Source: Klebsiella variicola
Lineage (GTDB): Bacteria > Pseudomonadota > Gammaproteobacteria > Enterobacterales > Enterobacteriaceae
Reading direction: 5' to 3'
Assembly: GCF_000828055.2 (NCBI RefSeq)
Contig: NZ_CP010523.2
Location: 4,092,001-4,156,000, forward strand
Length of the DNA stretch: 64,000 nt
Shown: positions 1-64,000 of the stretch, piece after piece
Position numbering within the stretch: the stretch's first letter is position 1
Layout: the number at the start of each line of letters is the position of its first letter
The notes under the pieces: generated by a model
What the model was told of the DNA's origin: nothing
What the model saw: the letters and a program-made list of their open reading frames with translations, nothing else
The model's database searches: none
Made by a program: the position numbers and the translations under genes

Positions 1-719
1 GCAAACACCGCGTCGGGCTGCTCGTCTTGCGACAGCAGCTGCTCCATCGCCCGTTTACCGGCCGCCGCGCTAAGATCCTGCGCGTAAGTCACCTGCTGAT
101 ACACCAGACCGTGCACGTGCAGCACGCTTTTATAGCCGCGCTCGCGCAGACGGGCATAGCGATAGCTCAGGTCGTGATTAATGAGCGCAATGCGGCGGCG
201 GCCGCTATCGGCCAGTCGGGACACCGCCCCCTGAGCCGCCTCGACGTCGTTAATCCCGACGCAGGAGATGCTGCCGGTGTCGGCATACTCCGCGCACTGC
301 ACCCAGGGCGCATCGCCAATCATGGTGGTCAGTTCCGGCAGGCTGGAGAGCGCGTTCATGGTAATAATGCCGTCGACCATTTTGCCGGAGAGCAGCTGCA
401 GGCCCGAGGTCGAGCGGGCCAGATCCGACCCGGAGTTACACAGCAGAATGCGGTAGCCATTCTTCTCCGCCTCTTCTTCTATCCCTTTCACCACCTCGGC
501 GCAAAAGGGGTTAGCGATATTGGAGACCATCACCAGGATCATATTGCTGCGAGCGGTTCGCAGCTGACGCGCCAGCAGGTTCGGCTGATAGTTGCTCTCT
601 TTGATCGCCTGCAGCACGCGCTCACGGTTTTTGGCTTTTACCGTATCGCTGTTGTTCAGCACCCGCGACACCGTGGCCACCGAGACGCCGGCCAGACGAG
701 CAATTTTCTGAATAGACAT
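1..719 (-). CDS. LacI/GalR-family transcriptional regulator, CytR-like, 3' end beyond window
   Basis: The reverse strand opens with ATG at 719 and encodes a typical LacI-family N-terminal helix-turn-helix (MSIQKIARLAGVSVATVSRV), then a hinge (NYQPNLLARQLRT) and the start of a periplasmic-binding-protein-like effector domain (NMILVMVSNIANPF). About 239 residues lie in the window and the C-terminus is off the left edge. The family represses sugar or nucleoside catabolic operons and is released by a small-molecule inducer. The obvious target is the permease-isomerase-dehydrogenase operon at 1389-4822, which has two identical palindromes upstream. That link is inference from proximity; only the Exc2-like gene separates them. 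The effector domain looks closest to CytR-type repressors, but the ligand cannot be told. Confidence 0.9.
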   Translation of the reverse strand, partial: MSIQKIARLAGVSVATVSRVLNNSDTVKAKNRERVLQAIKESNYQPNLLARQLRTARSNMILVMVSNIANPFCAEVVKGIEEEAEKNGYRILLCNSGSDLARSTSGLQLLSGKMVDGIITMNALSSLPELTTMIGDAPWVQCAEYADTGSISCVGINDVEAAQGAVSRLADSGRRRIALINHDLSYRYARLRERGYKSVLHVHGLVYQQVTYAQDLSAAAGKRAMEQLLSQDEQPDAVF

Positions 720-952
720 AAACCCTGCACTTCCTGCGATAGAGGTGGATCCTGCAGGCTATCATAAATGACCTCTGGTCAGCCTGCCAGCCTGGCGCGA
801 AAGCGCGGGAACGCACGAGAAAACTATTAAAAATCAGGGCTTCTCTCCCACGCCGTTAACGCGCATCCTTTTGCCGTTCCACCCGGTTCGCGCTCTGGCG
901 ACAGCCCCCCTGGCGCCCTATTTCTTCGTTTATGATTAAGGATGATATCTCC

Positions 953-1369
953 ATGAGGCTCTCCACCGCGGTTCTCGCCCTCAGCTGTGCCCTGGCAACG
1001 ATCACCGGCTGCACCTCGTCAAAATCGTCACCGGAACGCCACGCTTACGCGTTTGTCGCCCACCGCTCCGATTTTGTCGGCGGCAATTTCACCGTCAACC
1101 GCCAGGAAAATTACCGTTTAAACCTGCCGACCTTCACGGCAATGTACGCCCGCGGCCAGCAGGATAAAGCCGCTGGCATGAGTGAAAGCGACGCCCGCCG
1201 CACCGCTGAGGCCATCAAACAACAGGCGGCGCAGGGCACCCGCACCGAGCACGCCTTTACCGGCAACGCCAGCGACAAATGGGATAATGCGATGGAAAAT
1301 AAAGATGCCGTCCTGTTCGGCAACGAGCTCTCCGGTGCCTATCTCGACGGCTATCTTGGGGTGAAATAA
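953..1369 (+). CDS. Exc2-family lipoprotein
   Basis: A 138-residue protein begins at the ATG at 953, preceded by AAGGA about 10 bases upstream. An in-frame ATG at 932 has no ribosome-binding site and is less likely. The N-terminus is a lipoprotein signal (MRLSTAVLALSCALATITGC) with the lipobox cysteine at residue 20. The rest is soluble and polar, with a conserved-looking block YRLNLPTFTAMYARGQQDK. I recognise it as resembling the Exc2 entry-exclusion lipoprotein family known from ColE1-type plasmids and found on Klebsiella chromosomes. That family match is from memory. It stands alone, divergent from the LacI-type gene and convergent with the dehydrogenase at 1389. The role of the chromosomal form is unknown. 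Confidence 0.8.
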   Translation: MRLSTAVLALSCALATITGCTSSKSSPERHAYAFVAHRSDFVGGNFTVNRQENYRLNLPTFTAMYARGQQDKAAGMSESDARRTAEAIKQQAAQGTRTEHAFTGNASDKWDNAMENKDAVLFGNELSGAYLDGYLGVK

Positions 1370-1388
1370 TCCTGCGCCCCGCCTGCGC

Positions 1389-2540
1389 TCAGCGTTCGAC
1401 GCTGACCCAGCGCTGCTGCTGATGGCTTTTGACGATCGCCTCGATGATGTACATCACATCGGCGCCGTCGTCGAAAGCGGCGAAGCGCCGGGCCCCGGCC
1501 TCCGGCATCTTCCCGGCGCGCACCGCCTGATAAAAATGCCCCATCATATTCTTGAAGGCATCCGGCCAGCCCTCAATATGGCCGCCGGGATAATGGGCGC
1601 TGGCGGCGGCCTCCGGCCGCAGCAGGCTCGGGTCGTCGCTGAGCAGGCGATCCGGCTGCTCGCGGTGGCCGATCCACAGTCGCTGGGGCACTTCCTGATC
1701 CCAGGCCAGAGAACAGAGGCTGCCGTTAATCTCCACCGCCAGACGGTTTTTCCGCCCGGCGCTCACCTGGGAGACCATCAAGCTGCCTTTGCTGCCATCG
1801 TCAAAACGCAACAGCACCGAGCCAAAGTCCTCAGTATCGACAGGCCGGGTTTCATATGCCTGCGCCTCGTGAACGGCGCTGAAGGTCGCTTTACCATTGA
1901 CCGGCGCTTTACGCGTTGGCCAGACAATCGACAGATCCGCCATCACCTCGACAATCCGCCGACCGGTCATAAACTGTACGGTATCGCACCAGTGGGAGCC
2001 GATGTCGGCCACCGTCCGCGACGCGCCCCCCTGCGCCGAATCGACCCGCCAGTTGTAGTCGGTCTCCAGCAGCATCCAGTCCTGTAAATAGCTGCCGTGC
2101 GCCGCGAAGATCCTGCCGACCTCGCCATGGCGGATCATCGCCGCCGCCTGCTGGACCATGGCGAACTGGCGATAGACGAAGCTGACGCCATGCACCACGC
2201 CGGCCCGGGCGGCAAGCGCCACCAGCTCCCGCGCCTCCTCCGCCGTCATACACAGCGGCTTTTCCGAGAAGACGTGCAGCCCGGCGGCGAGGATCTGCCG
2301 GTTAATCTGGGCATGCAGATGGTTCGGCGTACAGTTATGCACCACCTGCAGCCCCGGATGGGCCAGCAGCGCCTCCACGCTGTCGTAGGCATGGGCAATG
2401 TTCAGCGCCTGCGCCTTGCGCTGCGCCGCCTCAAGGCGGCTGTCGCACAGCGCCACGACCTCGACATCTCCCAGCCGCCGCAGCGCCTCCAGATGCGCCG
2501 GGCCAATAAACCCTGCCCCGATTATCGCAACCTGAATCAT
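1389..2540 (-). CDS. Gfo/Idh/MocA-family oxidoreductase (IolG-like)
   Basis: A 383-residue NAD(P)-dependent dehydrogenase. The start is the ATG at 2540, which follows the TAA of the upstream isomerase after one base and has a strong GGAGGGAA site inside that gene; a longer frame to 2588 lacks support. The N-terminal Rossmann fold carries GAGFIGPAH near residue 8. The family motif EKPLC is near residue 93, and the substrate-domain histidine lies in the DIGSHWCD segment. Family members oxidise a hydroxyl of cyclitols, sugars or glycosides, commonly to a keto-sugar. It is the last gene of a tightly packed three-gene operon with a permease and a TIM-barrel enzyme. The substrate is not determinable from sequence alone. 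Confidence 0.9.
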   Translation of the reverse strand: MIQVAIIGAGFIGPAHLEALRRLGDVEVVALCDSRLEAAQRKAQALNIAHAYDSVEALLAHPGLQVVHNCTPNHLHAQINRQILAAGLHVFSEKPLCMTAEEARELVALAARAGVVHGVSFVYRQFAMVQQAAAMIRHGEVGRIFAAHGSYLQDWMLLETDYNWRVDSAQGGASRTVADIGSHWCDTVQFMTGRRIVEVMADLSIVWPTRKAPVNGKATFSAVHEAQAYETRPVDTEDFGSVLLRFDDGSKGSLMVSQVSAGRKNRLAVEINGSLCSLAWDQEVPQRLWIGHREQPDRLLSDDPSLLRPEAAASAHYPGGHIEGWPDAFKNMMGHFYQAVRAGKMPEAGARRFAAFDDGADVMYIIEAIVKSHQQQRWVSVER

Positions 2541-2541
2541 G

Positions 2542-3564
2542 TTATTCCCTCCCGCCGGCGGCAAAGTCATCGAAGGCCCGTCCGGCAACGGGAATGATAT
2601 GGCGGCGGATAAACTCGCTGCCCTCGCGCGCGCCGGTCTCGGCGTCCTTCAGGCAGCACTCCCACTCCAGCACCGCCCAGCCGTCAAAATCATATTCGGT
2701 CAGCTTACTGAACACCCCTTTGAAGTCGATCTGCCCGTCGCCAGGAGAGCGGAAACGCCCGGCCCGCTGCTGCCAGGGCTGGTATCCGCCATAGACGCCA
2801 TTGCGCCCGTTGCGACGAAATTCGGCGTCCTTGACGTGAAACGCTTTAATACGCGAGTGATAGATATCGATATAGGTCAGATAGTCCATCTGCTGCAGAT
2901 GCAGGTGGCTCGGGTCATAGAGCATATTGCAGCGCGGATGGTTATCCACCAGCGCGAGAAAACGCTCAAAGGTCACGCCATCGTGCAGATCTTCGCCGGG
3001 GTGGATCTCATAGCAGACATCGACGCCCTGTTCGTCGAAGTGGTCCAGCAGCGGCCGCCAGCGCCGGGCCAGCTCGGCAAAGGCCTCATCCAGAAGCGGC
3101 TGATTGTGCGGCGGCCACGGATAAAAAAAGGGCCATGCCAGCGCCCCGGAAAAGGTCGCATGGGCCTTCAGCCCCAGACGGCCGGAGGCCACTGCCGCCT
3201 GGCGCACTTTCTCCACCGCCCAGCGCTGGCGCGCCTGCGGATCGCCATGTAACGCGGCTGGGGCAAAGGCGTCAAACGCCGCGTCATACGCCGGATGCAC
3301 CGCCACCAGTTGCCCTTCAAGATGAGTGGACAGCTCGCTGATGACCAGCCCATGCTCCGCCAGGGTGCCGCGGACCTCGTCGCAGTAGGTCTGGCTCGCC
3401 GCCGCCCGCTCGACATCGAAAATCGCCGGGTGGTTGCAGGGGATCTGCAATGCCTTGTACCTCAGGCCGGCGGCCCACTGCGCCATCCCCGCCAGGGTGT
3501 TGAACGGCGCCTGCGGGCCGATAAACTGCGCCAGAAAAATGCCCGGTCCCTTAATCGTTTTCAT
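2542..3564 (-). CDS. Sugar phosphate isomerase/epimerase family TIM-barrel protein
   Basis: A 340-residue xylose-isomerase-like TIM-barrel protein, starting at ATG 3564 behind an AGGAGGGGG ribosome-binding site. Likely metal-binding positions are visible in CYEIHPGED, NMLYDPSHLHLQQMD and AFHVKDAEF, followed by a C-terminal segment WAVLEWECCLKDAE. The family includes IolE dehydratases, hexulose epimerases and the YcjR type of 3-keto-glycoside epimerase. It lies between the permease and the Gfo/Idh dehydrogenase, 16 bases after the former and one base before the latter. It therefore probably acts on the dehydrogenase product. The precise reaction is unknown. Confidence 0.88.
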   Translation of the reverse strand: MKTIKGPGIFLAQFIGPQAPFNTLAGMAQWAAGLRYKALQIPCNHPAIFDVERAAASQTYCDEVRGTLAEHGLVISELSTHLEGQLVAVHPAYDAAFDAFAPAALHGDPQARQRWAVEKVRQAAVASGRLGLKAHATFSGALAWPFFYPWPPHNQPLLDEAFAELARRWRPLLDHFDEQGVDVCYEIHPGEDLHDGVTFERFLALVDNHPRCNMLYDPSHLHLQQMDYLTYIDIYHSRIKAFHVKDAEFRRNGRNGVYGGYQPWQQRAGRFRSPGDGQIDFKGVFSKLTEYDFDGWAVLEWECCLKDAETGAREGSEFIRRHIIPVAGRAFDDFAAGGRE

Positions 3565-3580
3565 ACCCCCTCCTGAAAAA

Positions 3581-4822
3581 TTAGTGCGGCTCTTTCTCGT
3601 TGTACTGGAAAGAGAAAAGGAAAATCAGCGCGATAACCGCGGCGGCCACCGCCGGGATCCACCAAAAGGTCACCCAGGCCTGCGGCACGCTCTGGCCGGC
3701 CACCAGATGGTTATACAGCGCGCCGGAGATCTGCGAGCCCAGCAGCATGCCGATCCCGTAGGTGAACATCACAATCATGCTCTGCGCCTGGCCTTTGACC
3801 TTCTCGCCCGCCACGCGGTCGGTGTAGATAAAACCGACGACAAAGAAAAAGTCATAGCACACGCCGTGCAGCAAAATGCCCAGATAGAGCAGGAAGCGCC
3901 CCTCTTCGCTGACCCCGAGGGCAAAAAAGGCGTAGCGGACAAACCACGCCACCATGCCGATGAGCAGCATATATTTCACCCCGAGGCGACGGAACAGCAG
4001 CGGGATCACCAGCATAAAGACGATCTCTGACATCTGGCCGAACGACATCGCGGTGCTGACATCCTTGACGCCGGCATCCGCCAGATACGACGCGGTATAG
4101 GCGTAATAGGTGCCTAACGGTACGGAAATTAAGGTGGCGCAGAGGGAAAAAATCAGGAAGTGACGGGTTTTCAGCAGCGCGAAGGCGTCCGCACACAGCA
4201 GATCGCGAAACTGCACCGGCATACCTTTGGCCGGCGCCGGGGTGTGGGGCAGCGTCAGGCTGTAAATCGCCAGCGCCACCGAACAGAGCGCCGCAAGCGT
4301 GAAGATGCCGGTGGTATCAGAGATACCGGTCACCCCGATGCAGATCCCGGCGATAATCCAGCCGATGGTGCCGAACACGCGGACCACCGGGAAGGTTTTA
4401 TCGATGTTCGCCAGGCTGTGAAAGGCGATATTGTTGGTCAGCGCCAGAGTCGGCATATAGCACAGCGTATAGCCGAACAGCAGGCCAATCAGCAGCGCGC
4501 CGTTCTGCGCCACCAGCGCCTGCGGGACAAACCACAGGATCGCCGCCCCGGCCAGGTGCATCACCGCCATCACCTTCTGCGAGGCGAAAAAGCGGTCCAC
4601 CAGCATCCCCAGCACAAAGGGGGACAGGATGGAGGCGATCGGCCCGGCGGAGAACGCATCGCCGATCAGCAGTGACATCTCATAGCGGGTCATCACCAGC
4701 CCCAGGGTCACCGACCAGCTGCCCCAGATAAAGAACTGCATAAACATCATTAACGACAACCGCGGCACCAGAAAACGGTGGCTCACGCGGACACTTTCCC
4801 GACCTTCTGTTGTTGTGACCAT
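3581..4822 (-). CDS. MFS permease of the nucleoside:H+ symporter (NupG/YegT-like) type
   Basis: A 413-residue membrane protein with about twelve hydrophobic segments. The loop LGMLVDRFFASQKVM is typical of the major facilitator superfamily, and the N-terminal LMMFMQFFIWGSWSVTLG resembles NupG, XapB and YegT. A GAGGG ribosome-binding site precedes ATG 4822. It is the first gene of the operon and is preceded by two identical 20-bp operator-like repeats. It probably imports the substrate of the downstream enzymes. NupG-family homology points to a nucleoside or glycoside, but the sequence cannot separate those options. Confidence 0.88.
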   Translation of the reverse strand: MVTTTEGRESVRVSHRFLVPRLSLMMFMQFFIWGSWSVTLGLVMTRYEMSLLIGDAFSAGPIASILSPFVLGMLVDRFFASQKVMAVMHLAGAAILWFVPQALVAQNGALLIGLLFGYTLCYMPTLALTNNIAFHSLANIDKTFPVVRVFGTIGWIIAGICIGVTGISDTTGIFTLAALCSVALAIYSLTLPHTPAPAKGMPVQFRDLLCADAFALLKTRHFLIFSLCATLISVPLGTYYAYTASYLADAGVKDVSTAMSFGQMSEIVFMLVIPLLFRRLGVKYMLLIGMVAWFVRYAFFALGVSEEGRFLLYLGILLHGVCYDFFFVVGFIYTDRVAGEKVKGQAQSMIVMFTYGIGMLLGSQISGALYNHLVAGQSVPQAWVTFWWIPAVAAAVIALIFLFSFQYNEKEPH

Positions 4823-4837
4823 GTTGCTCGCCCTCAG

Positions 4838-4888
4838 AAAAGTAATCGATTACAAAATCGCTCAAAACAAAAGTAATCGATTACAAAA
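4838..4888. promoter_or_regulatory. Twin operator-like repeats upstream of the permease operon
   Basis: AAAAGTAATCGATTACAAAA occurs exactly twice, at 4838-4857 and 4869-4888, 31 bases apart or about three helical turns. The core GTAATCGATTAC is a perfect 12-bp palindrome centred on CG, as is usual for LacI-family operators. The repeats end 16 bases before the permease start. The likely binder is the LacI-type protein encoded at 1-719, which is inference. Confidence 0.75.
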
Positions 4889-4931
4889 AGAAGATCGTCA
4901 GGCAAATTCCCCACCTGCGAAGAGGATCACA

Positions 4932-4964
4932 ATAAAAAGGCAGGCAGCCCCGCCGGACGGCGGG
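4932..4964 (-). terminator. Rho-independent terminator of pheP
   Basis: On the reverse strand, CCCGCC-GTCC-GGCGGG (4949-4964) is followed after a short GC spacer by a TTTTTATT run at about 4932-4938. It lies about 10 bases past the pheP stop codon. Confidence 0.65.
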
Positions 4965-4973
4965 ACGTCTCGC

Positions 4974-6350
4974 TTACGCCGGGCGGCGCAGCAGTTTGAA
5001 GGCGATAAACAGGAACAGGATCCACACCGGCAGCAGGATTGCCGACAGGCGCATGCCGTCGATAGTGCACATCAGCACCAGAATCAACCCAAGGAAAGCA
5101 ATGCAGAAGTAGTTGCTGGCGGGCGCCAGCAGCGCTTTGAACTTCGATTCACGCCCTTTGCGGCGCTGGGCGGCACGGAACTTCAGGTGCGCCATACAGA
5201 TCATGATCCAGTTCAGGAGCAGCGTCGCCACCACCAGGGCCATCAGCAGCCCCAGCGCTTCATGCGGCAGCAGGTAGTTCAGCACCACCACCAGCGAGGT
5301 AATGACGCCTGACAGCAGCAGCGAATTCACCGGCACGCCGCGTTTGCTGACGCGGGCGAGGAACGTCGGCGCATTGCCCTGCACCGACAGGCCGAACAGC
5401 ATCCGGCTGTTGGAGTACACACCGCTGTTATAGACCGACAGCGAGGCCACCAGAATGACGAAGTTCAGCGCGGAGGCCACCATGTTGCTGTCGAGATGAT
5501 GGAAAATCATCACAAACGGGCTGCTGTCGGATTTGATCTCCACCCACGGGTAGAGCGCCAGCAGCACCACCAGCGAACCGATATAGAACAGCAGGATACG
5601 ATAAACCACCTGGTTCACCGCTTTCGGGATGCTCTTTTCCGGGTTTTGCGCTTCGGCGGCGGTGATGCCGATAAGTTCCAGCCCGCCGAAGGAGAACATA
5701 ATCACCGCCAGCGACAGAATAAGACCGTGCCAGCCGGTGGCGAGGAAGCCGCCGTGTTTCCACAGGTTGTCGAACCCGGCTTTGCTGCCGCCGTGGCCGC
5801 CAAACAGCATCCACAGGCCAAAGGCAATCATGCCGATAATCGCCAGCACCTTAATCAGTGCGAACCAGAACTCCGCTTCGCCATACAGACGGACGTTGAC
5901 CAGGTTGACGGCGTTAATAATGAGGAAGAAGGCCGCCGCCCAAACCCAGGTGGGCACGTCGGGGAGCCAGTACTGCATGTAGATCCCGGCGGCGGTCAGT
6001 TCCGCCATCCCTACCAGCACGAACATCACCCAGTAGTTCCAGCCGGACAGGAAACCAGCGAACGGGCCCCAGTATTTGTAGGCAAAGTGGGCAAAGGAGC
6101 CGGATACTGGCTCTTCCACCACCATCTCGCCCAGCTGGCGCATGATCAGAAAAGCGACAATCCCGGCCACGGCGTAGCCCAATAAGACCGCCGGGCCAGC
6201 CATTTGAATCGCAGGACCAATGCCAAGAAACAGGCCGGTACCAATCGCGCCGCCAAGGGCGATAAGTTGAATGTGTCGGTTCTGTAAACCGCGATGAAGC
6301 GTCGGGCCGCTCTCTTCTACGGCATCCGACGACGTTGACGCGTCTTTCAC
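4974..6350 (-). CDS. pheP: Phenylalanine-specific permease PheP
   Basis: An APC-superfamily amino acid:proton symporter of the inner membrane that imports phenylalanine. The start chosen is GTG at 6350, preceded by AGGGGA. It gives 458 residues, the length of E. coli PheP; an upstream ATG at 6383 adds 11 residues without a better ribosome site. The protein is nearly identical to E. coli PheP through most segments, for example PTLHRGL then NRHIQLIALGGAIGTGLFLG and later VVEEPVSGSFAHFA. Twelve membrane spans are expected. A promoter with a 17-base spacer lies just upstream and a terminator follows. The neighbours differ from those in E. coli. Confidence 0.97.
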   Translation of the reverse strand: MKDASTSSDAVEESGPTLHRGLQNRHIQLIALGGAIGTGLFLGIGPAIQMAGPAVLLGYAVAGIVAFLIMRQLGEMVVEEPVSGSFAHFAYKYWGPFAGFLSGWNYWVMFVLVGMAELTAAGIYMQYWLPDVPTWVWAAAFFLIINAVNLVNVRLYGEAEFWFALIKVLAIIGMIAFGLWMLFGGHGGSKAGFDNLWKHGGFLATGWHGLILSLAVIMFSFGGLELIGITAAEAQNPEKSIPKAVNQVVYRILLFYIGSLVVLLALYPWVEIKSDSSPFVMIFHHLDSNMVASALNFVILVASLSVYNSGVYSNSRMLFGLSVQGNAPTFLARVSKRGVPVNSLLLSGVITSLVVVLNYLLPHEALGLLMALVVATLLLNWIMICMAHLKFRAAQRRKGRESKFKALLAPASNYFCIAFLGLILVLMCTIDGMRLSAILLPVWILFLFIAFKLLRRPA

Positions 6351-6383
6351 GTCGTTCCCCTGTGTGTTTTTGTGAAGGGGCAC

Positions 6384-6412
6384 CTTTTATCACTTAGGGG
6401 GAATTGTCGCAA
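6384..6412 (-). promoter_or_regulatory. pheP: Predicted sigma-70 promoter of pheP
   Basis: On the reverse strand, TTGCGA (6407-6412) is followed after exactly 17 bases by TAAAAG (6384-6389). This would give a leader of roughly 28 bases before the GTG at 6350. Confidence 0.55.
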
Positions 6413-6417
6413 GTTGC

Positions 6418-6452
6418 GCGGGGCGAGCGTCAGCCGCCCGCCCCGCTTTTTT
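6418..6452 (+). terminator. Forward-facing intrinsic terminator between fcuA-like gene and pheP
   Basis: GCGGGGCG (6418-6425) pairs with CGCCCCGC (6439-6446) and is followed by TTTTTT (6447-6452). The T-run makes it a forward-strand terminator although both flanking genes run on the reverse strand. Confidence 0.6.
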
Positions 6453-6456
6453 AGCG

Positions 6457-8655
6457 TCAGAAGTCGTAGCTCATTGAGACGCGCACGGTACGCGGATCGC
6501 CTTCGAACAGATAGGTACCGGTATCGTCAATGCCAGACCAGTACTTCTCGTTGGTCACGTTGGTCACCCCGACGCGCCAGGTCATTTCGTTCTGGTCGGC
6601 GTTCAGGCGCATACGATAGCGCAGGCCTAAATCCAGGGTGGTGTAGCTATCCAGCTTCTTGGTATTGGCCGCATCGGCATACTGCGACCCGCTATGATTG
6701 ACGCGCGCAGTGGCGGTCAGGCCTTCCACCGGCTTGATATCATACTCGGCGCCGAGCACCGCGTAGAAGTTAGCCACCCCGATGGCATCTTTACCGTCGG
6801 TGGCGCCTTTAGCGGTTTTAGTCTGTTTGGCATCCAGCCACACCGTACTGGCGTTAAGACGCAGCCCCAGCATCGGCTCGCCGAAGACGTTCATCTCTAC
6901 GCCGCGGTTACGCTGCTCGCCGTCGAGGCCGTAATTGCCAGCGGTATCGGAAATAGCGTTCGGTTTTTTGATTTCAAACAGCGCCAGCGATCCGCCGATC
7001 GTTCCGTAGTCGATCTTGACGCCCACTTCGTCCTGCTTCGAGTGCGCGATCCCGGTACTCTGCCCGGCATTGGCCGCCGTCGTCGGCGCCACAGAGCCCG
7101 GCTGCAGCGCTTCGGTATGGTTAGCATACAGCGACAGCTGCTCCCACGGCTTGTACACCAGGCCAAACGTCGGCATCCAGCGGCTTTGGGTATAACGCGA
7201 AGAAGTATCTTCCAGCCCGGTGGCGTTGCTGTAGTTGCGCACAACCACTTTCTGATGACGAGCGGCGGCGGTAAACAGCACTTTATCGTTAAAGAAGCCG
7301 AGGGTATCACTCAGCAGCCAGCCCTGCGTACGGCTGCGCGAGGTGACCAGCGGATCGTGGTAGTTGCCGCCAAAATAGGCGTTATCCGGCATCGCCACAT
7401 CACGGTTGTCATAGATATTGGTGGTCGGATTCTTCGCCGACATCCGCCAGGCGGTAGCATCGGTATGCACCTGCGCCGCATAGCCGAGGTTCACCTTATG
7501 CGAAATCGCGCCGGTATTGAAATCGCCGCGTACCCCGCCCATGCCGCTGATCGCGTCAATAATGCGGTTAGTATCCAGGCGGCCCACCGTCGCATCGCCG
7601 TTTTTATTCAGAAGCTTCGGCGCGCTGTAGGTGCCAATTTCATGCGAATGCTGGCCGCCGAGGGCGCTGTATACCGTCCAGCTATCGGTCAGGTCATATT
7701 CTGCCTTCGCCATGCCGAATTCGCTTTCGATATCGCTATAGCCCCACTTCTGGCTGTAGTTTTTGCTGTTGTCCGGCAGCGCCGGAACGAAATCCACGCC
7801 GCTGATATTGACGCCCATCGTACCGCCGTGGAACGTTTTCTTCTGGTAGCCGAAATCGAGCGAGGAGCGGAAACGGTCGCCGCGGTAATCAAGCCCCAGC
7901 GAAGCCAGCGTAGTACGACGTTTATCATTATCGATAGCGCCTTCACCCTCGCGATGCACCAGGTTGACCCGGGCGCCGAACTGGTTGTTGTCGCCGAAAC
8001 GGCGTCCCAGGTCGAGGGTGCCGCCCACCTGAGAATCAGAGGTATAGTCGACGCCAACGCGCGCGGTCGGCAGATCTTCCGCCCGTTTCGGCTCAAGGTT
8101 AATCATCCCGCCGACGCCGCTGCTGGCCGCACCGTTAAGCAGGCTGTTAGCTCCTTTGAAAATTTCAACGCGCTCCAGCATCTGGGTGTCCATCACCTGA
8201 CGCGGCACCACGCCCGCCAGGCCGCCCATGGTCATGTCATCGCCATCGAGCTTAAACCCGCGGATTCGATAGGTCTCGGCGAAGTTGCCGTAGCCCTGTA
8301 CGGCCTGCACGCCAGCGTCGTTACTGACGACATCGGCGATGGTTTTCGCCTGCTGATCCTGAATCAGCTTCGAGGTATAGCCGATAACGTTAAAAGGAAC
8401 GTCCATCGCCTTTTGTTCGCCAAGCATCCCCAGACGGCCGCCGTGAGCGATCTGCCCGTCGAGGAATGCCGGAACCACCAGGTCGCCGCCGGATTTAAAA
8501 TCGCTGGTTTCGTTAGCCTCGACGATGAGGGTCTCTTCGCCAGGTTGCTTCGCGGCGGCAGCGTCCGCGGCCATCGCCGTTTGACTGGCAGCGCCGATGG
8601 CTAAGGCCAGCAGCGTTTTACGCAGCGGGAAGGATGAATAGTGCGTGGTGTGCAT
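6457..8655 (-). CDS. TonB-dependent siderophore receptor (FcuA-like)
   Basis: A 732-residue outer-membrane receptor that brings ferric siderophore into the periplasm using TonB energy. The start is taken at ATG 8655 (MHTTHYSSFPLRKTLLALAI); in-frame ATGs at 8667 and 8688 are also possible. A signal peptide ends at about ASQTAMAA. A TonB box-like ETLIVEA follows, then a plug domain (NVIGYTSKLIQDQQAKT; ERVEIFKGANSLLNG) and a beta-barrel ending in the outer-membrane terminal phenylalanine (VSMSYDF). The plug resembles the ferrichrome receptor FcuA as named in Yersinia and Klebsiella, but the ligand is unproven. It lies 59 bases after the YncE-like lipoprotein gene, in an apparent Fur-regulated operon. 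Confidence 0.92.
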   Translation of the reverse strand: MHTTHYSSFPLRKTLLALAIGAASQTAMAADAAAAKQPGEETLIVEANETSDFKSGGDLVVPAFLDGQIAHGGRLGMLGEQKAMDVPFNVIGYTSKLIQDQQAKTIADVVSNDAGVQAVQGYGNFAETYRIRGFKLDGDDMTMGGLAGVVPRQVMDTQMLERVEIFKGANSLLNGAASSGVGGMINLEPKRAEDLPTARVGVDYTSDSQVGGTLDLGRRFGDNNQFGARVNLVHREGEGAIDNDKRRTTLASLGLDYRGDRFRSSLDFGYQKKTFHGGTMGVNISGVDFVPALPDNSKNYSQKWGYSDIESEFGMAKAEYDLTDSWTVYSALGGQHSHEIGTYSAPKLLNKNGDATVGRLDTNRIIDAISGMGGVRGDFNTGAISHKVNLGYAAQVHTDATAWRMSAKNPTTNIYDNRDVAMPDNAYFGGNYHDPLVTSRSRTQGWLLSDTLGFFNDKVLFTAAARHQKVVVRNYSNATGLEDTSSRYTQSRWMPTFGLVYKPWEQLSLYANHTEALQPGSVAPTTAANAGQSTGIAHSKQDEVGVKIDYGTIGGSLALFEIKKPNAISDTAGNYGLDGEQRNRGVEMNVFGEPMLGLRLNASTVWLDAKQTKTAKGATDGKDAIGVANFYAVLGAEYDIKPVEGLTATARVNHSGSQYADAANTKKLDSYTTLDLGLRYRMRLNADQNEMTWRVGVTNVTNEKYWSGIDDTGTYLFEGDPRTVRVSMSYDF

Positions 8656-8714
8656 AATTTGCCCCATGGATGAGGATAAATGAATCAAAGGGCCCGTCGC
8701 CGGACCCGTTATTT

Positions 8715-9797
8715 TTATTGCGCGTTCAGGTCAATGCGTACGACGCTGTCCGGGCCTTTTGTGGAGTGGTCTTTATTGAAGGGCTGTTTGACGGTGACAA
8801 ATAGCGTCTGACCATCGGCGGAAAGCAGCAGGCTGTTGGGATTGGCCGGCAGCGCCCAGCTTTTCTTCAGCGTGTAGCGGCTGGCGTCAAGGCTGATAAC
8901 CTTGCCGGATTCACGCTGCGAAATATAAATTTCGTGGCGTTTCTTATTGAACTGCACTGCCAGCGAATCGCCGACGTCGAGCTGTTTAAGCAGCTTGCCG
9001 CTGTGGATATCCAGCACCAGAGTGGTTTTCGCTTTCGAGTTATCAGTCACAAACAGGCGGCCGGTGTCGCTATCTTCGGCCATATTAAGCAGCAGCGCTG
9101 GCTTGTCGCCCAGCGGCTTCCAGCGCTGTTCAATGCGCTGGTTATGTGGGTTGATCACCAGAATTTCACCGCTGCCGTTAGCGGCGTACACGCGACCGGT
9201 TTGTGCGGAGTAGTGCAGGCCGGTCATCCATTTACCGGTATTTTTAATCCGTGTTTTCAGCTTCAGAGTGGTGGCGTCAACCACCCAGATTTGCGCCGGG
9301 TCGGCGACCGCACCAACGTAGAGAGTATTGTTCAGCAACAGCAGCTGACGGGCCCCATAAGGGCGACCTTTTTCATTGCGCTCGCTGAACAGCAGGCGGT
9401 TTTTTACCTTGCCGGTGGCGGTGTCGATAGCGCTGATGCCGCCGTCCAGCGAATTGCTGACATACAGCGTTTTACCCTCCGCAGAGAGCTGTAAAGCGAA
9501 GTTTTTCAGATCGGTGTGCGTCAGGCCGATGGTATTGAGGGTGTGCGGATCCAGTGTGTAGACCGCCCCGCCCTGCACATTTTTAAAGCCTTCGGCGCTG
9601 GCGACGTACAGCGCATCACCCTGCGGGCTTAACGCCATCTCGTACAGCCCTTCCGCTAGCTGGCGCTGCAGCGGTTGCGCCACGTTAGGGGCTGGCGAGT
9701 CGACAACCGGTTGGGAAACGGCAGAGGAATGAGGCGTCGCGCAGCCGCTTAACGCCGCGCTGATGGCCAGCGTCAACGTCGGAAGTGTGTATTTCAT
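8715..9797 (-). CDS. YncE-like beta-propeller lipoprotein
   Basis: A 360-residue secreted protein starting at ATG 9797 with AGGG upstream; an earlier frame start at 9821 lacks a site. The signal ends in a lipobox (AALSGC, cysteine near residue 19), so it should be lipid-anchored. The body is a repeat of beta-propeller blades (for example GGAVYTLDPHTL, GGISAIDTATGKV, AQIWVVDATTLKL, SGEILVINPHNQR) like E. coli YncE. YncE is iron-regulated, sits near a TonB receptor gene, and is periplasmic rather than lipidated. Here the protein precedes a TonB-dependent receptor on the same strand with a Fur box upstream. A role in siderophore uptake is inference. Confidence 0.85.
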   Translation of the reverse strand: MKYTLPTLTLAISAALSGCATPHSSAVSQPVVDSPAPNVAQPLQRQLAEGLYEMALSPQGDALYVASAEGFKNVQGGAVYTLDPHTLNTIGLTHTDLKNFALQLSAEGKTLYVSNSLDGGISAIDTATGKVKNRLLFSERNEKGRPYGARQLLLLNNTLYVGAVADPAQIWVVDATTLKLKTRIKNTGKWMTGLHYSAQTGRVYAANGSGEILVINPHNQRIEQRWKPLGDKPALLLNMAEDSDTGRLFVTDNSKAKTTLVLDIHSGKLLKQLDVGDSLAVQFNKKRHEIYISQRESGKVISLDASRYTLKKSWALPANPNSLLLSADGQTLFVTVKQPFNKDHSTKGPDSVVRIDLNAQ

Positions 9798-9821
9798 TGG
9801 ATCAACCCTATAAAAAATCAA

Positions 9822-10194
9822 TGACCCGATGGACGCGCAGCGACCGATATTGTCTGTTTCCAGCCTGCTGTCTTTACGTCACCCTACGCCTTCGCGACTC
9901 TTAGTGAACGACTCACTGGCGCAGCTCGAACCTTGCCAAAATTACGAATGAAAAAGAGAATGAGAACTATACTCATTATCTAATATCAAACAAGTCCTGG
10001 CGGGCAAAAAAGATAATCTGCTGATTTTTTTTACGGCAATGGCGGATAACGAGGGGAAGAAAGGATCCGCGAAGGGAAAAAGAGTCCCGGAAGCGAGGCA
10101 GTGCCCCCTCCCGGTTTCAGGGCCAGAAGGCGCAGGATGTGTCGCCCATCTGGCGCAAAACGACAAATGCCTGCGCTATGTCGCTGAGCGGCGG
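9822..10194. other. Intergenic region with Fur-controlled promoter
   Basis: This stretch of 373 bases separates two reverse-strand transcription units. It holds the promoter and Fur box of the YncE-like/receptor operon. The rest, about 10000-10194, lies just past the aldehyde dehydrogenase stop, where I see no clear terminator or gene. Confidence 0.6.
9958..9980 (-). promoter_or_regulatory. Fur box overlapping the -10 of the siderophore receptor operon
   Basis: AATGAG-AACTATA-CTCATT is a perfect inverted repeat at 9959-9977 and fits the Fur consensus built on GATAATGATAATCATTATC. On the reverse strand it contains TATAGT, with TTGTTT 16 bases upstream, so iron-loaded Fur would block the promoter. 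Confidence 0.75.
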
Positions 10195-11679
10195 TTAATA
10201 GCGCACCATCACCGACTTCAGCTCCGTATAATCATCGATAAACGCGCTGCCGAATTCGCGCCCGATGCCCGAGCCCTTCATGCCGCCGAACGGTACCGCC
10301 GGGTCGAGGAAGGTATGCATATTGACCCACACGATGCCGGCCTCAATCGCCTCCGAGTAGCGCAGCGCCTGGCGAATATTATCGGACCAGACGCTGGCCG
10401 CCAGGCCATATGGCGACGCATTGATCCGCGCCAGCGCCTCTTCTTCACTGCGATAGCCGATAAAGCTGCATACCGGACCGAAGGTCTCCTCGCGCATCAG
10501 GGTGCTCTCTTCGCTGCGGACTTTGACCGCAGTCGGCTGCAGGAAATACCCCTCTCCCGGCAGCGCTTCGCCGCCGCAGACGATGGTATCCCCCTCGTCG
10601 CGCGCGGTCTGGATCAGTTTGAGCACTTTCTCGTACTGCTGGCGGTTGGCCAGCGGCCCCATCAGCGTCTGTTCATCCAGCGGCGATCCCGGCGCGAAGG
10701 CGCTGAGCTTGTCTTTCAGCAGCGCCAGCACTGCATCCAGTTTGCCCTGCGGCAGATAAAAACGCTCCGCAGCGGCGCAAATCTGCCCCTGGTTCAGGTA
10801 GCCGGCTTCAATAATGCCGTTGACCATCGCCTCCGGCGTCAGGTCATCGAGGAACAGCGCGGCGTTTTTGCCCCCCAGTTCAAGGGTCACCCGTTTACCT
10901 GACGCGCAGGCCGACTGCTGGACTTTTTCACCGGTGGCCACCGAGCCGGTGAAGCTCACCTTGGCGCAGGCCGGATGCGTCATCAGCCGCTGGGCAATCT
11001 CGCCGCCGGTGCCGTTGACCACGTTAATCACCCCATCCGGGATACCCACCGCTTTCGCCAGCTCCGCCACGCGCAGCAGCGTCAGCGGCGTATACTCGCT
11101 CGGTTTGAGGACGATGGTGCAGCCGCAGACCAGGGCCGCCGCCAGCTTCCAGATGGCAATCATGATGGAGAAGTTCCACGGCACGATGCCGACCACCACC
11201 CCCAGCGGCTGGCGGCGGGTGAAGGCGGTATATTTCTCACCGTTCATGGAGGGGAGCGAGACATCCAGCGTTTCGCCGGTGACTTTCCCCGCCCAGCCGG
11301 CGAAGTAGCGCAAAAACGCCACCGATTGATCCAGCTCCAACATCCGCGCCAGCATGATGGTCTTGCCGGAGCAGAGACTTTCCAGCTGCGCCAGCGCTTC
11401 GCGATGCTCAGCCAGGGCATCCGCCAGCTTCAACAGCAGCGTACCGCGCGCCAGCGTCGGCATCTCACGCCACTGACTGAACGCCTGGCGGGCGCTCTCC
11501 ATGACGCGATCCGCCTGATCCACATCCGCTGCCGTCACCTCAGCAATTGCCTGACCGGTGGCCGGGTTAACCACCGCGAACGGCGCGCCGTGGCCCGCCT
11601 CACGTTGACCGGCAATAAACTGCCCGTGTGGCTGGCGTAAAAAGGCGGTCACTTCCGCCAGTAAGGTTATCTCGCTCAT
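10195..11679 (-). CDS. Aldehyde dehydrogenase, phenylacetaldehyde dehydrogenase-like
   Basis: A 494-residue NAD-dependent aldehyde dehydrogenase starting at ATG 11679; the frame runs further upstream, but homologues begin near MSEITLLAEV. The catalytic set is intact: Asn169 in PWNFS, Lys192 in LKPSE, Glu267 in LELGG and Cys301 in NQGQICAAAERF. The C-terminus (PFGGMKGSGIGREFG, ELKSVMVRY) resembles E. coli FeaB, which oxidises phenylacetaldehyde. It is divergent from the PuuB-like amine oxidase, with 159 bases between them that carry the shared CTTCCGGACGATATTCA motif. It probably oxidises the aldehyde produced by that oxidase. The exact substrate is not shown. Confidence 0.92.
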   Translation of the reverse strand: MSEITLLAEVTAFLRQPHGQFIAGQREAGHGAPFAVVNPATGQAIAEVTAADVDQADRVMESARQAFSQWREMPTLARGTLLLKLADALAEHREALAQLESLCSGKTIMLARMLELDQSVAFLRYFAGWAGKVTGETLDVSLPSMNGEKYTAFTRRQPLGVVVGIVPWNFSIMIAIWKLAAALVCGCTIVLKPSEYTPLTLLRVAELAKAVGIPDGVINVVNGTGGEIAQRLMTHPACAKVSFTGSVATGEKVQQSACASGKRVTLELGGKNAALFLDDLTPEAMVNGIIEAGYLNQGQICAAAERFYLPQGKLDAVLALLKDKLSAFAPGSPLDEQTLMGPLANRQQYEKVLKLIQTARDEGDTIVCGGEALPGEGYFLQPTAVKVRSEESTLMREETFGPVCSFIGYRSEEEALARINASPYGLAASVWSDNIRQALRYSEAIEAGIVWVNMHTFLDPAVPFGGMKGSGIGREFGSAFIDDYTELKSVMVRY

Positions 11680-11838
11680 CGTCAGCACCCGTTTTTTTAG
11701 CAAAGTTGGCCTATCACAGCACGGTTGCTCTGCGCCGCCCATCGTTCTAAAGAACGTCATTCTTCCGGACGATATTCAACGCCCGCATGGCGTGCTGTGA
11801 TGAGGACCTTGAGCCAGGCAAGACCACAGGGTAACGCG
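11680..11838. promoter_or_regulatory. Divergent promoter region with MoaR-type operator
   Basis: The region between the aldehyde dehydrogenase and the oxidase contains CTTCCGGACGATATTCA at 11762-11778. Beside it is ATCGTTCTAAAGAACG at 11741-11756, whose GTTCT/AGAAC arms form a palindrome. The first motif recurs before the APC permease (13854) and in shortened form before the SDR/moaF operon (20289). Confidence 0.6.
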
Positions 11839-13140
11839 ATGAACATTAAAATCGATGCGCTGAACTACTACGGCGCGACGAAGAAATACCACCTCCATTT
11901 CCCGGCGCTGCGGGAAGATATTGAAGCCGACGTGGTGATTATCGGCGGCGGCTTCTCGGGGATTAACACCGCCCTTGAGCTGGCGGAACAGGGTATCACC
12001 AACGTGGTGGTGCTGGAGGCGCGCCATCTTGGCTACGGCGGTACCGGGCGCAACGGCGGCCAGGTGATGGCCGGTATCGGTCACGACATCGAAGCGGTGA
12101 AAAAGCACGTCGGCAAAGAGGGGCTGGAGACGCTGTTTAAAATCGCCAACCTCGGCGCGGGCATCATTCGCGAACGCATCCGCAAATACCATATCGACGC
12201 CGATTTCGTCCCCGGCTACGGCTATCTCGCCTATAACCAGCGGCAGCTCAAAACGCTGCGCCAGTGGGAGAAGGAGTTTAAAGCCGCTACCCCGGATGAA
12301 GAAATCGAACTGTATACCGGCAAAGAGGTGCAGCAGGTGGTTGGCTCCGAGGTCTACTGCGGCGCGCTGAAACATATGGGCGGCGGGCAGATCCATTCGC
12401 TCAATATGCTGCTCGGTTCGGCGCAGGCCGCCCATTCGCTGGGGGTAAAGATCTTCGAATCCTCGCCAGTGGTGGAGGTGAATTACGGCAAACAGGTGCG
12501 GGTACGCACCGCGATGGGCAGCGTCAAAGCCGCCAAACTACTGTGGGCCTGCGACAGCTTCCTCAACAATATGGAGCCGGAGATCTACAACAAGACGCTG
12601 GTGACCTACTCCTATCAGGTGTCGACCGAGCCCCTTTCCGATGAACTGATCGAGCGCATCAGCCCACTGCGCGGCGCCTTCAGCGATATTCGCCCGGTGA
12701 TTAACTACTACCGCGTCACCCGGGAAAATCGCCTGCTGTTCGGCAGCGCGACTCGCTTTGTGGAATATACGCCGAACGATTTCGCCGCCTGGAATCGCAC
12801 CCTGCTGGCGGAGGTCTTCCCCTATCTGAAGGATGTGAAGATCGATTTCGCCTGGGGCGGGCCGATGGCCTGTAGCGCCAACCTGTTCCCGCAGATCGGC
12901 ACCCTACGCGATCACAACAACGTCTTTTACGTCCAGGGGTACTCCGGCTTCGGCGTCACCCCGTCGCACATCGTGTGCAAAATCCTCGCCGAAGGGATCA
13001 ACGGCGGTTCCGACCGCTATCGCCTGCTGAGCAGCATCCCCCACGCGACCATCCACGGCCGTGACAGCCTGCGCTTGCTATTAGTCACAGCCGGAAAATT
13101 GATGCATCAAACCGCCGGTTTCTGGAAAGGCCGGAGTTAA
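11839..13140 (+). CDS. FAD-dependent amine oxidoreductase, PuuB-like
   Basis: A 433-residue DAO-family flavoprotein starting at ATG 11839. The dinucleotide-binding motif VVIIGGGFSGINTALELAE is at about residues 32-50, followed by GYGGTGRNGGQVM, a hallmark of gamma-glutamylputrescine oxidase PuuB and relatives. The C-terminal FYVQGYSGFGVTPSHI block matches the PuuB segment before its second FAD-contact region. Such enzymes oxidise a primary amine to an aldehyde with release of ammonia and hydrogen peroxide. A cupin gene follows after 13 bases and an aldehyde dehydrogenase is divergent, so amine to aldehyde to acid is the likely route. No glutamylputrescine synthetase is seen, so the substrate may be a free amine. 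Confidence 0.9.
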   Translation: MNIKIDALNYYGATKKYHLHFPALREDIEADVVIIGGGFSGINTALELAEQGITNVVVLEARHLGYGGTGRNGGQVMAGIGHDIEAVKKHVGKEGLETLFKIANLGAGIIRERIRKYHIDADFVPGYGYLAYNQRQLKTLRQWEKEFKAATPDEEIELYTGKEVQQVVGSEVYCGALKHMGGGQIHSLNMLLGSAQAAHSLGVKIFESSPVVEVNYGKQVRVRTAMGSVKAAKLLWACDSFLNNMEPEIYNKTLVTYSYQVSTEPLSDELIERISPLRGAFSDIRPVINYYRVTRENRLLFGSATRFVEYTPNDFAAWNRTLLAEVFPYLKDVKIDFAWGGPMACSANLFPQIGTLRDHNNVFYVQGYSGFGVTPSHIVCKILAEGINGGSDRYRLLSSIPHATIHGRDSLRLLLVTAGKLMHQTAGFWKGRS

Positions 13141-13153
13141 CCAGGAGAACGCT

Positions 13154-13519
13154 ATGCACGCTTTTAAACTTAAACACCCGGTACCTGACCTGCAGCCGAT
13201 CGGCAGCGTCAGCCTGCTCGGCGCGACGCCGACCGCGGGAGACCCGCAGGTGGCCGGGGCGATGATCTACGGCGAGCCGCAGGACGCCTTTACCTGCGGA
13301 CTGTTTTCGTCCACTGAGGGGAGCTTTACCATGACCTATCCGTTTACCGAGCATGCCACCGTGCTGGAAGGCGAAGTGGAGCTGACCGTCGCTGGTGGCG
13401 AGCCGCAGCGCTTTGCGCCGGGCGACAGCTGGTTTGTTAAACAGGGCACCGAAGTGGAGTGGAAAATCCTGACGCCGCGCTTTGTGAAGCACTACCTGGC
13501 GAACGTCGAGACGCGCTAA
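13154..13519 (+). CDS. Small cupin-domain protein
   Basis: A 121-residue single-domain cupin with CAGGAG upstream of ATG 13154. The second cupin motif is visible (GDSWFVKQGTEVEWKI), and the segment FTEHATVLEGEVELTV corresponds to the first motif with a poorly conserved metal site. It is of the DUF861/EutQ type often found beside amine oxidases. It lies 13 bases after the PuuB-like gene and must be co-transcribed. Its function is unknown; small cupins of this kind may bind a metal or a small intermediate. Confidence 0.85.
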   Translation: MHAFKLKHPVPDLQPIGSVSLLGATPTAGDPQVAGAMIYGEPQDAFTCGLFSSTEGSFTMTYPFTEHATVLEGEVELTVAGGEPQRFAPGDSWFVKQGTEVEWKILTPRFVKHYLANVETR

Positions 13520-13561
13520 CACGCTGATAATGCCCGGCGGCGCAGGGAGCGCACAGGGGGA

Positions 13562-13744
13562 CCCGGAGGCGGCGCATTGCGCCTTCTCCGGGCTACCAAA
13601 TCGCACAGCGCTGTAGCCCCGGTAAGCAGCAGCGCCACCGGGGGTTTTGAGGCCGCCAACACCGGCGTTTCAGTCAGCATGGTGAATAAATTAAAGGCAG
13701 GCCGCACGGACCGTAGGCCGGATAAGGCGCAGCCGCCATCCGGC
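13562..13744. repeat. BIME with three REP units
   Basis: Three imperfect GC-rich palindromes of the enterobacterial REP type are present: 13562-13595 (cccggaggc to ccgggctac), 13613-13644 (gtagccccgg to caccgggg) and 13713-13744 (gtaggccggataaggcgc to catccggc). Confidence 0.75.
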
Positions 13745-13853
13745 AGAAATACGCGCAACGTGGCAAGACGGATGGCCCCGGTTTTCGGGGTCATGTTGTT
13801 TATCCACCGCGACATTCATCGACTGCGTCACAGAATCATGCGCCGCCCTCCAC

Positions 13854-13870
13854 CTTCCGGACGATATTCA
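13854..13870 (+). promoter_or_regulatory. Shared amine-regulon motif upstream of APC permease
   Basis: CTTCCGGACGATATTCA here is identical over 17 bases to the copy at 11762-11778. It lies 88 bases before the permease start codon. A MoaR-type activator is the likely binder, by inference. Confidence 0.55.
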
Positions 13871-13958
13871 TTGAGCAGGATGCCCGCCTAAATTATGACT
13901 ATCCGGGAGTGGCGCTTGCTATTCCCTGCCCTACCCCATTATTGTGCAGAGGTTGACT

Positions 13959-15458
13959 ATGTTTAGTAACAGACTCGCCAGCCATCTTGAGCGCGGCGTC
14001 GTCGGCTTCCCGACCACCCTCGCCAGCTCCGTCGGGCTGATCATGGCCAGCCCGGTGATCCTGACGGTCACCAGCGGCTTCGGCATGGGCGGCGATACCT
14101 TCGCGCTGGCGGTGCTGCTGGCCTTTATTATGATGCAGGCGCAGGTCACCACCTTTGCCGAGGCGGCGACGCTCATTCCTACCACCGGTTCGGTGTACGA
14201 CTATATCTCCTGCGGCATGGGCCGCTTCTTCGCTATCACCGGCGCGCTGTGCGCCTATCTGATCGTCCATATTTTCGCCGGGACGGCGGAGACGATCCTG
14301 GCGGGCATTATGGCGCTGGTAAACTTCGAATCGATCAACGCTCAGATGGCCGCCCACCAGAACACCTGGATGGTGGGTGTCGGCATGGTGGTGATTTTCG
14401 GCTTGCTCAACGCCATCGGCGTGGAAATCTTCGGCAAGGTCGAAGTGGTGCTGACCTTCGGCATGTGGACCACACTGACTATTTTCGGCCTGTGTGGCAT
14501 TTTTATGGCGCCGGTGACTCATCTTTCCGGCTGGTTCGGCACGCCGCTGAACATCAGCGATATCAACGGTCTGTTCGGCTATATCGGCATGGCGATGTTT
14601 ATGTTCGTCGGCTGCGAACTGGTGACGCCGATGGCGCCGGAGATTAGACAGGCCCACCGCACTATTCCGCGGGCGATGGCGCTGGGCCTGCTGGGAGTCG
14701 CCAGCTGCATGTTTATCTACGGCGCGGCGATCAACCGCCAGGTGGAGAATACCGTGCTCGACGCGGCCAACAACGTCCATCTGCTGGATACACCGATGGC
14801 GATCCCGGCCTTCGCCGAACGGGTGATGGGCCACGCCGGCCAGTACTGGTTGGGGGTCGGGCTGCTGCTGGCCGGCTGCGCCACCATCAATACGCTGATG
14901 GCCGCCGTGCCGCGTATTATCTACGGCATGGCACTGGACGGCGCGCTGCCCCGCTTCCTGACCTGGCTGCACCCGCGCTTTAAGACGCCGGTGATCGCCA
15001 TCGCCATCGGGGTGGCGATCCCCTGCCTGCACGCCTGGTATCTGAACGGCGATCTGGACCGCATCGTGCCGCTGATCCTCGCCGCGGTCTGCGCCTGGGG
15101 CGTCGCCTATCTGCTGGTGACGCTGTCGGTGGTGATGCTGCGTATCCGCCGCCCGGACCTGCCGCGCGCCTACCGCTCGCCGTGGTTCCCGCTGCCGCAG
15201 ATTATCTCCAGCGTCGGGATCATCATCGCTATCGTCAATATCACGCCACCGGGGATGGACAGCCGCCAGGTGCTGGTGCCGTTCGGCATTATGCTCGGCC
15301 TGACCGCCGCCTACGCCCTGTTCTGGACGGTGTGCGTGCAGCGCGTCAATCCGTTCAAGCCGCTGGTAGTGGAAGAGGTGGTGGAGCGCGCCATCAACAA
15401 TTATGAAAAACAGACCCGCGGGGAGATGACGCCAGATGTCCTCCGTCCCCTGGTTTGA
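13959..15458 (+). CDS. APC-superfamily amine/amino acid permease
   Basis: A 499-residue inner-membrane transporter with about twelve hydrophobic segments, starting at ATG 13959 with GAGGT upstream. The first helix GFPTTLASSVGLIMASPV and the later MFVGCELVTPMAPEIRQAHR are typical of APC transporters related to PuuP-type amine importers. The end overlaps the following DUF3156-like gene by 23 bases. The upstream motif shared with the oxidase and SDR/moaF promoters suggests it imports the amine used by this region. The substrate is inference. Confidence 0.88.
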   Translation: MFSNRLASHLERGVVGFPTTLASSVGLIMASPVILTVTSGFGMGGDTFALAVLLAFIMMQAQVTTFAEAATLIPTTGSVYDYISCGMGRFFAITGALCAYLIVHIFAGTAETILAGIMALVNFESINAQMAAHQNTWMVGVGMVVIFGLLNAIGVEIFGKVEVVLTFGMWTTLTIFGLCGIFMAPVTHLSGWFGTPLNISDINGLFGYIGMAMFMFVGCELVTPMAPEIRQAHRTIPRAMALGLLGVASCMFIYGAAINRQVENTVLDAANNVHLLDTPMAIPAFAERVMGHAGQYWLGVGLLLAGCATINTLMAAVPRIIYGMALDGALPRFLTWLHPRFKTPVIAIAIGVAIPCLHAWYLNGDLDRIVPLILAAVCAWGVAYLLVTLSVVMLRIRRPDLPRAYRSPWFPLPQIISSVGIIIAIVNITPPGMDSRQVLVPFGIMLGLTAAYALFWTVCVQRVNPFKPLVVEEVVERAINNYEKQTRGEMTPDVLRPLV

Positions 15459-15978
15459 GACGCCGTTAATGAACGCGGTGCAGCGCGATCTGGCGGGCTG
15501 GCCCTGCGAAAAGCTGAGCGAACGCAGCGCGCTGCTGCGCTTGAACGACGCCACCGCCGTGACCTTCAGCGTGCGTCAGAAGCGGCTGTTTATGGCCAGC
15601 ATTCACAGCTGCGAGTTTGTCGTCGAGGGGCCGGTGACCCGGCCCGTGCGCGGTATCATTCGCGCCCATCAATCCGGCTGGTGGAAACGCCAGCCGATCC
15701 GCTTTATCGGCGGCAAAGGCAGCGAGGAACTCGCCGGCTATCTCAACGGTTTTCCTAATCTCCAGCAGACCTTAAGCGAGCTGGATTACCGCCGCTTTTC
15801 GCTGACCTTTGATAGTAGCGGCTGGCGCTGCAGCATTGAACCCTGGGCCGCCAGCGAAGTGGTCTGTAAAATGCCGCCGCTGCGCCGTTATCTGCGGCTG
15901 GAAGCGCAGCAGCGGATGCTGCTGCTCAGCGTGCTGGCGATGATTAATCAGGCGGTAAGTCAGTGGATGGATGAGTGA
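15436..15978 (+). CDS. Uncharacterised protein, DUF3156-like
   Basis: A 180-residue soluble protein overlapping the end of the APC permease gene by 23 bases in another frame, which suggests translational coupling. No signal peptide or membrane segment is seen. Notable features are paired tryptophans (GWWKRQP) and a C-terminal leucine-rich helix (QQRMLLLSVLAMINQAVSQW). I believe it matches DUF3156, a family found next to APC permeases, but this is from memory and moderately sure. It could be a cytoplasmic partner or regulator of the transporter. Its real function is unknown. Confidence 0.75.
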   Translation: MSSVPWFETPLMNAVQRDLAGWPCEKLSERSALLRLNDATAVTFSVRQKRLFMASIHSCEFVVEGPVTRPVRGIIRAHQSGWWKRQPIRFIGGKGSEELAGYLNGFPNLQQTLSELDYRRFSLTFDSSGWRCSIEPWAASEVVCKMPPLRRYLRLEAQQRMLLLSVLAMINQAVSQWMDE

Positions 15979-15994
15979 GCGGATGCCCGCGCCA

Positions 15995-16357
15995 TCACGC
16001 GCCGATCAGGCTCTCAAGGGGGATGCCGAACTGCGCATGAAGCCGGCGAATCATCGGGAGCGTCAGGTTGCGCGTACCATTGAGAATTTCATAGACACGA
16101 TTCGATTTACCAATCGCCGGCTCCAGATCTTTGACGGTCAGCCCCTGCTGCTCCATGCGAAACTTGATCGCCTCTATCGGCGTCGGCGGCTCGATGGGAT
16201 AGTGCTTTTTTTCATACTCAGCAATCAGCAGGCACATCACCTCAAAAAAATCGCCCTCTGGCGTATCAAGCGCTGGTTCATTATCAAAAAAAGGTTCAAC
16301 CGCGCTTAGCGCGGCTTCGTAATCTCGTTCAGTGCGGATAGGTTTTATTTTCATCAT
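15995..16357 (-). CDS. higA: HigA-type antitoxin, HTH protein
   Basis: A 120-residue antitoxin. Residues 1-55 form an acidic N-terminal region expected to wrap the toxin. Residues 70-118 form a Cro/CI-type helix-turn-helix (KDLEPAIGKSNRVYEILNGT). The ATG at 16357 follows directly on the TAA of higB with no gap; its ribosome site GAGAGGAAG lies within the last higB codons, so translation is coupled. HigA proteins neutralise HigB and repress their own promoter. Palindromes at the upstream promoter fit that. The toxin-first order is normal for higBA. Confidence 0.88.
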   Translation of the reverse strand: MMKIKPIRTERDYEAALSAVEPFFDNEPALDTPEGDFFEVMCLLIAEYEKKHYPIEPPTPIEAIKFRMEQQGLTVKDLEPAIGKSNRVYEILNGTRNLTLPMIRRLHAQFGIPLESLIGA

Positions 16358-16660
16358 TTACTTCCTCTCAATCGTCTCAGCGTTTATCTCGTCATATTCC
16401 TTATGCGAACCGATAAACTTAACGAACACCCACCCCCGCAGATAAGCAACGGCTACGATTAACCGGTAATCATTTCCTTTAATGTTGAATACCACCCGCT
16501 TATTTTTCAATATGCTTGCGCTGCGGTATTGGTCCTTTATCTCCGCCGGGGTTTTCCAGTCTGCTTTTGTCGCTTCGTCTACCCAGGCCTTTAGCGGTTG
16601 TTCAGCGTCGGGATTCTCCGCCCAGAAGTCCCTTAAGGTTTTCACTGAGATTATCTTCAT
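16358..16660 (-). CDS. higB: HigB-type mRNA interferase toxin
   Basis: A 100-residue RelE-superfamily toxin of the HigB_toxin type that cleaves mRNA on the ribosome. Family-typical segments include KNKRVVFNIKGNDYRLIVAV and the C-terminal KFIGSHKEYDEINAE, where the HKEYD motif holds the catalytic region as in E. coli HigB. The ATG is at 16660. There is no Shine-Dalgarno sequence, and the predicted transcription start coincides with the A of this ATG, so the mRNA may be leaderless. It forms a bicistron with higA. The module lies between amine-region genes with its own promoter. Confidence 0.9.
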   Translation of the reverse strand: MKIISVKTLRDFWAENPDAEQPLKAWVDEATKADWKTPAEIKDQYRSASILKNKRVVFNIKGNDYRLIVAVAYLRGWVFVKFIGSHKEYDEINAETIERK

Positions 16661-16666
16661 GTGCAG

Positions 16667-16695
16667 AGACTAGTCCCATTTCGGGACTAAGTAAA
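16667..16695 (-). promoter_or_regulatory. higB: higBA promoter with operator in the spacer
   Basis: On the reverse strand TTTACT (16690-16695) and TAGTCT (16667-16672) are separated by 17 bases. The spacer is filled by the inverted repeat AGTCCC-N5-GGGACT (16672-16688). HigA bound there would block RNA polymerase. The -10 ends six bases before the higB ATG. Confidence 0.65.
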
Positions 16696-16698
16696 GAA

Positions 16699-16719
16699 AA
16701 AGTCCCGTACCGGGACTTT
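16699..16719 (-). terminator. Terminator of the HDAC/MFS operon
   Basis: AAAGTCCCG-TAC-CGGGACTTT is a perfect 9-bp stem. On the reverse strand the stem runs into TTTTTCTTT, making an intrinsic terminator 25 bases past the HDAC-like stop. The stem repeats the GTCCC/GGGAC half-sites of the higBA operator, so it may also bind HigA. Confidence 0.7.
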
Positions 16720-16743
16720 AGCGATCACCGTGAGCGTGAGCGA

Positions 16744-17859
16744 TTACTGCAGGCCAAACCGTTGCGCCAGCCGATCGAGAGCCTGCCTCTGGAACTGCGC
16801 AAACTCCGCCCGCGGCTGCTGCTGCTGAATAAATTCCAGCAGCGGATCCTGGACCTCGGTACGGATACCGCTCAGCGTTTCCATCACCGCCAGGCCGCAG
16901 AACGGCACGTAGGATTCGGCGTAGCCGCCCTCGTGCACCATCACCAGTTTCCCGCCGCACAGGCGATCCGCCGCCTGCTGGACCTGTTCGGTCATCGCCC
17001 GGAAGCTGTCGCTATGTAGCTGCATCCGCGCTAATGGATCCATGGCGTTGGCGTCATAGCCGCAGGCGATAATAATCAGCTCCGGCTCAAAACGCGCCAG
17101 CGCAGGAATGACGATAGTTTCCAGCGCATAGCGCCAGCTGTCATCCCCCGCCCCGGCCAGCAGCGGAATATTAATGTTGTAACCTTCGCCCGCGCCCACG
17201 CCGCGATCGTCCTCGCCGGCGTAGCCCGGCGGGAAGCAGCCGTCCTGATGCAAGGAAATAGTCAGTACGTCGTCGCGCTGCAGGTAGATATGCTGGGTGC
17301 CGTTGCCGTGGTGAACATCCCAGTCAATGATCGCCACCTTGCCCAGCCCCAGCTGCGCTTTCGCCCGCTCGACGGCAATGGGAATATTGGCGAGGAAACA
17401 AAATCCCATCGACTGGTCCGGCAGACAGTGGTGTCCGGGCGGGCGCGACAGCGAATAGGCATTATCCAGCTCCCCCTCCAGCACCGCTTCCACCGCCGCA
17501 CAGGCCAGCCCGGCGGAAAGACAGGCGATTTCATAACTGCCCGGCCCCAGCGGCGCCTCTTTGCCGAGCATGCCGCCGCCGTTATCGCTGATCGCCTTGA
17601 AGCGCTCCAGATAGCTGTCGGGGTGGATCCGCCGCAGGTCCTCAAGGCTCGCCGGCGCCGCGCTGCGCAGCGCCAGCTGCGGCGTCAGCCCGGAGACGTC
17701 CATCAGGTTTTTCATCCGCCGTTTGGTCTCCGGCGATTCAGCATGACCGCCACCGGCGGGCGGCTGCACCCACCCGCCCACCGGCAGCGTCACCGCGTGC
17801 AGACCGGTACTGTGCCAGAAACAACGTTCATCAAAGAAGAAACCGGTTTTTCTTTTCAC
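16744..17859 (-). CDS. Class II histone deacetylase / acetylpolyamine amidohydrolase-like enzyme
   Basis: A 371-residue zinc hydrolase. The start is GTG at 17859 with a strong GGGAGGA site; an upstream ATG at 17907 lacks one. The catalytic residues are all present: His143-His144 in RPPGHHCL, zinc ligands Asp181 and His183 in DWDVHHGNG, the third ligand Asp269 in ACGYDANAMDP, and the transition-state tyrosine in HEGGY near residue 313. Bacterial members remove acetyl groups from small amines such as N-acetylpolyamines. It follows an MFS gene after 16 bases. In this amine region a role in deacetylating an imported N-acetyl amine is plausible but inferred. Confidence 0.9.
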   Translation of the reverse strand: MKRKTGFFFDERCFWHSTGLHAVTLPVGGWVQPPAGGGHAESPETKRRMKNLMDVSGLTPQLALRSAAPASLEDLRRIHPDSYLERFKAISDNGGGMLGKEAPLGPGSYEIACLSAGLACAAVEAVLEGELDNAYSLSRPPGHHCLPDQSMGFCFLANIPIAVERAKAQLGLGKVAIIDWDVHHGNGTQHIYLQRDDVLTISLHQDGCFPPGYAGEDDRGVGAGEGYNINIPLLAGAGDDSWRYALETIVIPALARFEPELIIIACGYDANAMDPLARMQLHSDSFRAMTEQVQQAADRLCGGKLVMVHEGGYAESYVPFCGLAVMETLSGIRTEVQDPLLEFIQQQQPRAEFAQFQRQALDRLAQRFGLQ

Positions 17860-17875
17860 TCTATCCTCCCGTGGG

Positions 17876-19048
17876 CTAACTCTTCCCGGCGGCGGACGCC
17901 GCCGCAATCAAAATCAATGACAGCAGCGCGCAGACGCCTGCCGCCGCCAGCAGCGGGTCGGCGCTGGCAAAACGCTGCAGTAAGGCCCCGGCTAAGGCCG
18001 GACCGGCCGCCATGCCGCCGCCGATCACCAGATTGATGCTGTTCATCAGCCGGCCGTTGCTATCGAGCCCGGCCACACGGGCAAGAATAAAGGGCAGCAC
18101 GAAGGTCCAGGTGAACTTAAACAGCAGCGCCGCGATGGCGTAGCGCACCAGCAGCGGCTGGCCGATCAGCAGCCCAACGCTGACGATCAGCAGGCCGTAG
18201 CCCAGCCACACCGGTAAACGATCGGCCCGCTGGGTACCCCGCAGCGCCGCGCCGCCGGCGCCGATAATGCCGCAAACCGTCGCCGCCGCCAGCACCAGAC
18301 CGACCTGCGTCGGGGTTAGCCCCGCCGCGCTGCCGATGGTGCCGATAAAGGTCCACACTGCGCTGAGGCTGATATAGAAAGTGAGTACCGCCAGCACCGC
18401 CAGCGCCTGACGCCACAGCGCCGTCGACGGCTGCTGGTGGGAGGCAGAGAGCGGTTGAAAGCGCGGAGGGAAAGCGGACACCAGCGGCAAACAGCAGAGC
18501 ATAATGGCGGCGAGGATCAGATAAACCACCTTCAGGCCAAAGGTCGCGAACAGGCCGGGCAGCACCAGCAGGCCAAGCATGCCTAACAGCAGTTGCCCGA
18601 GCACCCAAAAGGCGTAGACCCGCGACGGGTTCGGCGTCCCCGCCGCGCAGCTGATACACAAAATCATCAGCGTGCCGCCCGCCAGCGAGGCGAGAAAGCG
18701 CGCCGCCAGCAGCGTCTCGTACTGGGTGACCACCGCCGAAGCGAGGTTGGCGGTCAGAAACACCACCCCGGCCATCAGGGCGACCCGCCGCCAGTCGAGG
18801 CGGCTCATCCACCACCACGCCGGGAGCGTCGCCAGACTCATCGCCCCCAGCTCCGCCGAAAATAGCCAGCCGATCTGTCCTGGTTTAAGCTGCCATTCGC
18901 TGGCCAGCTGCGCCGCCACCGCCGGCGCGGTCATTAATATCCCCGGCGCAATGGCGGCAAAAATCACGATCGCCGCCAGCAAACGCAGGGAGACCACCAG
19001 CCCGGCGGGCCGGGAAAGCGCATTATCAGTGAGAGGGGTACTCGACAT
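17876..19048 (-). CDS. MFS transporter
   Basis: A 390-residue inner-membrane protein with about twelve spans, taken to start at ATG 19048 (MSSTPLTDNAL). The segment WWWMSRLDWRRVALMAG resembles the MFS loop between helices 2 and 3. It is encoded just before the HDAC-like enzyme and after moaR on the same strand. A short hairpin with a T-run lies between moaR and this gene. It may import an acetylated amine or export a product; nothing in the sequence decides the direction. Confidence 0.85.
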   Translation of the reverse strand: MSSTPLTDNALSRPAGLVVSLRLLAAIVIFAAIAPGILMTAPAVAAQLASEWQLKPGQIGWLFSAELGAMSLATLPAWWWMSRLDWRRVALMAGVVFLTANLASAVVTQYETLLAARFLASLAGGTLMILCISCAAGTPNPSRVYAFWVLGQLLLGMLGLLVLPGLFATFGLKVVYLILAAIMLCCLPLVSAFPPRFQPLSASHQQPSTALWRQALAVLAVLTFYISLSAVWTFIGTIGSAAGLTPTQVGLVLAAATVCGIIGAGGAALRGTQRADRLPVWLGYGLLIVSVGLLIGQPLLVRYAIAALLFKFTWTFVLPFILARVAGLDSNGRLMNSINLVIGGGMAAGPALAGALLQRFASADPLLAAAGVCALLSLILIAAASAAGKS

Positions 19049-19067
19049 CGTAGGGCGTGCTCCGGTC

Positions 19068-19088
19068 AAAAAAGCCTCCCCCCGGAGG
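19068..19088 (-). terminator. Short hairpin with T-run between moaR and the MFS gene
   Basis: On the reverse strand, CCTCCGGGGGGAGG is followed by CTTTTTT. The stem is only about five base pairs, so termination may be partial, allowing read-through from moaR into the transporter and deacetylase genes. Confidence 0.4.
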
Positions 19089-19165
19089 ATCCTCCAGGGA
19101 GTGATACCCACAGGCATCAGGAAAACGCCGTGCTGCCACGGCGCGCGCGGGATGCGAAAGTCAGA

Positions 19166-19849
19166 TCACAGATGCAGCGTACGCTGAGCGGCCGGCATCC
19201 AGGTTCGGGAAACCAGTTCGGTACGATTGACCACTTCGGTCTTGGCGAAAATGTTGCGCAGGTGCGTTTTTACCGTCGAGAGCGAGATATCCAGCTGGCG
19301 GGCAATCAGCTTATTGCTGGCGCCTTCGCGCACCATGCCGACGATTTCCCGCTCTTTCGCCGTCAGGATGGCGGGCAGGTCATCGTCTTCCTGCAGACAG
19401 TCGCGAATGGCCAGCTCCACCAGCGGCAGCACCGCCTGAGCCCGCTGGCGCTCTTCGCTGGAGAAAGGCACGTCGCGCATCAGCGAGATACCGGCGATGA
19501 TCCGCCGCTCGCGGCGAATAAAGATCTCGGTCATGTCGCGTACGTTATTCGGCAACATGAATTCATGATAGTAATGGCGGTTGCGGTCGCAGAGCCGCGG
19601 CGTCATCGCCGCCACGGTGGTGTTCTGGTGGCTAAAATGCGAGGGCAGAAGCGGATCCAGCGGCTGGAAGTTTTCCAGATATTGTTGGTGCGTATTATCG
19701 GAAATATTATGCAATATATAGCTTTCGGGTTTTAAACGATTATTTACTCGATAAAAGACCGCTGAAGTCAGTGGAATTAGCTGGGAAATAGTCTGTAAAC
19801 AACGGGCTATTATCGCATCATTACGGCTGGCTTTTAACAAAGCAGACAT
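19166..19849 (-). CDS. moaR: LuxR-family transcriptional activator, MoaR-like
   Basis: A 227-residue regulator starting at ATG 19849 behind a GGGGAGG site. The C-terminal LuxR helix-turn-helix is clear at about residues 157-215 (LTAKEREIVGMVREGASNKL, then QLDISLSTVKTHLRNIFAKT). The N-terminal domain is not a response-regulator receiver, since no phospho-acceptor pattern is seen. Position and type match MoaR of Klebsiella aerogenes, the positive regulator of the monoamine regulon, encoded next to moaEF. It is divergent from an SDR/moaF pair. A CRP-like site lies about 107 bases upstream of its start. The name is assigned by recognition and context rather than alignment. Confidence 0.82.
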   Translation of the reverse strand: MSALLKASRNDAIIARCLQTISQLIPLTSAVFYRVNNRLKPESYILHNISDNTHQQYLENFQPLDPLLPSHFSHQNTTVAAMTPRLCDRNRHYYHEFMLPNNVRDMTEIFIRRERRIIAGISLMRDVPFSSEERQRAQAVLPLVELAIRDCLQEDDDLPAILTAKEREIVGMVREGASNKLIARQLDISLSTVKTHLRNIFAKTEVVNRTELVSRTWMPAAQRTLHL

Positions 19850-20358
19850 GATAGGGCCTCCCCGTCGAGATGATGGTACATGACACATGGATGACTACTG
19901 ATAATTGAAGCATACATTTCACATTTAAGTAACACAATCATTAACATATTAACAATGTGATAGCCGTTACATAATTTTCAACAAACCATTGTTATATAAA
20001 GAATTTAAAAAACACACCTGCCATGCTTTACGATAGCCGCGTTAAAATATAAACAAAAAAGATTAACACCCGGCGTACCTGCCCCTGGTGATAAAAAAAA
20101 CCTATCCCCGACGCGTCATTCTCATCCTAAAGAACGATGGATTTCTGTTTTTTTTCACTTATACCCTTAACAGGATGCAATTAATTTTCGCCGCGGCGTA
20201 ATCATGTGATGACGCCTGACCCGCTGTTGCCGAAATAATGAGAACGGCGCCCTGTGAGAGAGATCCATTAACCGCCACGGCTATCGTTCTTCCGGACGAT
20301 AGCCGGGACCTGACGCGCTTTTTAAGGTAATCGAAGACCCCATAACAGGAGAGAGCGA
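19850..20358. promoter_or_regulatory. Divergent regulatory region between moaR and the SDR/moaF operon
   Basis: A 509-base AT-rich stretch without a supportable gene. It contains a CRP-like site at 19956-19971 and CTAAAGAACGATGG at 20127-20140, which resembles part of the operator at 11741. The motif CTTCCGGACGATA lies at 20289-20301, 58 bases before the SDR start. The last is preceded by TATCGT, so TATCGT-N8-ACGATA (20282-20301) forms an inverted repeat. Confidence 0.65.
19956..19971. promoter_or_regulatory. CRP-like site upstream of moaR
   Basis: TGTGA-TAGCCG-TTACA matches the CRP consensus TGTGAN6TCACA at nine of ten conserved positions. It would make moaR sensitive to catabolite repression. 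Confidence 0.5.
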
Positions 20359-21135
20359 ATGGCGAGAGTCGTGGTGATCACCGGCGGTGGAACCGGAATT
20401 GGCGCCGCCTGCGCGCGGCTGATGTGCGCCGCGGGCGACCGGGTGTTTATTACCGGACGGCGCAAAGCGCCATTGCAGGCTGTCGCCGATGAGACCGGCG
20501 CCACGGCGCTGGTGGGCGATGCCGCCGACGGCGAGGTCTGGGGTCAGCGGCTGCTGCCGGCGATCCTCGACCAGGCTGGCGGTATTGATGTCCTCATCTG
20601 CAGCGCCGGCGGGATGGGCAACAGCCCCGCCGCCGAGACCAGCGACAGCCAGTGGCGCGAGGCGCTGGACGGCAATCTCACCAGCGCGTTCGCCAGCGTT
20701 CGCGCCTGTCTGCCCTCGCTCATTGCCCGCCGAGGCAATGTCCTGTTTGTCGCCTCCATCGCCTCACTCGCCGCCGGGCCGCAGGCCTGCGGCTACGTCA
20801 CCGCCAAACACGCCTTAATCGGTCTGATGCGTTCCGTCGCCCGCGATTACGGCCCACAGGGGGTACGCGCCAACGCCATCTGTCCCGGCTGGGTCACGAC
20901 GCCGATGGCGGATGAAGAGATGTGCCCGCTGATGGAGGCAGAAGGGCTATCACTGACGGAGGCTTATCAGCGGGTCTGTCGCGATGTTCCGCTGCGCCGC
21001 CCCGCCAGCCCCGAGGAGATAGCCGAGGCCTGTCAGTTTCTCTGTTCGCCGCAGGCCGCCATCATCAGCGGCGCCACGCTGGTCGCCGACGGCGGCGCCA
21101 GTATCGTCGATGTTCCCACTCTGGCGTTTGCCTAA
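20359..21135 (+). CDS. SDR-family oxidoreductase of the moaEF locus
   Basis: A 258-residue short-chain dehydrogenase/reductase with AGGAGAGAG before ATG 20359. The cofactor motif TGGGTGIG is at residues 8-15, and the active site has Ser133/Ser136, Tyr146 and Lys150 (YVTAK). The C-terminal AIISGATLVADGGASI is the usual SDR end. It is 25 bases upstream of moaF. In Klebsiella aerogenes the corresponding operon was called moaEF; that moaE is not the molybdopterin synthase subunit, so I leave the symbol blank. It may reduce or oxidise an aldehyde, ketone or alcohol arising from monoamines. Confidence 0.88.
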   Translation: MARVVVITGGGTGIGAACARLMCAAGDRVFITGRRKAPLQAVADETGATALVGDAADGEVWGQRLLPAILDQAGGIDVLICSAGGMGNSPAAETSDSQWREALDGNLTSAFASVRACLPSLIARRGNVLFVASIASLAAGPQACGYVTAKHALIGLMRSVARDYGPQGVRANAICPGWVTTPMADEEMCPLMEAEGLSLTEAYQRVCRDVPLRRPASPEEIAEACQFLCSPQAAIISGATLVADGGASIVDVPTLAFA

Positions 21136-21160
21136 CGCCCTACTCTGTTCAGGAGCCCCT

Positions 21161-21952
21161 ATGACTTCAGAAGCCGTATTTATCCAGGTCGGCGCGCTGG
21201 CCGATGGTTTTGCGCCACACGGTAATTTACTCGCCACCACCAGCCTGCCCGCCGGCGAAACCTTTACTTTTTATGTCGCGGGCAGTAAGCCGCAGCAGTT
21301 GGTTATCGAAGATGACCAGACGCTCAGCTGGAACGGCAAGCGCGCGCCCTGGCGGGCAACCGCCCTGCGCCCGGACATTCTGTTTATCGACTTCCTTGAC
21401 CCGGAGCGGGATAACGCCAGCATTAGCGCGGTATGCAACCTGACACAGCGCAACGCCACCCTGGTCTACGGCCAGCTGCCGGACGAAGCCGCCGCGCGGC
21501 TGGACGCCTTCAGCCGGGTGGAGCAAGGCCTGCCGCTGACCGCGGTAGAGGCACGGTTTGTTTTTGCCCGCCTGGATGAGCAGTCGGGGCCGCTGCCGGA
21601 CTTTACCGATGCGCTTATTGGCATGCGCAATCAGTACACCTACAGCCCGACCGAGCGCTATGAGCACATCTATCTCAACGACAATTTTTACACCTGGCAG
21701 TGTCTGGACGGTGTGGAAAAGGGGCTGGCGGATGTCGATCGCTGCCACTATGTGCAGGTGGCTGAGGATCTCTATCTGTTCGTCTGGCGGGAGAAAATCA
21801 TTCCCACGCTGGGGGTGATCCTGATCGATCTGCAGCAGATGCGCACCGACGGCAAGATCATGGGCTATCAGGGCAGCGATTTCGGCGCCCTCAGCAATTT
21901 CCCGGTCGGCGCCAGCGCGAAGATCCTCAACGTCACCCGCCATCAGGAATAA
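21161..21952 (+). CDS. moaF: MoaF family protein
   Basis: A 263-residue soluble protein starting at ATG 21161 after CAGGAGC. I recognise the two-part MoaF architecture: an N-terminal domain with FTFYVAGSKPQQL and SWNGKRAPWRATALRPDILF, and a C-terminal domain with YSPTERYEHIYLNDNFYTWQ and VWREKIIPTLGVILIDL. The family was named in the Klebsiella monoamine regulon. Databases call it molybdenum cofactor biosynthesis protein F, but no firm biochemical role is known. It is probably a small-molecule-binding beta-barrel protein. It is co-transcribed with the SDR under the MoaR-type motif. Confidence 0.85.
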   Translation: MTSEAVFIQVGALADGFAPHGNLLATTSLPAGETFTFYVAGSKPQQLVIEDDQTLSWNGKRAPWRATALRPDILFIDFLDPERDNASISAVCNLTQRNATLVYGQLPDEAAARLDAFSRVEQGLPLTAVEARFVFARLDEQSGPLPDFTDALIGMRNQYTYSPTERYEHIYLNDNFYTWQCLDGVEKGLADVDRCHYVQVAEDLYLFVWREKIIPTLGVILIDLQQMRTDGKIMGYQGSDFGALSNFPVGASAKILNVTRHQE

Positions 21953-22120
21953 AGGGGCGCCGCCGGGCACGCTTTCAGGCACCACATCCGTCATTTCGCC
22001 GGGTGGCGGCTGCGCCTGACCCGGCCTACGGTCCGAGCAGCCAGTCATTAATTTACCCACTTGTGCGACTGAAACTGCCGGTGCTGACGGCCTCAAAATC
22101 GCTGAGACGTTCCCGGAAGG

Positions 22121-22325
22121 CCGCATGGATGCGGGCTGAGGGCCGTGTTTTGCACGGACGCTGCCTCGGCCCGACCCGAAGCCTGCAGGGATAAGTCGAA
22201 GGCACCACGCAGTGGCGATTTTGCTGGCCGGAGCCCGGGGGTACAGGGGGCGGCGGCGACTGGCCGCCCCCTGTGCGCTCCCTGTGCCATGAGTGACATA
22301 ACGCAGAAAAAATATCGGGAGCGCA
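22121..22325. repeat. Unexplained multi-stem element
   Basis: Several strong stems lie in about 200 bases: CCGCAT-GG-ATGCGG (22121-22134), ACAGGGGGCGG paired with CCGCCCCCTGT (22243-22253 with 22264-22274), and TGCGCTCCC paired with GGGAGCGCA (22274-22282 with 22317-22325). None fits the REP pattern. It could be an intergenic repeat or a structured RNA. Confidence 0.45.
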
Positions 22326-22354
22326 ATCAGCCCGGAAATAGCACAGGAGTGGTA

Positions 22355-22559
22355 GCCCTGCTAAGCGCAGCGCGAGCAGGGGCATTTCCGGTTGCGCCGT
22401 CATTTCGCCGGGTGGCGGCTGGCGCCTTAACCGGCCTACGGGTCCCTTTCACAGACTGACACCGCGTAGGCCCGGTAAGCGCAGCGCCACCGGGCGATGG
22501 CATCAGGCACGGACCCGCTTTAGTGCCGGGTGGCGGCTGGCGCCTGACCCGGCCTGCGG
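22355..22559. repeat. BIME cluster of REP units
   Basis: A hairpin GCCCTGCT to AGCAGGGGC (22355-22383) is followed by three REP palindromes in alternating orientation: 22407-22440 (gccgggtggcggctggcgcc start), 22466-22495 (gtaggcccggtaagcgcagc start) and 22525-22559. Confidence 0.7.
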
Positions 22560-22605
22560 TCCGCGCCATTTGTCCATTCTCTCCCCGCCGGGGAGAGGGA
22601 GTGAC

Positions 22606-23559
22606 TCAGGCGCTGGCGCTGTCCAGTCGCGCCACCTGCTCCGCGCTCAGGCTCAGCGCCGCCGCGCGGGCAAAACTCTCCACCTGAGCCACGCTGGTGG
22701 CGCTGGCGATCGGCGCGGTCACGCCTTCGCGGCCGATCAGCCACGCCAGGGCCACCTCAGCCGGCTTCGCCCCCTGCTCGTCCGCGACCGCCACCAGGGT
22801 ATCGATAATCCGCATCCCGCGCGGATTCAGGTACTTACCAATCCCCCCTCCGCGCTGGCTTTGGGCCAGATCCGACGGCTGGCGGTACTTACCGGTTAAG
22901 AACCCGGAGGCCAGGCTGTAGTAGGTCACCACCCCGATATCGCGGCTGACGCAGAGATCGCACAGCGCGCCTTCAAACGCGGAGCGGTGGTAGAGGTTAT
23001 ATTCCGGCTGCAGCACCTGCCAGGCAGGCAAGCCGCCTTTACGCGCTACCTCCAGCGCCCCCGCCAGCTGCATCGCATCCAGGTTAGAGGCCCCCATGGC
23101 GCGGATTTTTCCAGCCTGCTGCAGGCTGTGGAAAGCCTCCAGCGTTTCCTCCACCGGGGTTTGCGGATCCGGCCAGTGGGAGAAGTAGAGATCAATGTAG
23201 TCGGTATTCAGGCGGCGTAAGGAGTCATCTACCGCCTGTTGGATCCAGGCTTTGCTGAGCCCTTTATGGCCGGGTAGGCCTAAATCGGAGCCGACTTTGG
23301 TGAAGATTTTGACCTTATCGCGCATGCCGGGGCGCGCCTGCAGCCAACGACCGATGATGGTTTCGGATTCGCCGCCCTGGTTGCCTTCCGCCCAGCGGGA
23401 ATAAACATCCGCCGTATCGATAGCGTCAAAACCGTGGTCAACAAAAGCATCAAGAAGAGCAAAACTGGTTTTTTCATCGATGGTCCAGCCAAAGACGTTG
23501 CCGCCAAAGACTAATGGGGCGATGGAAAATCCGGTTTTACCCAATGGACGTGTCATCAT
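22606..23559 (-). CDS. Aldo/keto reductase
   Basis: A 317-residue NADPH-dependent (alpha/beta)8-barrel oxidoreductase with GGAG eight bases before ATG 23559; a second ATG follows directly. The catalytic tetrad is visible as Asp48, Tyr53, Lys88 in IFTKVG and the histidine in YFSHWPDP near residue 127. The cofactor-binding C-terminus has a GVTAPIASATSVAQ segment. The type resembles YajO and oxidoreductases of the YhdN/Tas group. It appears monocistronic, with the M20/binding-protein operon upstream. The physiological substrate is unknown. Confidence 0.9.
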   Translation of the reverse strand: MMTRPLGKTGFSIAPLVFGGNVFGWTIDEKTSFALLDAFVDHGFDAIDTADVYSRWAEGNQGGESETIIGRWLQARPGMRDKVKIFTKVGSDLGLPGHKGLSKAWIQQAVDDSLRRLNTDYIDLYFSHWPDPQTPVEETLEAFHSLQQAGKIRAMGASNLDAMQLAGALEVARKGGLPAWQVLQPEYNLYHRSAFEGALCDLCVSRDIGVVTYYSLASGFLTGKYRQPSDLAQSQRGGGIGKYLNPRGMRIIDTLVAVADEQGAKPAEVALAWLIGREGVTAPIASATSVAQVESFARAAALSLSAEQVARLDSASA

Positions 23560-23686
23560 GCCGAGTACTCCTTAGCTTATATTCTGCTTCCCTCAGGTAA
23601 CCGCAGGGGTCAGGAGAGGAGGTGATTGGATAATCAGAAAAGGAATCTTACGGCGGGCGCTCCACGCCCGCAGGTACACTCAGACA

Positions 23687-24463
23687 TTATGTCCCGGAAT
23701 AAACATCAAAGCTAAAATATTTGCCGGCTAATTTTTTATAGGTGCCGTCGGCCAGAATCTTCGCAATGGCACCGTTAATTTCCTGACGCAGTGCCTCATC
23801 GTCTTTACGCAAGCCGATCGCCGCCCCGGCGCCAAACAGCGTATCGTCCTGCAGATGGCCGCCGACAAAGGCGAATTCCTTACCCTGCGGCTGCTGCAGG
23901 AAGCTGTAGTCGGCCATCATCCCGGAGAGCACTGCGCCGTCGATGCGCCCGGACTCCAGGTCACGCACCACGCTATCGGCCCCCTGGTAGGCCACAATGT
24001 TAATCCCCTGCGGCCGCCAGTGCTGGTTAACATAAGTCTCCTGCGCCGAGCCCTGCTCCACGCCGATGGTTTTGCCCTTCAGCTGTTCCGGCGTATTGCC
24101 CTGCAGGGTATTTTTACGCGCCACGAGGAACACCGGCCCGTTATATAGCTTGTCGCTAAAGGCAATCTGCGCTTTGCGCTTCTCGGTCATGTACATCCCG
24201 GAAAGGATCGCGTCGAATTTACGCGCCTTCAGCGCCGGGATAATGCCGTCGAAATTGCTTTCCACCCACACGCATTTCGCCTGCAGCTGCTGGCAAATGG
24301 CGTTGCCTAAATCGATATCAAACCCCGCCAGCTTGCCCTGCGGATCTTTCCATTCAAACGGCGCGAAAGTCGGGTCGACGCCGAAGCGGATCTCCTTTCC
24401 CCCTTCGGCCAGCGCCGACGTCGACGCCATTAATGCCAGCCATAGCAACAGTGATTTTTTCAT
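23687..24463 (-). CDS. Periplasmic amino-acid-binding protein (HisJ/ArgT type)
   Basis: A 258-residue solute-binding protein. The start is ATG 24463 with GGAGAAG upstream, giving a clear signal peptide (MKKSLLLWLALMASTSALAE). The mature part begins EIRFGVDPTFAPFEWKDPQG, typical of the lysine/arginine/ornithine/histidine binding proteins. A conserved VESNFDGIIPALKARKFDAI segment follows. No ABC permease or ATPase gene is adjacent, so it may serve another transporter such as HisQMP. It lies 19 bases after an M20 amidohydrolase gene, which suggests capture of an amino acid or of its N-acyl derivative. The ligand is uncertain. Confidence 0.88.
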   Translation of the reverse strand: MKKSLLLWLALMASTSALAEGGKEIRFGVDPTFAPFEWKDPQGKLAGFDIDLGNAICQQLQAKCVWVESNFDGIIPALKARKFDAILSGMYMTEKRKAQIAFSDKLYNGPVFLVARKNTLQGNTPEQLKGKTIGVEQGSAQETYVNQHWRPQGINIVAYQGADSVVRDLESGRIDGAVLSGMMADYSFLQQPQGKEFAFVGGHLQDDTLFGAGAAIGLRKDDEALRQEINGAIAKILADGTYKKLAGKYFSFDVYSGT

Positions 24464-24482
24464 TCGCGTTCTTCTCCAGAGA

Positions 24483-25661
24483 TTAGCGACAGTGCTTTTC
24501 CACCAGGCGGGCGAACAGCGTCGCGCCGGTGGTGATAATGTCATCGTTAAAGTCGTAGCCGGGGTTGTGCACCATGCAACCGCCCTTCTCCCCTTTCTCA
24601 CCGTTGCCGAGCAGGAAGTAGCTCCCTGGGCGTTCGCGTAGCATAAAAGCGAAATCCTCGCTGGCGTTCATCGGCGAGACCGACTCCAGTACCCCTTCGC
24701 GGCCAAACACTTCCAGCGCCAGCGCCCGGGCGAAATCGGTCTCTTCAGGGCTGTTGGTTAATACCGGGTAGGAGTCGTACACCTCCACTACGCTGCTGGC
24801 GCCATAGCTTTTGGCGGTAAAATCAGCGAGCTCGTGAATACGCTTGATCAGCAGATCGCGAATGTCCGGCTTCATCGCCCGCACGCTCAGCTCCATCACC
24901 ACGCTCTCCGGAATGACGTTGGAGGCGATACCGGCCTGGAAGGTGCCGACGCTGACCACTGCCGTTTCCCCCGGCGGCACGTTGCGCGCCACGATGCTCT
25001 GCAGGGCCATCACCAGCGCTGCGCCGGCGACGATCGGGTCGACGGTACGCTCCGGATGGGCGCCGTGGCCGCCGTAGCCGGTAATCGTAATTTTGACGGT
25101 GTCCGCCGAGGCCATAAAGTTGCCGGCGTAGAAGCCCAGCTTGCCCACCGGTAGCCCTGGCATGTTGTGCAAGCCAAAGATGCGTTCGCAGGGGAACTGC
25201 TCGAACAGCCCGTCTTTAATCATTAAATCGGCGCCGCCGATAGCCTCTTCCGCCGGCTGAAAAATCAGATGCACCGTGCCGTTAAACTGGCAGGCCGGCG
25301 AGGCGATGTATTTCGCCGCCGCCAGCAGAATGGTGGTATGGCCGTCATGGCCGCAGGCGTGCATTTTTCCGGGTACCGTACTGGCCCAGGGCAAATCAGT
25401 AGTTTCATGGATCGGCAGCGCGTCCATATCGGCGCGCAGGCCAATAGTACGCGGCGAGTCGCCCTTGCTCAGGCTGCCGACGACGCCGGTTTTACCGAGG
25501 CCGCGGGTGACCTGATAGCCCCACTCCGCCAGTTTGCCAGCCACCAGCTCACTGGTATTAAACTCTTCCAGACTTAATTCCGGATTGGCATGTAAATAAT
25601 GACGGATAGAAATCATTTCATCTTCCGTCGCTTTAATTTCGGGGATTACATAATCACTCAT
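24483..25661 (-). CDS. M20-family amidohydrolase (hippurate hydrolase-like)
   Basis: A 392-residue metallohydrolase starting at ATG 25661 after CGGAGAA. Metal-binding motifs are intact: LRADMDALP near residue 76, HACGHDGHTT at 101-110 with Cys103 and His105, and the catalytic QPAEEA glutamates near 138-139. The dimerisation insert begins near GHGAHPERTVDP. Family members remove acyl groups from N-acyl amino acids, with hippurate and N-acetyl amino acids as usual substrates. No signal peptide is present, so it is cytoplasmic. It leads an operon with the binding protein at 23687. A perfect palindrome at 25810-25827 upstream may be its operator. Confidence 0.9.
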   Translation of the reverse strand: MSDYVIPEIKATEDEMISIRHYLHANPELSLEEFNTSELVAGKLAEWGYQVTRGLGKTGVVGSLSKGDSPRTIGLRADMDALPIHETTDLPWASTVPGKMHACGHDGHTTILLAAAKYIASPACQFNGTVHLIFQPAEEAIGGADLMIKDGLFEQFPCERIFGLHNMPGLPVGKLGFYAGNFMASADTVKITITGYGGHGAHPERTVDPIVAGAALVMALQSIVARNVPPGETAVVSVGTFQAGIASNVIPESVVMELSVRAMKPDIRDLLIKRIHELADFTAKSYGASSVVEVYDSYPVLTNSPEETDFARALALEVFGREGVLESVSPMNASEDFAFMLRERPGSYFLLGNGEKGEKGGCMVHNPGYDFNDDIITTGATLFARLVEKHCR

Positions 25662-25809
25662 GCCGTTCTCCGGGAAATAAATTAAGGACTTAACACGGTA
25701 ACGTGGTGGAAACTTTATGCAAGCAGCATTTCTAATACCTGGAATGAACTCATCTTATTTAATAATCCGCACATTACAGAGTAATAAATAATCAAAATAG
25801 TGAAATTTA

Positions 25810-25900
25810 AAAATAAACGTTTATTTTATGGAGGATTTACCGTTATTTAACCTACCATTCCCGACCATATTCAGATTTAAATAAAATAAACGTGTATGAA
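25810..25900. promoter_or_regulatory. Palindromic operator and imperfect second copy
   Basis: AAAATAAACGTTTATTTT (25810-25827) is a perfect 18-bp palindrome centred on CG. An imperfect copy, AAAATAAACGTGTATG, begins at 25883 and overlaps the ATG of the lipoprotein at 25896. Both lie in the divergent region between the M20 gene and the lipoprotein gene. Confidence 0.5.
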
Positions 25901-26483
25901 ATTACAGACGCTTTCCCTCGCCGCCATCGTCATGCTAGCGGGCTGCAGCGCGCAGGGCGATACCGCCAGCCAGCAGCGGGCCAGCATTCAGAAGATGCGC
26001 AGCGAAACCCTCAACAAGCTTTACGCCCTGCAGCCTGAGGCCCGCAGTGATATTCAGCATGCGAAGGGGTATGCGGTGTTTGCCAATAACAGCAGCAAGA
26101 TCCTGCTGTTCGGGTTTGGCAGCGGCTACGGCGTGGTACGGAATAAGGCCACCGGGAAGGATACCTATATGAAAATGGCCCAGGGCGGCGCCGGCCTGGG
26201 GATGGGGATTAAGCAGCAGCGCACGGTGCTGGTTTTCCATGATAAAGCAGCCCTGGAGACCTTTATCCGCCAGGGATACATGGTTGGCGCCGATGCGAAT
26301 GCCGCCGCAAAATATGATGACAAAGGCATCGCGCCGATCGCCGCCTCCACCAGCGGCGTGGCGTCAGATACCGCCTCCCTGCCCTCGAAGGTCAACGTCT
26401 ACGACCTGACCGAAAAAGGGCTGGCCGCCCAGGCAATGATCAATGGTTATAAATACTGGCCGGATGCTGCGCTGAACCCGTAG
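25896..26483 (+). CDS. Lipoprotein with YSC84-like domain
   Basis: A 195-residue protein with a lipoprotein signal (MKLQTLSLAAIVMLAGCSAQ, cysteine 17). The body matches the bacterial YSC84/SYLF lipid-binding domain: an ALQPEARSDIQHAKGYAVF start, a glycine-rich stretch FGFGSGYGVVRNKATGKDTY, then MAQGGAGLGMGIKQQRTVLV. No good ribosome-binding site precedes the ATG, and the repeat half-site covers it. The domain binds phosphoinositides in eukaryotes; bacterial roles are poorly known. It is divergent from the M20 operon and convergent with the RcnB-like gene. Confidence 0.85.
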   Translation: MKLQTLSLAAIVMLAGCSAQGDTASQQRASIQKMRSETLNKLYALQPEARSDIQHAKGYAVFANNSSKILLFGFGSGYGVVRNKATGKDTYMKMAQGGAGLGMGIKQQRTVLVFHDKAALETFIRQGYMVGADANAAAKYDDKGIAPIAASTSGVASDTASLPSKVNVYDLTEKGLAAQAMINGYKYWPDAALNP

Positions 26484-26547
26484 CTTTCCGCGAGTGCGCC
26501 ATCGCCGGATCAGGCTTTCCCTGACCCAGCGTCGCGGAGCAGCGCAT

Positions 26548-27003
26548 TTAGTGGCCGAGGGCGCCGCTCACCAGAATCGAGGTGATGATCCCGGTCGCCG
26601 CAGCGATCAGCACATAGTTACCGTCGATATAGGACCAGTGATGGCCTTCCGGCGGGGGCGGCAGGCCGCGGTCGCTCCAGTCGCGGACGCGATATTCATC
26701 GCCACGGAACGGCGCCGGAGCCGGGTGGCCTTTGCGGAAATCGTTCCCGCGCCAGGCGAAATGGTCCTGCTCATGACGTGCCTGATCGCGTTTGTCATGA
26801 CCGTCGCGATCCGGGCCACGCTGGTCATGGTCACCCTGATGATGCGCGTCAGGTCCGCCCTGCGGCGCATGCCCATCATGGTCCGGACCGTTCTGCCACA
26901 CCGTTGGCTGCCCCGGGCGATGGCCGTCGTTCGGGCCATCGGCAAAGGCCGGGACGCTCAGCACACACGATAAAATTACTGCCAGAGAAATCATCTTTTT
27001 CAT
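26548..27003 (-). CDS. RcnB-family periplasmic protein
   Basis: A 151-residue secreted protein with a signal peptide (MKKMISLAVILSCVLSVPAFA). The middle, about residues 22-85, is very rich in His, Asp, Gly, Gln and Arg (for example PDAHHQGDHDQRGPDRDGHD). The C-terminal part has the RcnB signature of an RVRDWSDRGLPPPPEGHHW segment followed by a hydrophobic stretch YVLIAAATGIITSILV. E. coli RcnB is a small periplasmic protein affecting nickel and cobalt homeostasis. The His/Asp-rich linker is suited to metal binding. No metal exporter gene is adjacent. Confidence 0.85.
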   Translation of the reverse strand: MKKMISLAVILSCVLSVPAFADGPNDGHRPGQPTVWQNGPDHDGHAPQGGPDAHHQGDHDQRGPDRDGHDKRDQARHEQDHFAWRGNDFRKGHPAPAPFRGDEYRVRDWSDRGLPPPPEGHHWSYIDGNYVLIAAATGIITSILVSGALGH

Positions 27004-27124
27004 GGTACACCTCCTGATTCAGCTCCTTTGTACCGGGCAAATGTGAAGAAAGAGTGAGTAACTGGTTAACCAGGACGATTCCTGGCATCGGCTGTCGGGA
27101 AGAGGTTGTGCTGATGGCGGGGCA

Positions 27125-27150
27125 ATAAAAAAGGCCGCTTTCGCGACCTT
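27125..27150 (-). terminator. Terminator of the 11-residue-repeat protein gene
   Basis: On the reverse strand AAGGTCGC-GAAA-GCGGCCTT (27131-27150) is followed by TTTTTTATT. It is a classic intrinsic terminator 21 bases after the stop codon. Confidence 0.8.
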
Positions 27151-27171
27151 GATTCAGACAGGTAAAAGGAC

Positions 27172-27561
27172 TTATTCAGTCACTTTATTTTTTAACTCTT
27201 CGGCGCCGGTTTTGGTTTTATCCCAGCCCTTTTCCGCACCGGATTTGGTGGCATTCCAGCCTTTTTCACTGACCTCTTTGGTCTTATCCCACCCCTTCTC
27301 GGTGCCTTCTTTGGTCTTGTTCCAGGTTTTCTGCGCGCCTTCGCTCACCTGGCTGCCAACGCTGTCCTGCTTGCCTTCGGCAGCATGTTTCGCCTTCAGC
27401 TGCTGCTCTTCGCCCTCATGCTGGGCCTGGTGCAGCTTCTCTTTGGCGGTGTTGGCATTGGCATTCGCCGCCGCGACGGTATCATCTGTTGCATGTGTTG
27501 TCGCAGCAAAAACCGGAGCTGCAACCAGAATAGCCGATAACGCAATCATTGCTTTTTTCAT
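27172..27561 (-). CDS. Secreted protein with LEA-like 11-residue repeats
   Basis: A 129-residue protein starting at ATG 27561, giving a signal peptide MKKAMIALSAILVAAPVFAA. The mature protein is highly charged and mostly Ala, Lys, Glu, Gln, Thr and Trp. From about residue 76 it is built of 11-residue units (KTWNKTKEGTE, KGWDKTKEVSE, KGWNATKSGAE, KGWDKTKTGAE). The pattern predicts an amphipathic helix like late-embryogenesis-abundant or apolipoprotein repeats. It probably has an envelope stress or desiccation role, which is inference. It is monocistronic with its own terminator. Confidence 0.78.
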   Translation of the reverse strand: MKKAMIALSAILVAAPVFAATTHATDDTVAAANANANTAKEKLHQAQHEGEEQQLKAKHAAEGKQDSVGSQVSEGAQKTWNKTKEGTEKGWDKTKEVSEKGWNATKSGAEKGWDKTKTGAEELKNKVTE

Positions 27562-27759
27562 AATATCCTCTCTCACGTGTCGTGTTATGAGTCGCATTCA
27601 GGATGGCACAACGAACCGGGGATGACATTAGGAATTAGCCTGAAAAACGTCTTCGACCTCCAGCCATGGCAGAAAATGCTGCCGCCGTGCGCGCCCTGTC
27701 GGCGTTGGCATAATTTCCAACATGTTTGTTACATTTTATGAAATTTGTCCTTGATATAC

Positions 27760-27800
27760 TTGCCGTTGATGTTTGTTCGAGAATAATTCTCAGAATCATT
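27760..27800 (+). promoter_or_regulatory. Fur-controlled promoter of the iron ABC operon
   Basis: TTGCCG (27760-27765) and AATAAT (27782-27787) are separated by 16 bases. The -10 lies in the near-palindrome AATAATTCTCAGAATCATT (27782-27800), which fits the Fur box. Fur repression by iron is therefore likely. Confidence 0.7.
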
Positions 27801-27832
27801 ATATTTATAAATTGGCAAACGGAACTCCTTTT

Positions 27833-28951
27833 ATGGCAAGAAAATCAGTAAGATCGCTGTTACTTACTGCGCTGATCGCGACGCCCCTCTTCAGCTATGC
27901 AACCCAATATCCCCTGACGGTCACTGACCTCGACGGCCGGCAGGTCACCCTGACCAAAGAGCCGCAGCGTATTATTTTGCAGGATGGCCGCGACATTATG
28001 ACCCTCGCCCTGCTGGACCGGGACAATCCGTTTAAACGGCTGGTGGCATGGAATAATCTGGCGAAAAAGCAGGATGTTGCCACCTGGCAGATGCTGAAAA
28101 CGACGTGGCCGCAGTCGGCCACGATCCTTGACATGGGCTTCAGCGACAAAGGGAACGTCGATCTTGAAAGCGTCATCGCCCGTCAGCCGGATCTGATGAT
28201 CGCCCAGCTGCGCGCCAGGCCAGCGCTGATGGAGAGCGGCGTCATCGACAAGCTCAGCGCCCTGCACGTTCCGGTGCTGTTTGTCGACTATGAGATAGAC
28301 CCGGCGAAAGATACCGCCCCCAGCATCAACCTGCTGGGCAAAGTCCTTAACCGCGAGAGCCAGGCCAAAGCCTTTACCGATTACTATCGTCAACAGCTGC
28401 AGACGATTCGCCAGAAAACCGCGGCCATCACGCCGAAGGCCAACGTCTTCGTGGAAGCGCTGGCCGGCAACAGCGACGCCTGCTGCTTTACCCACGGCCA
28501 CAGCGGCTGGGGCGGGCTGGTGGAGGCGGTCGGGGCGAACAATATCGGTTCGCAGCTGCTGCCGGGCGCCTCCGGGTTCGTCTCGCTGGAGAAAATCATC
28601 AGCATGAAGCCCGACGCCTGGATCATGACCGGCTCGAAGCGCGGCAACAGCCAGGTGCTGCCCCTGGGTTATGAGGTTAAGCCGGAGGCGGTGAAGGCCC
28701 AGGCGCAGATCCTGCTGGCGCGACCTGGGGTCAGCCAGATCCCGGCGGTACAGGAAAAGCGGGCCTATGGCGTCTATCACCACTTCTATAACCACCCGTG
28801 GAATATTGTCGGCATGGAATACCTGGCGAAAGATATCTACCCGCAGGCCTTCGGCGATCTCAACCCGGATGAGACTTACCATTATATCGTGCGCCATTTC
28901 ACCGACCTGCCGGACCAGCCGTTCGTCTTCTCCTGGCAGCAGAGCGAGTAA
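27833..28951 (+). CDS. Iron-chelate ABC transporter substrate-binding protein
   Basis: A 372-residue periplasmic protein of the FecB/BtuF type. The start ATG 27833 gives a signal peptide MARKSVRSLLLTALIATPLF. The mature sequence has the class III binding-protein pattern: VTLTKEPQRIILQDGRDIMT, a long central helix near NLLGKVLNRESQAKAF, and HGHSGWGGLVEAVGANNIG. It delivers a ferric chelate to the permease encoded six bases downstream. The Fur-box promoter supports an iron role. The chelate is unknown. Confidence 0.9.
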   Translation: MARKSVRSLLLTALIATPLFSYATQYPLTVTDLDGRQVTLTKEPQRIILQDGRDIMTLALLDRDNPFKRLVAWNNLAKKQDVATWQMLKTTWPQSATILDMGFSDKGNVDLESVIARQPDLMIAQLRARPALMESGVIDKLSALHVPVLFVDYEIDPAKDTAPSINLLGKVLNRESQAKAFTDYYRQQLQTIRQKTAAITPKANVFVEALAGNSDACCFTHGHSGWGGLVEAVGANNIGSQLLPGASGFVSLEKIISMKPDAWIMTGSKRGNSQVLPLGYEVKPEAVKAQAQILLARPGVSQIPAVQEKRAYGVYHHFYNHPWNIVGMEYLAKDIYPQAFGDLNPDETYHYIVRHFTDLPDQPFVFSWQQSE

Positions 28952-28957
28952 TCCGGC

Positions 28958-30040
28958 ATGCGTTTAACCTCCGACTCCGTGTTCGACGGGCTGCCCGCCG
29001 GGACCTCTGGCGTGATAGATGACTATCGCCGTATCGTGCGTCGCCGTCTGCTGCTGATGCTCCTGCTGGCGCTGTTGATTGTCGCGTCGCTGCTGCTCGA
29101 TTTTATGCTCGGCCCCTCCGGTCTGCCGCTGCAGAGCCTGTGGCAGACGTTAACCGATCCGGCCAGCGCCGATCCGGGCACGCGCGCCATCGTCTGGGAT
29201 ATCCGTCTGCCCTATGCGGTGATGGCGATTATCGTCGGCCTGGCGCTGGGACTGGCCGGCGCCGAAATGCAGACCATCCTCAATAACCCTCTGGCCAGTC
29301 CGTTTACCCTTGGCGTCTCCTCGGCTGCGGCCTTTGGCGCCGCGCTGGCGATTGTGCTGGGTATTGGCCTGCCCGGTATTCCCGGCCAGTGGTTTATCTC
29401 GGCCAACGCCTTTATCTTCGCCCTGCTGGCGGCCCTGCTGCTGGACGGCATCACCCGCTGGACCCAGGTGGCCACCTCCGGGGTCATCCTGTTCGGCATC
29501 GCGCTGGTCTTTACCTTTAACGCCCTGGTCTCGATGCTGCAGTTCATCGCCAACGAAGACACGCTGCAGGGGCTGGTGTTCTGGACCATGGGCAGCATCG
29601 ACCGCGCCTCCTGGAGCAAAGTCGCCATCCTGCTGGTCGCCCTGGCGCTGGTGATGCCCCTGTCGCTGCGCAGCGCGTGGAAGCTGACCGCCCTGCGGCT
29701 GGGTGAGGACCGGGCCATCAGTTTTGGTATTAACGTTCGCCGCCTGCGCCTGACCACGCTGCTGCGGATCAGCATACTGTCGGCGCTTTCGGTGGCCTTT
29801 GTCGGGCCAATCGGCTTTATCGGCCTGGTGGCGCCGCATATTGCGCGGATGCTCTTCGGCGAAGACCATCGCTTTTATCTGCCCGCCAGCGCGCTGATCG
29901 GCGCTCTGGTGCTCTCCCTGGCCTCCATCGCCTCGAAGAACCTGATCCCGGGGGCCATTATTCCGGTGGGGATCGTCACTTCCCTGGTCGGGGTCCCGTT
30001 CTTTTTGAGCATTATTTTACGTCATCGGGGGCAGGCATGA
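28958..30040 (+). CDS. FecCD-family iron ABC transporter permease
   Basis: A 360-residue inner-membrane permease with about ten spans. The family motifs are present: RLPYAVMAIIVGLALGLAGA near residue 83, QTILNNPLASPFTLGVSSAA, and the ATPase-contact region VAFVGPIGFIGLVAPHIAR near residue 290. A single FecCD-type gene is present, so it probably forms a homodimer. It overlaps the ATPase gene by four bases (ATGA). Confidence 0.93.
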   Translation: MRLTSDSVFDGLPAGTSGVIDDYRRIVRRRLLLMLLLALLIVASLLLDFMLGPSGLPLQSLWQTLTDPASADPGTRAIVWDIRLPYAVMAIIVGLALGLAGAEMQTILNNPLASPFTLGVSSAAAFGAALAIVLGIGLPGIPGQWFISANAFIFALLAALLLDGITRWTQVATSGVILFGIALVFTFNALVSMLQFIANEDTLQGLVFWTMGSIDRASWSKVAILLVALALVMPLSLRSAWKLTALRLGEDRAISFGINVRRLRLTTLLRISILSALSVAFVGPIGFIGLVAPHIARMLFGEDHRFYLPASALIGALVLSLASIASKNLIPGAIIPVGIVTSLVGVPFFLSIILRHRGQA

Positions 30041-30834
30041 GCGACCAGACGTTATCCGGGCTGTCGCTGTCTCACTTCAGCGCCGGCTACCCCAGACGCA
30101 AGGTGATCGAGAACCTGACGGTTCCCCATCTGCCGCGAGGGAAAATCACCGCGCTGCTGGGGCCAAACGGCAGCGGTAAATCAACGTTAATGCGGGCGAT
30201 GGCGGGTCTGGGACCCTGCCGCGGCGAGCTGCTGCTGGAGGGGGAAAATCTGCTGACGCAGCCGTTCTCACGTCGCGCAGAGCAGGTGGTCTATCTTCCG
30301 CAGACGCTGCCCGCCGGCGTGCATCTGCATGTGCTGGAGTCGATTATCGTTGCCCAGCGCGCCGCCGGAGGACGCCACAGTCCGCAGCACCAGGAGGAGG
30401 TGATGGCGCTGCTGCGGCAGCTGGGGATTGCCCATCTGGCGATGAGCTACCTCGATCAGCTCTCCGGCGGGCAAAAGCAGCTGGTGGGTCTCGCCCAGTC
30501 GCTGATCCGCCAGCCGCGCCTGCTGCTGCTCGACGAACCGCTCAGCGCCCTTGACCTCAACTACCAGTTTCACGTGATGGATCTGGTACGCCGGGAGACC
30601 CGACGGCGCAACATCGTGACCCTGGTGGTGGTGCACGATATCAATATTGCCCTGCGTCACGCCGACCACGTGCTGATGCTCAAGGCGGGCCAGTTGCTCG
30701 GCGACGGCACCCCGGCCGCGGTCATCACCCCCGAGACCCTGGCGGCCGTCTATGGGGTGCGCGGGCGTATTGAACCCTGTTCGCAGGGGGTGCGGCAGGT
30801 CATTATTGACGGCCTGGTGGACAGCGAGACCTGA
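30037..30834 (+). CDS. Iron-chelate ABC transporter ATP-binding protein
   Basis: A 265-residue ATPase. The Walker A motif GPNGSGKST is at about residues 42-50, the signature LSGGQKQ is near 147, Walker B LLLLDEPLSALD follows, and the switch histidine is in VVVHDIN. It is of the FecE/FepC type and completes the three-gene transporter. The ATG overlaps the permease stop, which suggests coupled translation. Confidence 0.93.
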   Translation: MSDQTLSGLSLSHFSAGYPRRKVIENLTVPHLPRGKITALLGPNGSGKSTLMRAMAGLGPCRGELLLEGENLLTQPFSRRAEQVVYLPQTLPAGVHLHVLESIIVAQRAAGGRHSPQHQEEVMALLRQLGIAHLAMSYLDQLSGGQKQLVGLAQSLIRQPRLLLLDEPLSALDLNYQFHVMDLVRRETRRRNIVTLVVVHDINIALRHADHVLMLKAGQLLGDGTPAAVITPETLAAVYGVRGRIEPCSQGVRQVIIDGLVDSET

Positions 30835-30838
30835 CTGC

Positions 30839-30868
30839 GGCGCGGGAATGGCGCGTGCGCCCCGCGCC
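30839..30868. terminator. GC-rich hairpin between convergent genes
   Basis: GGCGCGGG (30839-30846) pairs with CCCGCGCC (30861-30868). It lies between the convergent iron ABC operon and yibIH. There is no clear T-run, so it may act with Rho or only protect the 3' ends. Confidence 0.4.
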
Positions 30869-30875
30869 CGCCGGC

Positions 30876-32018
30876 CTAGTGATCGAGATAGAGGTAGTTT
30901 TCCCAGCTTTTCATGCGGATCAGGATTTTGCGGATCAGCGACAGCTCTTTCAGGTGATCCGAGTAGACCGCCGCCTCGAGGGTCGCCCCCTGCGGCAGAG
31001 CGTATTCGGCAAAACGCGGATCGGTGACCTTCAGCACCACCAGCGCCCGGCCGTGGGTATTGAGCGCGTCTGTGGTCAGCAGTTTGCCCTGCCCCTGGAA
31101 CTGACTCTCGCCAATCGCCGGCAGCACGTCGGCCACTTCTCCGCGAAAGACGGTGCCCGGGATGGCCGGAAACATCAGCTCCGCGGGCTCGCCTTTGTGC
31201 AGGCGCTGCAGGGCGTTCTGGCGAAATGCCGCGACGTACTCCCGCGAGGCGGCGCCCTCCACCGGCACAAAGGTCATCAGCGGGATCATCCCCAGCGCAG
31301 TGGACATGGTACCCGGCCGTAAGCCGACGGTGCTGACATAGCCATCCTCCGGGGCGCGGACGACGGTGTTATCCAGCTGAAACTGGGCCTTCTGCAACTG
31401 CGCCAGCAGGGAGGCGACAGTGGTATTTTTGCCTTTCACCACCGACTCCAGCGCGTTGCGCGCCTGCACCACCTTCGCCTGAGCCGCGCTGACGCTGGCT
31501 TCATCGGCTTTCCACGTCTGCAGACGGGTATCAACCATTTGATCGGAGAAGGCACCCTGGGCGTGGCCCGCCCGATAGCGGGCATATTCCCGCCGCGACT
31601 GATCGCGCTGGGCCACCGCTCTGCTCAGCTCGGCCTGCGCCTGGCTTAACGCCGCGTTTAAGGAGAGCGCATCCTGACTGGCCGCTTTTATCTGCGCCTG
31701 CAGATCGTCCACTTTCGCCTGGAACGGCGTCGGGTCGAGGGTAAACAGCACATCGCCCTTATGCAGCATCTGGTTAGGCTTCACCGGTACGCTCTGCACC
31801 CGGCCGCGCACCTGCGACACAATCGGCACGGTGCGAAACACCTGGTTACCGACGTCGGTATAGGGGAAGTTGTAGTTCATCCCGAAGATCACCGCGCCAA
31901 TCAGGGCGATACCGCCGAGCACCGCCGTCGGTACGGTCCACTTATTGAGCGGGATGCGGAAGACTTTAAACACCACGATGCACAGCGCGGCGTAGGTCAG
32001 TAACATTAACGTTTCCAT
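30876..32018 (-). CDS. yibH: HlyD-family membrane-fusion protein, YibH-like
   Basis: A 380-residue inner-membrane periplasmic adaptor. The start ATG 32018 overlaps the yibI stop by one base (TAATG). An N-terminal anchor (about residues 3-45, with VPTAVLGGIALIGAVIFGMN) is followed by a biotinyl-lipoyl-like half (VSQVRGRVQSVPVKPNQMLH), a coiled-coil hairpin of about residues 95-200, and the second half VVRAPEDGYVSTVGLRPGTM. E. coli YibH is EmrA-like with unknown cargo. The yibI-yibH arrangement is conserved here. No dedicated MFS partner gene is adjacent. Confidence 0.88.
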   Translation of the reverse strand: METLMLLTYAALCIVVFKVFRIPLNKWTVPTAVLGGIALIGAVIFGMNYNFPYTDVGNQVFRTVPIVSQVRGRVQSVPVKPNQMLHKGDVLFTLDPTPFQAKVDDLQAQIKAASQDALSLNAALSQAQAELSRAVAQRDQSRREYARYRAGHAQGAFSDQMVDTRLQTWKADEASVSAAQAKVVQARNALESVVKGKNTTVASLLAQLQKAQFQLDNTVVRAPEDGYVSTVGLRPGTMSTALGMIPLMTFVPVEGAASREYVAAFRQNALQRLHKGEPAELMFPAIPGTVFRGEVADVLPAIGESQFQGQGKLLTTDALNTHGRALVVLKVTDPRFAEYALPQGATLEAAVYSDHLKELSLIRKILIRMKSWENYLYLDH

Positions 32019-32362
32019 TAGTTTGCCTCCTCCGCTTTCAGCGCAGCCACCTCGCGCTGGACCTGTTCCAGTTGCTGGACCACCGTTTCCAGACGCTGAT
32101 GCAGCGCCTGCTGATCGTCGGCAATGTGGCGCATTCCCCACCCGCGATCTTCGCGCCACAGCGTTGCCCAGATCCATAACAAAGGCCACAGGGCGTGCAA
32201 GGTAAATAAGCTGACCCAGCCGGCATAATGAATCGCATCCTGATGAGGATGGCGCCGCTCTTTGGCAATTTCATAAGGAATATCGTGAATAACAATCACG
32301 CCATAAAACAGTATTAAGGCCACGGCGATCAGAATGGCCAGCGCAACATAATCCAGGGTCAT
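32018..32362 (-). CDS. yibI: DUF3302 inner-membrane protein YibI
   Basis: A 114-residue protein clearly like E. coli YibI: LFYGVIVIHDIPYEIAKERR, then HPHQDAIHYAGWVSLFTLHA and LWPLLWIWATLW. It has two membrane spans (about residues 7-27 and 50-70) and a cytoplasmic C-terminal coiled coil (QALHQRLETVVQQLEQVQRE). It is translated together with yibH. Its function is unknown; co-conservation suggests a partner of the YibH adaptor. Confidence 0.9.
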   Translation of the reverse strand: MTLDYVALAILIAVALILFYGVIVIHDIPYEIAKERRHPHQDAIHYAGWVSLFTLHALWPLLWIWATLWREDRGWGMRHIADDQQALHQRLETVVQQLEQVQREVAALKAEEAN

Positions 32363-32496
32363 AAAATAACTCCAGAGTGAAAGGTTAACTTAATAAAACA
32401 GCCAGATTCAGACGTAACGGGGCCGGGGAAAAAGCGCGCTTAGCGCTTTCCCTGGCGGTGATAGCAACGTGATGGCGTGAATCTGCCGAATCGGGT

Positions 32497-33138
32497 TCAG
32501 AATTTCTCAGGAATATGACGGTCGATGGAGATCAGCTTGCCTTTTTTCACCGTGATATATCCCCCCTCGCGCAGCGCGGCCAGCACCTGGTACACATAGC
32601 TGCGCGAGAGATTGGTTCGTTTAATAATAAATGCCGACAGGCTCTCATGCTGACCACCATCGATTTCGCTGCGATATAGATAGCGCGACAGCATCGATTT
32701 AATGGTCTGAAAACTGGTCTGGCTGCCACGTTCATAGTGGGCATCAAGGGCAAATATGCCCATATAGGCCAGGATCGTGGTCAGCTCTTGCATATAGCCC
32801 GGCGACGAATGAAAGAATATTCGCTCAAAATCGCTGGCGGTTATTTTCGCCAGCTGGCATTCGCCCAGACACCGATAATAGAGCGCGACCGACGGACAAT
32901 AATGTTCCAGTAATCCTAACGGCATATGCGCGATAACAATCCCGACCAGGTTCTGCTCATCACCAAAGGCCAACGTCATTTGCCCCTGCAGCAGAAAGTA
33001 GAGATAGCCCGGCTGCGGAATAAAGCCCTGGTCTTTGCCCAAACTCAGCGTTTCACTGCAGGCGATCACCGCCGGCAGATGCGTGGTCAGCGTCAGCTTC
33101 TGGTACCGATCGTAAATATCGCCAAAACTGAGGTTCAT
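32497..33138 (-). CDS. IprA/YaiV-like cyclic-nucleotide-domain winged-helix regulator
   Basis: A 213-residue regulator starting at ATG 33138, which has AAAGGAG nine bases upstream; the frame extends to 33279 without a site. The N-terminal part (about residues 35-100) looks like a CRP-type sensory barrel but without a complete cAMP signature. The C-terminal winged helix (TNLSRSYVYQVLAALREGGY, KKGKLISIDRHIPEKF) closely resembles E. coli YaiV/IprA, linked to peroxide resistance in Salmonella. The partner genes are not evident. It is divergent from scrK. Confidence 0.83.
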   Translation of the reverse strand: MNLSFGDIYDRYQKLTLTTHLPAVIACSETLSLGKDQGFIPQPGYLYFLLQGQMTLAFGDEQNLVGIVIAHMPLGLLEHYCPSVALYYRCLGECQLAKITASDFERIFFHSSPGYMQELTTILAYMGIFALDAHYERGSQTSFQTIKSMLSRYLYRSEIDGGQHESLSAFIIKRTNLSRSYVYQVLAALREGGYITVKKGKLISIDRHIPEKF

Positions 33139-33335
33139 CGCGCTGCGCACTCCTTTACCTTTGGCCACCGCGGCGGGGCTAACCGCGACCTGTTGAACTA
33201 TACCTAAGCGGGTGGGGAAGGAAAAGTCCAGATCTGGAGTGGCGAAATATTTCGCCTGGCTCACATTTTTTACCCTCACCTCCCTGTTTCGTGACCCGAT
33301 CGTTCCGCTTACCGGTGGGCTATGCTTTAATTAGC

Positions 33336-33347
33336 TAAACCGGTTTA
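33336..33347. promoter_or_regulatory. scrK: ScrR operator upstream of scrK
   Basis: TAAACCGGTTTA is a perfect 12-bp palindrome 29 bases before the scrK start. The same sequence occurs twice before scrY, as expected for the ScrR operator. Confidence 0.85.
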
Positions 33348-33376
33348 ACATAGTTTAGCTAAGAGGAATTTGTCGA

Positions 33377-34300
33377 ATGAATGGAAAAATCTGGGTACTC
33401 GGCGATGCGGTCGTTGATCTCCTGCCCGATGGCGAGGGCCGCCTGCTGCAATGCCCCGGCGGCGCACCGGCCAACGTCGCGGTCGGCGTGGCGCGGCTCG
33501 GCGGCGACAGCGGGTTTATTGGCCGCGTCGGCGACGATCCCTTCGGCCGCTTTATGCGTCACACCCTGGCGCAGGAGAAGGTCGATGTGAATTATATGCG
33601 CCTCGACGCCGCGCAGCGCACCTCCACCGTGGTGGTCGATCTCGATCAGCACGGGGAGCGCACCTTTACCTTTATGGTCCGTCCGAGCGCCGACCTGTTC
33701 CTTCAGCCCGAGGATCTCCCGCCGTTTGCCGCCGGCCAGTGGCTGCACGTCTGCTCCATCGCTCTCAGCGCCGAGCCGAGCCGCAGCACGGCATTCGCGG
33801 CAATGGAGGCGATAAAACGCGCCGGGGGCTATGTCAGCTTCGACCCCAATATCCGCAGCGACCTGTGGCAGGATCCGCAGGACCTGCGTGACTGTCTCGA
33901 CCGGGCGCTGGCCCTCGCCGACGCCATAAAACTCTCGGAAGAGGAGCTGGCCTTTGTCAGCGGCAGCGACGACATCGTCAGCGGCATCGCCCGGCTGAAC
34001 GCCCGCTTCCAGCCGACGCTGCTGCTGGTGACCCAGGGCAAAGCGGGGGTCCAGGCCGCCCTGCGCGGGCAGGTTAGCCACTTCCCCGCTCGCCCGGTGG
34101 TGGCCGTTGATACCACTGGCGCCGGCGATGCCTTTGTCGCCGGGCTGCTCGCCGGCCTCGCCGCTCACGGTATCCCTGACAACCTCGCCGCGCTGGCTCC
34201 CGACCTTACGCTGGCGCAAACCTGCGGCGCGCTGGCCACCACCGCCAAAGGCGCCATGACCGCCCTGCCCTACAGGGACGATCTTCAGCGCTCGCTGTGA
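33377..34300 (+). CDS. scrK: Fructokinase ScrK
   Basis: A 307-residue PfkB-family sugar kinase, the usual ScrK length. It phosphorylates the fructose released by ScrB to fructose 6-phosphate. The N-terminal substrate motif CPGGAPANVAVGVARLGGDS is near residue 27, and the PfkB C-terminal signature DTTGAGDAFVAGLL, with the catalytic Asp in GAGD, is near residue 250. AGAGGAA precedes the start. It is first in the sucrose regulon and has its own ScrR-controlled promoter. Confidence 0.95.
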   Translation: MNGKIWVLGDAVVDLLPDGEGRLLQCPGGAPANVAVGVARLGGDSGFIGRVGDDPFGRFMRHTLAQEKVDVNYMRLDAAQRTSTVVVDLDQHGERTFTFMVRPSADLFLQPEDLPPFAAGQWLHVCSIALSAEPSRSTAFAAMEAIKRAGGYVSFDPNIRSDLWQDPQDLRDCLDRALALADAIKLSEEELAFVSGSDDIVSGIARLNARFQPTLLLVTQGKAGVQAALRGQVSHFPARPVVAVDTTGAGDAFVAGLLAGLAAHGIPDNLAALAPDLTLAQTCGALATTAKGAMTALPYRDDLQRSL

Positions 34301-34306
34301 TCCCGT

Positions 34307-34325
34307 TGGGCCGGCTAACGGCCCA
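34307..34325 (+). terminator. Hairpin after scrK
   Basis: TGGGCCG (34307-34313) pairs with CGGCCCA (34319-34325) across GCTAA, followed by CTTTG. It probably limits read-through from scrK into the scrYABR promoter. Confidence 0.5.
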
Positions 34326-34349
34326 CTTTGCTGGCGACATCACAATTCT

Positions 34350-34419
34350 TAAACCGGTTTAGCAATTTTTATTTTCACCGCGTTACTGACATGTTTACCA
34401 TATTAATTAAACCGGTTTA
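34350..34419. promoter_or_regulatory. scrY: Two ScrR operators upstream of scrYABR
   Basis: TAAACCGGTTTA occurs at 34350-34361 and 34408-34419, 58 bases apart. With the copy before scrK this makes three identical sites in the regulon. ScrR repression is relieved by fructose or fructose 1-phosphate in known systems. Confidence 0.85.
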
Positions 34420-34442
34420 GCAAAAGTTAGCACACTCACTGA

Positions 34443-35984
<1,542 letters not shown>

Positions 35985-36029
35985 CGGTAACCCGGACGAC
36001 AGGGTAAATAACACATAAATATAAGGTTC

Positions 36030-36055
36030 GCGGCGCCTGCCACGGCTGGCGCCGC
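36030..36055 (+). other. Strong intra-operon hairpin between scrY and scrA
   Basis: GCGGCGCC (36030-36037) pairs with GGCGCCGC (36048-36055) with a 10-base loop and no T-run. It may stabilise the scrY part of the message or reduce read-through into scrA. Confidence 0.5.
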
Positions 36056-36088
36056 CCACGCCATATCATCATGCATTTAGAGGGTACT

Positions 36089-37459
36089 ATGGATTTTGAT
36101 CAGATTTCCCGCTCACTGCTTCCCCTGTTGGGCGGCAAGGAAAATATCGCCAGCGCCGCGCACTGCGCCACCCGCCTGCGGCTGGTGCTGGTCGACGACG
36201 CGCTCGCCGACCAACAGGCCATTGGCAAAATCGACGGGGTGAAAGGCTGCTTTCGCAATGCCGGACAGATGCAGATCATCTTCGGCACCGGGGTGGTCAA
36301 TAAAGTCTATGCCGCCTTTATCCAGGCCGCAGGCATCAGCGAATCAAGCAAATCCGAAGCCGCCGACCTGGCCGCGAAAAAGCTGAACCCGTTCCAGCGC
36401 ATCGCCCGCCTGCTGTCCAACATTTTCGTACCGATTATTCCCGCCATCGTCGCCTCCGGCCTGCTGATGGGCCTGTTGGGGATGGTGAAAACCTACGGTT
36501 GGGTCGACCCGAGCAATGCTATCTATATCATGCTGGATATGTGCAGCTCGGCAGCGTTTATCATTCTGCCGATCCTGATCGGCTTTACCGCCGCCCGCGA
36601 ATTTGGCGGTAACCCTTATCTGGGCGCGACCCTTGGCGGGATCCTCACCCACCCGGCGCTGACCAACGCCTGGGGCGTCGCCGCCGGCTTCCACACCATG
36701 AATTTCTTCGGCATCGAAGTGGCGATGATCGGCTACCAGGGCACCGTCTTCCCGGTGCTGCTGGCGGTGTGGTTTATGAGCATGGTCGAGAAACGGCTGC
36801 GCCGCGTTATCCCTGACGCGCTGGACCTGATCCTCACCCCGTTCCTGACGGTGATTATCTCCGGCTTTATCGCCCTGCTGCTGATCGGCCCGGCCGGTCG
36901 CGCGCTCGGCGACGGTATTTCGTTTATCCTCAGCACGCTTATCAGCCACGCCGGCTGGCTGGCGGGCCTGCTGTTCGGCGGCCTCTACTCGGTGATCGTC
37001 ATTACCGGTATCCATCACAGCTTCCATGCCATCGAGGCGGGTCTGCTGGGCAACCCATCGATTGGCGTCAACTTCCTGTTGCCGATCTGGGCGATGGCCA
37101 ACGTCGCTCAGGGCGGCGCCTGCTTTGCGGTGTGGTTTAAAACCAAAGATGCCAAAATCAAAGCCATCACCCTGCCGTCGGCGTTTTCGGCGATGCTGGG
37201 GATCACGGAAGCGGCAATCTTCGGGATTAACCTGCGCTTTGTGAAGCCGTTCATCGCCGCGCTGGTCGGTGGTGCCGCCGGCGGCGCCTGGGTGGTGTCA
37301 ATGCACGTCTATATGACCGCGGTGGGCCTGACGGCGATCCCGGGGATGGCCATCGTGCAGGCCAGCTCGCTGCTGAACTACATTATCGGAATGGCGATCG
37401 CCTTCGCCGTGGCCTTCATGCTCTCTCTGACGCTGAAATACAAAACGGACGCTGAATAA
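36089..37459 (+). CDS. scrA: Sucrose-specific PTS enzyme IIBC, ScrA
   Basis: A 456-residue transporter that imports sucrose as sucrose 6-phosphate. AGAGGG precedes ATG 36089. The N-terminal IIB domain has the phosphorylated Cys26 in AAHCATRLRL. The IIC domain has about ten spans, with the conserved GIHHSFHAIEAGLLGN near residue 308. No IIA domain is encoded here, consistent with use of the glucose IIA (Crr) known for ScrA. It overlaps scrB by one base. Confidence 0.97.
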   Translation: MDFDQISRSLLPLLGGKENIASAAHCATRLRLVLVDDALADQQAIGKIDGVKGCFRNAGQMQIIFGTGVVNKVYAAFIQAAGISESSKSEAADLAAKKLNPFQRIARLLSNIFVPIIPAIVASGLLMGLLGMVKTYGWVDPSNAIYIMLDMCSSAAFIILPILIGFTAAREFGGNPYLGATLGGILTHPALTNAWGVAAGFHTMNFFGIEVAMIGYQGTVFPVLLAVWFMSMVEKRLRRVIPDALDLILTPFLTVIISGFIALLLIGPAGRALGDGISFILSTLISHAGWLAGLLFGGLYSVIVITGIHHSFHAIEAGLLGNPSIGVNFLLPIWAMANVAQGGACFAVWFKTKDAKIKAITLPSAFSAMLGITEAAIFGINLRFVKPFIAALVGGAAGGAWVVSMHVYMTAVGLTAIPGMAIVQASSLLNYIIGMAIAFAVAFMLSLTLKYKTDAE

Positions 37460-38859
37460 TGTCATTACCGTCACGCCTGCCTGCGATCCTGCAGGCCGTT
37501 ATGCAGGGCCAGCCGCAGGCGCTGGCCGACAGCCATTATCCGCAATGGCATCTGGCGCCGGTCAGCGGACTGCTGAACGATCCCAACGGCTTTTGCCAGG
37601 TCGCCGGGCGTTACCACCTGTTTTATCAGTGGAACCCGCTCGCCTGTGACCATACCTATAAGTGCTGGGGACACTGGAGTTCAGCCGATCTGCTGCACTG
37701 GCGGCATGAACCTATCGCCCTGATGCCGGACGAAGAGTATGACCGCAACGGCTGCTACTCCGGCAGCGCGGTCGAGTTCGAGGGCGCCCTGACCCTGTGC
37801 TACACCGGCAACGTGAAATTCCCCGACGGCGGGCGTACCGCCTGGCAGTGCCTGGCGACAGAGAATGCCGATGGCACCTTCCGCAAGCTGGGGCCGGTGC
37901 TGCCGCTCCCTGACGGTTACACCGGCCATGTACGCGACCCCAAGGTGTGGCAGCAGGACGGGCGCTGGTACATGGTCCTCGGCGCGCAGGATTTGCAACA
38001 GCACGGTAAAGTGCTGCTGTTCACCGCCAGCGATCTGCGGGAGTGGCGCCTGGTGGGCGAGATCGCCGGACATGGCGTTAACGGTCTGGCGAACGGCGGC
38101 TATATGTGGGAGTGCCCGGATCTCTTTCCGCTGGCGGATACCCACCTGCTGATCTGCTGCCCGCAGGGGCTGGCCCGTGAAGCGCAGCGCTTTCTCAATA
38201 CCTATCCTGCGGTGTGGATGGCAGGCCGCTTCGACGCCGAGCGCGGCACCTTCGACCACGGCCCGCTGCACGAGCTGGACAGCGGGTTTGAGTTCTACGC
38301 GCCGCAGACCATGCTGGCCGAGGATGGCCGCCGTCTGCTGGTCGGCTGGATGGGCGTCCCGGACGGGGAAGAGATGCATCAACCCACCCGCGCACAGGGA
38401 TGGATCCACCAGATGACCTGCGTGCGCGAGCTGGAGTGGCAGGCGGGCACCCTGTATCAGCGCCCGCTGCGCGAGCTGGCTGCTCTGCGCGAGGAAGCCC
38501 AGGGCTGGCGCGGGCAGACCCTGCCCCTCGCCCCGATGGAGCTGGCCTTTGACATCGCCCCCAACAGTACGCTGGGGCTGGACTTTGCCGGCGCCCTGCA
38601 GCTCACCGCCAACCGCGACGGCCTGCGTCTGTCGCGCCGCGGGCTGCAGACCGCCGAGATGCATCACCGCTACTGGCGCGGCGAAGCGCGGCGCCTGCGG
38701 ATCTTTATCGACCGCTCCAGCGTGGAAATTTTCATCAACGATGGCGAAGGGGTGATGAGCAGCCGCTTCTTCCCGGGCTATCCGGGGCAGTTAATCTTCA
38801 GCGGTGCGACGCCGGTGGCATTCTGCCGCTGGCTGCTGCGGCCATGCATGGTAGTATAA
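37459..38859 (+). CDS. scrB: Sucrose-6-phosphate hydrolase ScrB
   Basis: A 466-residue GH32 invertase that splits sucrose 6-phosphate into glucose 6-phosphate and fructose. The nucleophile Asp41 lies in GLLNDPNGF, the transition-state stabiliser in HVRDPKVW, and the acid/base Glu in WECPDLF. A C-terminal beta-sandwich contains DRSSVEIFINDGE. The ATG overlaps the scrA stop (TAATG). Fructose then goes to ScrK. Confidence 0.97.
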   Translation: MSLPSRLPAILQAVMQGQPQALADSHYPQWHLAPVSGLLNDPNGFCQVAGRYHLFYQWNPLACDHTYKCWGHWSSADLLHWRHEPIALMPDEEYDRNGCYSGSAVEFEGALTLCYTGNVKFPDGGRTAWQCLATENADGTFRKLGPVLPLPDGYTGHVRDPKVWQQDGRWYMVLGAQDLQQHGKVLLFTASDLREWRLVGEIAGHGVNGLANGGYMWECPDLFPLADTHLLICCPQGLAREAQRFLNTYPAVWMAGRFDAERGTFDHGPLHELDSGFEFYAPQTMLAEDGRRLLVGWMGVPDGEEMHQPTRAQGWIHQMTCVRELEWQAGTLYQRPLRELAALREEAQGWRGQTLPLAPMELAFDIAPNSTLGLDFAGALQLTANRDGLRLSRRGLQTAEMHHRYWRGEARRLRIFIDRSSVEIFINDGEGVMSSRFFPGYPGQLIFSGATPVAFCRWLLRPCMVV

Positions 38860-38888
38860 GCGTTTTGCTTTCAGGCTCCTGAGTGGTG

Positions 38889-39893
38889 ATGAAAACCAAA
38901 CGCGTAACTATCAAAGATATCGCCGAACTGGCGGGCGTCTCCAAAGCGACCGCCAGTCTGGTGCTCAACGGCCGTGGCAAAGAGCTGCGCGTGGCGCAGG
39001 AGACGCGCGAGCGCGTGCTGGCGATCGCCCGCGAGCAGCACTATCAGCCCAGCATTCATGCGCGCTCGCTGCGCGATAACCGCAGCCATACCATTGGCCT
39101 GGTGGTACCGGAGATCACCAACTACGGGTTTGCCGTTTTCTCCCATGAGCTTGAGACGCTCTGCCGGGAAGCTGGCGTGCAGCTGCTTATCTCCTGCACC
39201 GACGAAAACCCCGGCCAGGAGAGCGTGGTGGTCAATAATATGATTGCCCGCCAGGTCGACGGGCTGATCGTCGCCTCGTGCATGCACAGCGATGCCGACT
39301 ACCTGAAGCTCAGCGAACAGCTGCCGGTGGTGCTTTTTGACCGCTCCCCCAGCGACAGCGCCCTGCCGCTGGTGATGACCGACTCGGTGACGCCAACCGC
39401 CGAGCTGATCTCCCGCATTGCGCCTCAGCATGCGGACGAGTTCTGGTTTCTCGGCGGCCAGCCGCGGCTGTCGCCGTCGCGCGACCGGCTGGCGGGATTC
39501 ACGCAAGGCCTGGCTCAGGCGGGGGTCACGCTGCGACCTGAGTGGGTGATCAACGGCAACTACCACCCCAGCTCCGGGTATGAGATGTTCGCGGCGCTCT
39601 GCGCGCGGCTGGGACGTCCGCCGAAGGCCTTGTTTACCGCGGCCTGCGGCCTGCTCGAAGGGGTACTGCGCTACATGAGCCAGCATCATCTGCTGGACTC
39701 CAATATTCATCTCGCCAGCTTCGACGATCACTACCTGTATGATTCGCTTTCCCTGCGCATTGATACCGTGCAGCAGGATAATCGCCAGCTGGCCTGGCAC
39801 TGCTACGATCTGCTCAGCCAGCTGATCGACGGCCAGGCGCCGGAGCCGCTCCAGCGCTACCTCCCCGCCACCCTGCAGTTTCGCCATCCCTGA
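38889..39893 (+). CDS. scrR: Sucrose operon repressor ScrR
   Basis: A 334-residue LacI-family repressor starting at ATG 38889; an in-frame ATG two codons earlier is possible. The helix-turn-helix is [20 protein letters not shown], with the hinge [13 protein letters not shown]. The effector domain starts near [15 protein letters not shown]. Three perfect TAAACCGGTTTA palindromes in the regulon are its expected sites. It is the last gene of scrYABR and is convergent, at 15 bases, with the membrane protein gene at 39909. Confidence 0.96.
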
Positions 39894-39908
39894 CGGCGCC
39901 GTCGGCAA

Positions 39909-40550
39909 TTAGCGTTTTCGCCGGGCGCGCGCTGCCTGCCTCACCGCCAGCAGCGCACCGGCAAACAGCATGCCCAGGCCGATCGTCACCGGCCAGCGGT
40001 AAGCCATCAGTAACGAGGGCAATCCGCCGTCCGGCGCCAGCACCACCAGATTCCAGCCCGTTAGCCCCGCCTCGCCGTTCAGCGCGCGGGTTAACATCCG
40101 CTGGTGCGGGGCGAAAGGCTGGATAGTCTGGTAGTGGCTGCCGAACAGCGGCGGCTGCATCTCCCTGGGGAACTGCGCCTGCACCTGGGCCAGTACGCTG
40201 GCCGGCAGCGCATGCGACGCCGCCAGCAGATGCCCGTCGCCATTCACCAGCAGCAGTTGATAATGCCGCTGCCGGGCGAGGGTATGGAGTTCGGCGCGCA
40301 TCGCCGCCAACGGCCAGGCGGCTTCCCGCTGCGGCGCCGGCGTGTTCATTCGCCGCTCAAGGCGTTGCGCCACCCACTGCGCATCCTCCTCCAGCTGGCG
40401 GGTCTGCATCTCACGGTAAACCTCTCTGGCCGGCAAATTCACGCCCCGACCGAGCGCCAGGATCGCCAGTCCGGCGATCAGCGTGACGATAATGCCCCTG
40501 CTTGCCGGTCGCCAGAGCGGCGAGGATTTGACGACGGATGGTGTATTCAT
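39909..40550 (-). CDS. Inner-membrane protein with periplasmic sensor-like domain, no output domain
   Basis: A 213-residue protein starting at ATG 40550 with TGGAG upstream. There are two membrane spans, about residues 18-36 (GIIVTLIAGLAILALGRG) and 180-203 (WPVTIGLGMLFAGALLAV), around a 140-residue periplasmic domain. The domain has segments typical of Cache or PAS-like sensors (YQLLLVNGDGHLLAASHAL, GWNLVVLAPDGGLPS). The cytoplasmic end is only a basic tail (RQAARARRKR), so no kinase, cyclase or methyl-accepting domain follows. I do not recognise it. It may be a truncated sensor or work with a partner. Confidence 0.7.
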   Translation of the reverse strand: MNTPSVVKSSPLWRPASRGIIVTLIAGLAILALGRGVNLPAREVYREMQTRQLEEDAQWVAQRLERRMNTPAPQREAAWPLAAMRAELHTLARQRHYQLLLVNGDGHLLAASHALPASVLAQVQAQFPREMQPPLFGSHYQTIQPFAPHQRMLTRALNGEAGLTGWNLVVLAPDGGLPSLLMAYRWPVTIGLGMLFAGALLAVRQAARARRKR

Positions 40551-40734
40551 ACGACTCCAGAAACCGGAGGCCACGCATGGGCCCCCTGACGAATAGACAA
40601 CGGAAGTGGCAAAACTGTACAGGATGAGCCGCGTGGGCAAAACAGACAGCCGCGCCTGGCGGGGCGTATTTTGTTTATTTCTGGACAGGACGGGCGGCAA
40701 CGACATCCTTCGCCGCTGCCGCCCGTTGATAAGA

Positions 40735-41766
40735 TTAGTGTTTTTTCCGGTTGCGACGCATGTCGATGGTCACCGCGGCGACAATAATGATGCCCTTAAT
40801 AATATCCTGCACGTAGGCATCGACGCCGACAAAGGTAAAACCGCTTTTGATCAGACCAAGGATCATCGCGCCAATCAGGGTGCCGGTAATGCGCCCCACC
40901 CCGCCCATTAAGCTGCTGCCGCCGATCACCGCGGCGGCAATCGCGTCCAGCTCGTAGGACATCCCCATGCTCGACTGGCCGCTGCTGACGCGCGCCGCCA
41001 GCACCACCCCCGCCAGCCCGGAGAGCGCCCCGGCGATGGTGTAGACAATCACCAGGTACTTATTCACGTTGATGCCGGACACTTTGGCCGAGGTCATGTT
41101 GCCGCCGATGGCATACACATATTTGCCATAACGGGTATGCTTCAGCGCAATGTGAAACACGGCGGCGATCACGAAGAAGATAATCACCGGCATCGCCCCC
41201 TGACCTATCGCCGTAAAGCTGTCGGAGAGGAAGCTGATCGGGTTGCCCTGGGTGTAATACTGCGCCAGACCGCGCGCCGAAACCATCATCCCGAGGGTGG
41301 CAATAAACGGCGGAATACCGGTCCGCGTCACCAGAAAACCGTTGGTCAGGCCGCACAGCAGGCCGACGCCGATCCCCGCGCAAATGGGGATCACCGCCGG
41401 CAGGTTGACCAGCGCCGGGAACATCGGCGACAGGCTGTCGGAAGTTTGCGCCAGGCTCGCCGCCACCACCGCCGCAAGGGCGATAACCGAGCCGGAGGAG
41501 AGGTCAATCCCGGTGGTGATGATCACCTGGGTGACGCCGACGGCGATGATGCCGATGATCGCCACCTGCAGCACAATCAGCACCAGGCGGTTGGTATTGA
41601 GCAGGAACGACTGGTCGCGAACATACCAGCCGGCAATTTCAAAAGTCAGGGCAATCACCAGCATCACCACAAAGATGCCGGTATCTTTCGGCATTTTATG
41701 CCGCAAATTAGCGAAGAAGGAGGAACCCTCGCTGGCCGGAGCCGCCGTTAATTTCATATTACTCAT
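40735..41766 (-). CDS. Sugar/cyclitol ABC transporter permease (RbsC/IatP-like)
   Basis: A 343-residue inner-membrane permease with about ten spans, taken from ATG 41766. Family motifs include GVTQVIITTGIDLSSGSVIA near residue 82, GLTNGFLVTRTGIPPFIATL, and GGNMTSAKVSGINVNKYLVI. It forms a transporter with the ATPase encoded 10 bases upstream and the binding protein at 43294. The group contains ribose, myo-inositol and related systems. Nearby cyclitol-type dehydrogenases favour an inositol-like or glycoside substrate, by inference. Confidence 0.9.
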   Translation of the reverse strand: MSNMKLTAAPASEGSSFFANLRHKMPKDTGIFVVMLVIALTFEIAGWYVRDQSFLLNTNRLVLIVLQVAIIGIIAVGVTQVIITTGIDLSSGSVIALAAVVAASLAQTSDSLSPMFPALVNLPAVIPICAGIGVGLLCGLTNGFLVTRTGIPPFIATLGMMVSARGLAQYYTQGNPISFLSDSFTAIGQGAMPVIIFFVIAAVFHIALKHTRYGKYVYAIGGNMTSAKVSGINVNKYLVIVYTIAGALSGLAGVVLAARVSSGQSSMGMSYELDAIAAAVIGGSSLMGGVGRITGTLIGAMILGLIKSGFTFVGVDAYVQDIIKGIIIVAAVTIDMRRNRKKH

Positions 41767-41776
41767 TCTCTGTGCC

Positions 41777-43261
41777 TCAATGGGATGCCAACGACAAAAT
41801 GGTTTCCTGGTCGGCTTCGTCTTTTTCCAGGATGCCGGTGATACGGCCTTCATGCATCACCATAACCCGATCACTCATGCCAAGGATTTCCGGCAGCTCA
41901 GAGGAGACCATAATGACCGCCACCCCCCGATTCGCCAGTTCACTGATCAGATGATAAATCTCCGCCTTCGCCCCGACGTCGATACCGCGGGTCGGCTCAT
42001 CGAGAATTAAGATTTTCGGTTGCGCTAACAGCCAGCGCGCAATCAGGACTTTTTGCTGATTCCCCCCGCTGAGGTTATTAATAATTTGATCCATCGTCGG
42101 CGTTTTAATATTGAGCCGGCGAATTTGCTCCATGCAGTCTTCGGCCATTTTCACGTGCTGGACAAAACCGCTCTTGCCGATATATTCCGGCATTTTGACG
42201 ATACTCATATTTTCCAGCACCGACAGCACCAGAAACAGGCCCGACTTTTTGCGGTCTTCGGTTAATAACGCCATCCCCTTTTCAATCGCCACGGAGGGGG
42301 AATCAATGGTCACCGGCGCCCCGTCGATCAGCACTTCGCCGCTGTCGAAGCGCTCCATACCGAACAGGCTTTCCATCACCTCGCTGCGCCCGGCGCCCAC
42401 CAGCCCGGCCACGCCAAGGATTTCACCGCGGCGTACAGTAAAGCTGACGTCATGGAACACGCCCTGGCGCGTCAGGTTGCGCACCGTCAGCACCTCTTCG
42501 CCGATGGTGTTATTAAATTTCGGAAACAGCTGAGTTAATTCGCGGCCCACCATCTGGGTGATCAGCGACTGCCGGGTAAATTCGGTGGTGTTTTTGCTCC
42601 CCACCCAGGTGCCGTCGCGAAACACGCTGATCTCATCGGTAATGGCAAAGATCTCATCCATTTTGTGACTGATATAGATGATCGCTTTACCCTGGGCGCG
42701 CAGGTCGCGGATGATGGTGAACAGGTGAGCCACCTCGCCTTCGGTCAGCGCCGAGGTGGGCTCATCCATGATCACGATATCCGCGTTCCACGAGACTGCT
42801 TTGGCAATCTCCACCATCTGCTGGGCGGCGATGCTCAGGTCGCCCACCAGCCGGTCGGCGGTTAAGCGGATATTAAGCTTGTCCAGCAGCGCCTGGGTCT
42901 GGCGGGTCAGCTGGCCGTGATCGACAAAGCCGTACTTCATCGGCTCGCGCCCCAGCCAGATATTCTCCGCCACCGTCATATGCGGCACCAGATTGAGCTC
43001 CTGGTGGATCATCGAGATCCCCGAGCGCAACGCATCCATGGTGTCGGTAAACTCCACCGGCTCCCCTTTCACGCGAATCGACCCTTTATCGGGGCGATAG
43101 ATACCGATCAGGCACTTCATCAGCGTGGATTTACCGGCGCCGTTCTCGCCCATCAGGGCATGCACCGTTCCCGGACGCACGCGCAATGAGACATTATCGA
43201 GCGCCTTCACGCCGGGGAAGAACTTACTGATACCTTCGGCTTCAAGTGCAAAAGCGTTCAT
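41777..43261 (-). CDS. Sugar/cyclitol ABC transporter ATP-binding protein (RbsA-like)
   Basis: A 494-residue tandem ATPase. The N-terminal half has Walker [10 protein letters not shown] near residue 38 and Walker [12 protein letters not shown] near 164; its signature is the degenerate DLSIAAQQM. The C-terminal half has the degenerate P-loop region GLVGAGRSE near 292, signature [11 protein letters not shown] and Walker [13 protein letters not shown]. This asymmetry is normal for RbsA-type proteins. It is the second gene of the transporter operon. Confidence 0.93.
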
Positions 43262-43293
43262 ACATCCACCTCCGTACCACGGGTTGGCCAGGA

Positions 43294-44217
43294 CTATTTC
43301 TGATTACGGTTGGTAAATTCAGCCATGTTCTCTTTGGTGATCAGCTGATACGGCACGTCGATGATTTTTTCCACTTTCTCGCCGTTCGCCAGCTTGATGG
43401 CCGCGTCGACTGCGCCTTCACCCTGGCCTTTCGCATCCTGGAAGATGGTGGCGATCATTTTGCCGCTCTTCAGCATCTGCAGGGCATCCGGAGTGCCATC
43501 CACGCCAGCGATGAGAATATGGTTCGGGTTTTTGCCCAGTGCCTGCAGGGCGCCGATCGCCATTTCATCGTTGTTGGAGGCGATGGCCTGGATATCCTCA
43601 CCGCTGGTCATCCAGTTGCTGACCACGTCCACGGCGTCATTGCGGGTAAATTTCGCGGTCTGCTTCTGGACGATTTTGATGTTCGGGTATTTCGCCACCA
43701 CCTCTTCCACCCCTTTGGTACGATCGCGGGTGGACTCATTCGCCAGGTCGCCGAGCAGGATCGCCACATTGCCCTTACCGTTCATCGCTTTCGCCAGCGC
43801 TTCCATCTGCAGACGGCCGGCGAGAATGGAATCCGACCCCACATAGGCCATCTTGTCGGTCAGCTCCGCCTGCGGACGGCGGTTCACAAACACCAGCGGG
43901 ATCCCGGCTTTGGTGGCCTGATCCATAATCGGTTTCACCGCATTGGTATCCACCGGGTTGACGATAATGGCGTCCACCCCCTGACCGATAAAGTTTTGCA
44001 CCTGCTGCAGCTGCTGGGAGACATCCCCTTTTGCGTCCTCGATCTGCGATTTAACGCCGTCTTTTTTCATCTCTTTTTGCATCGAGGTCCGCAGGATCGT
44101 CAGGAAGTTATCGTCAAACAGCGCCATGGAGACGCCAATAGAGACGTCTTTTGCCATAACCACCGTAGGCAGCATGCAGGCTAACAAAGAGGCAACAATC
44201 GTTTTCTTAATATTCAT
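43294..44217 (-). CDS. Sugar/cyclitol-binding periplasmic protein (RbsB/IbpA-like)
   Basis: A 307-residue binding protein from ATG 44217 with a signal peptide [22 protein letters not shown]. The mature part has [20 protein letters not shown], then [20 protein letters not shown] and [16 protein letters not shown], typical of the ribose and inositol binding group. It is the first gene of the operon with the ATPase and permease. A CRP site lies upstream. The ligand is not determinable; myo-inositol or a related sugar is the best guess from the neighbours. Confidence 0.92.
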
Positions 44218-44647
44218 AGTTGATCCTTGATTTTGTAGGTACGCCGGTGAATGAAACAAAATGAAAAATTAATTTCAGTTACGTTGCGGCAAATGTCTGC
44301 TGTGATATCGACGACGCTGCGGCACCTCTCGCACTCCATCGTGATCTAAATCACAAATTACGGCTGTTTTTTCATCACTTTTTTGAAACGTTAGTCCATT
44401 TACGCCGCAACCTGGGTTTCAGACCATTTATTTCATTAACAAGACATTTGAAACTTTTATAAGTAAATAACTGAAATGAAAATTTTAAAACTATGCAGTA
44501 ACAGAATTTTGACAGACATCTAACATTGCCGCATAAATGAGCGAAAAATGAGAGGCAGACAACGCTTTGACGCGATCGCTTCCCCGCCAGGCGGGTATTT
44601 ACCCGCCAGGGATAGTCATGCGGTCAGGAGGGGATACGCCGACCGAC
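44218..44647. promoter_or_regulatory. Promoter region of the ABC operon
   Basis: A 430-base AT-rich stretch. It contains the CRP site at 44340-44355 and a hairpin GGCGGGT-ATTT-ACCCGCC at 44590-44607 after the LacI-type gene. The TGATGGAAATCCATCA motif found elsewhere in the region is not seen here. No gene is supported. Confidence 0.6.
44340..44355. promoter_or_regulatory. CRP site upstream of the ABC transporter
   Basis: CGTGA-TCTAAA-TCACA matches the CRP consensus TGTGAN6TCACA except for the first base. It lies 123 bases before the binding-protein start and implies catabolite control. Confidence 0.65.
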
Positions 44648-45667
44648 TCAGTCGACGTTTTCGGCGCTGTAGAGGATAAAGTCGACTTTACCGTCGGCAT
44701 AGGTTTGCGGCTGGTAGCCGGACTCCAGATGGCGCAGCATCAGGTCGATCGCCAGCTGGGCGTGTTGGCGGGTGTTCTGATCGAGCGTTAACGCCAGACT
44801 CCCCTTCGCCAGCTGCTGCCGGGTGGTGTTGTAACGCTCATGGGTGATCCAGCAGACGTCGCCTTCGCGGCGGTGGCGGGCCAGCGCCTCGGCAATCTGG
44901 GTATTGCCAAGCCCGGTGTTATAGATCCCAACAATATTCCGGCTGCGGCACAGGGCCTGTTCCAGCAGGCGGGTGATCTGCTCCCGCCGCTCCTCACCCG
45001 CCAGCACGTCGCTGAGCTGCAGGTGGGGAAAGCGCTGGCTCAGCACCTCGCGAAACCCCTGAATGCGCAGGCGATGCGCGCTGTAATCTTGCCGGCCGCT
45101 GACCATCAGCACCTCGCCGGGCCGCGGCGTCATCCTCCCCAGCATTAACCCCGCCGTGCGGCCAGCCTGCAGCTGATTGATCCCCACGTGGCAGAGTCGG
45201 TCGGCGCCGGGCAGGTCCGTCGCCAGGGTGATCGCCGGGACGCCCGCCTCCCGGCAGCGGCGCAGCGCGTCGTGCACTGCGGGATGGTCATTGCCGAAGA
45301 CGATGATCCCCTGACGCTGCTGGCAGCTGCGCACAATGCGCCGGGCCAGGGTCGTCGGCTGCGACTCCGGGACAAAGGTGCGGTGCAGGGTCAGACGGCG
45401 ATAGCCGAGGCTATCCGCCACGGCGGCAAAATCCTGCGCCAGCTGGGGAAAGAAGAACGAGTCATTGCTGCTGAGAAAGACCTCAACCTGCCAGGGAAAG
45501 CGGTGCTCCTCCGGCAGGATCCGCTTCAGCCCCGCCTCGCGCGCCGCCTGCAGCACTTTGCGGGTGGTCTGCGGCGATACGCCGCCGCGTTCGTTCAGCA
45601 CCCGGTCAACGGTGGCCACGCCGACGCCAATCTGTCTGGCCAGCATCGCCAGTGAAATGTTTTTCAT
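44648..45667 (-). CDS. LacI-family transcriptional regulator
   Basis: A 339-residue regulator from ATG 45667 with GAGAGGGG upstream. The helix-turn-helix is ISLAMLARQIGVGVATVDRV (valine-aspartate in place of the usual valine-serine), followed by a type-1 periplasmic-binding domain of the sub-group with the motif CHVGINQLQAGRTAGLMLGR. It is divergent from the iolG-like gene, and the TGATGGAAATCCATCA palindrome lies between them. It probably controls both that gene and the operon at 47020-50150, whose upstream region carries the same palindrome. Confidence 0.9.
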   Translation of the reverse strand: MKNISLAMLARQIGVGVATVDRVLNERGGVSPQTTRKVLQAAREAGLKRILPEEHRFPWQVEVFLSSNDSFFFPQLAQDFAAVADSLGYRRLTLHRTFVPESQPTTLARRIVRSCQQRQGIIVFGNDHPAVHDALRRCREAGVPAITLATDLPGADRLCHVGINQLQAGRTAGLMLGRMTPRPGEVLMVSGRQDYSAHRLRIQGFREVLSQRFPHLQLSDVLAGEERREQITRLLEQALCRSRNIVGIYNTGLGNTQIAEALARHRREGDVCWITHERYNTTRQQLAKGSLALTLDQNTRQHAQLAIDLMLRHLESGYQPQTYADGKVDFILYSAENVD

Positions 45668-45681
45668 CGCCCCTCTCTTCA

Positions 45682-45697
45682 TGATGGAAATCCATCA
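45682..45697. promoter_or_regulatory. Operator TGATGGAAATCCATCA between LacI-type gene and iolG-like gene
   Basis: TGATGGA-AA-TCCATCA is a perfect 7-bp-arm inverted repeat, 15 bases from the regulator start. The identical 16-mer occurs at 50228-50243 upstream of another operon of this region. Confidence 0.7.
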
Positions 45698-45768
45698 AAA
45701 CGGCAGTGTCAGTGAGTTTAGCAAACCGATTATGGTGGCAACGTCCCCTCGCCATTCTGGAGAAAAAA

Positions 45769-46776
45769 ATGATCTGCAAACGTTTTGCCCTGGTAGGCAG
45801 TGGTTTTATCGGTCAGGTTCATGCCGCCAGTCTTGCCCGTCATGAAGGAAGTGCGCTGACGATGGTGGCCGATGCCGCCCCGGAGCGCGCCCAGGCGCTG
45901 GCCGCCCGCTATGGCGCCCGGGCGGTGACAGTGAGCGAGGCGATCCATAGCGACGCCATCGACGCGGTGCTGATCGCCAGTTCAACCCCGTCGCATGCCG
46001 AACTGCTGGAAGCCGCCGCCCGGGCGGGCAAGGCGGTCTATTGCGAAAAACCGATCGACCTCTCCCTGGCGCGCGCCCGTGAGGTGGTGGAGCGGGTGCT
46101 CCCCCTGAACGTGCCGGTGACTGTCGGCTTTAACCGGCGCTTCGACAGCAGCCATCAGCAGCTCCGCCGCCAGCTGGAGCAAGGGCTGATCGGCCGGGTC
46201 GAGCTGGTGCAGATGGTCTGCCGCGCCTCCACCATGCCGCCGCTCGACTATCTGCGCAGCTCCGGCGGCCAGATGCGCGATCAGGCGATCCACTTCTTCG
46301 ATCTCCTGCGCTTTCTCACTGGCGATGAAGTGCGTACCGTGGCGGCGATGGGCGCGGCGCTGGCCCTGCCGGACATTGCCGAATTTGGCGATGTCGACAC
46401 CTCCATCCTGATGATGCAGATGCGCGGCGGCGCGCTGGCGCAGCTGGACAACACCCGCCGCACCGGCCACGGGTATGATGAACGGATCACGCTGCTGGGC
46501 GCCGAAGGCGCGCTGGAGTCCGGTAGCCAGTCGCCGGCGGGCCCTACCCTGTGGCGCGGCAATCAGCGCATTGAGCCGGGCCTGTGGCCGGACTGGTTCA
46601 GCCGGGTACAGGGATCTTATTACCAGCATCTTGACGCCTTTATTCGCGCCCTGAATGGTGAAACCGTGGCCGATCTGCCCGGCCTGCTGGACGGCCTGCA
46701 GGCGCAGGCCATTGCCGAAGCGGCGGTTCAGTCCCTGCAGCATGGTCAGTTTATCGCCGTCGACGACTGTCGCTGA
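45769..46776 (+). CDS. Gfo/Idh/MocA dehydrogenase, inositol 2-dehydrogenase-like
   Basis: A 335-residue NAD-dependent dehydrogenase from ATG 45769 with GGAG upstream. The Rossmann motif is FALVGSGFIGQVHAASLARH, the lysine motif is VYCEKPIDLSLARAREVVER and the catalytic region is SSGGQMRDQAIHFFDLLRFL. The CEKP and DxxxH pattern matches inositol 2-dehydrogenases (IolG), which make scyllo-inosose. It stands alone on the forward strand, divergent from the LacI-type regulator. Confidence 0.88.
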   Translation: MICKRFALVGSGFIGQVHAASLARHEGSALTMVADAAPERAQALAARYGARAVTVSEAIHSDAIDAVLIASSTPSHAELLEAAARAGKAVYCEKPIDLSLARAREVVERVLPLNVPVTVGFNRRFDSSHQQLRRQLEQGLIGRVELVQMVCRASTMPPLDYLRSSGGQMRDQAIHFFDLLRFLTGDEVRTVAAMGAALALPDIAEFGDVDTSILMMQMRGGALAQLDNTRRTGHGYDERITLLGAEGALESGSQSPAGPTLWRGNQRIEPGLWPDWFSRVQGSYYQHLDAFIRALNGETVADLPGLLDGLQAQAIAEAAVQSLQHGQFIAVDDCR

Positions 46777-47019
46777 GTGGTTGCGTGGCAACCGCCATCA
46801 GGCGCTGTACCAGCCTTTATGCCGGGCGGCGGCGATGCCTTGCCCGGCCTACATAACACAGGCATTAATCCACTTTAATATCAAACGGTTGCAGTAAAAT
46901 CGTAGGCCCGCGCAAGCGCAGCGCCGCCGGGCAACAGACATCCGGCATCGTACGCGTCCTGGTGCCGGGCAATGGCAGACACGCTCGCGCTATCTGCAAA
47001 CCAAAGCCCGGCCGGCTCC
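46777..47019. repeat. REP units between convergent genes
   Basis: Two REP palindromes are seen: 46820-46851 (gccgggcggc to gcccggcctac) and 46902-46932 (gtaggcccgcgcaagcgcag to gccgggc). The flanking dehydrogenase genes are convergent. Confidence 0.65.
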
Positions 47020-48051
47020 TTAGCGTTCTTCGTTAAACACCGCGCCCACCTGGCGCCGCACCTCATCCATCACCTGCAGATTCTGCAGCACCCGACTGAG
47101 CGGCCGCAGCGGCGAGTCCCGCAGCCCCTGCCCGATGCACCAGGCAAAATGCTCCGCCTGCCAGAACAGCTGGTCGTAGCGATTGCGCGGCTCTTCCCAG
47201 CGCAGCACCTGCCCGCCCTGGCTGGCGGCGAGCGTAAAGCCGCCGGGGGCGTAAAACTGACCGTCGATCGTCAGGGTCGCCTGGCGTCCGGCCACCACCG
47301 CCCCGCCCGGCGTGTTGCTGAACAACGTCGTGTTTAACAACCCCTGCATCCCGTTCTGCCAGCTAAACAGCATCGACGTCTGACCGTTAAGCCCCTCCGC
47401 CGTGGCGCTGCCGCGGGCGACAATCTCCTGCGGCATGCCGCCCACCATCAGCGCAAACGAGGTCAAATAGCTGCCGAGGTCCATCATCGGCCCGCCGGCA
47501 AGGTCGGCATTGAAGATGCGGTGGTCGGGGGTGAAATACTCGCCGTGATCGGCCAGCAGGGTATGCAGGTCGCCGAGCGCCCCATCCTCCAGCAGCTGGC
47601 GGATCACATCATATTTCGGCGCGTAATCGCACCACATTGCCTCCAGCGCCAGCTTCCCCTGGCGGGCGGCTTCGGCCTGCAGCTCACGCCCTTCGCCGAG
47701 GTTGAGCGCGAAGGGCTTCTCAATCAGCACGTGTTTACCCGCCTTCAGCGCCTGCATGCCGTCGGGAAAGTGATGGTTGTGCGGCGTCGCAATGTACACC
47801 GCATCAATATCCGGGCGTGCCAGCATCTCCTCCACCTGGCCGTAAGCCTGGGGGATCCCCCATTCCGCGGCCACCCGCTCGGCCTTCGCCTGGCTGCGGG
47901 AGGCCACCGCCACCACCTGCTGCCGGCTGTAGGTTTTCAATGCATGAACAAAGCGCTCGGCGATCCAGCCGGGACCGATAATGCCCCAGCGCAGGGAGGG
48001 AATGCTCTGCGCCGCCGGGCGGCGCGGGGTCGGTAAGTGTGAGGGAAACAT
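47020..48051 (-). CDS. Gfo/Idh/MocA-family oxidoreductase
   Basis: A 343-residue dehydrogenase. The Rossmann start is SLRWGIIGPGWIAERFVHAL, with the EKP motif in GKHVLIEKPFALNLGEGREL. The catalytic-region segment AGGPMMDLGSYLTSFALMVG resembles the trans-1,2-dihydrodiol/D-xylose dehydrogenase branch more than IolG. It is the last gene of a three-gene operon, nine bases after another dehydrogenase. Its substrate may be a sugar or glycoside, unknown. Confidence 0.88.
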   Translation of the reverse strand: MFPSHLPTPRRPAAQSIPSLRWGIIGPGWIAERFVHALKTYSRQQVVAVASRSQAKAERVAAEWGIPQAYGQVEEMLARPDIDAVYIATPHNHHFPDGMQALKAGKHVLIEKPFALNLGEGRELQAEAARQGKLALEAMWCDYAPKYDVIRQLLEDGALGDLHTLLADHGEYFTPDHRIFNADLAGGPMMDLGSYLTSFALMVGGMPQEIVARGSATAEGLNGQTSMLFSWQNGMQGLLNTTLFSNTPGGAVVAGRQATLTIDGQFYAPGGFTLAASQGGQVLRWEEPRNRYDQLFWQAEHFAWCIGQGLRDSPLRPLSRVLQNLQVMDEVRRQVGAVFNEER

Positions 48052-48060
48052 AGCGGCTCC

Positions 48061-49233
48061 TTAGTCTTTAACCACGTTCACCCAGCGACGGCTGGCCATC
48101 GAGGCTTCAATCGCCGACAGCACGCGCTGATTCTGCAAACCAAATTCGAAGTTGGGATAGCAGTCGCCCTCCCCGCAAATCCCCTGCACCAGGTCATGCA
48201 CTTCGATCACCTTGACGTCAAAATAGCCCAGCCCACCGCCGCCAAAATCGAAGCCGAAGAAGCCGGCATAGGCCGGGATCTGGCTCCCGGCATACAGCGT
48301 CTTAAAGCCGCGGTCGTGTTTATCATCGTTGAAGCGATATACCTGCAGTTCGTTAAAGCGCTCCCCGTCCATATACAGCGTGCCTTCGGTGCCGGAGACC
48401 TCCCAGAACACGCCGAAGATCCGCCCGGCGGCGATGCGCGAGGCCTCAATCACTCCCGCCGCGCCGCTGTCGAAATTGACCAGGCACTGAACCTGATCGT
48501 CATTTTCTACTTCCCGCCACTCGGCATCGGCCGCGACCCGGCTGGCATACCCGGCATCGCGCTGCGGCACCGGACGCTGGCGCAGGCAGGTTTGCGCGCT
48601 GGCGGTCACTTCGCGGATCCCGCCCAGCAAAAACTGGGCGACCGACAGGGTATGGGCGCCAAGGTCGCCAAGCGCCCCGCTGCCGCCGAGGGTTTTCGAG
48701 CAGCGCCAGGACCAGGGCAGGTTAGGGTCGTTATAAAACCCCTGATCAAAGGTGCCGCGAAAGCGCACCGGTTCGCCAATATCGCCCCGGGCGATAATCT
48801 GCTTTGCCAGCAGTGCCGCCGGCGTTTTGATGTTGTTAAAGGCCACCATGGTCTTCACCCCCGCGCGCCGTGCCGCCTGCGCCATCTCCTGCGCCTGCTG
48901 CTCGTTGACCGCCAGCGGCTTCTCGCAATAGACATGTTTACCCGCCGCGATCGCCGCCATCGCCATTGTGTAGTGCAGATGGTTCGGCGAGGTGATATCC
49001 ACCACATCAACCTGCGGATCGTTTACCAGCTCGCGCCAGTCGCCGTAGGCCTTTTCCGCCCCCAGTTTCGCCGCATGGCGTTCAGCCAGCGCCTGATCCT
49101 GATCCGCCAGCGCGTAGAGATGCGGGCGCTTCGGCAGATCGGGATAGAACATGGCCGCGCGACGGTACGCGTCAGCGTGTGCCTGACCCATAAAACCCGA
49201 GCCGATAAGACCGATATTTAACCGCGCGCTCAT
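48061..49233 (-). CDS. Gfo/Idh/MocA-family oxidoreductase
   Basis: A 390-residue dehydrogenase starting at ATG 49233, which overlaps the TIM-barrel gene stop by four bases (ATGA). It has LNIGLIGSGFMGQAHADAYR at the start, HVYCEKPLAVNEQQAQEMAQ, and a catalytic block GSGALGDLGAHTLSVAQFLL. A long C-terminal region (FGFDFGGGGLGYFDVKVIEV) is typical of the larger sugar-dehydrogenase branch that includes glycoside 3-dehydrogenases. It is the middle gene of the operon. Confidence 0.9.
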   Translation of the reverse strand: MSARLNIGLIGSGFMGQAHADAYRRAAMFYPDLPKRPHLYALADQDQALAERHAAKLGAEKAYGDWRELVNDPQVDVVDITSPNHLHYTMAMAAIAAGKHVYCEKPLAVNEQQAQEMAQAARRAGVKTMVAFNNIKTPAALLAKQIIARGDIGEPVRFRGTFDQGFYNDPNLPWSWRCSKTLGGSGALGDLGAHTLSVAQFLLGGIREVTASAQTCLRQRPVPQRDAGYASRVAADAEWREVENDDQVQCLVNFDSGAAGVIEASRIAAGRIFGVFWEVSGTEGTLYMDGERFNELQVYRFNDDKHDRGFKTLYAGSQIPAYAGFFGFDFGGGGLGYFDVKVIEVHDLVQGICGEGDCYPNFEFGLQNQRVLSAIEASMASRRWVNVVKD

Positions 49234-50150
49234 GCTGCGTGCTCCTCTGACGGTGAAGGGGAAGATAAATGGTGCGCCAGCCAGGCATAGGCGCGGCGGG
49301 CGGTGGCCAGCGGCGGCGCCATCGCCGGGTCCTGCTCGGCTTCGATAATCAGCCAGCCGCGGTAGTCACTGCGCCGGACGAAGTCGAGGATCGGCGCATA
49401 GTCGATGCAGCCGTCGCCGGGGATGGTAAACAGCCCGGCGCGCACCGCCTCGTTAAAGCTCAGGTTTTCACGATACAGACGCCCCAGCACCTGCGGACGG
49501 ACGTCTTTCAGATGCAGATGGCGGATACGGTGGCCATATTTTTGCAGCACGCGCGGGATCTCGACCCCGGCGACAAAGGCGTGTCCGGTATCAAACGCCA
49601 GCCCGACGTTGTCATGGGTATGGGACAGAAACCGCTCCAGCTCGTCATCGTGCTCCACCAGCATCATCAGATGATGGTGATAGGCCAGCTGGAGGCCATA
49701 GTCGCGCAGCAGCAGGTCGGCAAAGGTATTTAGCTTGTGGCAATACGCCGCCAGGCTGACACGGCTTAACGGCGGCGAGAGTGAAATAGGCTCATCAAGC
49801 GGGGTTTCACCCGGCAGTTGCCCGCACTCGCCGTAAACCATCACCCTCGCGCCGAGCTGCCGGAGGAGTTGCGCGTGCTCCCGCACCGCCTCCAGCTCCG
49901 CTTCCACGCTGCGCTCGGCCAGCAAGCCGCTGTACCAGCCGGACGCCAGGCGCAGGTCAGCCGCCGCCAGCAGCGGGCCCAGCGTCTCTGCCTGGCGGGG
50001 AAATTTCCGTCCTAACTCAATGCCCTGATAGCCCGCCTCCCGCGCCTCGCGCAGGCAGGTATCCAGGGGGATATCGCCGCCTAAATCCTCCAGCACATCG
50101 TTGGTCCAGCACAGGGGGCTCACGCCCCACTGCAGATGCTCTGTCGCCAT
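49230..50150 (-). CDS. TIM-barrel sugar isomerase/epimerase, IolE-like
   Basis: A 306-residue xylose-isomerase-like protein, first in a three-gene operon. The start MATEHLQWGVSPLCWTNDVL and the segments AYHHHLMMLVEHDDELERFL, VGLAFDTGHAFVAGVEIPRV and RHLHLKDVRPQVL carry the metal ligands seen in IolE (inosose dehydratase) and IolH-type proteins. The C-terminal YRGWLIIEAEQDP block is IolE-like. A TGATGGAAATCCATCA operator lies upstream. It probably acts on a keto product of the neighbouring dehydrogenases. Confidence 0.9.
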   Translation of the reverse strand: MATEHLQWGVSPLCWTNDVLEDLGGDIPLDTCLREAREAGYQGIELGRKFPRQAETLGPLLAAADLRLASGWYSGLLAERSVEAELEAVREHAQLLRQLGARVMVYGECGQLPGETPLDEPISLSPPLSRVSLAAYCHKLNTFADLLLRDYGLQLAYHHHLMMLVEHDDELERFLSHTHDNVGLAFDTGHAFVAGVEIPRVLQKYGHRIRHLHLKDVRPQVLGRLYRENLSFNEAVRAGLFTIPGDGCIDYAPILDFVRRSDYRGWLIIEAEQDPAMAPPLATARRAYAWLAHHLSSPSPSEEHAA

Positions 50151-50722
50151 CTTGTTCTCCTTTTCACCCTGTGGTCTTGTCTGGCGTCACTATAAGCAGG
50201 CGACGACCGACGATGAAAACGGAGAAATGATGGAAATCCATCATTGCGCTGGCGATATATCCGCTATTTCAGGTAACCCTGAAAAATAAATGGAAATAAT
50301 GCTTGCCGCCGGCTTATTTTGCGGCTAAAAATTACTGGCTTAATAACCCGCTTCAGAGGTTATCCCTTTCATTCGAAATATGATGATAGCAATATGAAAA
50401 AAACTCAACACCGCACCGGCGCGGGCTTTAGCCGCGCGCCCAGGCCTGGCCTGCTGTTATTTGCGTAAGTGACAAATAGTCACTTTTAAAACATCAATTA
50501 CTTAACATTCTCTCTGCAATAATATGACATGCAGCGGGAAGGTACAGTGATAAATAAAATCAGGGTAATGATGTTTTACCAATAAATAACCCATCTCCTT
50601 CCTGCTAGTTATTTATCAGGAATGGCTGCGGTTATATTTATTCTGACGCCACCGGGAGAATGCACCAATGTGTATCAACCTTTATGACAATGCACGCCGC
50701 TATCGCGATGAGAAACAATAAG
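50151..50722. promoter_or_regulatory. Divergent intergenic region with two palindromic operators
   Basis: A 572-base gap. AATGATGGAAATCCATCATT (50226-50245) extends the shared operator to 9-bp arms. AAGTGAC-AAATA-GTCACTT (50467-50485) is a second, different palindrome. A hairpin GCGCGG-GCTTTAG-CCGCGC lies at 50419-50437. No gene is supported. Confidence 0.65.
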
Positions 50723-51148
50723 ATGAATAAGACCTGGCTTTTCACCACCCTCACCCTGGCGCTGGTCGCCGCCGCGCCGGCCCACGCCATTAGCGCGAAA
50801 TACCGGGAACAGCTTGAACGTTCCGGCTGCACGCAGATGACCGACGGGACCACCTGCGATATTCATAAAACCAAAGCCGAGAATGCCGCCGCCGCGCAGC
50901 AGGCCAGCAGCGGCTTCGACCCCTGGGTGGGCACCTGGTATGTTTATACGGAGTATGGCGATAAAATTGATGAGATTACCGTCACCGCTAAAACGGTGAA
51001 AACCCATGGTCATCTGGTCGAGGCGGCGAAAGCCAGCCAGGGCAAACTGACTTTCCGGGTGAAAAGCTCAGCCTTTACCCTCAACAACGCCTTTAACGGC
51101 AGCTGGACAAACGGCAGCCAGCGCGGCTCCCTGCAAAAAGTGCAGTAA
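50723..51148 (+). CDS. Small secreted protein of unknown function
   Basis: A 141-residue protein from ATG 50723, which gives a clean signal peptide (MNKTWLFTTLTLALVAAAPA then HA). An in-frame ATG at 50660 is possible, but no good ribosome site is seen for either. The mature part has two cysteines (SGCTQMTDGTTCDI) that may form a disulfide, and a C-terminal beta-rich segment (VGTWYVYTEYGDKIDEITVT; LNNAFNGSWTNGSQRGSL) resembling small lipocalin-like or DUF proteins. I do not recognise the family. It is likely periplasmic. Confidence 0.7.
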   Translation: MNKTWLFTTLTLALVAAAPAHAISAKYREQLERSGCTQMTDGTTCDIHKTKAENAAAAQQASSGFDPWVGTWYVYTEYGDKIDEITVTAKTVKTHGHLVEAAKASQGKLTFRVKSSAFTLNNAFNGSWTNGSQRGSLQKVQ

Positions 51149-51192
51149 TCTCCCCGCCCCTGCCATCCGGCGGGGGCGGAAAGCCGGGTGCG

Positions 51193-51624
51193 CTAAGGCT
51201 TAAAATCCAGTAGCGGATGGTTAAAGATCTGGTAGACCCCTTCGCTGGCAAAGGGCGGGAAGGTCGTGCGCAGTACCGCATCGGTCACTACCGCGCAGAA
51301 CGCCGGATCGCCCCCCTCCTGCTGCAGTCCGGTCAGTTTTGCACTGCGGTTAAGCGACAGCCGCACGGAGCATATTTTCCCCTGGTAGCGTGCGCTGTTG
51401 GGCAATTGAACCATAACCGCCTCTCTGAGCGTGAAGGCGTAGCGCATCAGTTGATCCTGCGTGGCTTTGCCCGGCGGCAGTGTGTGCGTATCCGGGGCCG
51501 CGGCCCGCTGCTGCATCTGGCGGATCAGTTCCTCCTGCGTCGGATGCTTCTCCTTCGCCGCCTGGCAGCCGCTCAGCAGGCTAATAGCCGCCGCGGTCAT
51601 GAGGGCAATACCAAATTTGCTCAT
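51193..51624 (-). CDS. Lipoprotein with TolA C-terminal-like domain
   Basis: A 143-residue lipoprotein from ATG 51624 with the signal MSKFGIALMTAAAISLLSGC (cysteine 20). The rest matches the C-terminal domain of TolA: a GKICSVRLSLNRSAKLTGLQ strand, a DPAFCAVVTDAVLRTTFPPF helix with the partner cysteine, and the end VYQIFNHPLLDFKP, nearly the E. coli TolA terminus. It has no TolA membrane helix or long coil. It might compete for or assist TolA partners such as TolB or colicins, which is speculation. Confidence 0.82.
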   Translation of the reverse strand: MSKFGIALMTAAAISLLSGCQAAKEKHPTQEELIRQMQQRAAAPDTHTLPPGKATQDQLMRYAFTLREAVMVQLPNSARYQGKICSVRLSLNRSAKLTGLQQEGGDPAFCAVVTDAVLRTTFPPFASEGVYQIFNHPLLDFKP

Positions 51625-51747
51625 AGCGTCTCCTTGCGAAATGGTCACTATTGTCGCGCGTCTGGCCACGGCAAAACATCCCGATAAATAGCGGTTAGCG
51701 GTTCATAAAGCAGGGCAAAAGACAGGATGGGGATAATGCAGGGAGGA

Positions 51748-51769
51748 CCTCCCGGCGCAGGCCGGGAGG
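51748..51769 (-). terminator. Hairpin after lysU
   Basis: CCTCCCGGC (51748-51756) pairs with GCCGGGAGG (51761-51769). It lies 12 bases after the lysU stop. There is no long T-run. Confidence 0.5.
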
Positions 51770-51781
51770 GAGTGCAACGGA

Positions 51782-53299
51782 TTACTTCTGCGGACGCATG
51801 GCCGGGAAGAGGATCACGTCGCGGATGGTATGGCTGTTGGTAAACAGCATCACCATGCGGTCGATACCGATACCCAGACCCGCGGTCGGCGGTAAACCAT
51901 ACTCCAGGGCGGTGACGTAGTCTTCGTCATAGAACATCGCTTCGTCATCGCCCGCCGCTTTGGCGTTCACCTGATCCTGGAAGCGCTGCGCCTGATCTTC
52001 GGCATCGTTCAGCTCACTGAAACCGTTACCGATTTCGCGGCCGCCAATGAAGAATTCAAAGCGGTCAGTGATTTCCGGGTTGACGTCGTTACGGCGCGCC
52101 AGCGGGGAAACTTCCGCCGGGTATTCGGTGATGAAGGTTGGCTGAATCAGATGCGCTTCCGCCACTTCGTCAAAGATTTCGGTGACGATACGTCCCAGAC
52201 CCCAGCTTTTCTCTACCTGAATACCGAGAGATTCCGCCAGCGCTTTCGCCGCGTCGAAGTTATCCAGATCCGCCATGTTGGTTTCCGGACGGTGTTTCTT
52301 GATTGCTTCGCGCATGGTCAGTTTTTCAAACGGCTTACCGAAATCAAACACCTGGTCGCCATATGGCACTTCGGTTTTGCCCAGCACCGTCTGCGCCAGG
52401 GTGCGGAACAACGACTCGGTCAGTTCGATCAGGTCTTTGTAGTCCGCATACGCCATATACAGTTCCATCATGGTGAACTCTGGGTTATGGCGTACCGAGA
52501 TCCCTTCATTACGGAAGTTGCGGTTGATTTCAAACACGCGTTCAAAACCGCCGACCACCAGACGTTTCAGATACAGTTCCGGCGCGATGCGCAGGTACAT
52601 ATCCAGATCCAGCGCGTTGTGATGGGTGATGAACGGACGGGCGGACGCCCCGCCAGGGATCACCTGCATCATCGGGGTTTCGACTTCCATAAAGCCGCGA
52701 GCCACCATGAACTGGCGCATGGTCGCGAGGATCTGCGAGCGGATACGGAACGTATGACGTGACTCTTCGTTGGCGATCAGATCCAGATAGCGCTGGCGAT
52801 AGCGGACTTCCTGATCCTGCAGGCCGTGGAATTTATCCGGCAGCGGGCGCAGGGCTTTGGTCAGCAGACGCAGCTCGGTGCAGTGAATAGAGAGTTCGCC
52901 GGTTTGCGTTTTGAACAGCTTGCCGCGGGCGGCGATGATATCGCCGAGGTCCCATTTTTTAAACTGTTCGTTGTAGACGCCTTCCGGCAGGTCATCGCGC
53001 GCCACGTACAGCTGAATGCGGCCGCCGACGTCCTGAAGAGTGACGAAAGAGGCTTTGCCCATCACGCGGCGGGTCATCATCCGGCCAGCCACCGCAACTT
53101 CAACGTTCAGGGAAGCGAGTTCATCGTTATCCTTCGCATCGAATTCAGCATGCAATTGGTCAGAGGTATGATCACGACGGAAGTCGTTGGGGAAGGCTAC
53201 GCCCTGCTCACGCAGTGCAGCCAGTTTTTCGCGACGAGTTTTCAGTTCATTATTAAGGTCAATGGCCTCATCGGCACCTTGTGCTTGTTGTTCAGACAT
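51782..53299 (-). CDS. lysU: Lysyl-tRNA synthetase, LysU position
   Basis: A 505-residue class II aminoacyl-tRNA synthetase that charges tRNA-Lys. The N-terminal OB fold includes [20 protein letters not shown]. Class II motifs are visible: motif 1 near [14 protein letters not shown], motif 2 [15 protein letters not shown], and motif 3 [16 protein letters not shown]. The sequence mixes LysS-like and LysU-like positions at the N-terminus but ends MRPQK as in LysU. Linkage to dtpC and cadBA, as in E. coli, supports lysU. Confidence 0.92.
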
Positions 53300-53630
53300 A
53301 TGGATTCCTCATAACCTTGCTTTCAAACTAGCTTCGATAAATTGAACCAGGTCACCCTTCCGCGCGGCCTGTCTCTGGGAAGACACCAGAGCACAATCTT
53401 AACGATCCTGGATTCACTCCAAGCTGATCTCACTCAGCTATGGCTTCAGTAACGGTATTTTTTATCGTTGGCCTCCGCGCATGCCAGAATATCCCCCTCC
53501 TGTTCACTAAGCTGTGCAAGGAGCGACTTCGCGCTCCGCTGTTGATGTCATGCCCCCGGTCGCGCCGCGCTTACCGGGGCTACGAATCGCGGCCCGGATA
53601 AGGCGTTTACGCCACCAGCCGGGACGAGCG
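53300..53630. other. Intergenic region upstream of lysU with REP pair
   Basis: A 331-base gap. A hairpin GGAGCG-ACTTCG-CGCTCC is at 53519-53536, and two REP units follow at 53553-53583 and 53592-53623, just after the dtpC stop. The lysU promoter must lie in 53300-53500, but I cannot fix its elements. Confidence 0.6.
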
Positions 53631-55106
53631 TCAGGCGCCGCCGCCGGTAACTTCACCGGCAGCCGCACGGCGTTTGCCCACACTACAGGCCGCGGCAAAG
53701 GCGATAACGACCATCACCGCCACGCAGCCGAGGGTCCATTCGCCCATCTGCGAGAAGAAATGTTGATAGGCAGCAATCGCCGTGTCGCTAATTTGCGATT
53801 CGGTGGTTTGCTGCGCCACCACGCCCGCCAGCCAGTTGGCCACCGCGCCAGTGGCCAGCATATAGATCCCGGTCAACACCCCGGTGACGCCGGGCATGTT
53901 CAGACGGGTGATTTGCGCCATCGCCACCGGGTCGATAAACAGTTCGGCAAAGCCCATCATCGCCAGCCCGGCGACCATCATGCCCATCGAGGCCTGGCCG
54001 TCAGCCGCGCCGTGGCGGGCATTGAGCGCCAGCAGCATAAAGCCGCCGCCCATCAGCAGCAGGCCGAAAGCGAATTTCAGCCAGACGCGCAGCACCGAAC
54101 GCACGCTGCCTTCCGGGCGCATCAGCCACGCCAGCACCACGCCGGCCGCCATCACCGCCACCGCGTTGACCGACTGGAACAGCGCGGTTGGCACGTCCCA
54201 GTTCAGCAGGCGACGATTGACGAAGTGGTCGATAAACAGGCTAATCGAGCTCCCGCCCTGCTGCGCCAGCACCCAGAACAGCGTTCCGGCGAGCATCAGC
54301 AGGACGATCTGCCACAGCGCGCGACGATGCTCCGGGGCTTTGATCATGATCCGCGCCACCATCTGGGCGGCGAACAGGCAGACGAGCGCCAGCAGATAGC
54401 CGGACCAGTTGTTTTGCAGCAGCAGCGTGAAGAACACCGGCGCCAGGCACAGCATCACCAGCAGCCAGCCCCAGGTCGGCAGCACAAATTTCACTGCCCG
54501 CAGCGCCGGTTTATCGACGCCGCGGGTATGCCGGAAATGGCGGCTGCCGCTTAAGAAAATCATCAGGCCGATAAACATGCCGATCCCCGCCAGCGCAAAG
54601 CCGATATGCCAGCCGTACCACTGCGCCGCCAGTCCGCAGGCGATGGGCGCGGCGATCGACCCGACGTTGCCGGCGGCGTACAGCAGCGAGAAACCGCCGT
54701 CGCGACGCGGGTCGTCGTGAGCGTACAGTTCGCCGAGCAGGCAGCTGATATTGGATTTGAACAGGCCGTAGCCGCAGATGATGATCGCCAGCGCGACATA
54801 CAGACTCCATGCGGAGGTCGACTCGACGCCCAGCACCACGTGGCCGAGGGTCATTAACAGCGCCCCGGCAATCACCGCCGTGCGGTTGCCGAGCAGGCGG
54901 TCGGCAAGCCAGCCGCCGAGAATAGGGGTAACGTAAACTAAAGATGCGTAGGCGCTGAACAGACTGATGGCATGGCTGTCGTCAAAGCCAAGCTGGTGGG
55001 TGAGATAAAGGATGAGTAAGGCACGCATGCCGTAAAAGCTGAAGTACTCCCAGATCTGGATCGCAACGATGTAGTAAATCGCGCGCGGCTGTGAGGGTGT
55101 TTTCAT
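53631..55106 (-). CDS. dtpC: Dipeptide/tripeptide permease, DtpC (YjdL)-like
   Basis: A 491-residue POT-family proton-coupled peptide importer from ATG 55106 with AAGGAG upstream. The family signatures are visible: [20 protein letters not shown] near residue 18 (E-F-F-YGMR pattern), [15 protein letters not shown], and the [14 protein letters not shown] end. E. coli DtpC sits in the same place between cadA and lysU and prefers lysine-containing dipeptides, which fits this lysine-related block. The cadA terminator lies only about 20 bases before its start. Confidence 0.92.
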
Positions 55107-55125
55107 AGGTTCTCCTTGCAGCGTG

Positions 55126-55153
55126 AAAAAAGGGAAGTGGCAAGCCACTTCCC
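55126..55153 (-). terminator. cadA: Intrinsic terminator of cadBA
   Basis: GGGAAGTGGC-TT-GCCACTTCCC on the reverse strand (55132-55153) is followed by TTTTTT (55126-55131). It is a perfect 10-bp stem just after the cadA stop. Confidence 0.9.
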
Positions 55154-55166
55154 TGGTGTGCGTCTA

Positions 55167-57314
55167 TTACTTGTTGTTTTCTTCTTTCAGCACTTTAACG
55201 GTGTAACGACCATCCGCCTGACGATAGGCGCCGTGGATATCGGTTTCGAAGCCCGGGTAGTGGGCGCCGATTTCGCACAGCATCTGCAGGAACTCCAGCA
55301 CCGGGCGGCTTTCTTCGGTGATCATTTCACCCGGCATCACCAGCGGCACTCCCGGAGGATACGGCAGGATCATGTTGGCGTTGACGCGGCCGACCATCTC
55401 TTCGAGATAAACCTCTTCAGTCTGACCGTGCAGCTCTTTCTGGAACGCGGCATACGGGGTCATCACCATCGATGGCAGCACTTCAAACGCGCGGAACATC
55501 AGGTCCGGCAGGTTGTGATGCTCAATCAGTTTGTGAATGTTCTGCGCCAGGTCCTGAATACGCATGTTTTCATAGAATTCAGGATCTTCACGGTACAGCG
55601 ACGGCAGCATGTTTTTCACCCGCAGGTTCAGGTCGAACGCGCGTTTGAAGTCGGTCAGCGCACGCAGCAGGCTCAGCGCTTTGGTTTTGTCGATACCGAT
55701 GCTGAACAGGAACAGCAGGTTGTACGGACCGGTTTTCTCCACCACGATGCCGTGTTCGTCGAGATATTTCGCCACGATGCTCGCCGGAATACCGAAGTCA
55801 TCCATGGTGCCGTCTTTCTTCATCCCCGGCGTCAGCAGCGTGACTTTGATCGGGTCGAGGTACATGTGCTCGTTATCGATGTTTTTGAAACCGTGCCATG
55901 CACTGTCGGAACGCAGCGGCCAGCATTCAGCGCCATCGATATGCTCCGGCTGCCAAACGTCGAAGAACCAGCCGTCAGACTCGCCTTTCAGACGTTTGAT
56001 CTCTTTACGGAACTTGATGGAACGTTCAATAGAGCCGTCGATCAGACGCTTACCGGCGTTACCCTTCATCATCGCCGCCGCGGTTTCGGTGGACGCCACG
56101 ATCCCGTAGTGCGGGGAAGTGGTGGTGTGCATCATGTAGGCTTCGTTGAAGGTCTCTTCGTTTACGTCGCCTTTCACGTGGATCATCGACGCCTGGGAGA
56201 ATGCCGCCAGCAGTTTGTGCGTGGACTGGGTTTCGTAGATCACTTTCCCTTCGACGCGGCCGCCGCTCATCCCGCATTTGCCTTCATAGATCGGCGAGAA
56301 GTTGGTGTAAGGGACCCATGCGGAGTCAAAGTGGATGGATTTCACATCCAGGGTTTTCTTGATGAAGTCGGTGTTATACAGCAGACCATCATAGGTTGAG
56401 TTGGTGATCACCGCGTGCACCGGCCAGGTCGCATTCGGCGTCTCTTTCACACGCTTGGCGATAGTCGCGTGCTGGAATTCGCTCTGCGGGATACCGCCGA
56501 GGATACCGTAGGCGTTACGGGTCGGACGGAAGTAGATCGGCGTAATGTCGCTCATCATCATCAGGTGAGTCAGCGATTTGTGGCAGTTACGGTCAATCAG
56601 CACGGTGCTGCCGGCCGGCGCGGAGTACATGCCGACGATTTTGTTAGCAGTAGAGGTACCGTTGGTCACCATGTAGCTGCGTTCAGCGTTAAAGACGCGA
56701 GCGATATACTCTTCCGCTTCTTTGTGCGGGCCGCTGTGGTCCAGCAGAGAACCCAGTTCAGAAACCGAAATGGAGATATCGGATTTCATGGTATTCGGGC
56801 CAAAGAAATCATAGAAGATGCTGCCTACCGGGCTTTTCTGGAACGCGGTACCGCCCATGTGGCCTGGGGTGCAGAAGGTGTATTTACCTTCACGTACATA
56901 TTTGAACAGCGCTTTGGTCAGCGGCGGCAGAATGGTATCGATGTATTCATCAGTGTTCTGTTTGATTTTGTTCGCGATATCTTCCGCAGCGCCCAGCGCA
57001 TATTCGAAGAAGCGAACCTGCATGCGCAGATCGTTCAGGCTAACGTCCAGAGTCGAGTAGGTGTTAGCGAACGCGTACAGCGGCATGTACTCGTTCATTT
57101 TGCTGATTTCTTCGCACAGTTCGAGATTGTATTTATCCCAGTCGAAGATCACGCCGCACAGACGAGAGTTGTTTTCGATAAGTTTTAATAAGTCGTCACG
57201 GTCGTTCGGGTAGACAATACGGAAGTCCAGGCGTTCGAGAGCACGATGCAGTTCACGGATGGGTTCTTCTTTGAAGTAAACACCCATGTGATTCATGATT
57301 GCAATAACGTTCAT
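55167..57314 (-). CDS. cadA: Inducible lysine decarboxylase CadA (LdcI)
   Basis: A 715-residue PLP enzyme that turns lysine into cadaverine and consumes a proton; it is cytoplasmic and forms decamers in E. coli. ATG 57314 gives exactly the E. coli length; an ATG two codons earlier is ignored. The N-terminal wing domain starts MNVIAIMNHMGVYFKEEPIR. The PLP-binding lysine is in ETQSTHKLLAAFSQ near residue 367, and CTPGHMGGTAFQKSP is conserved. It is downstream of cadB with an 82-base gap, under CadC control. Confidence 0.97.
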   Translation of the reverse strand: MNVIAIMNHMGVYFKEEPIRELHRALERLDFRIVYPNDRDDLLKLIENNSRLCGVIFDWDKYNLELCEEISKMNEYMPLYAFANTYSTLDVSLNDLRMQVRFFEYALGAAEDIANKIKQNTDEYIDTILPPLTKALFKYVREGKYTFCTPGHMGGTAFQKSPVGSIFYDFFGPNTMKSDISISVSELGSLLDHSGPHKEAEEYIARVFNAERSYMVTNGTSTANKIVGMYSAPAGSTVLIDRNCHKSLTHLMMMSDITPIYFRPTRNAYGILGGIPQSEFQHATIAKRVKETPNATWPVHAVITNSTYDGLLYNTDFIKKTLDVKSIHFDSAWVPYTNFSPIYEGKCGMSGGRVEGKVIYETQSTHKLLAAFSQASMIHVKGDVNEETFNEAYMMHTTTSPHYGIVASTETAAAMMKGNAGKRLIDGSIERSIKFRKEIKRLKGESDGWFFDVWQPEHIDGAECWPLRSDSAWHGFKNIDNEHMYLDPIKVTLLTPGMKKDGTMDDFGIPASIVAKYLDEHGIVVEKTGPYNLLFLFSIGIDKTKALSLLRALTDFKRAFDLNLRVKNMLPSLYREDPEFYENMRIQDLAQNIHKLIEHHNLPDLMFRAFEVLPSMVMTPYAAFQKELHGQTEEVYLEEMVGRVNANMILPYPPGVPLVMPGEMITEESRPVLEFLQMLCEIGAHYPGFETDIHGAYRQADGRYTVKVLKEENNK

Positions 57315-57396
57315 AGTCAAATCTCCAGATGTAGAAAGCCCCTCCCGTCGCGTGATGACAGGTGATGGAAGGAGCCTCAGGAAAAAGGGTTACTGA

Positions 57397-58731
57397 TTAG
57401 TGCGCGTTAGCGGGGCTGTTGTTATCCGTTGCGTTGTTCTGGCGCTGGTGCATTTTGCGACCGTAGAACATCAGGATAATCAGGCTAACGATAAAGGTGC
57501 CGGCCAGTTCGAAGGAGCTTGCGCCCATCAGCGCGATGAAGCAGAACACGCAACCCAGTACCGAACAAATCAGGCTAACGAAGTTACGAATGTTGATGCC
57601 TTCGAAACGAATCAGGTCAACACAGGAGTAGAAGTAAGGCAGCATGGTCAGCAGTACCGCGATACCGGTCAGTTCGCCGAACAGGTCGGAGGCTTTACCA
57701 CCGGCGGAGTTCATCAGGGTAATCAGCACCATCAGCGCGGTCATTTTCACCGCCGCCAGCAGCAGGCCTTTTTTCGGGATACCGTTGCTATCGACTTCGC
57801 CATACACTTTCGGGAAGTTACCGTCGTTGGCGGCACGTACACCGGCCTGGCCAACCAGCATCATCCACGAGCCCAGAGAAGTCAGGCAAGCGAAGGCAGT
57901 GAAAGCGGAAACCATCGGAGCAGCCCAGCCGCCGAGAATGGTAGAGGCGCTAATCGCGAACGGCGCACCGGACGCGGCCATCTGAGAAGCAGGATACATA
58001 CCGGCGATAACCTGAGTCGCGGCGATATAGACGATACCGGCCATCGCAGTACCCAGCATGGTAGCCAGCGGGACGGTACGTTTCGGGTTTTTTACCATCC
58101 CGGTACTCACGGCGGCGGATTCGACGCCAACGAAGGCCCACAGGCAGAGCAGGATACTTTTAATGACCGCGTGGCTATCGGTGGTGCTGGAGGTGTTCCA
58201 GTTCGCCTGATAGGTGGCGACATCAAACCAGTGCCAGCCGACAACCGCGGTCATGACCACTGGAATAAGCACCAGTACCAGACCAATAGTGGTCAGACGG
58301 CTGACCCAGGTCCCGCCGAGCATATTAACGAAAGTAAAGATCCACACGATGGCAATACAGGCAATACCTGCTGGCACCGGGTTATTTAAAATTGGGAAGA
58401 ACGTAGAGAGATAAGAAACTGCGGTAATCCCGATGGCCAGGTTACCAATCCAGTTTGCATGATAATAAAGCACACCGGTCTGGAAACCGAATGCGGGAGA
58501 TATTTCCCCGGCGTAGGCAATTGGACCACCCTGTTGCGGGTTCTTAGTGGCCAGTCGGGCATAAACATAAGCCAGAGACATCGCACCAATAATTGAAATT
58601 ACCCAGCCCCAAATGGCAATACCACCGATGCTGGCCAGGTTCGCAGGTAATAATGCAATACCGCTCCCCATCATATTACCGGCGACGACACCGGTACAGG
58701 CAAATAGCCCGATCTTCTTGGCATAACTCAT
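57397..58731 (-). CDS. cadB: Lysine/cadaverine antiporter CadB
   Basis: A 444-residue APC-family antiporter in the inner membrane, the same length as E. coli CadB. The start ATG 58731 begins MSYAKKIGLFACTGVVAGNM, with the substrate-binding GSGIALLPANLA in the first helices. It exchanges external lysine for internal cadaverine and works with CadA in acid resistance. It leads the cadBA operon, and CadC binds upstream in known systems. Confidence 0.97.
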   Translation of the reverse strand: MSYAKKIGLFACTGVVAGNMMGSGIALLPANLASIGGIAIWGWVISIIGAMSLAYVYARLATKNPQQGGPIAYAGEISPAFGFQTGVLYYHANWIGNLAIGITAVSYLSTFFPILNNPVPAGIACIAIVWIFTFVNMLGGTWVSRLTTIGLVLVLIPVVMTAVVGWHWFDVATYQANWNTSSTTDSHAVIKSILLCLWAFVGVESAAVSTGMVKNPKRTVPLATMLGTAMAGIVYIAATQVIAGMYPASQMAASGAPFAISASTILGGWAAPMVSAFTAFACLTSLGSWMMLVGQAGVRAANDGNFPKVYGEVDSNGIPKKGLLLAAVKMTALMVLITLMNSAGGKASDLFGELTGIAVLLTMLPYFYSCVDLIRFEGINIRNFVSLICSVLGCVFCFIALMGASSFELAGTFIVSLIILMFYGRKMHQRQNNATDNNSPANAH

Positions 58732-59096
58732 GGTTGTTTTTCTCCTAAGTTTATTTGGGAGGTACAGATCATGATACAGAACCATTAATTGACCCGACCA
58801 ACTGCCAACAAGATTACTGATTTGTACGAGATAAGTCCTAAAGATAAAGTGAAATAACAACAAACATCAGACAAATGATATTTTGACCTTTTTCGCTTAA
58901 CATATAAACATGACAACAGGGTGTCAGAAAAAGATAAACATCGTTTAGTTACATGGAGTTAGAGTGGGAGGTGAGTGTTACTGAAGTGTTATTCAAAGCC
59001 TCCTGAATGCTAAATACAAATAACAACCAGAGGCTTCATGAGAAACATAAATTTAACCTCATCATGCCCAAAACCTTGCGCATGATGAGGGTTTAC
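58732..59096. promoter_or_regulatory. cad promoter region between cadB and cadC
   Basis: A 365-base AT-rich gap with runs of A and T, as expected for the CadC-activated and H-NS-silenced cad promoter. Individual Cad1 and Cad2 sites cannot be placed with confidence. The cadC terminator occupies 59057-59090. Confidence 0.6.
59057..59090 (-). terminator. Hairpin after cadC
   Basis: CCTCATCATGC (59057-59067) pairs with GCATGATGAGG (59080-59090) with a 12-base loop. The stem is strong, and on the reverse strand it is followed by TTAAATTTATG rather than a solid T-run. Confidence 0.55.
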
Positions 59097-60677
59097 TTAT
59101 TCTGAAGAGAGGAAATTGTCGAGATACGGTACCACCCGATTAACTGATGTCTGGAAAACACCGTTTTCAATCCAGTACAGGGTATCCCCGCCGGGCCGTA
59201 AATTAAACGCGGTGATGTAAGAATCGGCAGCCAGTCGGTTCTCTCCTTTCATCTCATAGACTTTGCCTAACAGCACATAATTCAGCCACGACATCTCTAA
59301 ATCAATCGCACTGTTAATCGCGGTATTCGCTTCGTCGACTTTACCCTTACCCAACGAATCTACCGCTTTTATTTGATAATAAATCGCCATGTCTTTAATA
59401 CCCGGCATCTCCCCTACCCGCTCAACCTCACTGTAGAGGGCAGCTAGCTGTTTATCGTCCAGCGGCTGCTGCGAATGGCGTAATACATCCACCAGCGTTT
59501 TTTCGGCATAGGCGTAAATAAAATCCGGCGCCCGCTTAATCACATCATCCAGCAGGCTACTGGCTTTACTTAATGAATCAACATCGCCCTTCATTAACAG
59601 CTGATGCGACTGGTAGAAATAGGTTAACGCCACGCTCTGCGAGGGCTGATATTGCCTGAGCATCGCCTGCATCCGCGCCGGCCACGGTTGCGTCAGGGCA
59701 TCCGACAGGCTGTTCATCAGATCGTTCTGAATGGTCAGCTGGTTGTCGTTGGTCACAAAGTAGCGTTTATCCAGCATCGTCGAGCTGTCGGCGTTATCCA
59801 CCAGCTGGACCGACATAAAGCACTGCTGCGCCCGATAGTGGCGCTGATTGACGAACTCAATGGTCAGCGTTTTCCCGGAGCTGCTCGGCTCATTGATGTT
59901 GTAGTCCGTTTTGTCATGCACCATAAAGGTCGAGAAGGTGTTCAGCGAGGTGGTGATCAGGCTGGCCAGGCCGACCGCGTAGGAGTGCTGCGACGACCAG
60001 TTGGCGCAGGAGTTACCATTGACCAGGTGGATATCGATATCGCGCGGATTGAGCAGCAGGCGCGCCTTGTTGACCGGCGGCCGCGACTCCATGCTCGACA
60101 GCGCCACCAGCGCCACACAGGTGCCCAGCGCCAACAGGAACAGCCCCCACACCAGGGCGGTGGTGAGGCGTTTGCGGGCCGATGGCGCGCTGGCGACAGC
60201 GGGAGCCGCCGCTGGCGCTGTCACCGGCGCGGTAAGATCGGCGGAGGAGTCGGGGGCTTCTGGCGGCCCACCGGCAGCCGGTGGCACGGGAATAGCGGTC
60301 GACGACGAAGGCGTCAGCGCCTCCACCTGCGGGGCGAGTTCCTCCCCCTCCTCGGTGCACCAGATCACCGGCACCGTGAGCTTATACCCCCGTTTGGGTA
60401 CCGTCGCGATGTACTCAAGGCTAACGTCGTCGCCGTCTTTGAGCGACTTGCGCAGTTCGGAAATACTCTGCGTGACGACGTGGCTGGTCACAACGTTCCG
60501 GGTCCAGACGTTTTCGATAAGCTCGTCCCGGCTAAGCACTTCCCCCGGATGGCGGGCAAAAAAGACCAGAAGATCGATTAAACGCGGTTCAAGGGTAAGC
60601 TGGCGCCCCTTCCTGCTGATTTGGTTTACAGAGGGGGTTACCAGCCATTCACCGACGCGAACAACAGGTTGTAGCAT
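59097..60677 (-). CDS. cadC: Acid- and lysine-responsive activator CadC
   Basis: A 526-residue membrane-integrated ToxR-like activator. Residues 1-107 are an OmpR-type winged helix (RLIDLLVFFARHPGEVLSRD, TVPKRGYKLTVPVIW). A Pro/Ala-rich linker spans about 118-168 and one membrane span is near 171-193 (LTTALVWGLFLLALGTCVAL). A periplasmic sensor keeps both cysteines (NSCANWSS; AQQCFMSV) known to form the redox-sensitive disulfide in E. coli. It is about 14 residues longer than E. coli CadC, mainly in the linker. It activates cadBA at low pH with lysine and is monocistronic. Confidence 0.96.
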   Translation of the reverse strand: MLQPVVRVGEWLVTPSVNQISRKGRQLTLEPRLIDLLVFFARHPGEVLSRDELIENVWTRNVVTSHVVTQSISELRKSLKDGDDVSLEYIATVPKRGYKLTVPVIWCTEEGEELAPQVEALTPSSSTAIPVPPAAGGPPEAPDSSADLTAPVTAPAAAPAVASAPSARKRLTTALVWGLFLLALGTCVALVALSSMESRPPVNKARLLLNPRDIDIHLVNGNSCANWSSQHSYAVGLASLITTSLNTFSTFMVHDKTDYNINEPSSSGKTLTIEFVNQRHYRAQQCFMSVQLVDNADSSTMLDKRYFVTNDNQLTIQNDLMNSLSDALTQPWPARMQAMLRQYQPSQSVALTYFYQSHQLLMKGDVDSLSKASSLLDDVIKRAPDFIYAYAEKTLVDVLRHSQQPLDDKQLAALYSEVERVGEMPGIKDMAIYYQIKAVDSLGKGKVDEANTAINSAIDLEMSWLNYVLLGKVYEMKGENRLAADSYITAFNLRPGGDTLYWIENGVFQTSVNRVVPYLDNFLSSE

Positions 60678-60970
60678 ACAAGAAAGCCCCAGACAAAAAG
60701 GGAAAGGCGCGATGATAACACATTTGTCCTACCTATTTTTGCCAGGGGTCACTCCCTCAGGCATTAGGTCAGAATTGGCTTTTTATTAACAATAAAAAGC
60801 AATAATTCATTAACATCGTGATCATGAAATTTATATATAGCGATAAAAACGCATTTCCGCTGCCGCAATTGCCTAAGGCAATTCCGATGGCAGAAAAAAA
60901 ATGAGCCCGGAGGCTTAACGCGCTCCAGGCTCAATGCGTCGCGCGCCGCTACGGCACGCTTTTAAAAAGG
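60678..60970. other. Intergenic region upstream of cadC
   Basis: A 293-base AT-rich stretch carrying the cadC promoter and, at its far end, the terminator of the DUF1471 gene. The tRNA-Phe gene (pheU) that follows cadC in E. coli is not present here. Confidence 0.6.
60894..60932 (-). terminator. Intrinsic terminator of the DUF1471 gene
   Basis: On the reverse strand GAGCCTGGAG pairs with CTCCGGGCTC (60923-60932 with 60903-60912), with one mismatch, followed by ATTTTTTTT. It lies about 38 bases after the stop. Confidence 0.85.
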
Positions 60971-61243
60971 TTATTTATACACTTCCGCTGTGGCTTCGAA
61001 GTTTGGACCATGCTCGCGCGCGGCGGTAATCACGTAATATTTTCCGCCTTTCTCATCGGCCAGCTTAGAGAGCTGATCGTGCAGATCGGAAGGTGAAGAG
61101 AACTCGCCACCGGACGGCCCTACCGAGATCGGTCCGACCTTGGTCAGTTTGAAGTGTTTCACTTCTTCTTTGGTGATCAACTGTGCGGCGGACGCGCCAA
61201 ATGCAACGGCGGAAAGGGCTAACGCGACTATCACTTTTTTCAT
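60971..61243 (-). CDS. DUF1471 (YdgH/BhsA/McbA-like) periplasmic protein
   Basis: A 90-residue secreted protein with AAGGAGATTGCAGG before ATG 61243. The signal peptide is MKKVIVALALSAVAFGASAA. The mature part shows the DUF1471 pattern: KLTKVGPISVGPSGGEFSSP, DLHDQLSKLADEKGGKYYVI and the GPNFEATAEVYK end. Members such as BhsA and McbA respond to stress and affect biofilm. Monocistronic with its own terminator. Confidence 0.88.
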   Translation of the reverse strand: MKKVIVALALSAVAFGASAAQLITKEEVKHFKLTKVGPISVGPSGGEFSSPSDLHDQLSKLADEKGGKYYVITAAREHGPNFEATAEVYK

Positions 61244-61343
61244 CCTGCAATCTCCTTGGAATTAGCCTTCAGTCAGGCTCTTTCAGTATAGACGGCGATT
61301 TACTGAGCGTGCTACCGATGCGCTTATTTTTCGGCCGAAGCGT

Positions 61344-62264
61344 TCAGTAACGCGGCGGTACCCCTTCCGGGCGAGTCTTAAAACGCCGGTGCAGCCACAT
61401 ATATTGCTCGGGCGCCATCAGGATGCACTGTTCGATAATCTGATTCATCCAGGCCGCCGTGACCTCGGCGCTCGCCAGCGGCGGCGTGCGCTCTGGCGTC
61501 AGAGAGATCAATTCATACCCCATGCCGTTGGGCTTGCGCCGCGGAACAAACGGCACAATCGTCGCCCCGGACATTTTCGCCAGCATCCAGGTGCCGGTGG
61601 TGGTCGCCGCCTGCTCGACGGCAAACAGCGGGGCAAAAACGCTGCTGGCCGGGCCGTAATCGTGATCTGGCGCGTACCAGAGGATCTCCCCCTCTTTCAG
61701 CGCCCTGACCATCCCTTTCAGATTTTTTCGATCCAGCATGGTCTTGTTCGAACGCAAGCGTCCCCAGGTCTGCAGCCAGTCAATCAGCGGGTTATCATTG
61801 GGCCGGTAGACGCCAATGCCCGGGGTAAACATGCCATACATTCGCGCCCCCATTTCGAGGGTCAGAAAATGAATACCGATCAGTAAGATGCCCTGCTTTT
61901 GTTCCAGAAGCTCCACCACCTCGTTAACGCCGCTGGTCTCGGTCCAGCGCGCCACCCGGTGCGTCGGCCAGAACCAGGCCATGCCGGTCTCCATCAGCCC
62001 CATGCCCAGCGATTCAAAGTTTTTCACCAGCAGCGCCTCGCGGTCGGCGGCGCTCATCTCGGGAAAGCAGAGTTCGAGATTACGTCTGGCAATCCGCGCG
62101 CGGCTTTTCATCACCCGCATTGCCAGCCGCCCAAGCGCCGTTCCCAGACGGTAGATCACCGGATACGGTAATTGCACCAGCAGCCACAAAAAGCCAATTC
62201 CCAGCCACAACAGCCAGTAACGCGGGTGCAAAAGCGCGCGGGAAAATTTGGGTAAATTTGACAT
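61344..62264 (-). CDS. lpxL: Lipid A late acyltransferase, LpxL family
   Basis: A 306-residue inner-membrane acyltransferase that adds a secondary acyl chain to Kdo2-lipid IVA. CAGGA precedes ATG 62264. Residues 1-45 hold the membrane anchor ([20 protein letters not shown]). The HX4E catalytic motif is HFLTLE near residue 133. Other LpxL blocks are intact: [40 protein letters not shown] and the end [18 protein letters not shown]. It is closer to E. coli LpxL than to LpxP. Klebsiella has two LpxL paralogues, and this locus beside cadC is probably the second copy; the symbol denotes the family. Confidence 0.88.
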
Positions 62265-62768
62265 AGTAATCCTGTTAATTCACTCAATAATAGCTGAGCA
62301 AAAACCGCGAAATAAAGTAGCGGATCCTGCATGTTATATTTTTCCAATTCGTGCGGTAATACTCAGACACAAAGGGCGTTATTATACGTCGCTCCTTGAG
62401 TAATTTCAGCCCTTGCGATGACGGCTACTCTATTATTAGGCAGATCGCGTAAAATTTCCTGTTTAATGCATAAATAAATAAACCTAACCTCTACGGCGCG
62501 GCCGATTGTCGATAAAATCGCCAGTACATTTGCCTCAGCCTCTCGACCAGTGCCTCGTTTACTCACGCTCTATTATGGCGATAGCAAACGCAAACAGGCC
62601 GTTCAGCCCGGTCTGATATGGCCAGCATGCGGTTATTTGTGACTGGGGCAAAGGTTAAGCATCGACATTGCGGATCCTTTTCCCAGATATGCTACGTTTA
62701 CAGCGCTCATTCGACGCAAGTGCCTTTGCCGACGTCGCCGCTTTCAGAAGCCATAGTGAGAAGGAACT
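62265..62768. other. 504-base AT-rich intergenic region
   Basis: The region lies between the divergent LpxL-family and GNAT genes. A 67-codon reverse frame at 62363-62566 starting with GTG has no ribosome site or recognisable domain. No palindrome of note, RNA gene or repeat was found. Confidence 0.6.
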
Positions 62769-63641
62769 ATGACAATGAATTATCAATTAGTGAAGCAAGT
62801 CAGAGAAAATAGCCCATTAAGAAAAAGCTTCATTGACCTTGCCGTTAAGACTTTTGATCTGTCTTTTGAAGAGTGGTATCAGCAAGGTTACTGGACCGAC
62901 GCCTATATCCCCTACGCCTTTGTCGAACGCAATAAAGTTATCGCTAACGCCTCGGCCAATATCATCGACCTGCGCTGGCAGGGCGAGCCCCGGCGTTATA
63001 TTCAGATTGGCACCGTGATGACCGAACCGGACCACCGTAATAAGGGATTAGCCGGCCAGCTTATCCATCACATCCTGCAGGACTGGCAGCAGGAGGCGGA
63101 CGCCTTCTTTTTATTCGCCAATCCCACCACGGTGGATTTTTACCCCAAATTTGGCTTCACCCGCAGCGAAGAGCATCAATATATTATGCCGGTTTCCCCG
63201 CGAGCCGGTGATTTTCGTAAACTGGATATGGACAGCGCTGACGATGTCGCCCTGCTCCGCCATTACTATGAAAAATCCAACCCGTTCTCACCGCTGCGGG
63301 TGGAGCATAACTTTGGCCTGCTGATGTTTTACTGCTCAGCCTTTATGAAGCATTTTGTTTATTACTCGGCAAAAAATGAGGCAGTGGTCATCGCCATGCA
63401 AAACGGTCCGGTGCTGATCTGCTTTGACCTCTTCTGCGAGGAGGGTAAGAGCCTGTCGACGCTGGTCAACGAACTGGCCGATGACCATGTTTACCAGGCC
63501 ATCCTCGGTTTTACCCCTAATGAAGACCGGCTCGGCGAGTATGAGAAAATAGAGGGAGAAGATATCCTCTTCGTCTATGACCAGAAGGAAAACCTGTTTA
63601 AAGACAGGAAGTTGATGTTTCCTTTACTGGCGCATGCCTGA
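62769..63641 (+). CDS. GNAT-family N-acetyltransferase
   Basis: A 290-residue protein with AGAAGGA before ATG 62769. The acetyl-CoA-binding motif is IQIGTVMTEPDHRNKGLAGQLIHHI, near residues 78-102, where RNKGLAG matches the Q/R-x-x-G-x-G/A pattern. The following FLFANPTTVDFYPKFGFTRS is the usual GNAT helix-strand end. The C-terminal 120 residues form a second domain, possibly a degenerate GNAT fold. The substrate is unknown. Next to it is a fimbrial gene on the other strand. Confidence 0.88.
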   Translation: MTMNYQLVKQVRENSPLRKSFIDLAVKTFDLSFEEWYQQGYWTDAYIPYAFVERNKVIANASANIIDLRWQGEPRRYIQIGTVMTEPDHRNKGLAGQLIHHILQDWQQEADAFFLFANPTTVDFYPKFGFTRSEEHQYIMPVSPRAGDFRKLDMDSADDVALLRHYYEKSNPFSPLRVEHNFGLLMFYCSAFMKHFVYYSAKNEAVVIAMQNGPVLICFDLFCEEGKSLSTLVNELADDHVYQAILGFTPNEDRLGEYEKIEGEDILFVYDQKENLFKDRKLMFPLLAHA

Positions 63642-63663
63642 CGACGCCACGCCGTCAGGCCGA

Positions 63664-64000
63664 TCAGTTATAAGTCGCCACGAAGGTCGCGCTGGCGTTC
63701 GCCTCGCCCGCAGTCACTGCGGGCTGCGTCTGGATATAGCGGGCCTGATAGGATAAACGATAGTTCGTCTGACTGCCTTTATTCCCGGACCAGACCTGGC
63801 TCACCTGGTTTAGCGGCACCAGCGCGCCGCCGGCGCTGAGGATTTGCACGCCAAGTCCGGATGCGCCTTCAGGTTGGTCATCGATTTTAATCACCTCGTT
63901 GGCGGCGACAGCGCTGTCCACCGTCGCGTTAAACTGCATAAACACGCTGCCGACATTTTCACAGTTCGTCAGGTTGATGTTAAAAGGAACCGGGGCGGTG
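63664..64000 (-). CDS. Fimbrial major/minor subunit, 5' part beyond window
   Basis: The last 111 or so codons of a type 1-like pilin lie in the window; the start is off the right edge, and the gene reads in frame at 63999. The sequence TAPVPFNINLTNCENVGSVF contains the conserved second cysteine. The protein ends ASATFVATYN, with the penultimate tyrosine of the chaperone-binding donor-strand motif. It would be assembled by a chaperone-usher system whose genes are not in the window. Which fimbria it belongs to is unknown. Confidence 0.88.
   Translation of the reverse strand, partial: TAPVPFNINLTNCENVGSVFMQFNATVDSAVAANEVIKIDDQPEGASGLGVQILSAGGALVPLNQVSQVWSGNKGSQTNYRLSYQARYIQTQPAVTAGEANASATFVATYN

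Follow-up and report, generated by a model that had tools for sequence, protein, structure and literature searches.

A putative operator for the LuxR-type regulator MoaR before amine catabolism genes of Klebsiella variicola

Introduction

A 64,000-nucleotide stretch of the Klebsiella variicola genome (the window) encodes amine catabolism genes together with a LuxR-type regulator, and raises the question of which promoters this regulator controls and through what site. A preliminary description had noted a short motif shared by three promoter regions, regarded it as the binding site of MoaR, and proposed that the monoamine regulon extends to an oxidase, a dehydrogenase and a permease. In the accessible parts of PMC6813237, which cites a 1996 review, the Klebsiella aerogenes MoaR regulon is given as atsBA, maoCA, moaEF and tyn, and moaR is called a positive regulator. 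Salmonella SEN2971 is presented as a tyramine-induced tyramine oxidoreductase in the accessible parts of PMC8070173, PMC7397319 and PMC5311848, which name no operator for the Salmonella tyramine genes. Our literature search found no description of the operator reported here; the original older papers lay outside that search, and an earlier description is possible.

Results

A 20-bp palindrome in five copies

The regulator encoded within the region is of the LuxR type, as had been proposed, with a GerE DNA-binding domain (1.3e-16), and we take it to be MoaR, a name based on its synteny with atsBA and moaF. The shared motif CTTCCGGACGATA is found exactly at 11762, 13854 and 20289 and at no other position in the window, the two copies of the 17-mer CTTCCGGACGATATTCA in the oxidase/dehydrogenase and permease regions, at 11762-11778 and 13854-13870, do not differ, and the SDR/moaF operon is preceded by TATCGT-N8-ACGATA at 20282-20301, all in agreement with the preliminary description. 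These common 13-17 bases make up the right half of an interrupted palindrome of 20 bp, about TMTCGTYCTTnnGRACGATA, and this occurs in five copies instead of three (Table 1); the single motif stands and its extent is revised. The supposed flanking half-sites, ATCGTTCT at 11741 and AGAACGAT at 20131, are present, but each turns out to be one half of an additional complete operator (11740-11759 and 20120-20139).

Table 1. Features of the amine region, in window coordinates; the two scores given for operators are from the 20-bp matrix and the other-genera matrix respectively.
Feature	Position	Strand	Remarks
Aldehyde dehydrogenase (ALDH)	10195..11679	-	Best NCBIfam StyD phenylacetaldehyde dehydrogenase, below cut-off; start chosen in this analysis
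-10-like TGTGAT, ALDH promoter	11713..11718	-	21 nt beyond operator 1
Putative MoaR operator 1, CATCGTTCTAAAGAACGTCA	11740..11759	-	For aldehyde dehydrogenase; 16/20 to palindrome; 21.7, 19.8
Putative MoaR operator 2, CGTCATTCTTCCGGACGATA	11755..11774	+	For FAD oxidase; 20.0, 17.7
-10-like TGTGAT, oxidase promoter	11796..11801	+	21 nt after operator 2
FAD-dependent amine oxidase (DAO), ortholog of Salmonella SEN2971/STM3128	11839..13140	+	SEN2971 primers, 1302-bp length
EutQ-like cupin behind oxidase	13154..13519	+	
Putative MoaR operator 3, CCTCCACCTTCCGGACGATA	13847..13866	+	For APC permease; 17.8, 13.5
-10-like TAAATT, permease promoter	13889..13894	+	22 nt after operator 3
APC-family permease	13959..15458	+	
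DUF3156 protein	15436..15978	+	Overlaps permease end
HDAC-like deacetylase and MFS transporter	16744..19117	-	Downstream of moaR
moaR, LuxR/GerE-type regulator	19166..19849	-	227 aa from conserved ATG
Putative MoaR operator 4, TCTCATCCTAAAGAACGATG	20120..20139	+	atsBA operator, orphaned; 22.6, 25.4
-10-like TATACC	20160..20165	+	20 nt after operator 4
Junction left by atsBA loss	20238..20252	.	atsBA between moaR and moaE in L009, L066, L067
Putative MoaR operator 5, TATCGTTCTTCCGGACGATA	20282..20301	+	For moaE-moaF; 27.7, 25.3
-10-like TAAGGT, moaEF promoter	20323..20328	+	21 nt after operator 5
moaE-like short-chain dehydrogenase	20359..21135	+	
moaF	21161..21952	+	Pfam MoaF N- and C-terminal domains

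Operators 1 and 2 overlap by 5 bp, and the segment 11740-11774 is a pair of overlapping operators, one for each of the divergent oxidase and dehydrogenase promoters. Across nine loci 31 of its 35 columns are invariant, with 10/40 and 15/40 in the flanks. Operator 3, whose left half is degenerate, is the weakest of the five (sites before permeases at other loci score 17.8-29.5), and operator 5 is the top match of model R1 genome-wide.

Similarity arising by chance in GC-rich intergenic DNA was rejected and has a negligible probability. Although 13-mers do recur randomly, and the sole exact copy elsewhere in the 5.52 Mb genome lies inside a reading frame (transketolase-like by eye), a search of the window for CTTCCGGACGATA with up to two mismatches gave 8 matches against 1.2 expected. 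With a 20-bp matrix whose training set included them, the five window sites score 17.8-27.7, while in 100 simulations under an order-1 Markov model the places scoring at least 15 averaged 0.07 per 64 kb and the top single score was 17.9. A second matrix, trained solely on sites from other genera and without the window's genus, ranks the same five sites 1-5 in the 64 kb (13.5-25.4; next place 8.6), and conservation across genera is itself already observed.

Over the genome, R1 returns 11 rows, six of which coincide with the five window sites; of the other five, four fall inside open frames (L104, L107, L108, L109). An intergenic candidate at 2673271, before a CRP-like frame, scores 16.1 and was read as chance. 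A scan of 40 stretches totalling 837 kb, with the training loci and three duplicate loci among them, gave 101 matches scoring at least 14, of which 98 are no more than 450 bp before a gene of the oxidase, permease, ats or moaE type. In a held-out test on 25 loci outside the training set 38 of 41 such matches precede those gene types. The duplicate loci (L069=L013, L071=L015, L076=L019) are kept in the counts of operator matches over these stretches and of -10-like boxes, except where unique sites or sequences are stated.

Promoter architecture

Each window operator (5/5) is followed, 20-22 nt further on, by a -10-like hexamer, and the best -35 match at each of these promoters is just 3/6. The Serratia loci L016-L020 have TATAGT at the permease -10 spacing. 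Averaged over 70 sequences the -10 signal forms a modest peak of 2.97/6 at 22 nt (next 2.40 at 27), and several sites have no -10-like box at the set spacing, e.g. the moaR-proximal sites of L017, L018 and L020, and L072 10568. At the dehydrogenase promoter the -10 is TGTGAT, TGGGAT or TGAGAT in all 11 listed loci having the gene, with the operator also kept, whereas in the four listed loci without a divergent dehydrogenase the operator is weak and the -10 is gone. Autoregulation of moaR through the ats site was considered and rejected, as inspection of 24 loci by eye showed no -10 at the set distance on the side facing moaR.

Activators of the LuxR/TraR type act at a 20-bp operator, the lux box. 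The putative MoaR system resembles them in its GerE domain, in a 20-bp inverted repeat beside the -35 and, at the window sites, in the poor -35 and fixed operator-to--10 spacing of LuxR-activated promoters. It differs in the sequence of the box and in the N-terminal domain, which binds the autoinducer in such activators; MoaR matches no Pfam model at E values up to 1 beyond its HTH region and is weakly similar to RhlR (the alignment spans profile positions 98-210).

Since the sites adjoin the -35, where repressors bind too, MoaR could instead repress through them. The -35 matches of at most 3/6 at all five window promoters are as in activator-dependent promoters, the predicted operator centre is close to -43, the position of class II activators, and the positive role assigned to moaR in the review cited above also argues for activation; we regard repression as decidedly improbable.

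Catabolic genes behind the operators

The published SEN2971 primers match the oxidase ends of L014 and L015 at 18/18 and 19/19 positions, and the window oxidase at 15/18 and 18/19. The latter gene has the identical length of 1302 bp and its protein is ~90% identical to those of L014 and L015, both of which also carry putative operators. By these sequence comparisons the window oxidase is the ortholog of the assayed Salmonella tyramine oxidoreductase SEN2971. The Salmonella SPI-13/tRNA-Phe region resembles the window in that oxidase, dehydrogenase, permease and LuxR-type regulator lie together; it also holds a sulfatase and a maturase, and Klebsiella has moaEF, MFS and deacetylase genes in addition. 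The probable role of the genes behind the operators is the uptake and breakdown of tyramine-type amines. Putrescine, which the preliminary description had listed among the amines for expression tests, is unsupported because the oxidase is orthologous to a published tyramine oxidoreductase.

Co-occurrence with moaR

Relatives of MoaR are encoded by 26 of 295 genomes of the family, and the APC permease (E <= 1e-150) is found in the same 26. Operator matches occur in 26/26 MoaR genomes versus 7/269 others, a co-occurrence that is partly built in, since R1 derives in part from sites of MoaR genomes, and the genomes are related; Fisher values, which ignore this relatedness, are given no weight. Matches at 15.5-17.2 bits occur in three MoaR-less genomes of ordinary size, and four of the operator matches sit in genomes under 1 Mb. 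The matches in G128:C26 and G060:C20 fall inside open frames, that in G274 lies inside a minus-strand frame right after an aminotransferase-like gene, and that in G283 is 14 bp before an MFS gene. At five MoaR-less loci that retain the oxidase neither the operator (0/5; best 6.5-9.1) nor the permease (0/5) is found. The operator is also absent from the Serratia oxidase genes of L016-L020, the oxidase genes of L098 and L099, the second MoaR-like copy of G184 (L087) and the region before the L072 permease. Regulator, permease and oxidase form the constant core across genera, and dehydrogenase, moaEF, atsBA and deacetylase/MFS genes vary.

The operator might belong to another, unlinked transcription factor for amine catabolism, with MoaR acting elsewhere. 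Binding of MoaR to the sites is read here from sequence, and the Serratia oxidase genes do without a site, so that another regulator may exist. The site nevertheless follows moaR genome by genome, is missing from the five MoaR-less oxidase loci, separates moaR from divergently oriented permease or ats genes in many loci, and as a 20-bp inverted repeat beside the -35 suits a GerE dimer; an unlinked factor is thus unlikely. The proposal that the motif is the MoaR binding site keeps this co-occurrence in its favor, with the site redefined as the 20-bp palindrome and binding itself predicted, and the extension of the regulon to oxidase, dehydrogenase and permease is supported in that one operator precedes all their promoters and co-occurs with the LuxR-type regulator.

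atsBA, moaEF and tynA

The gene order moaR-atsBA-moaEF is present in L009-L012, L066 and L067, and the window genome has no atsBA. The counterpart of operator 4 precedes atsB in L009-L012, L014, L015, L066 and L067. From these gene orders, atsBA has been lost in the window genome and its putative operator left in front of moaEF. In G074, atsBA (77% identical) is on another contig, with an operator 115 nt upstream.

Operator 5 would follow the old end of atsA and folds perfectly, its arms reaching 10 bp around an 8-base spacer, as an RNA hairpin (terminator or attenuator) would. The sites lie upstream of genes, however, and all six outer positions can pair in just 7 of 52 unique sites, which do not include those at 11755 and 13847; on this last count the hairpin was rejected, and its probability is very small.

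The look near tynA-like genes suggested earlier is negative in this genome, as the 19 kb around paaZ-tynA hold no operator; the best score there is 13.0, at a place within a 171-aa frame that neighbours a PaaA/PaaC gene, and the other-genera matrix gives 6.7. This result covers the 20-bp operator in the window genome alone, where tynA is probably not a direct MoaR target through that site. Relative to the Klebsiella aerogenes MoaR regulon, the window shares a LuxR-type regulator linked to moaEF (and to atsBA in relatives) with operators before moaEF and, in relatives, ats; it differs in having no operator at paaZ(maoC)-tynA and no atsBA, and oxidase, dehydrogenase and permease are added here.

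Discussion

We hold it very probable that the palindrome is the MoaR operator. Since the operator tracks MoaR and the oxidase is, by sequence, the SEN2971 ortholog, MoaR most likely activates the oxidase, dehydrogenase, permease and moaEF genes and, in relatives, atsBA. A MoaR dimer would bind the inverted repeat via its C-terminal GerE helix-turn-helix, adjoining the -35, with some 42-45 bp from the operator centre to the predicted start. It would bring in RNA polymerase at promoters whose own -10 and -35 boxes are poor, like LuxR at the lux box. Presumably in response to an amine or its product, it would turn on the FAD amine oxidase with the cupin and the divergent dehydrogenase through one operator each, the permease and moaEF, and in relatives atsBA as well. 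Their products would together account for the uptake of tyramine-type amines, for the oxidation of these to aldehyde and acid, and for sulfate release from aryl sulfates.

A regulator that received its name decades ago now has a candidate operator, which makes the monoamine regulon a sequence-defined set that is testable promoter by promoter, links it with the Salmonella tyramine genes, and would give a reason for arylsulfatase control by tyramine.

The deacetylase and MFS genes are possibly in one transcript with moaR; the window locus has no operator oriented toward them. More tentatively, the direct MoaR regulon may be centred not on tynA but on the scavenging of conjugated aromatic amines. 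The permease and the MFS transporter would import these, AtsA would strip sulfate, the HDAC-like enzyme behind moaR would strip N-acetyl groups, MoaE and MoaF would deal with a further group, and the FAD oxidase and dehydrogenase would finish the pathway. It is an old observation that tyramine derepresses arylsulfatase, and such a module, if real, would explain it directly. One portable operator would let sulfatase and amine genes be gained, lost or moved under one regulator; atsBA, lost in the window genome and on a separate contig in G074, provides examples of such mobility.

A conserved operator and its copies in the window

The window carries five copies of a 20-bp interrupted palindrome, a real and conserved operator that would belong to a LuxR-type regulator, most likely MoaR. 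The motif noted in the preliminary description is exact at all three places named there, before the oxidase/dehydrogenase pair, the permease and the SDR/moaF operon; the shared bases are confirmed but form only the right half of the palindrome, and the supposed extra half-sites, although present, are each half of a further full operator among the five. With a matrix trained on sites of the window and near relatives the five score 17.8–27.7 (the permease operator being the weakest), and Markov simulations of the window give 0.07 places of at least 15 and a top score of 17.9. A stricter test used a matrix built without the window's genus, on 24 unique sites of Serratia loci and of genomes with other genus handles. 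Its top five places in 64 kb are these same operators (25.4, 25.3, 19.8, 17.7 and 13.5), and the next place scores 8.6. By eye, two long GC-rich intergenic stretches (13530–13780 and 22000–22600) have repeat-like phrases in common with each other.

Genes and predicted operators of the amine region (window coordinates)
Feature	Position	Strand	Context
Aldehyde dehydrogenase		minus	divergent from FAD amine oxidase
FAD amine oxidase, then cupin			divergent from aldehyde dehydrogenase
APC permease and DUF3156 protein
HTH_3 gene	15995–16357	minus	between permease and deacetylase genes
HDAC-like deacetylase and MFS transporter		minus	behind LuxR/GerE regulator
LuxR/GerE regulator	19166–19849	minus
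SDR and MoaF gene pair
Operator 1	11740–11759		dehydrogenase
Operator 2	11755–11774		oxidase
Operator 3	13847–13866		permease
Operator 4	20120–20139		ats
Operator 5	20282–20301		moaEF
Junction left by atsBA loss	~20238–20252		formerly between moaR and moaEF

We take the LuxR/GerE regulator to be MoaR because of synteny: in other Klebsiella and relatives atsBA (sulfatase maturase and arylsulfatase) lies between this regulator and the SDR/MoaF pair. Among named genomes, that of Klebsiella pneumoniae ATCC 13883 is nearest to the window. atsA is absent from the window genome and was found in 7 of 20 genomes of the genus; with atsBA lost, the ats operator therefore now precedes moaEF. A passage in PMC6813237, citing a 1996 review, states that moaR controls atsBA, maoCA, moaEF and tyn. 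Within 15995–16660, a short frame beside the small HTH_3 gene resembles a HigB/RelE-type toxin by eye.

Promoter architecture

Hexamers resembling -10 boxes lie 20–22 nt beyond the ACGATA end of the operator (oxidase TGTGAT, 21 nt; permease TAAATT, 22; moaE TAAGGT, 21; ats TATACC, 20), and Serratia permease promoters have TATAGT at 22 nt. The operator centre lies ~42–45 bp upstream of the predicted start, adjoining the -35 region, and LuxR-type class II activators bind beside -35; none of the five window promoters has a -35 match above 3/6. Over 70 downstream sequences the averaged -10 signal is real but modest, since its peak (2.97/6 at 22 nt) compares with 2.40 for the next, at 27 nt, and a box at the fixed spacing is missing at several of these operators.

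The block at 11740–11774 is predicted to be two overlapping operators, one per divergent promoter, with TGTGAT also 21 nt from the operator on the minus strand. Of the 15 loci listed, 11 have the dehydrogenase, and all of these retain the outer site (18.7–24.2) together with a TGTGAT-like box; in the four lacking the gene (L013, its duplicate L069, L068 and L086) the outer site scores 14.6–15.7 and the box is absent. Conservation over nine loci is complete at 31 of the block's 35 columns, compared with 10/40 and 15/40 in the flanks; for the 20-bp permease, moaE and ats sites the invariant columns number 14, 16 and 11. Operator control of moaR, the MFS transporter and the deacetylase is unsupported by the sequence, because the ats and permease sites have no box at the fixed spacing on the side that faces moaR.

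Distribution with moaR

Relatives of MoaR (E <= 1e-20) occur in 26 of 295 family genomes and 14 of 154 genera. The permease (E <= 1e-150) is found in exactly these 26 genomes, and the oxidase (E <= 1e-150) in 30. These comprise 25 MoaR genomes and five without MoaR, and in the latter five the oxidase loci (19.5 kb each) have no operator (best 6.5–9.1). All three genes are thus together in 25/26 MoaR genomes, and the dehydrogenase, moaEF, atsBA and deacetylase/MFS genes are each absent from some loci. The operator most likely defines a tyramine-type amine regulon with regulator, permease and oxidase as its constant core; the operator is new and the regulon redrawn, and regulation of this kind was already known.

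A 33-site model (E <= 0.1) matches 26/26 MoaR genomes versus 7/269 others, the former figure being partly built in by training on these genomes and the latter not. Four of the seven are genomes below 1 Mb (12.6–13.9 bits), and three are of ordinary size (15.5–17.2 bits). Of 101 matches of at least 14 in 40 stretches totalling 837 kb, 98 fall no more than 450 bp upstream of an oxidase, permease, ats or moaE gene, as do 38/41 in 25 held-out loci outside the training set, 23 of which have matches. At one of the two misses, L074, the permease is on another contig, with a 27.8 site; the other, L087, is a second MoaR-like copy whose 20 kb lack any operator. In genome G074 a strong match away from the moaR contig lies 115 nt upstream of atsB, with atsA next in line; both genes are ~77% identical to their K. 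pneumoniae counterparts, and the operator here accompanies the ats operon. Near the second MoaR-like gene (L087 of G184, ~8137–9677) the adjoining dehydrogenase is matched by tblastn in two pieces. Two MoaR-less genomes have operator-like places (L133 1501 and L136 1500; matrix 23.6 each), one of which stands 14 bp upstream of an MFS gene adjoining a LacI-type regulator, the other inside a frame directly after an aminotransferase-like gene.

The classical effect on maoCA is not explained by the predicted operator, because paaZ-tynA, searched over 19 kb in the window genome only, has no site (best place 13.0, in a coding frame). No MoaR-type operator was found at the Serratia oxidase genes (L016–L020), and the sequences suggest that oxidase promoters of this type are under another regulator. 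In L016–L020, L098 and L099 a conserved palindrome of another sequence (AATGTCCCTAAGGGGACAT and variants) lies ~65 bp before the oxidase start.

Probable functions of the oxidase and deacetylase

Cloning primers for SEN2971, the Salmonella tyramine oxidoreductase gene (PMC8070173, Table 3), match the oxidase genes of the Salmonella loci L014 and L015 fully and the window oxidase, of the same 1302-bp length, at 15/18 and 18/19 positions. According to PMC8070173, tyramine induces SEN2971 and is oxidised by the recombinant protein, and a strain with SEN2971 deleted grows poorly on this amine. SPI-13 spans SEN2960–SEN2977 (excerpt of PMC5311848), and an extract of PMC7397319 lists for the Salmonella region an FAD oxidoreductase, phenylacetaldehyde dehydrogenase, APC permease, sulfatase, maturase and LuxR- or LysR-type regulators. 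The HDAC-like protein has as its best PDB match 9glb (850 bits, full length), which is KpHdaH and deacetylates peptides, as described in a section of PMC11532494.
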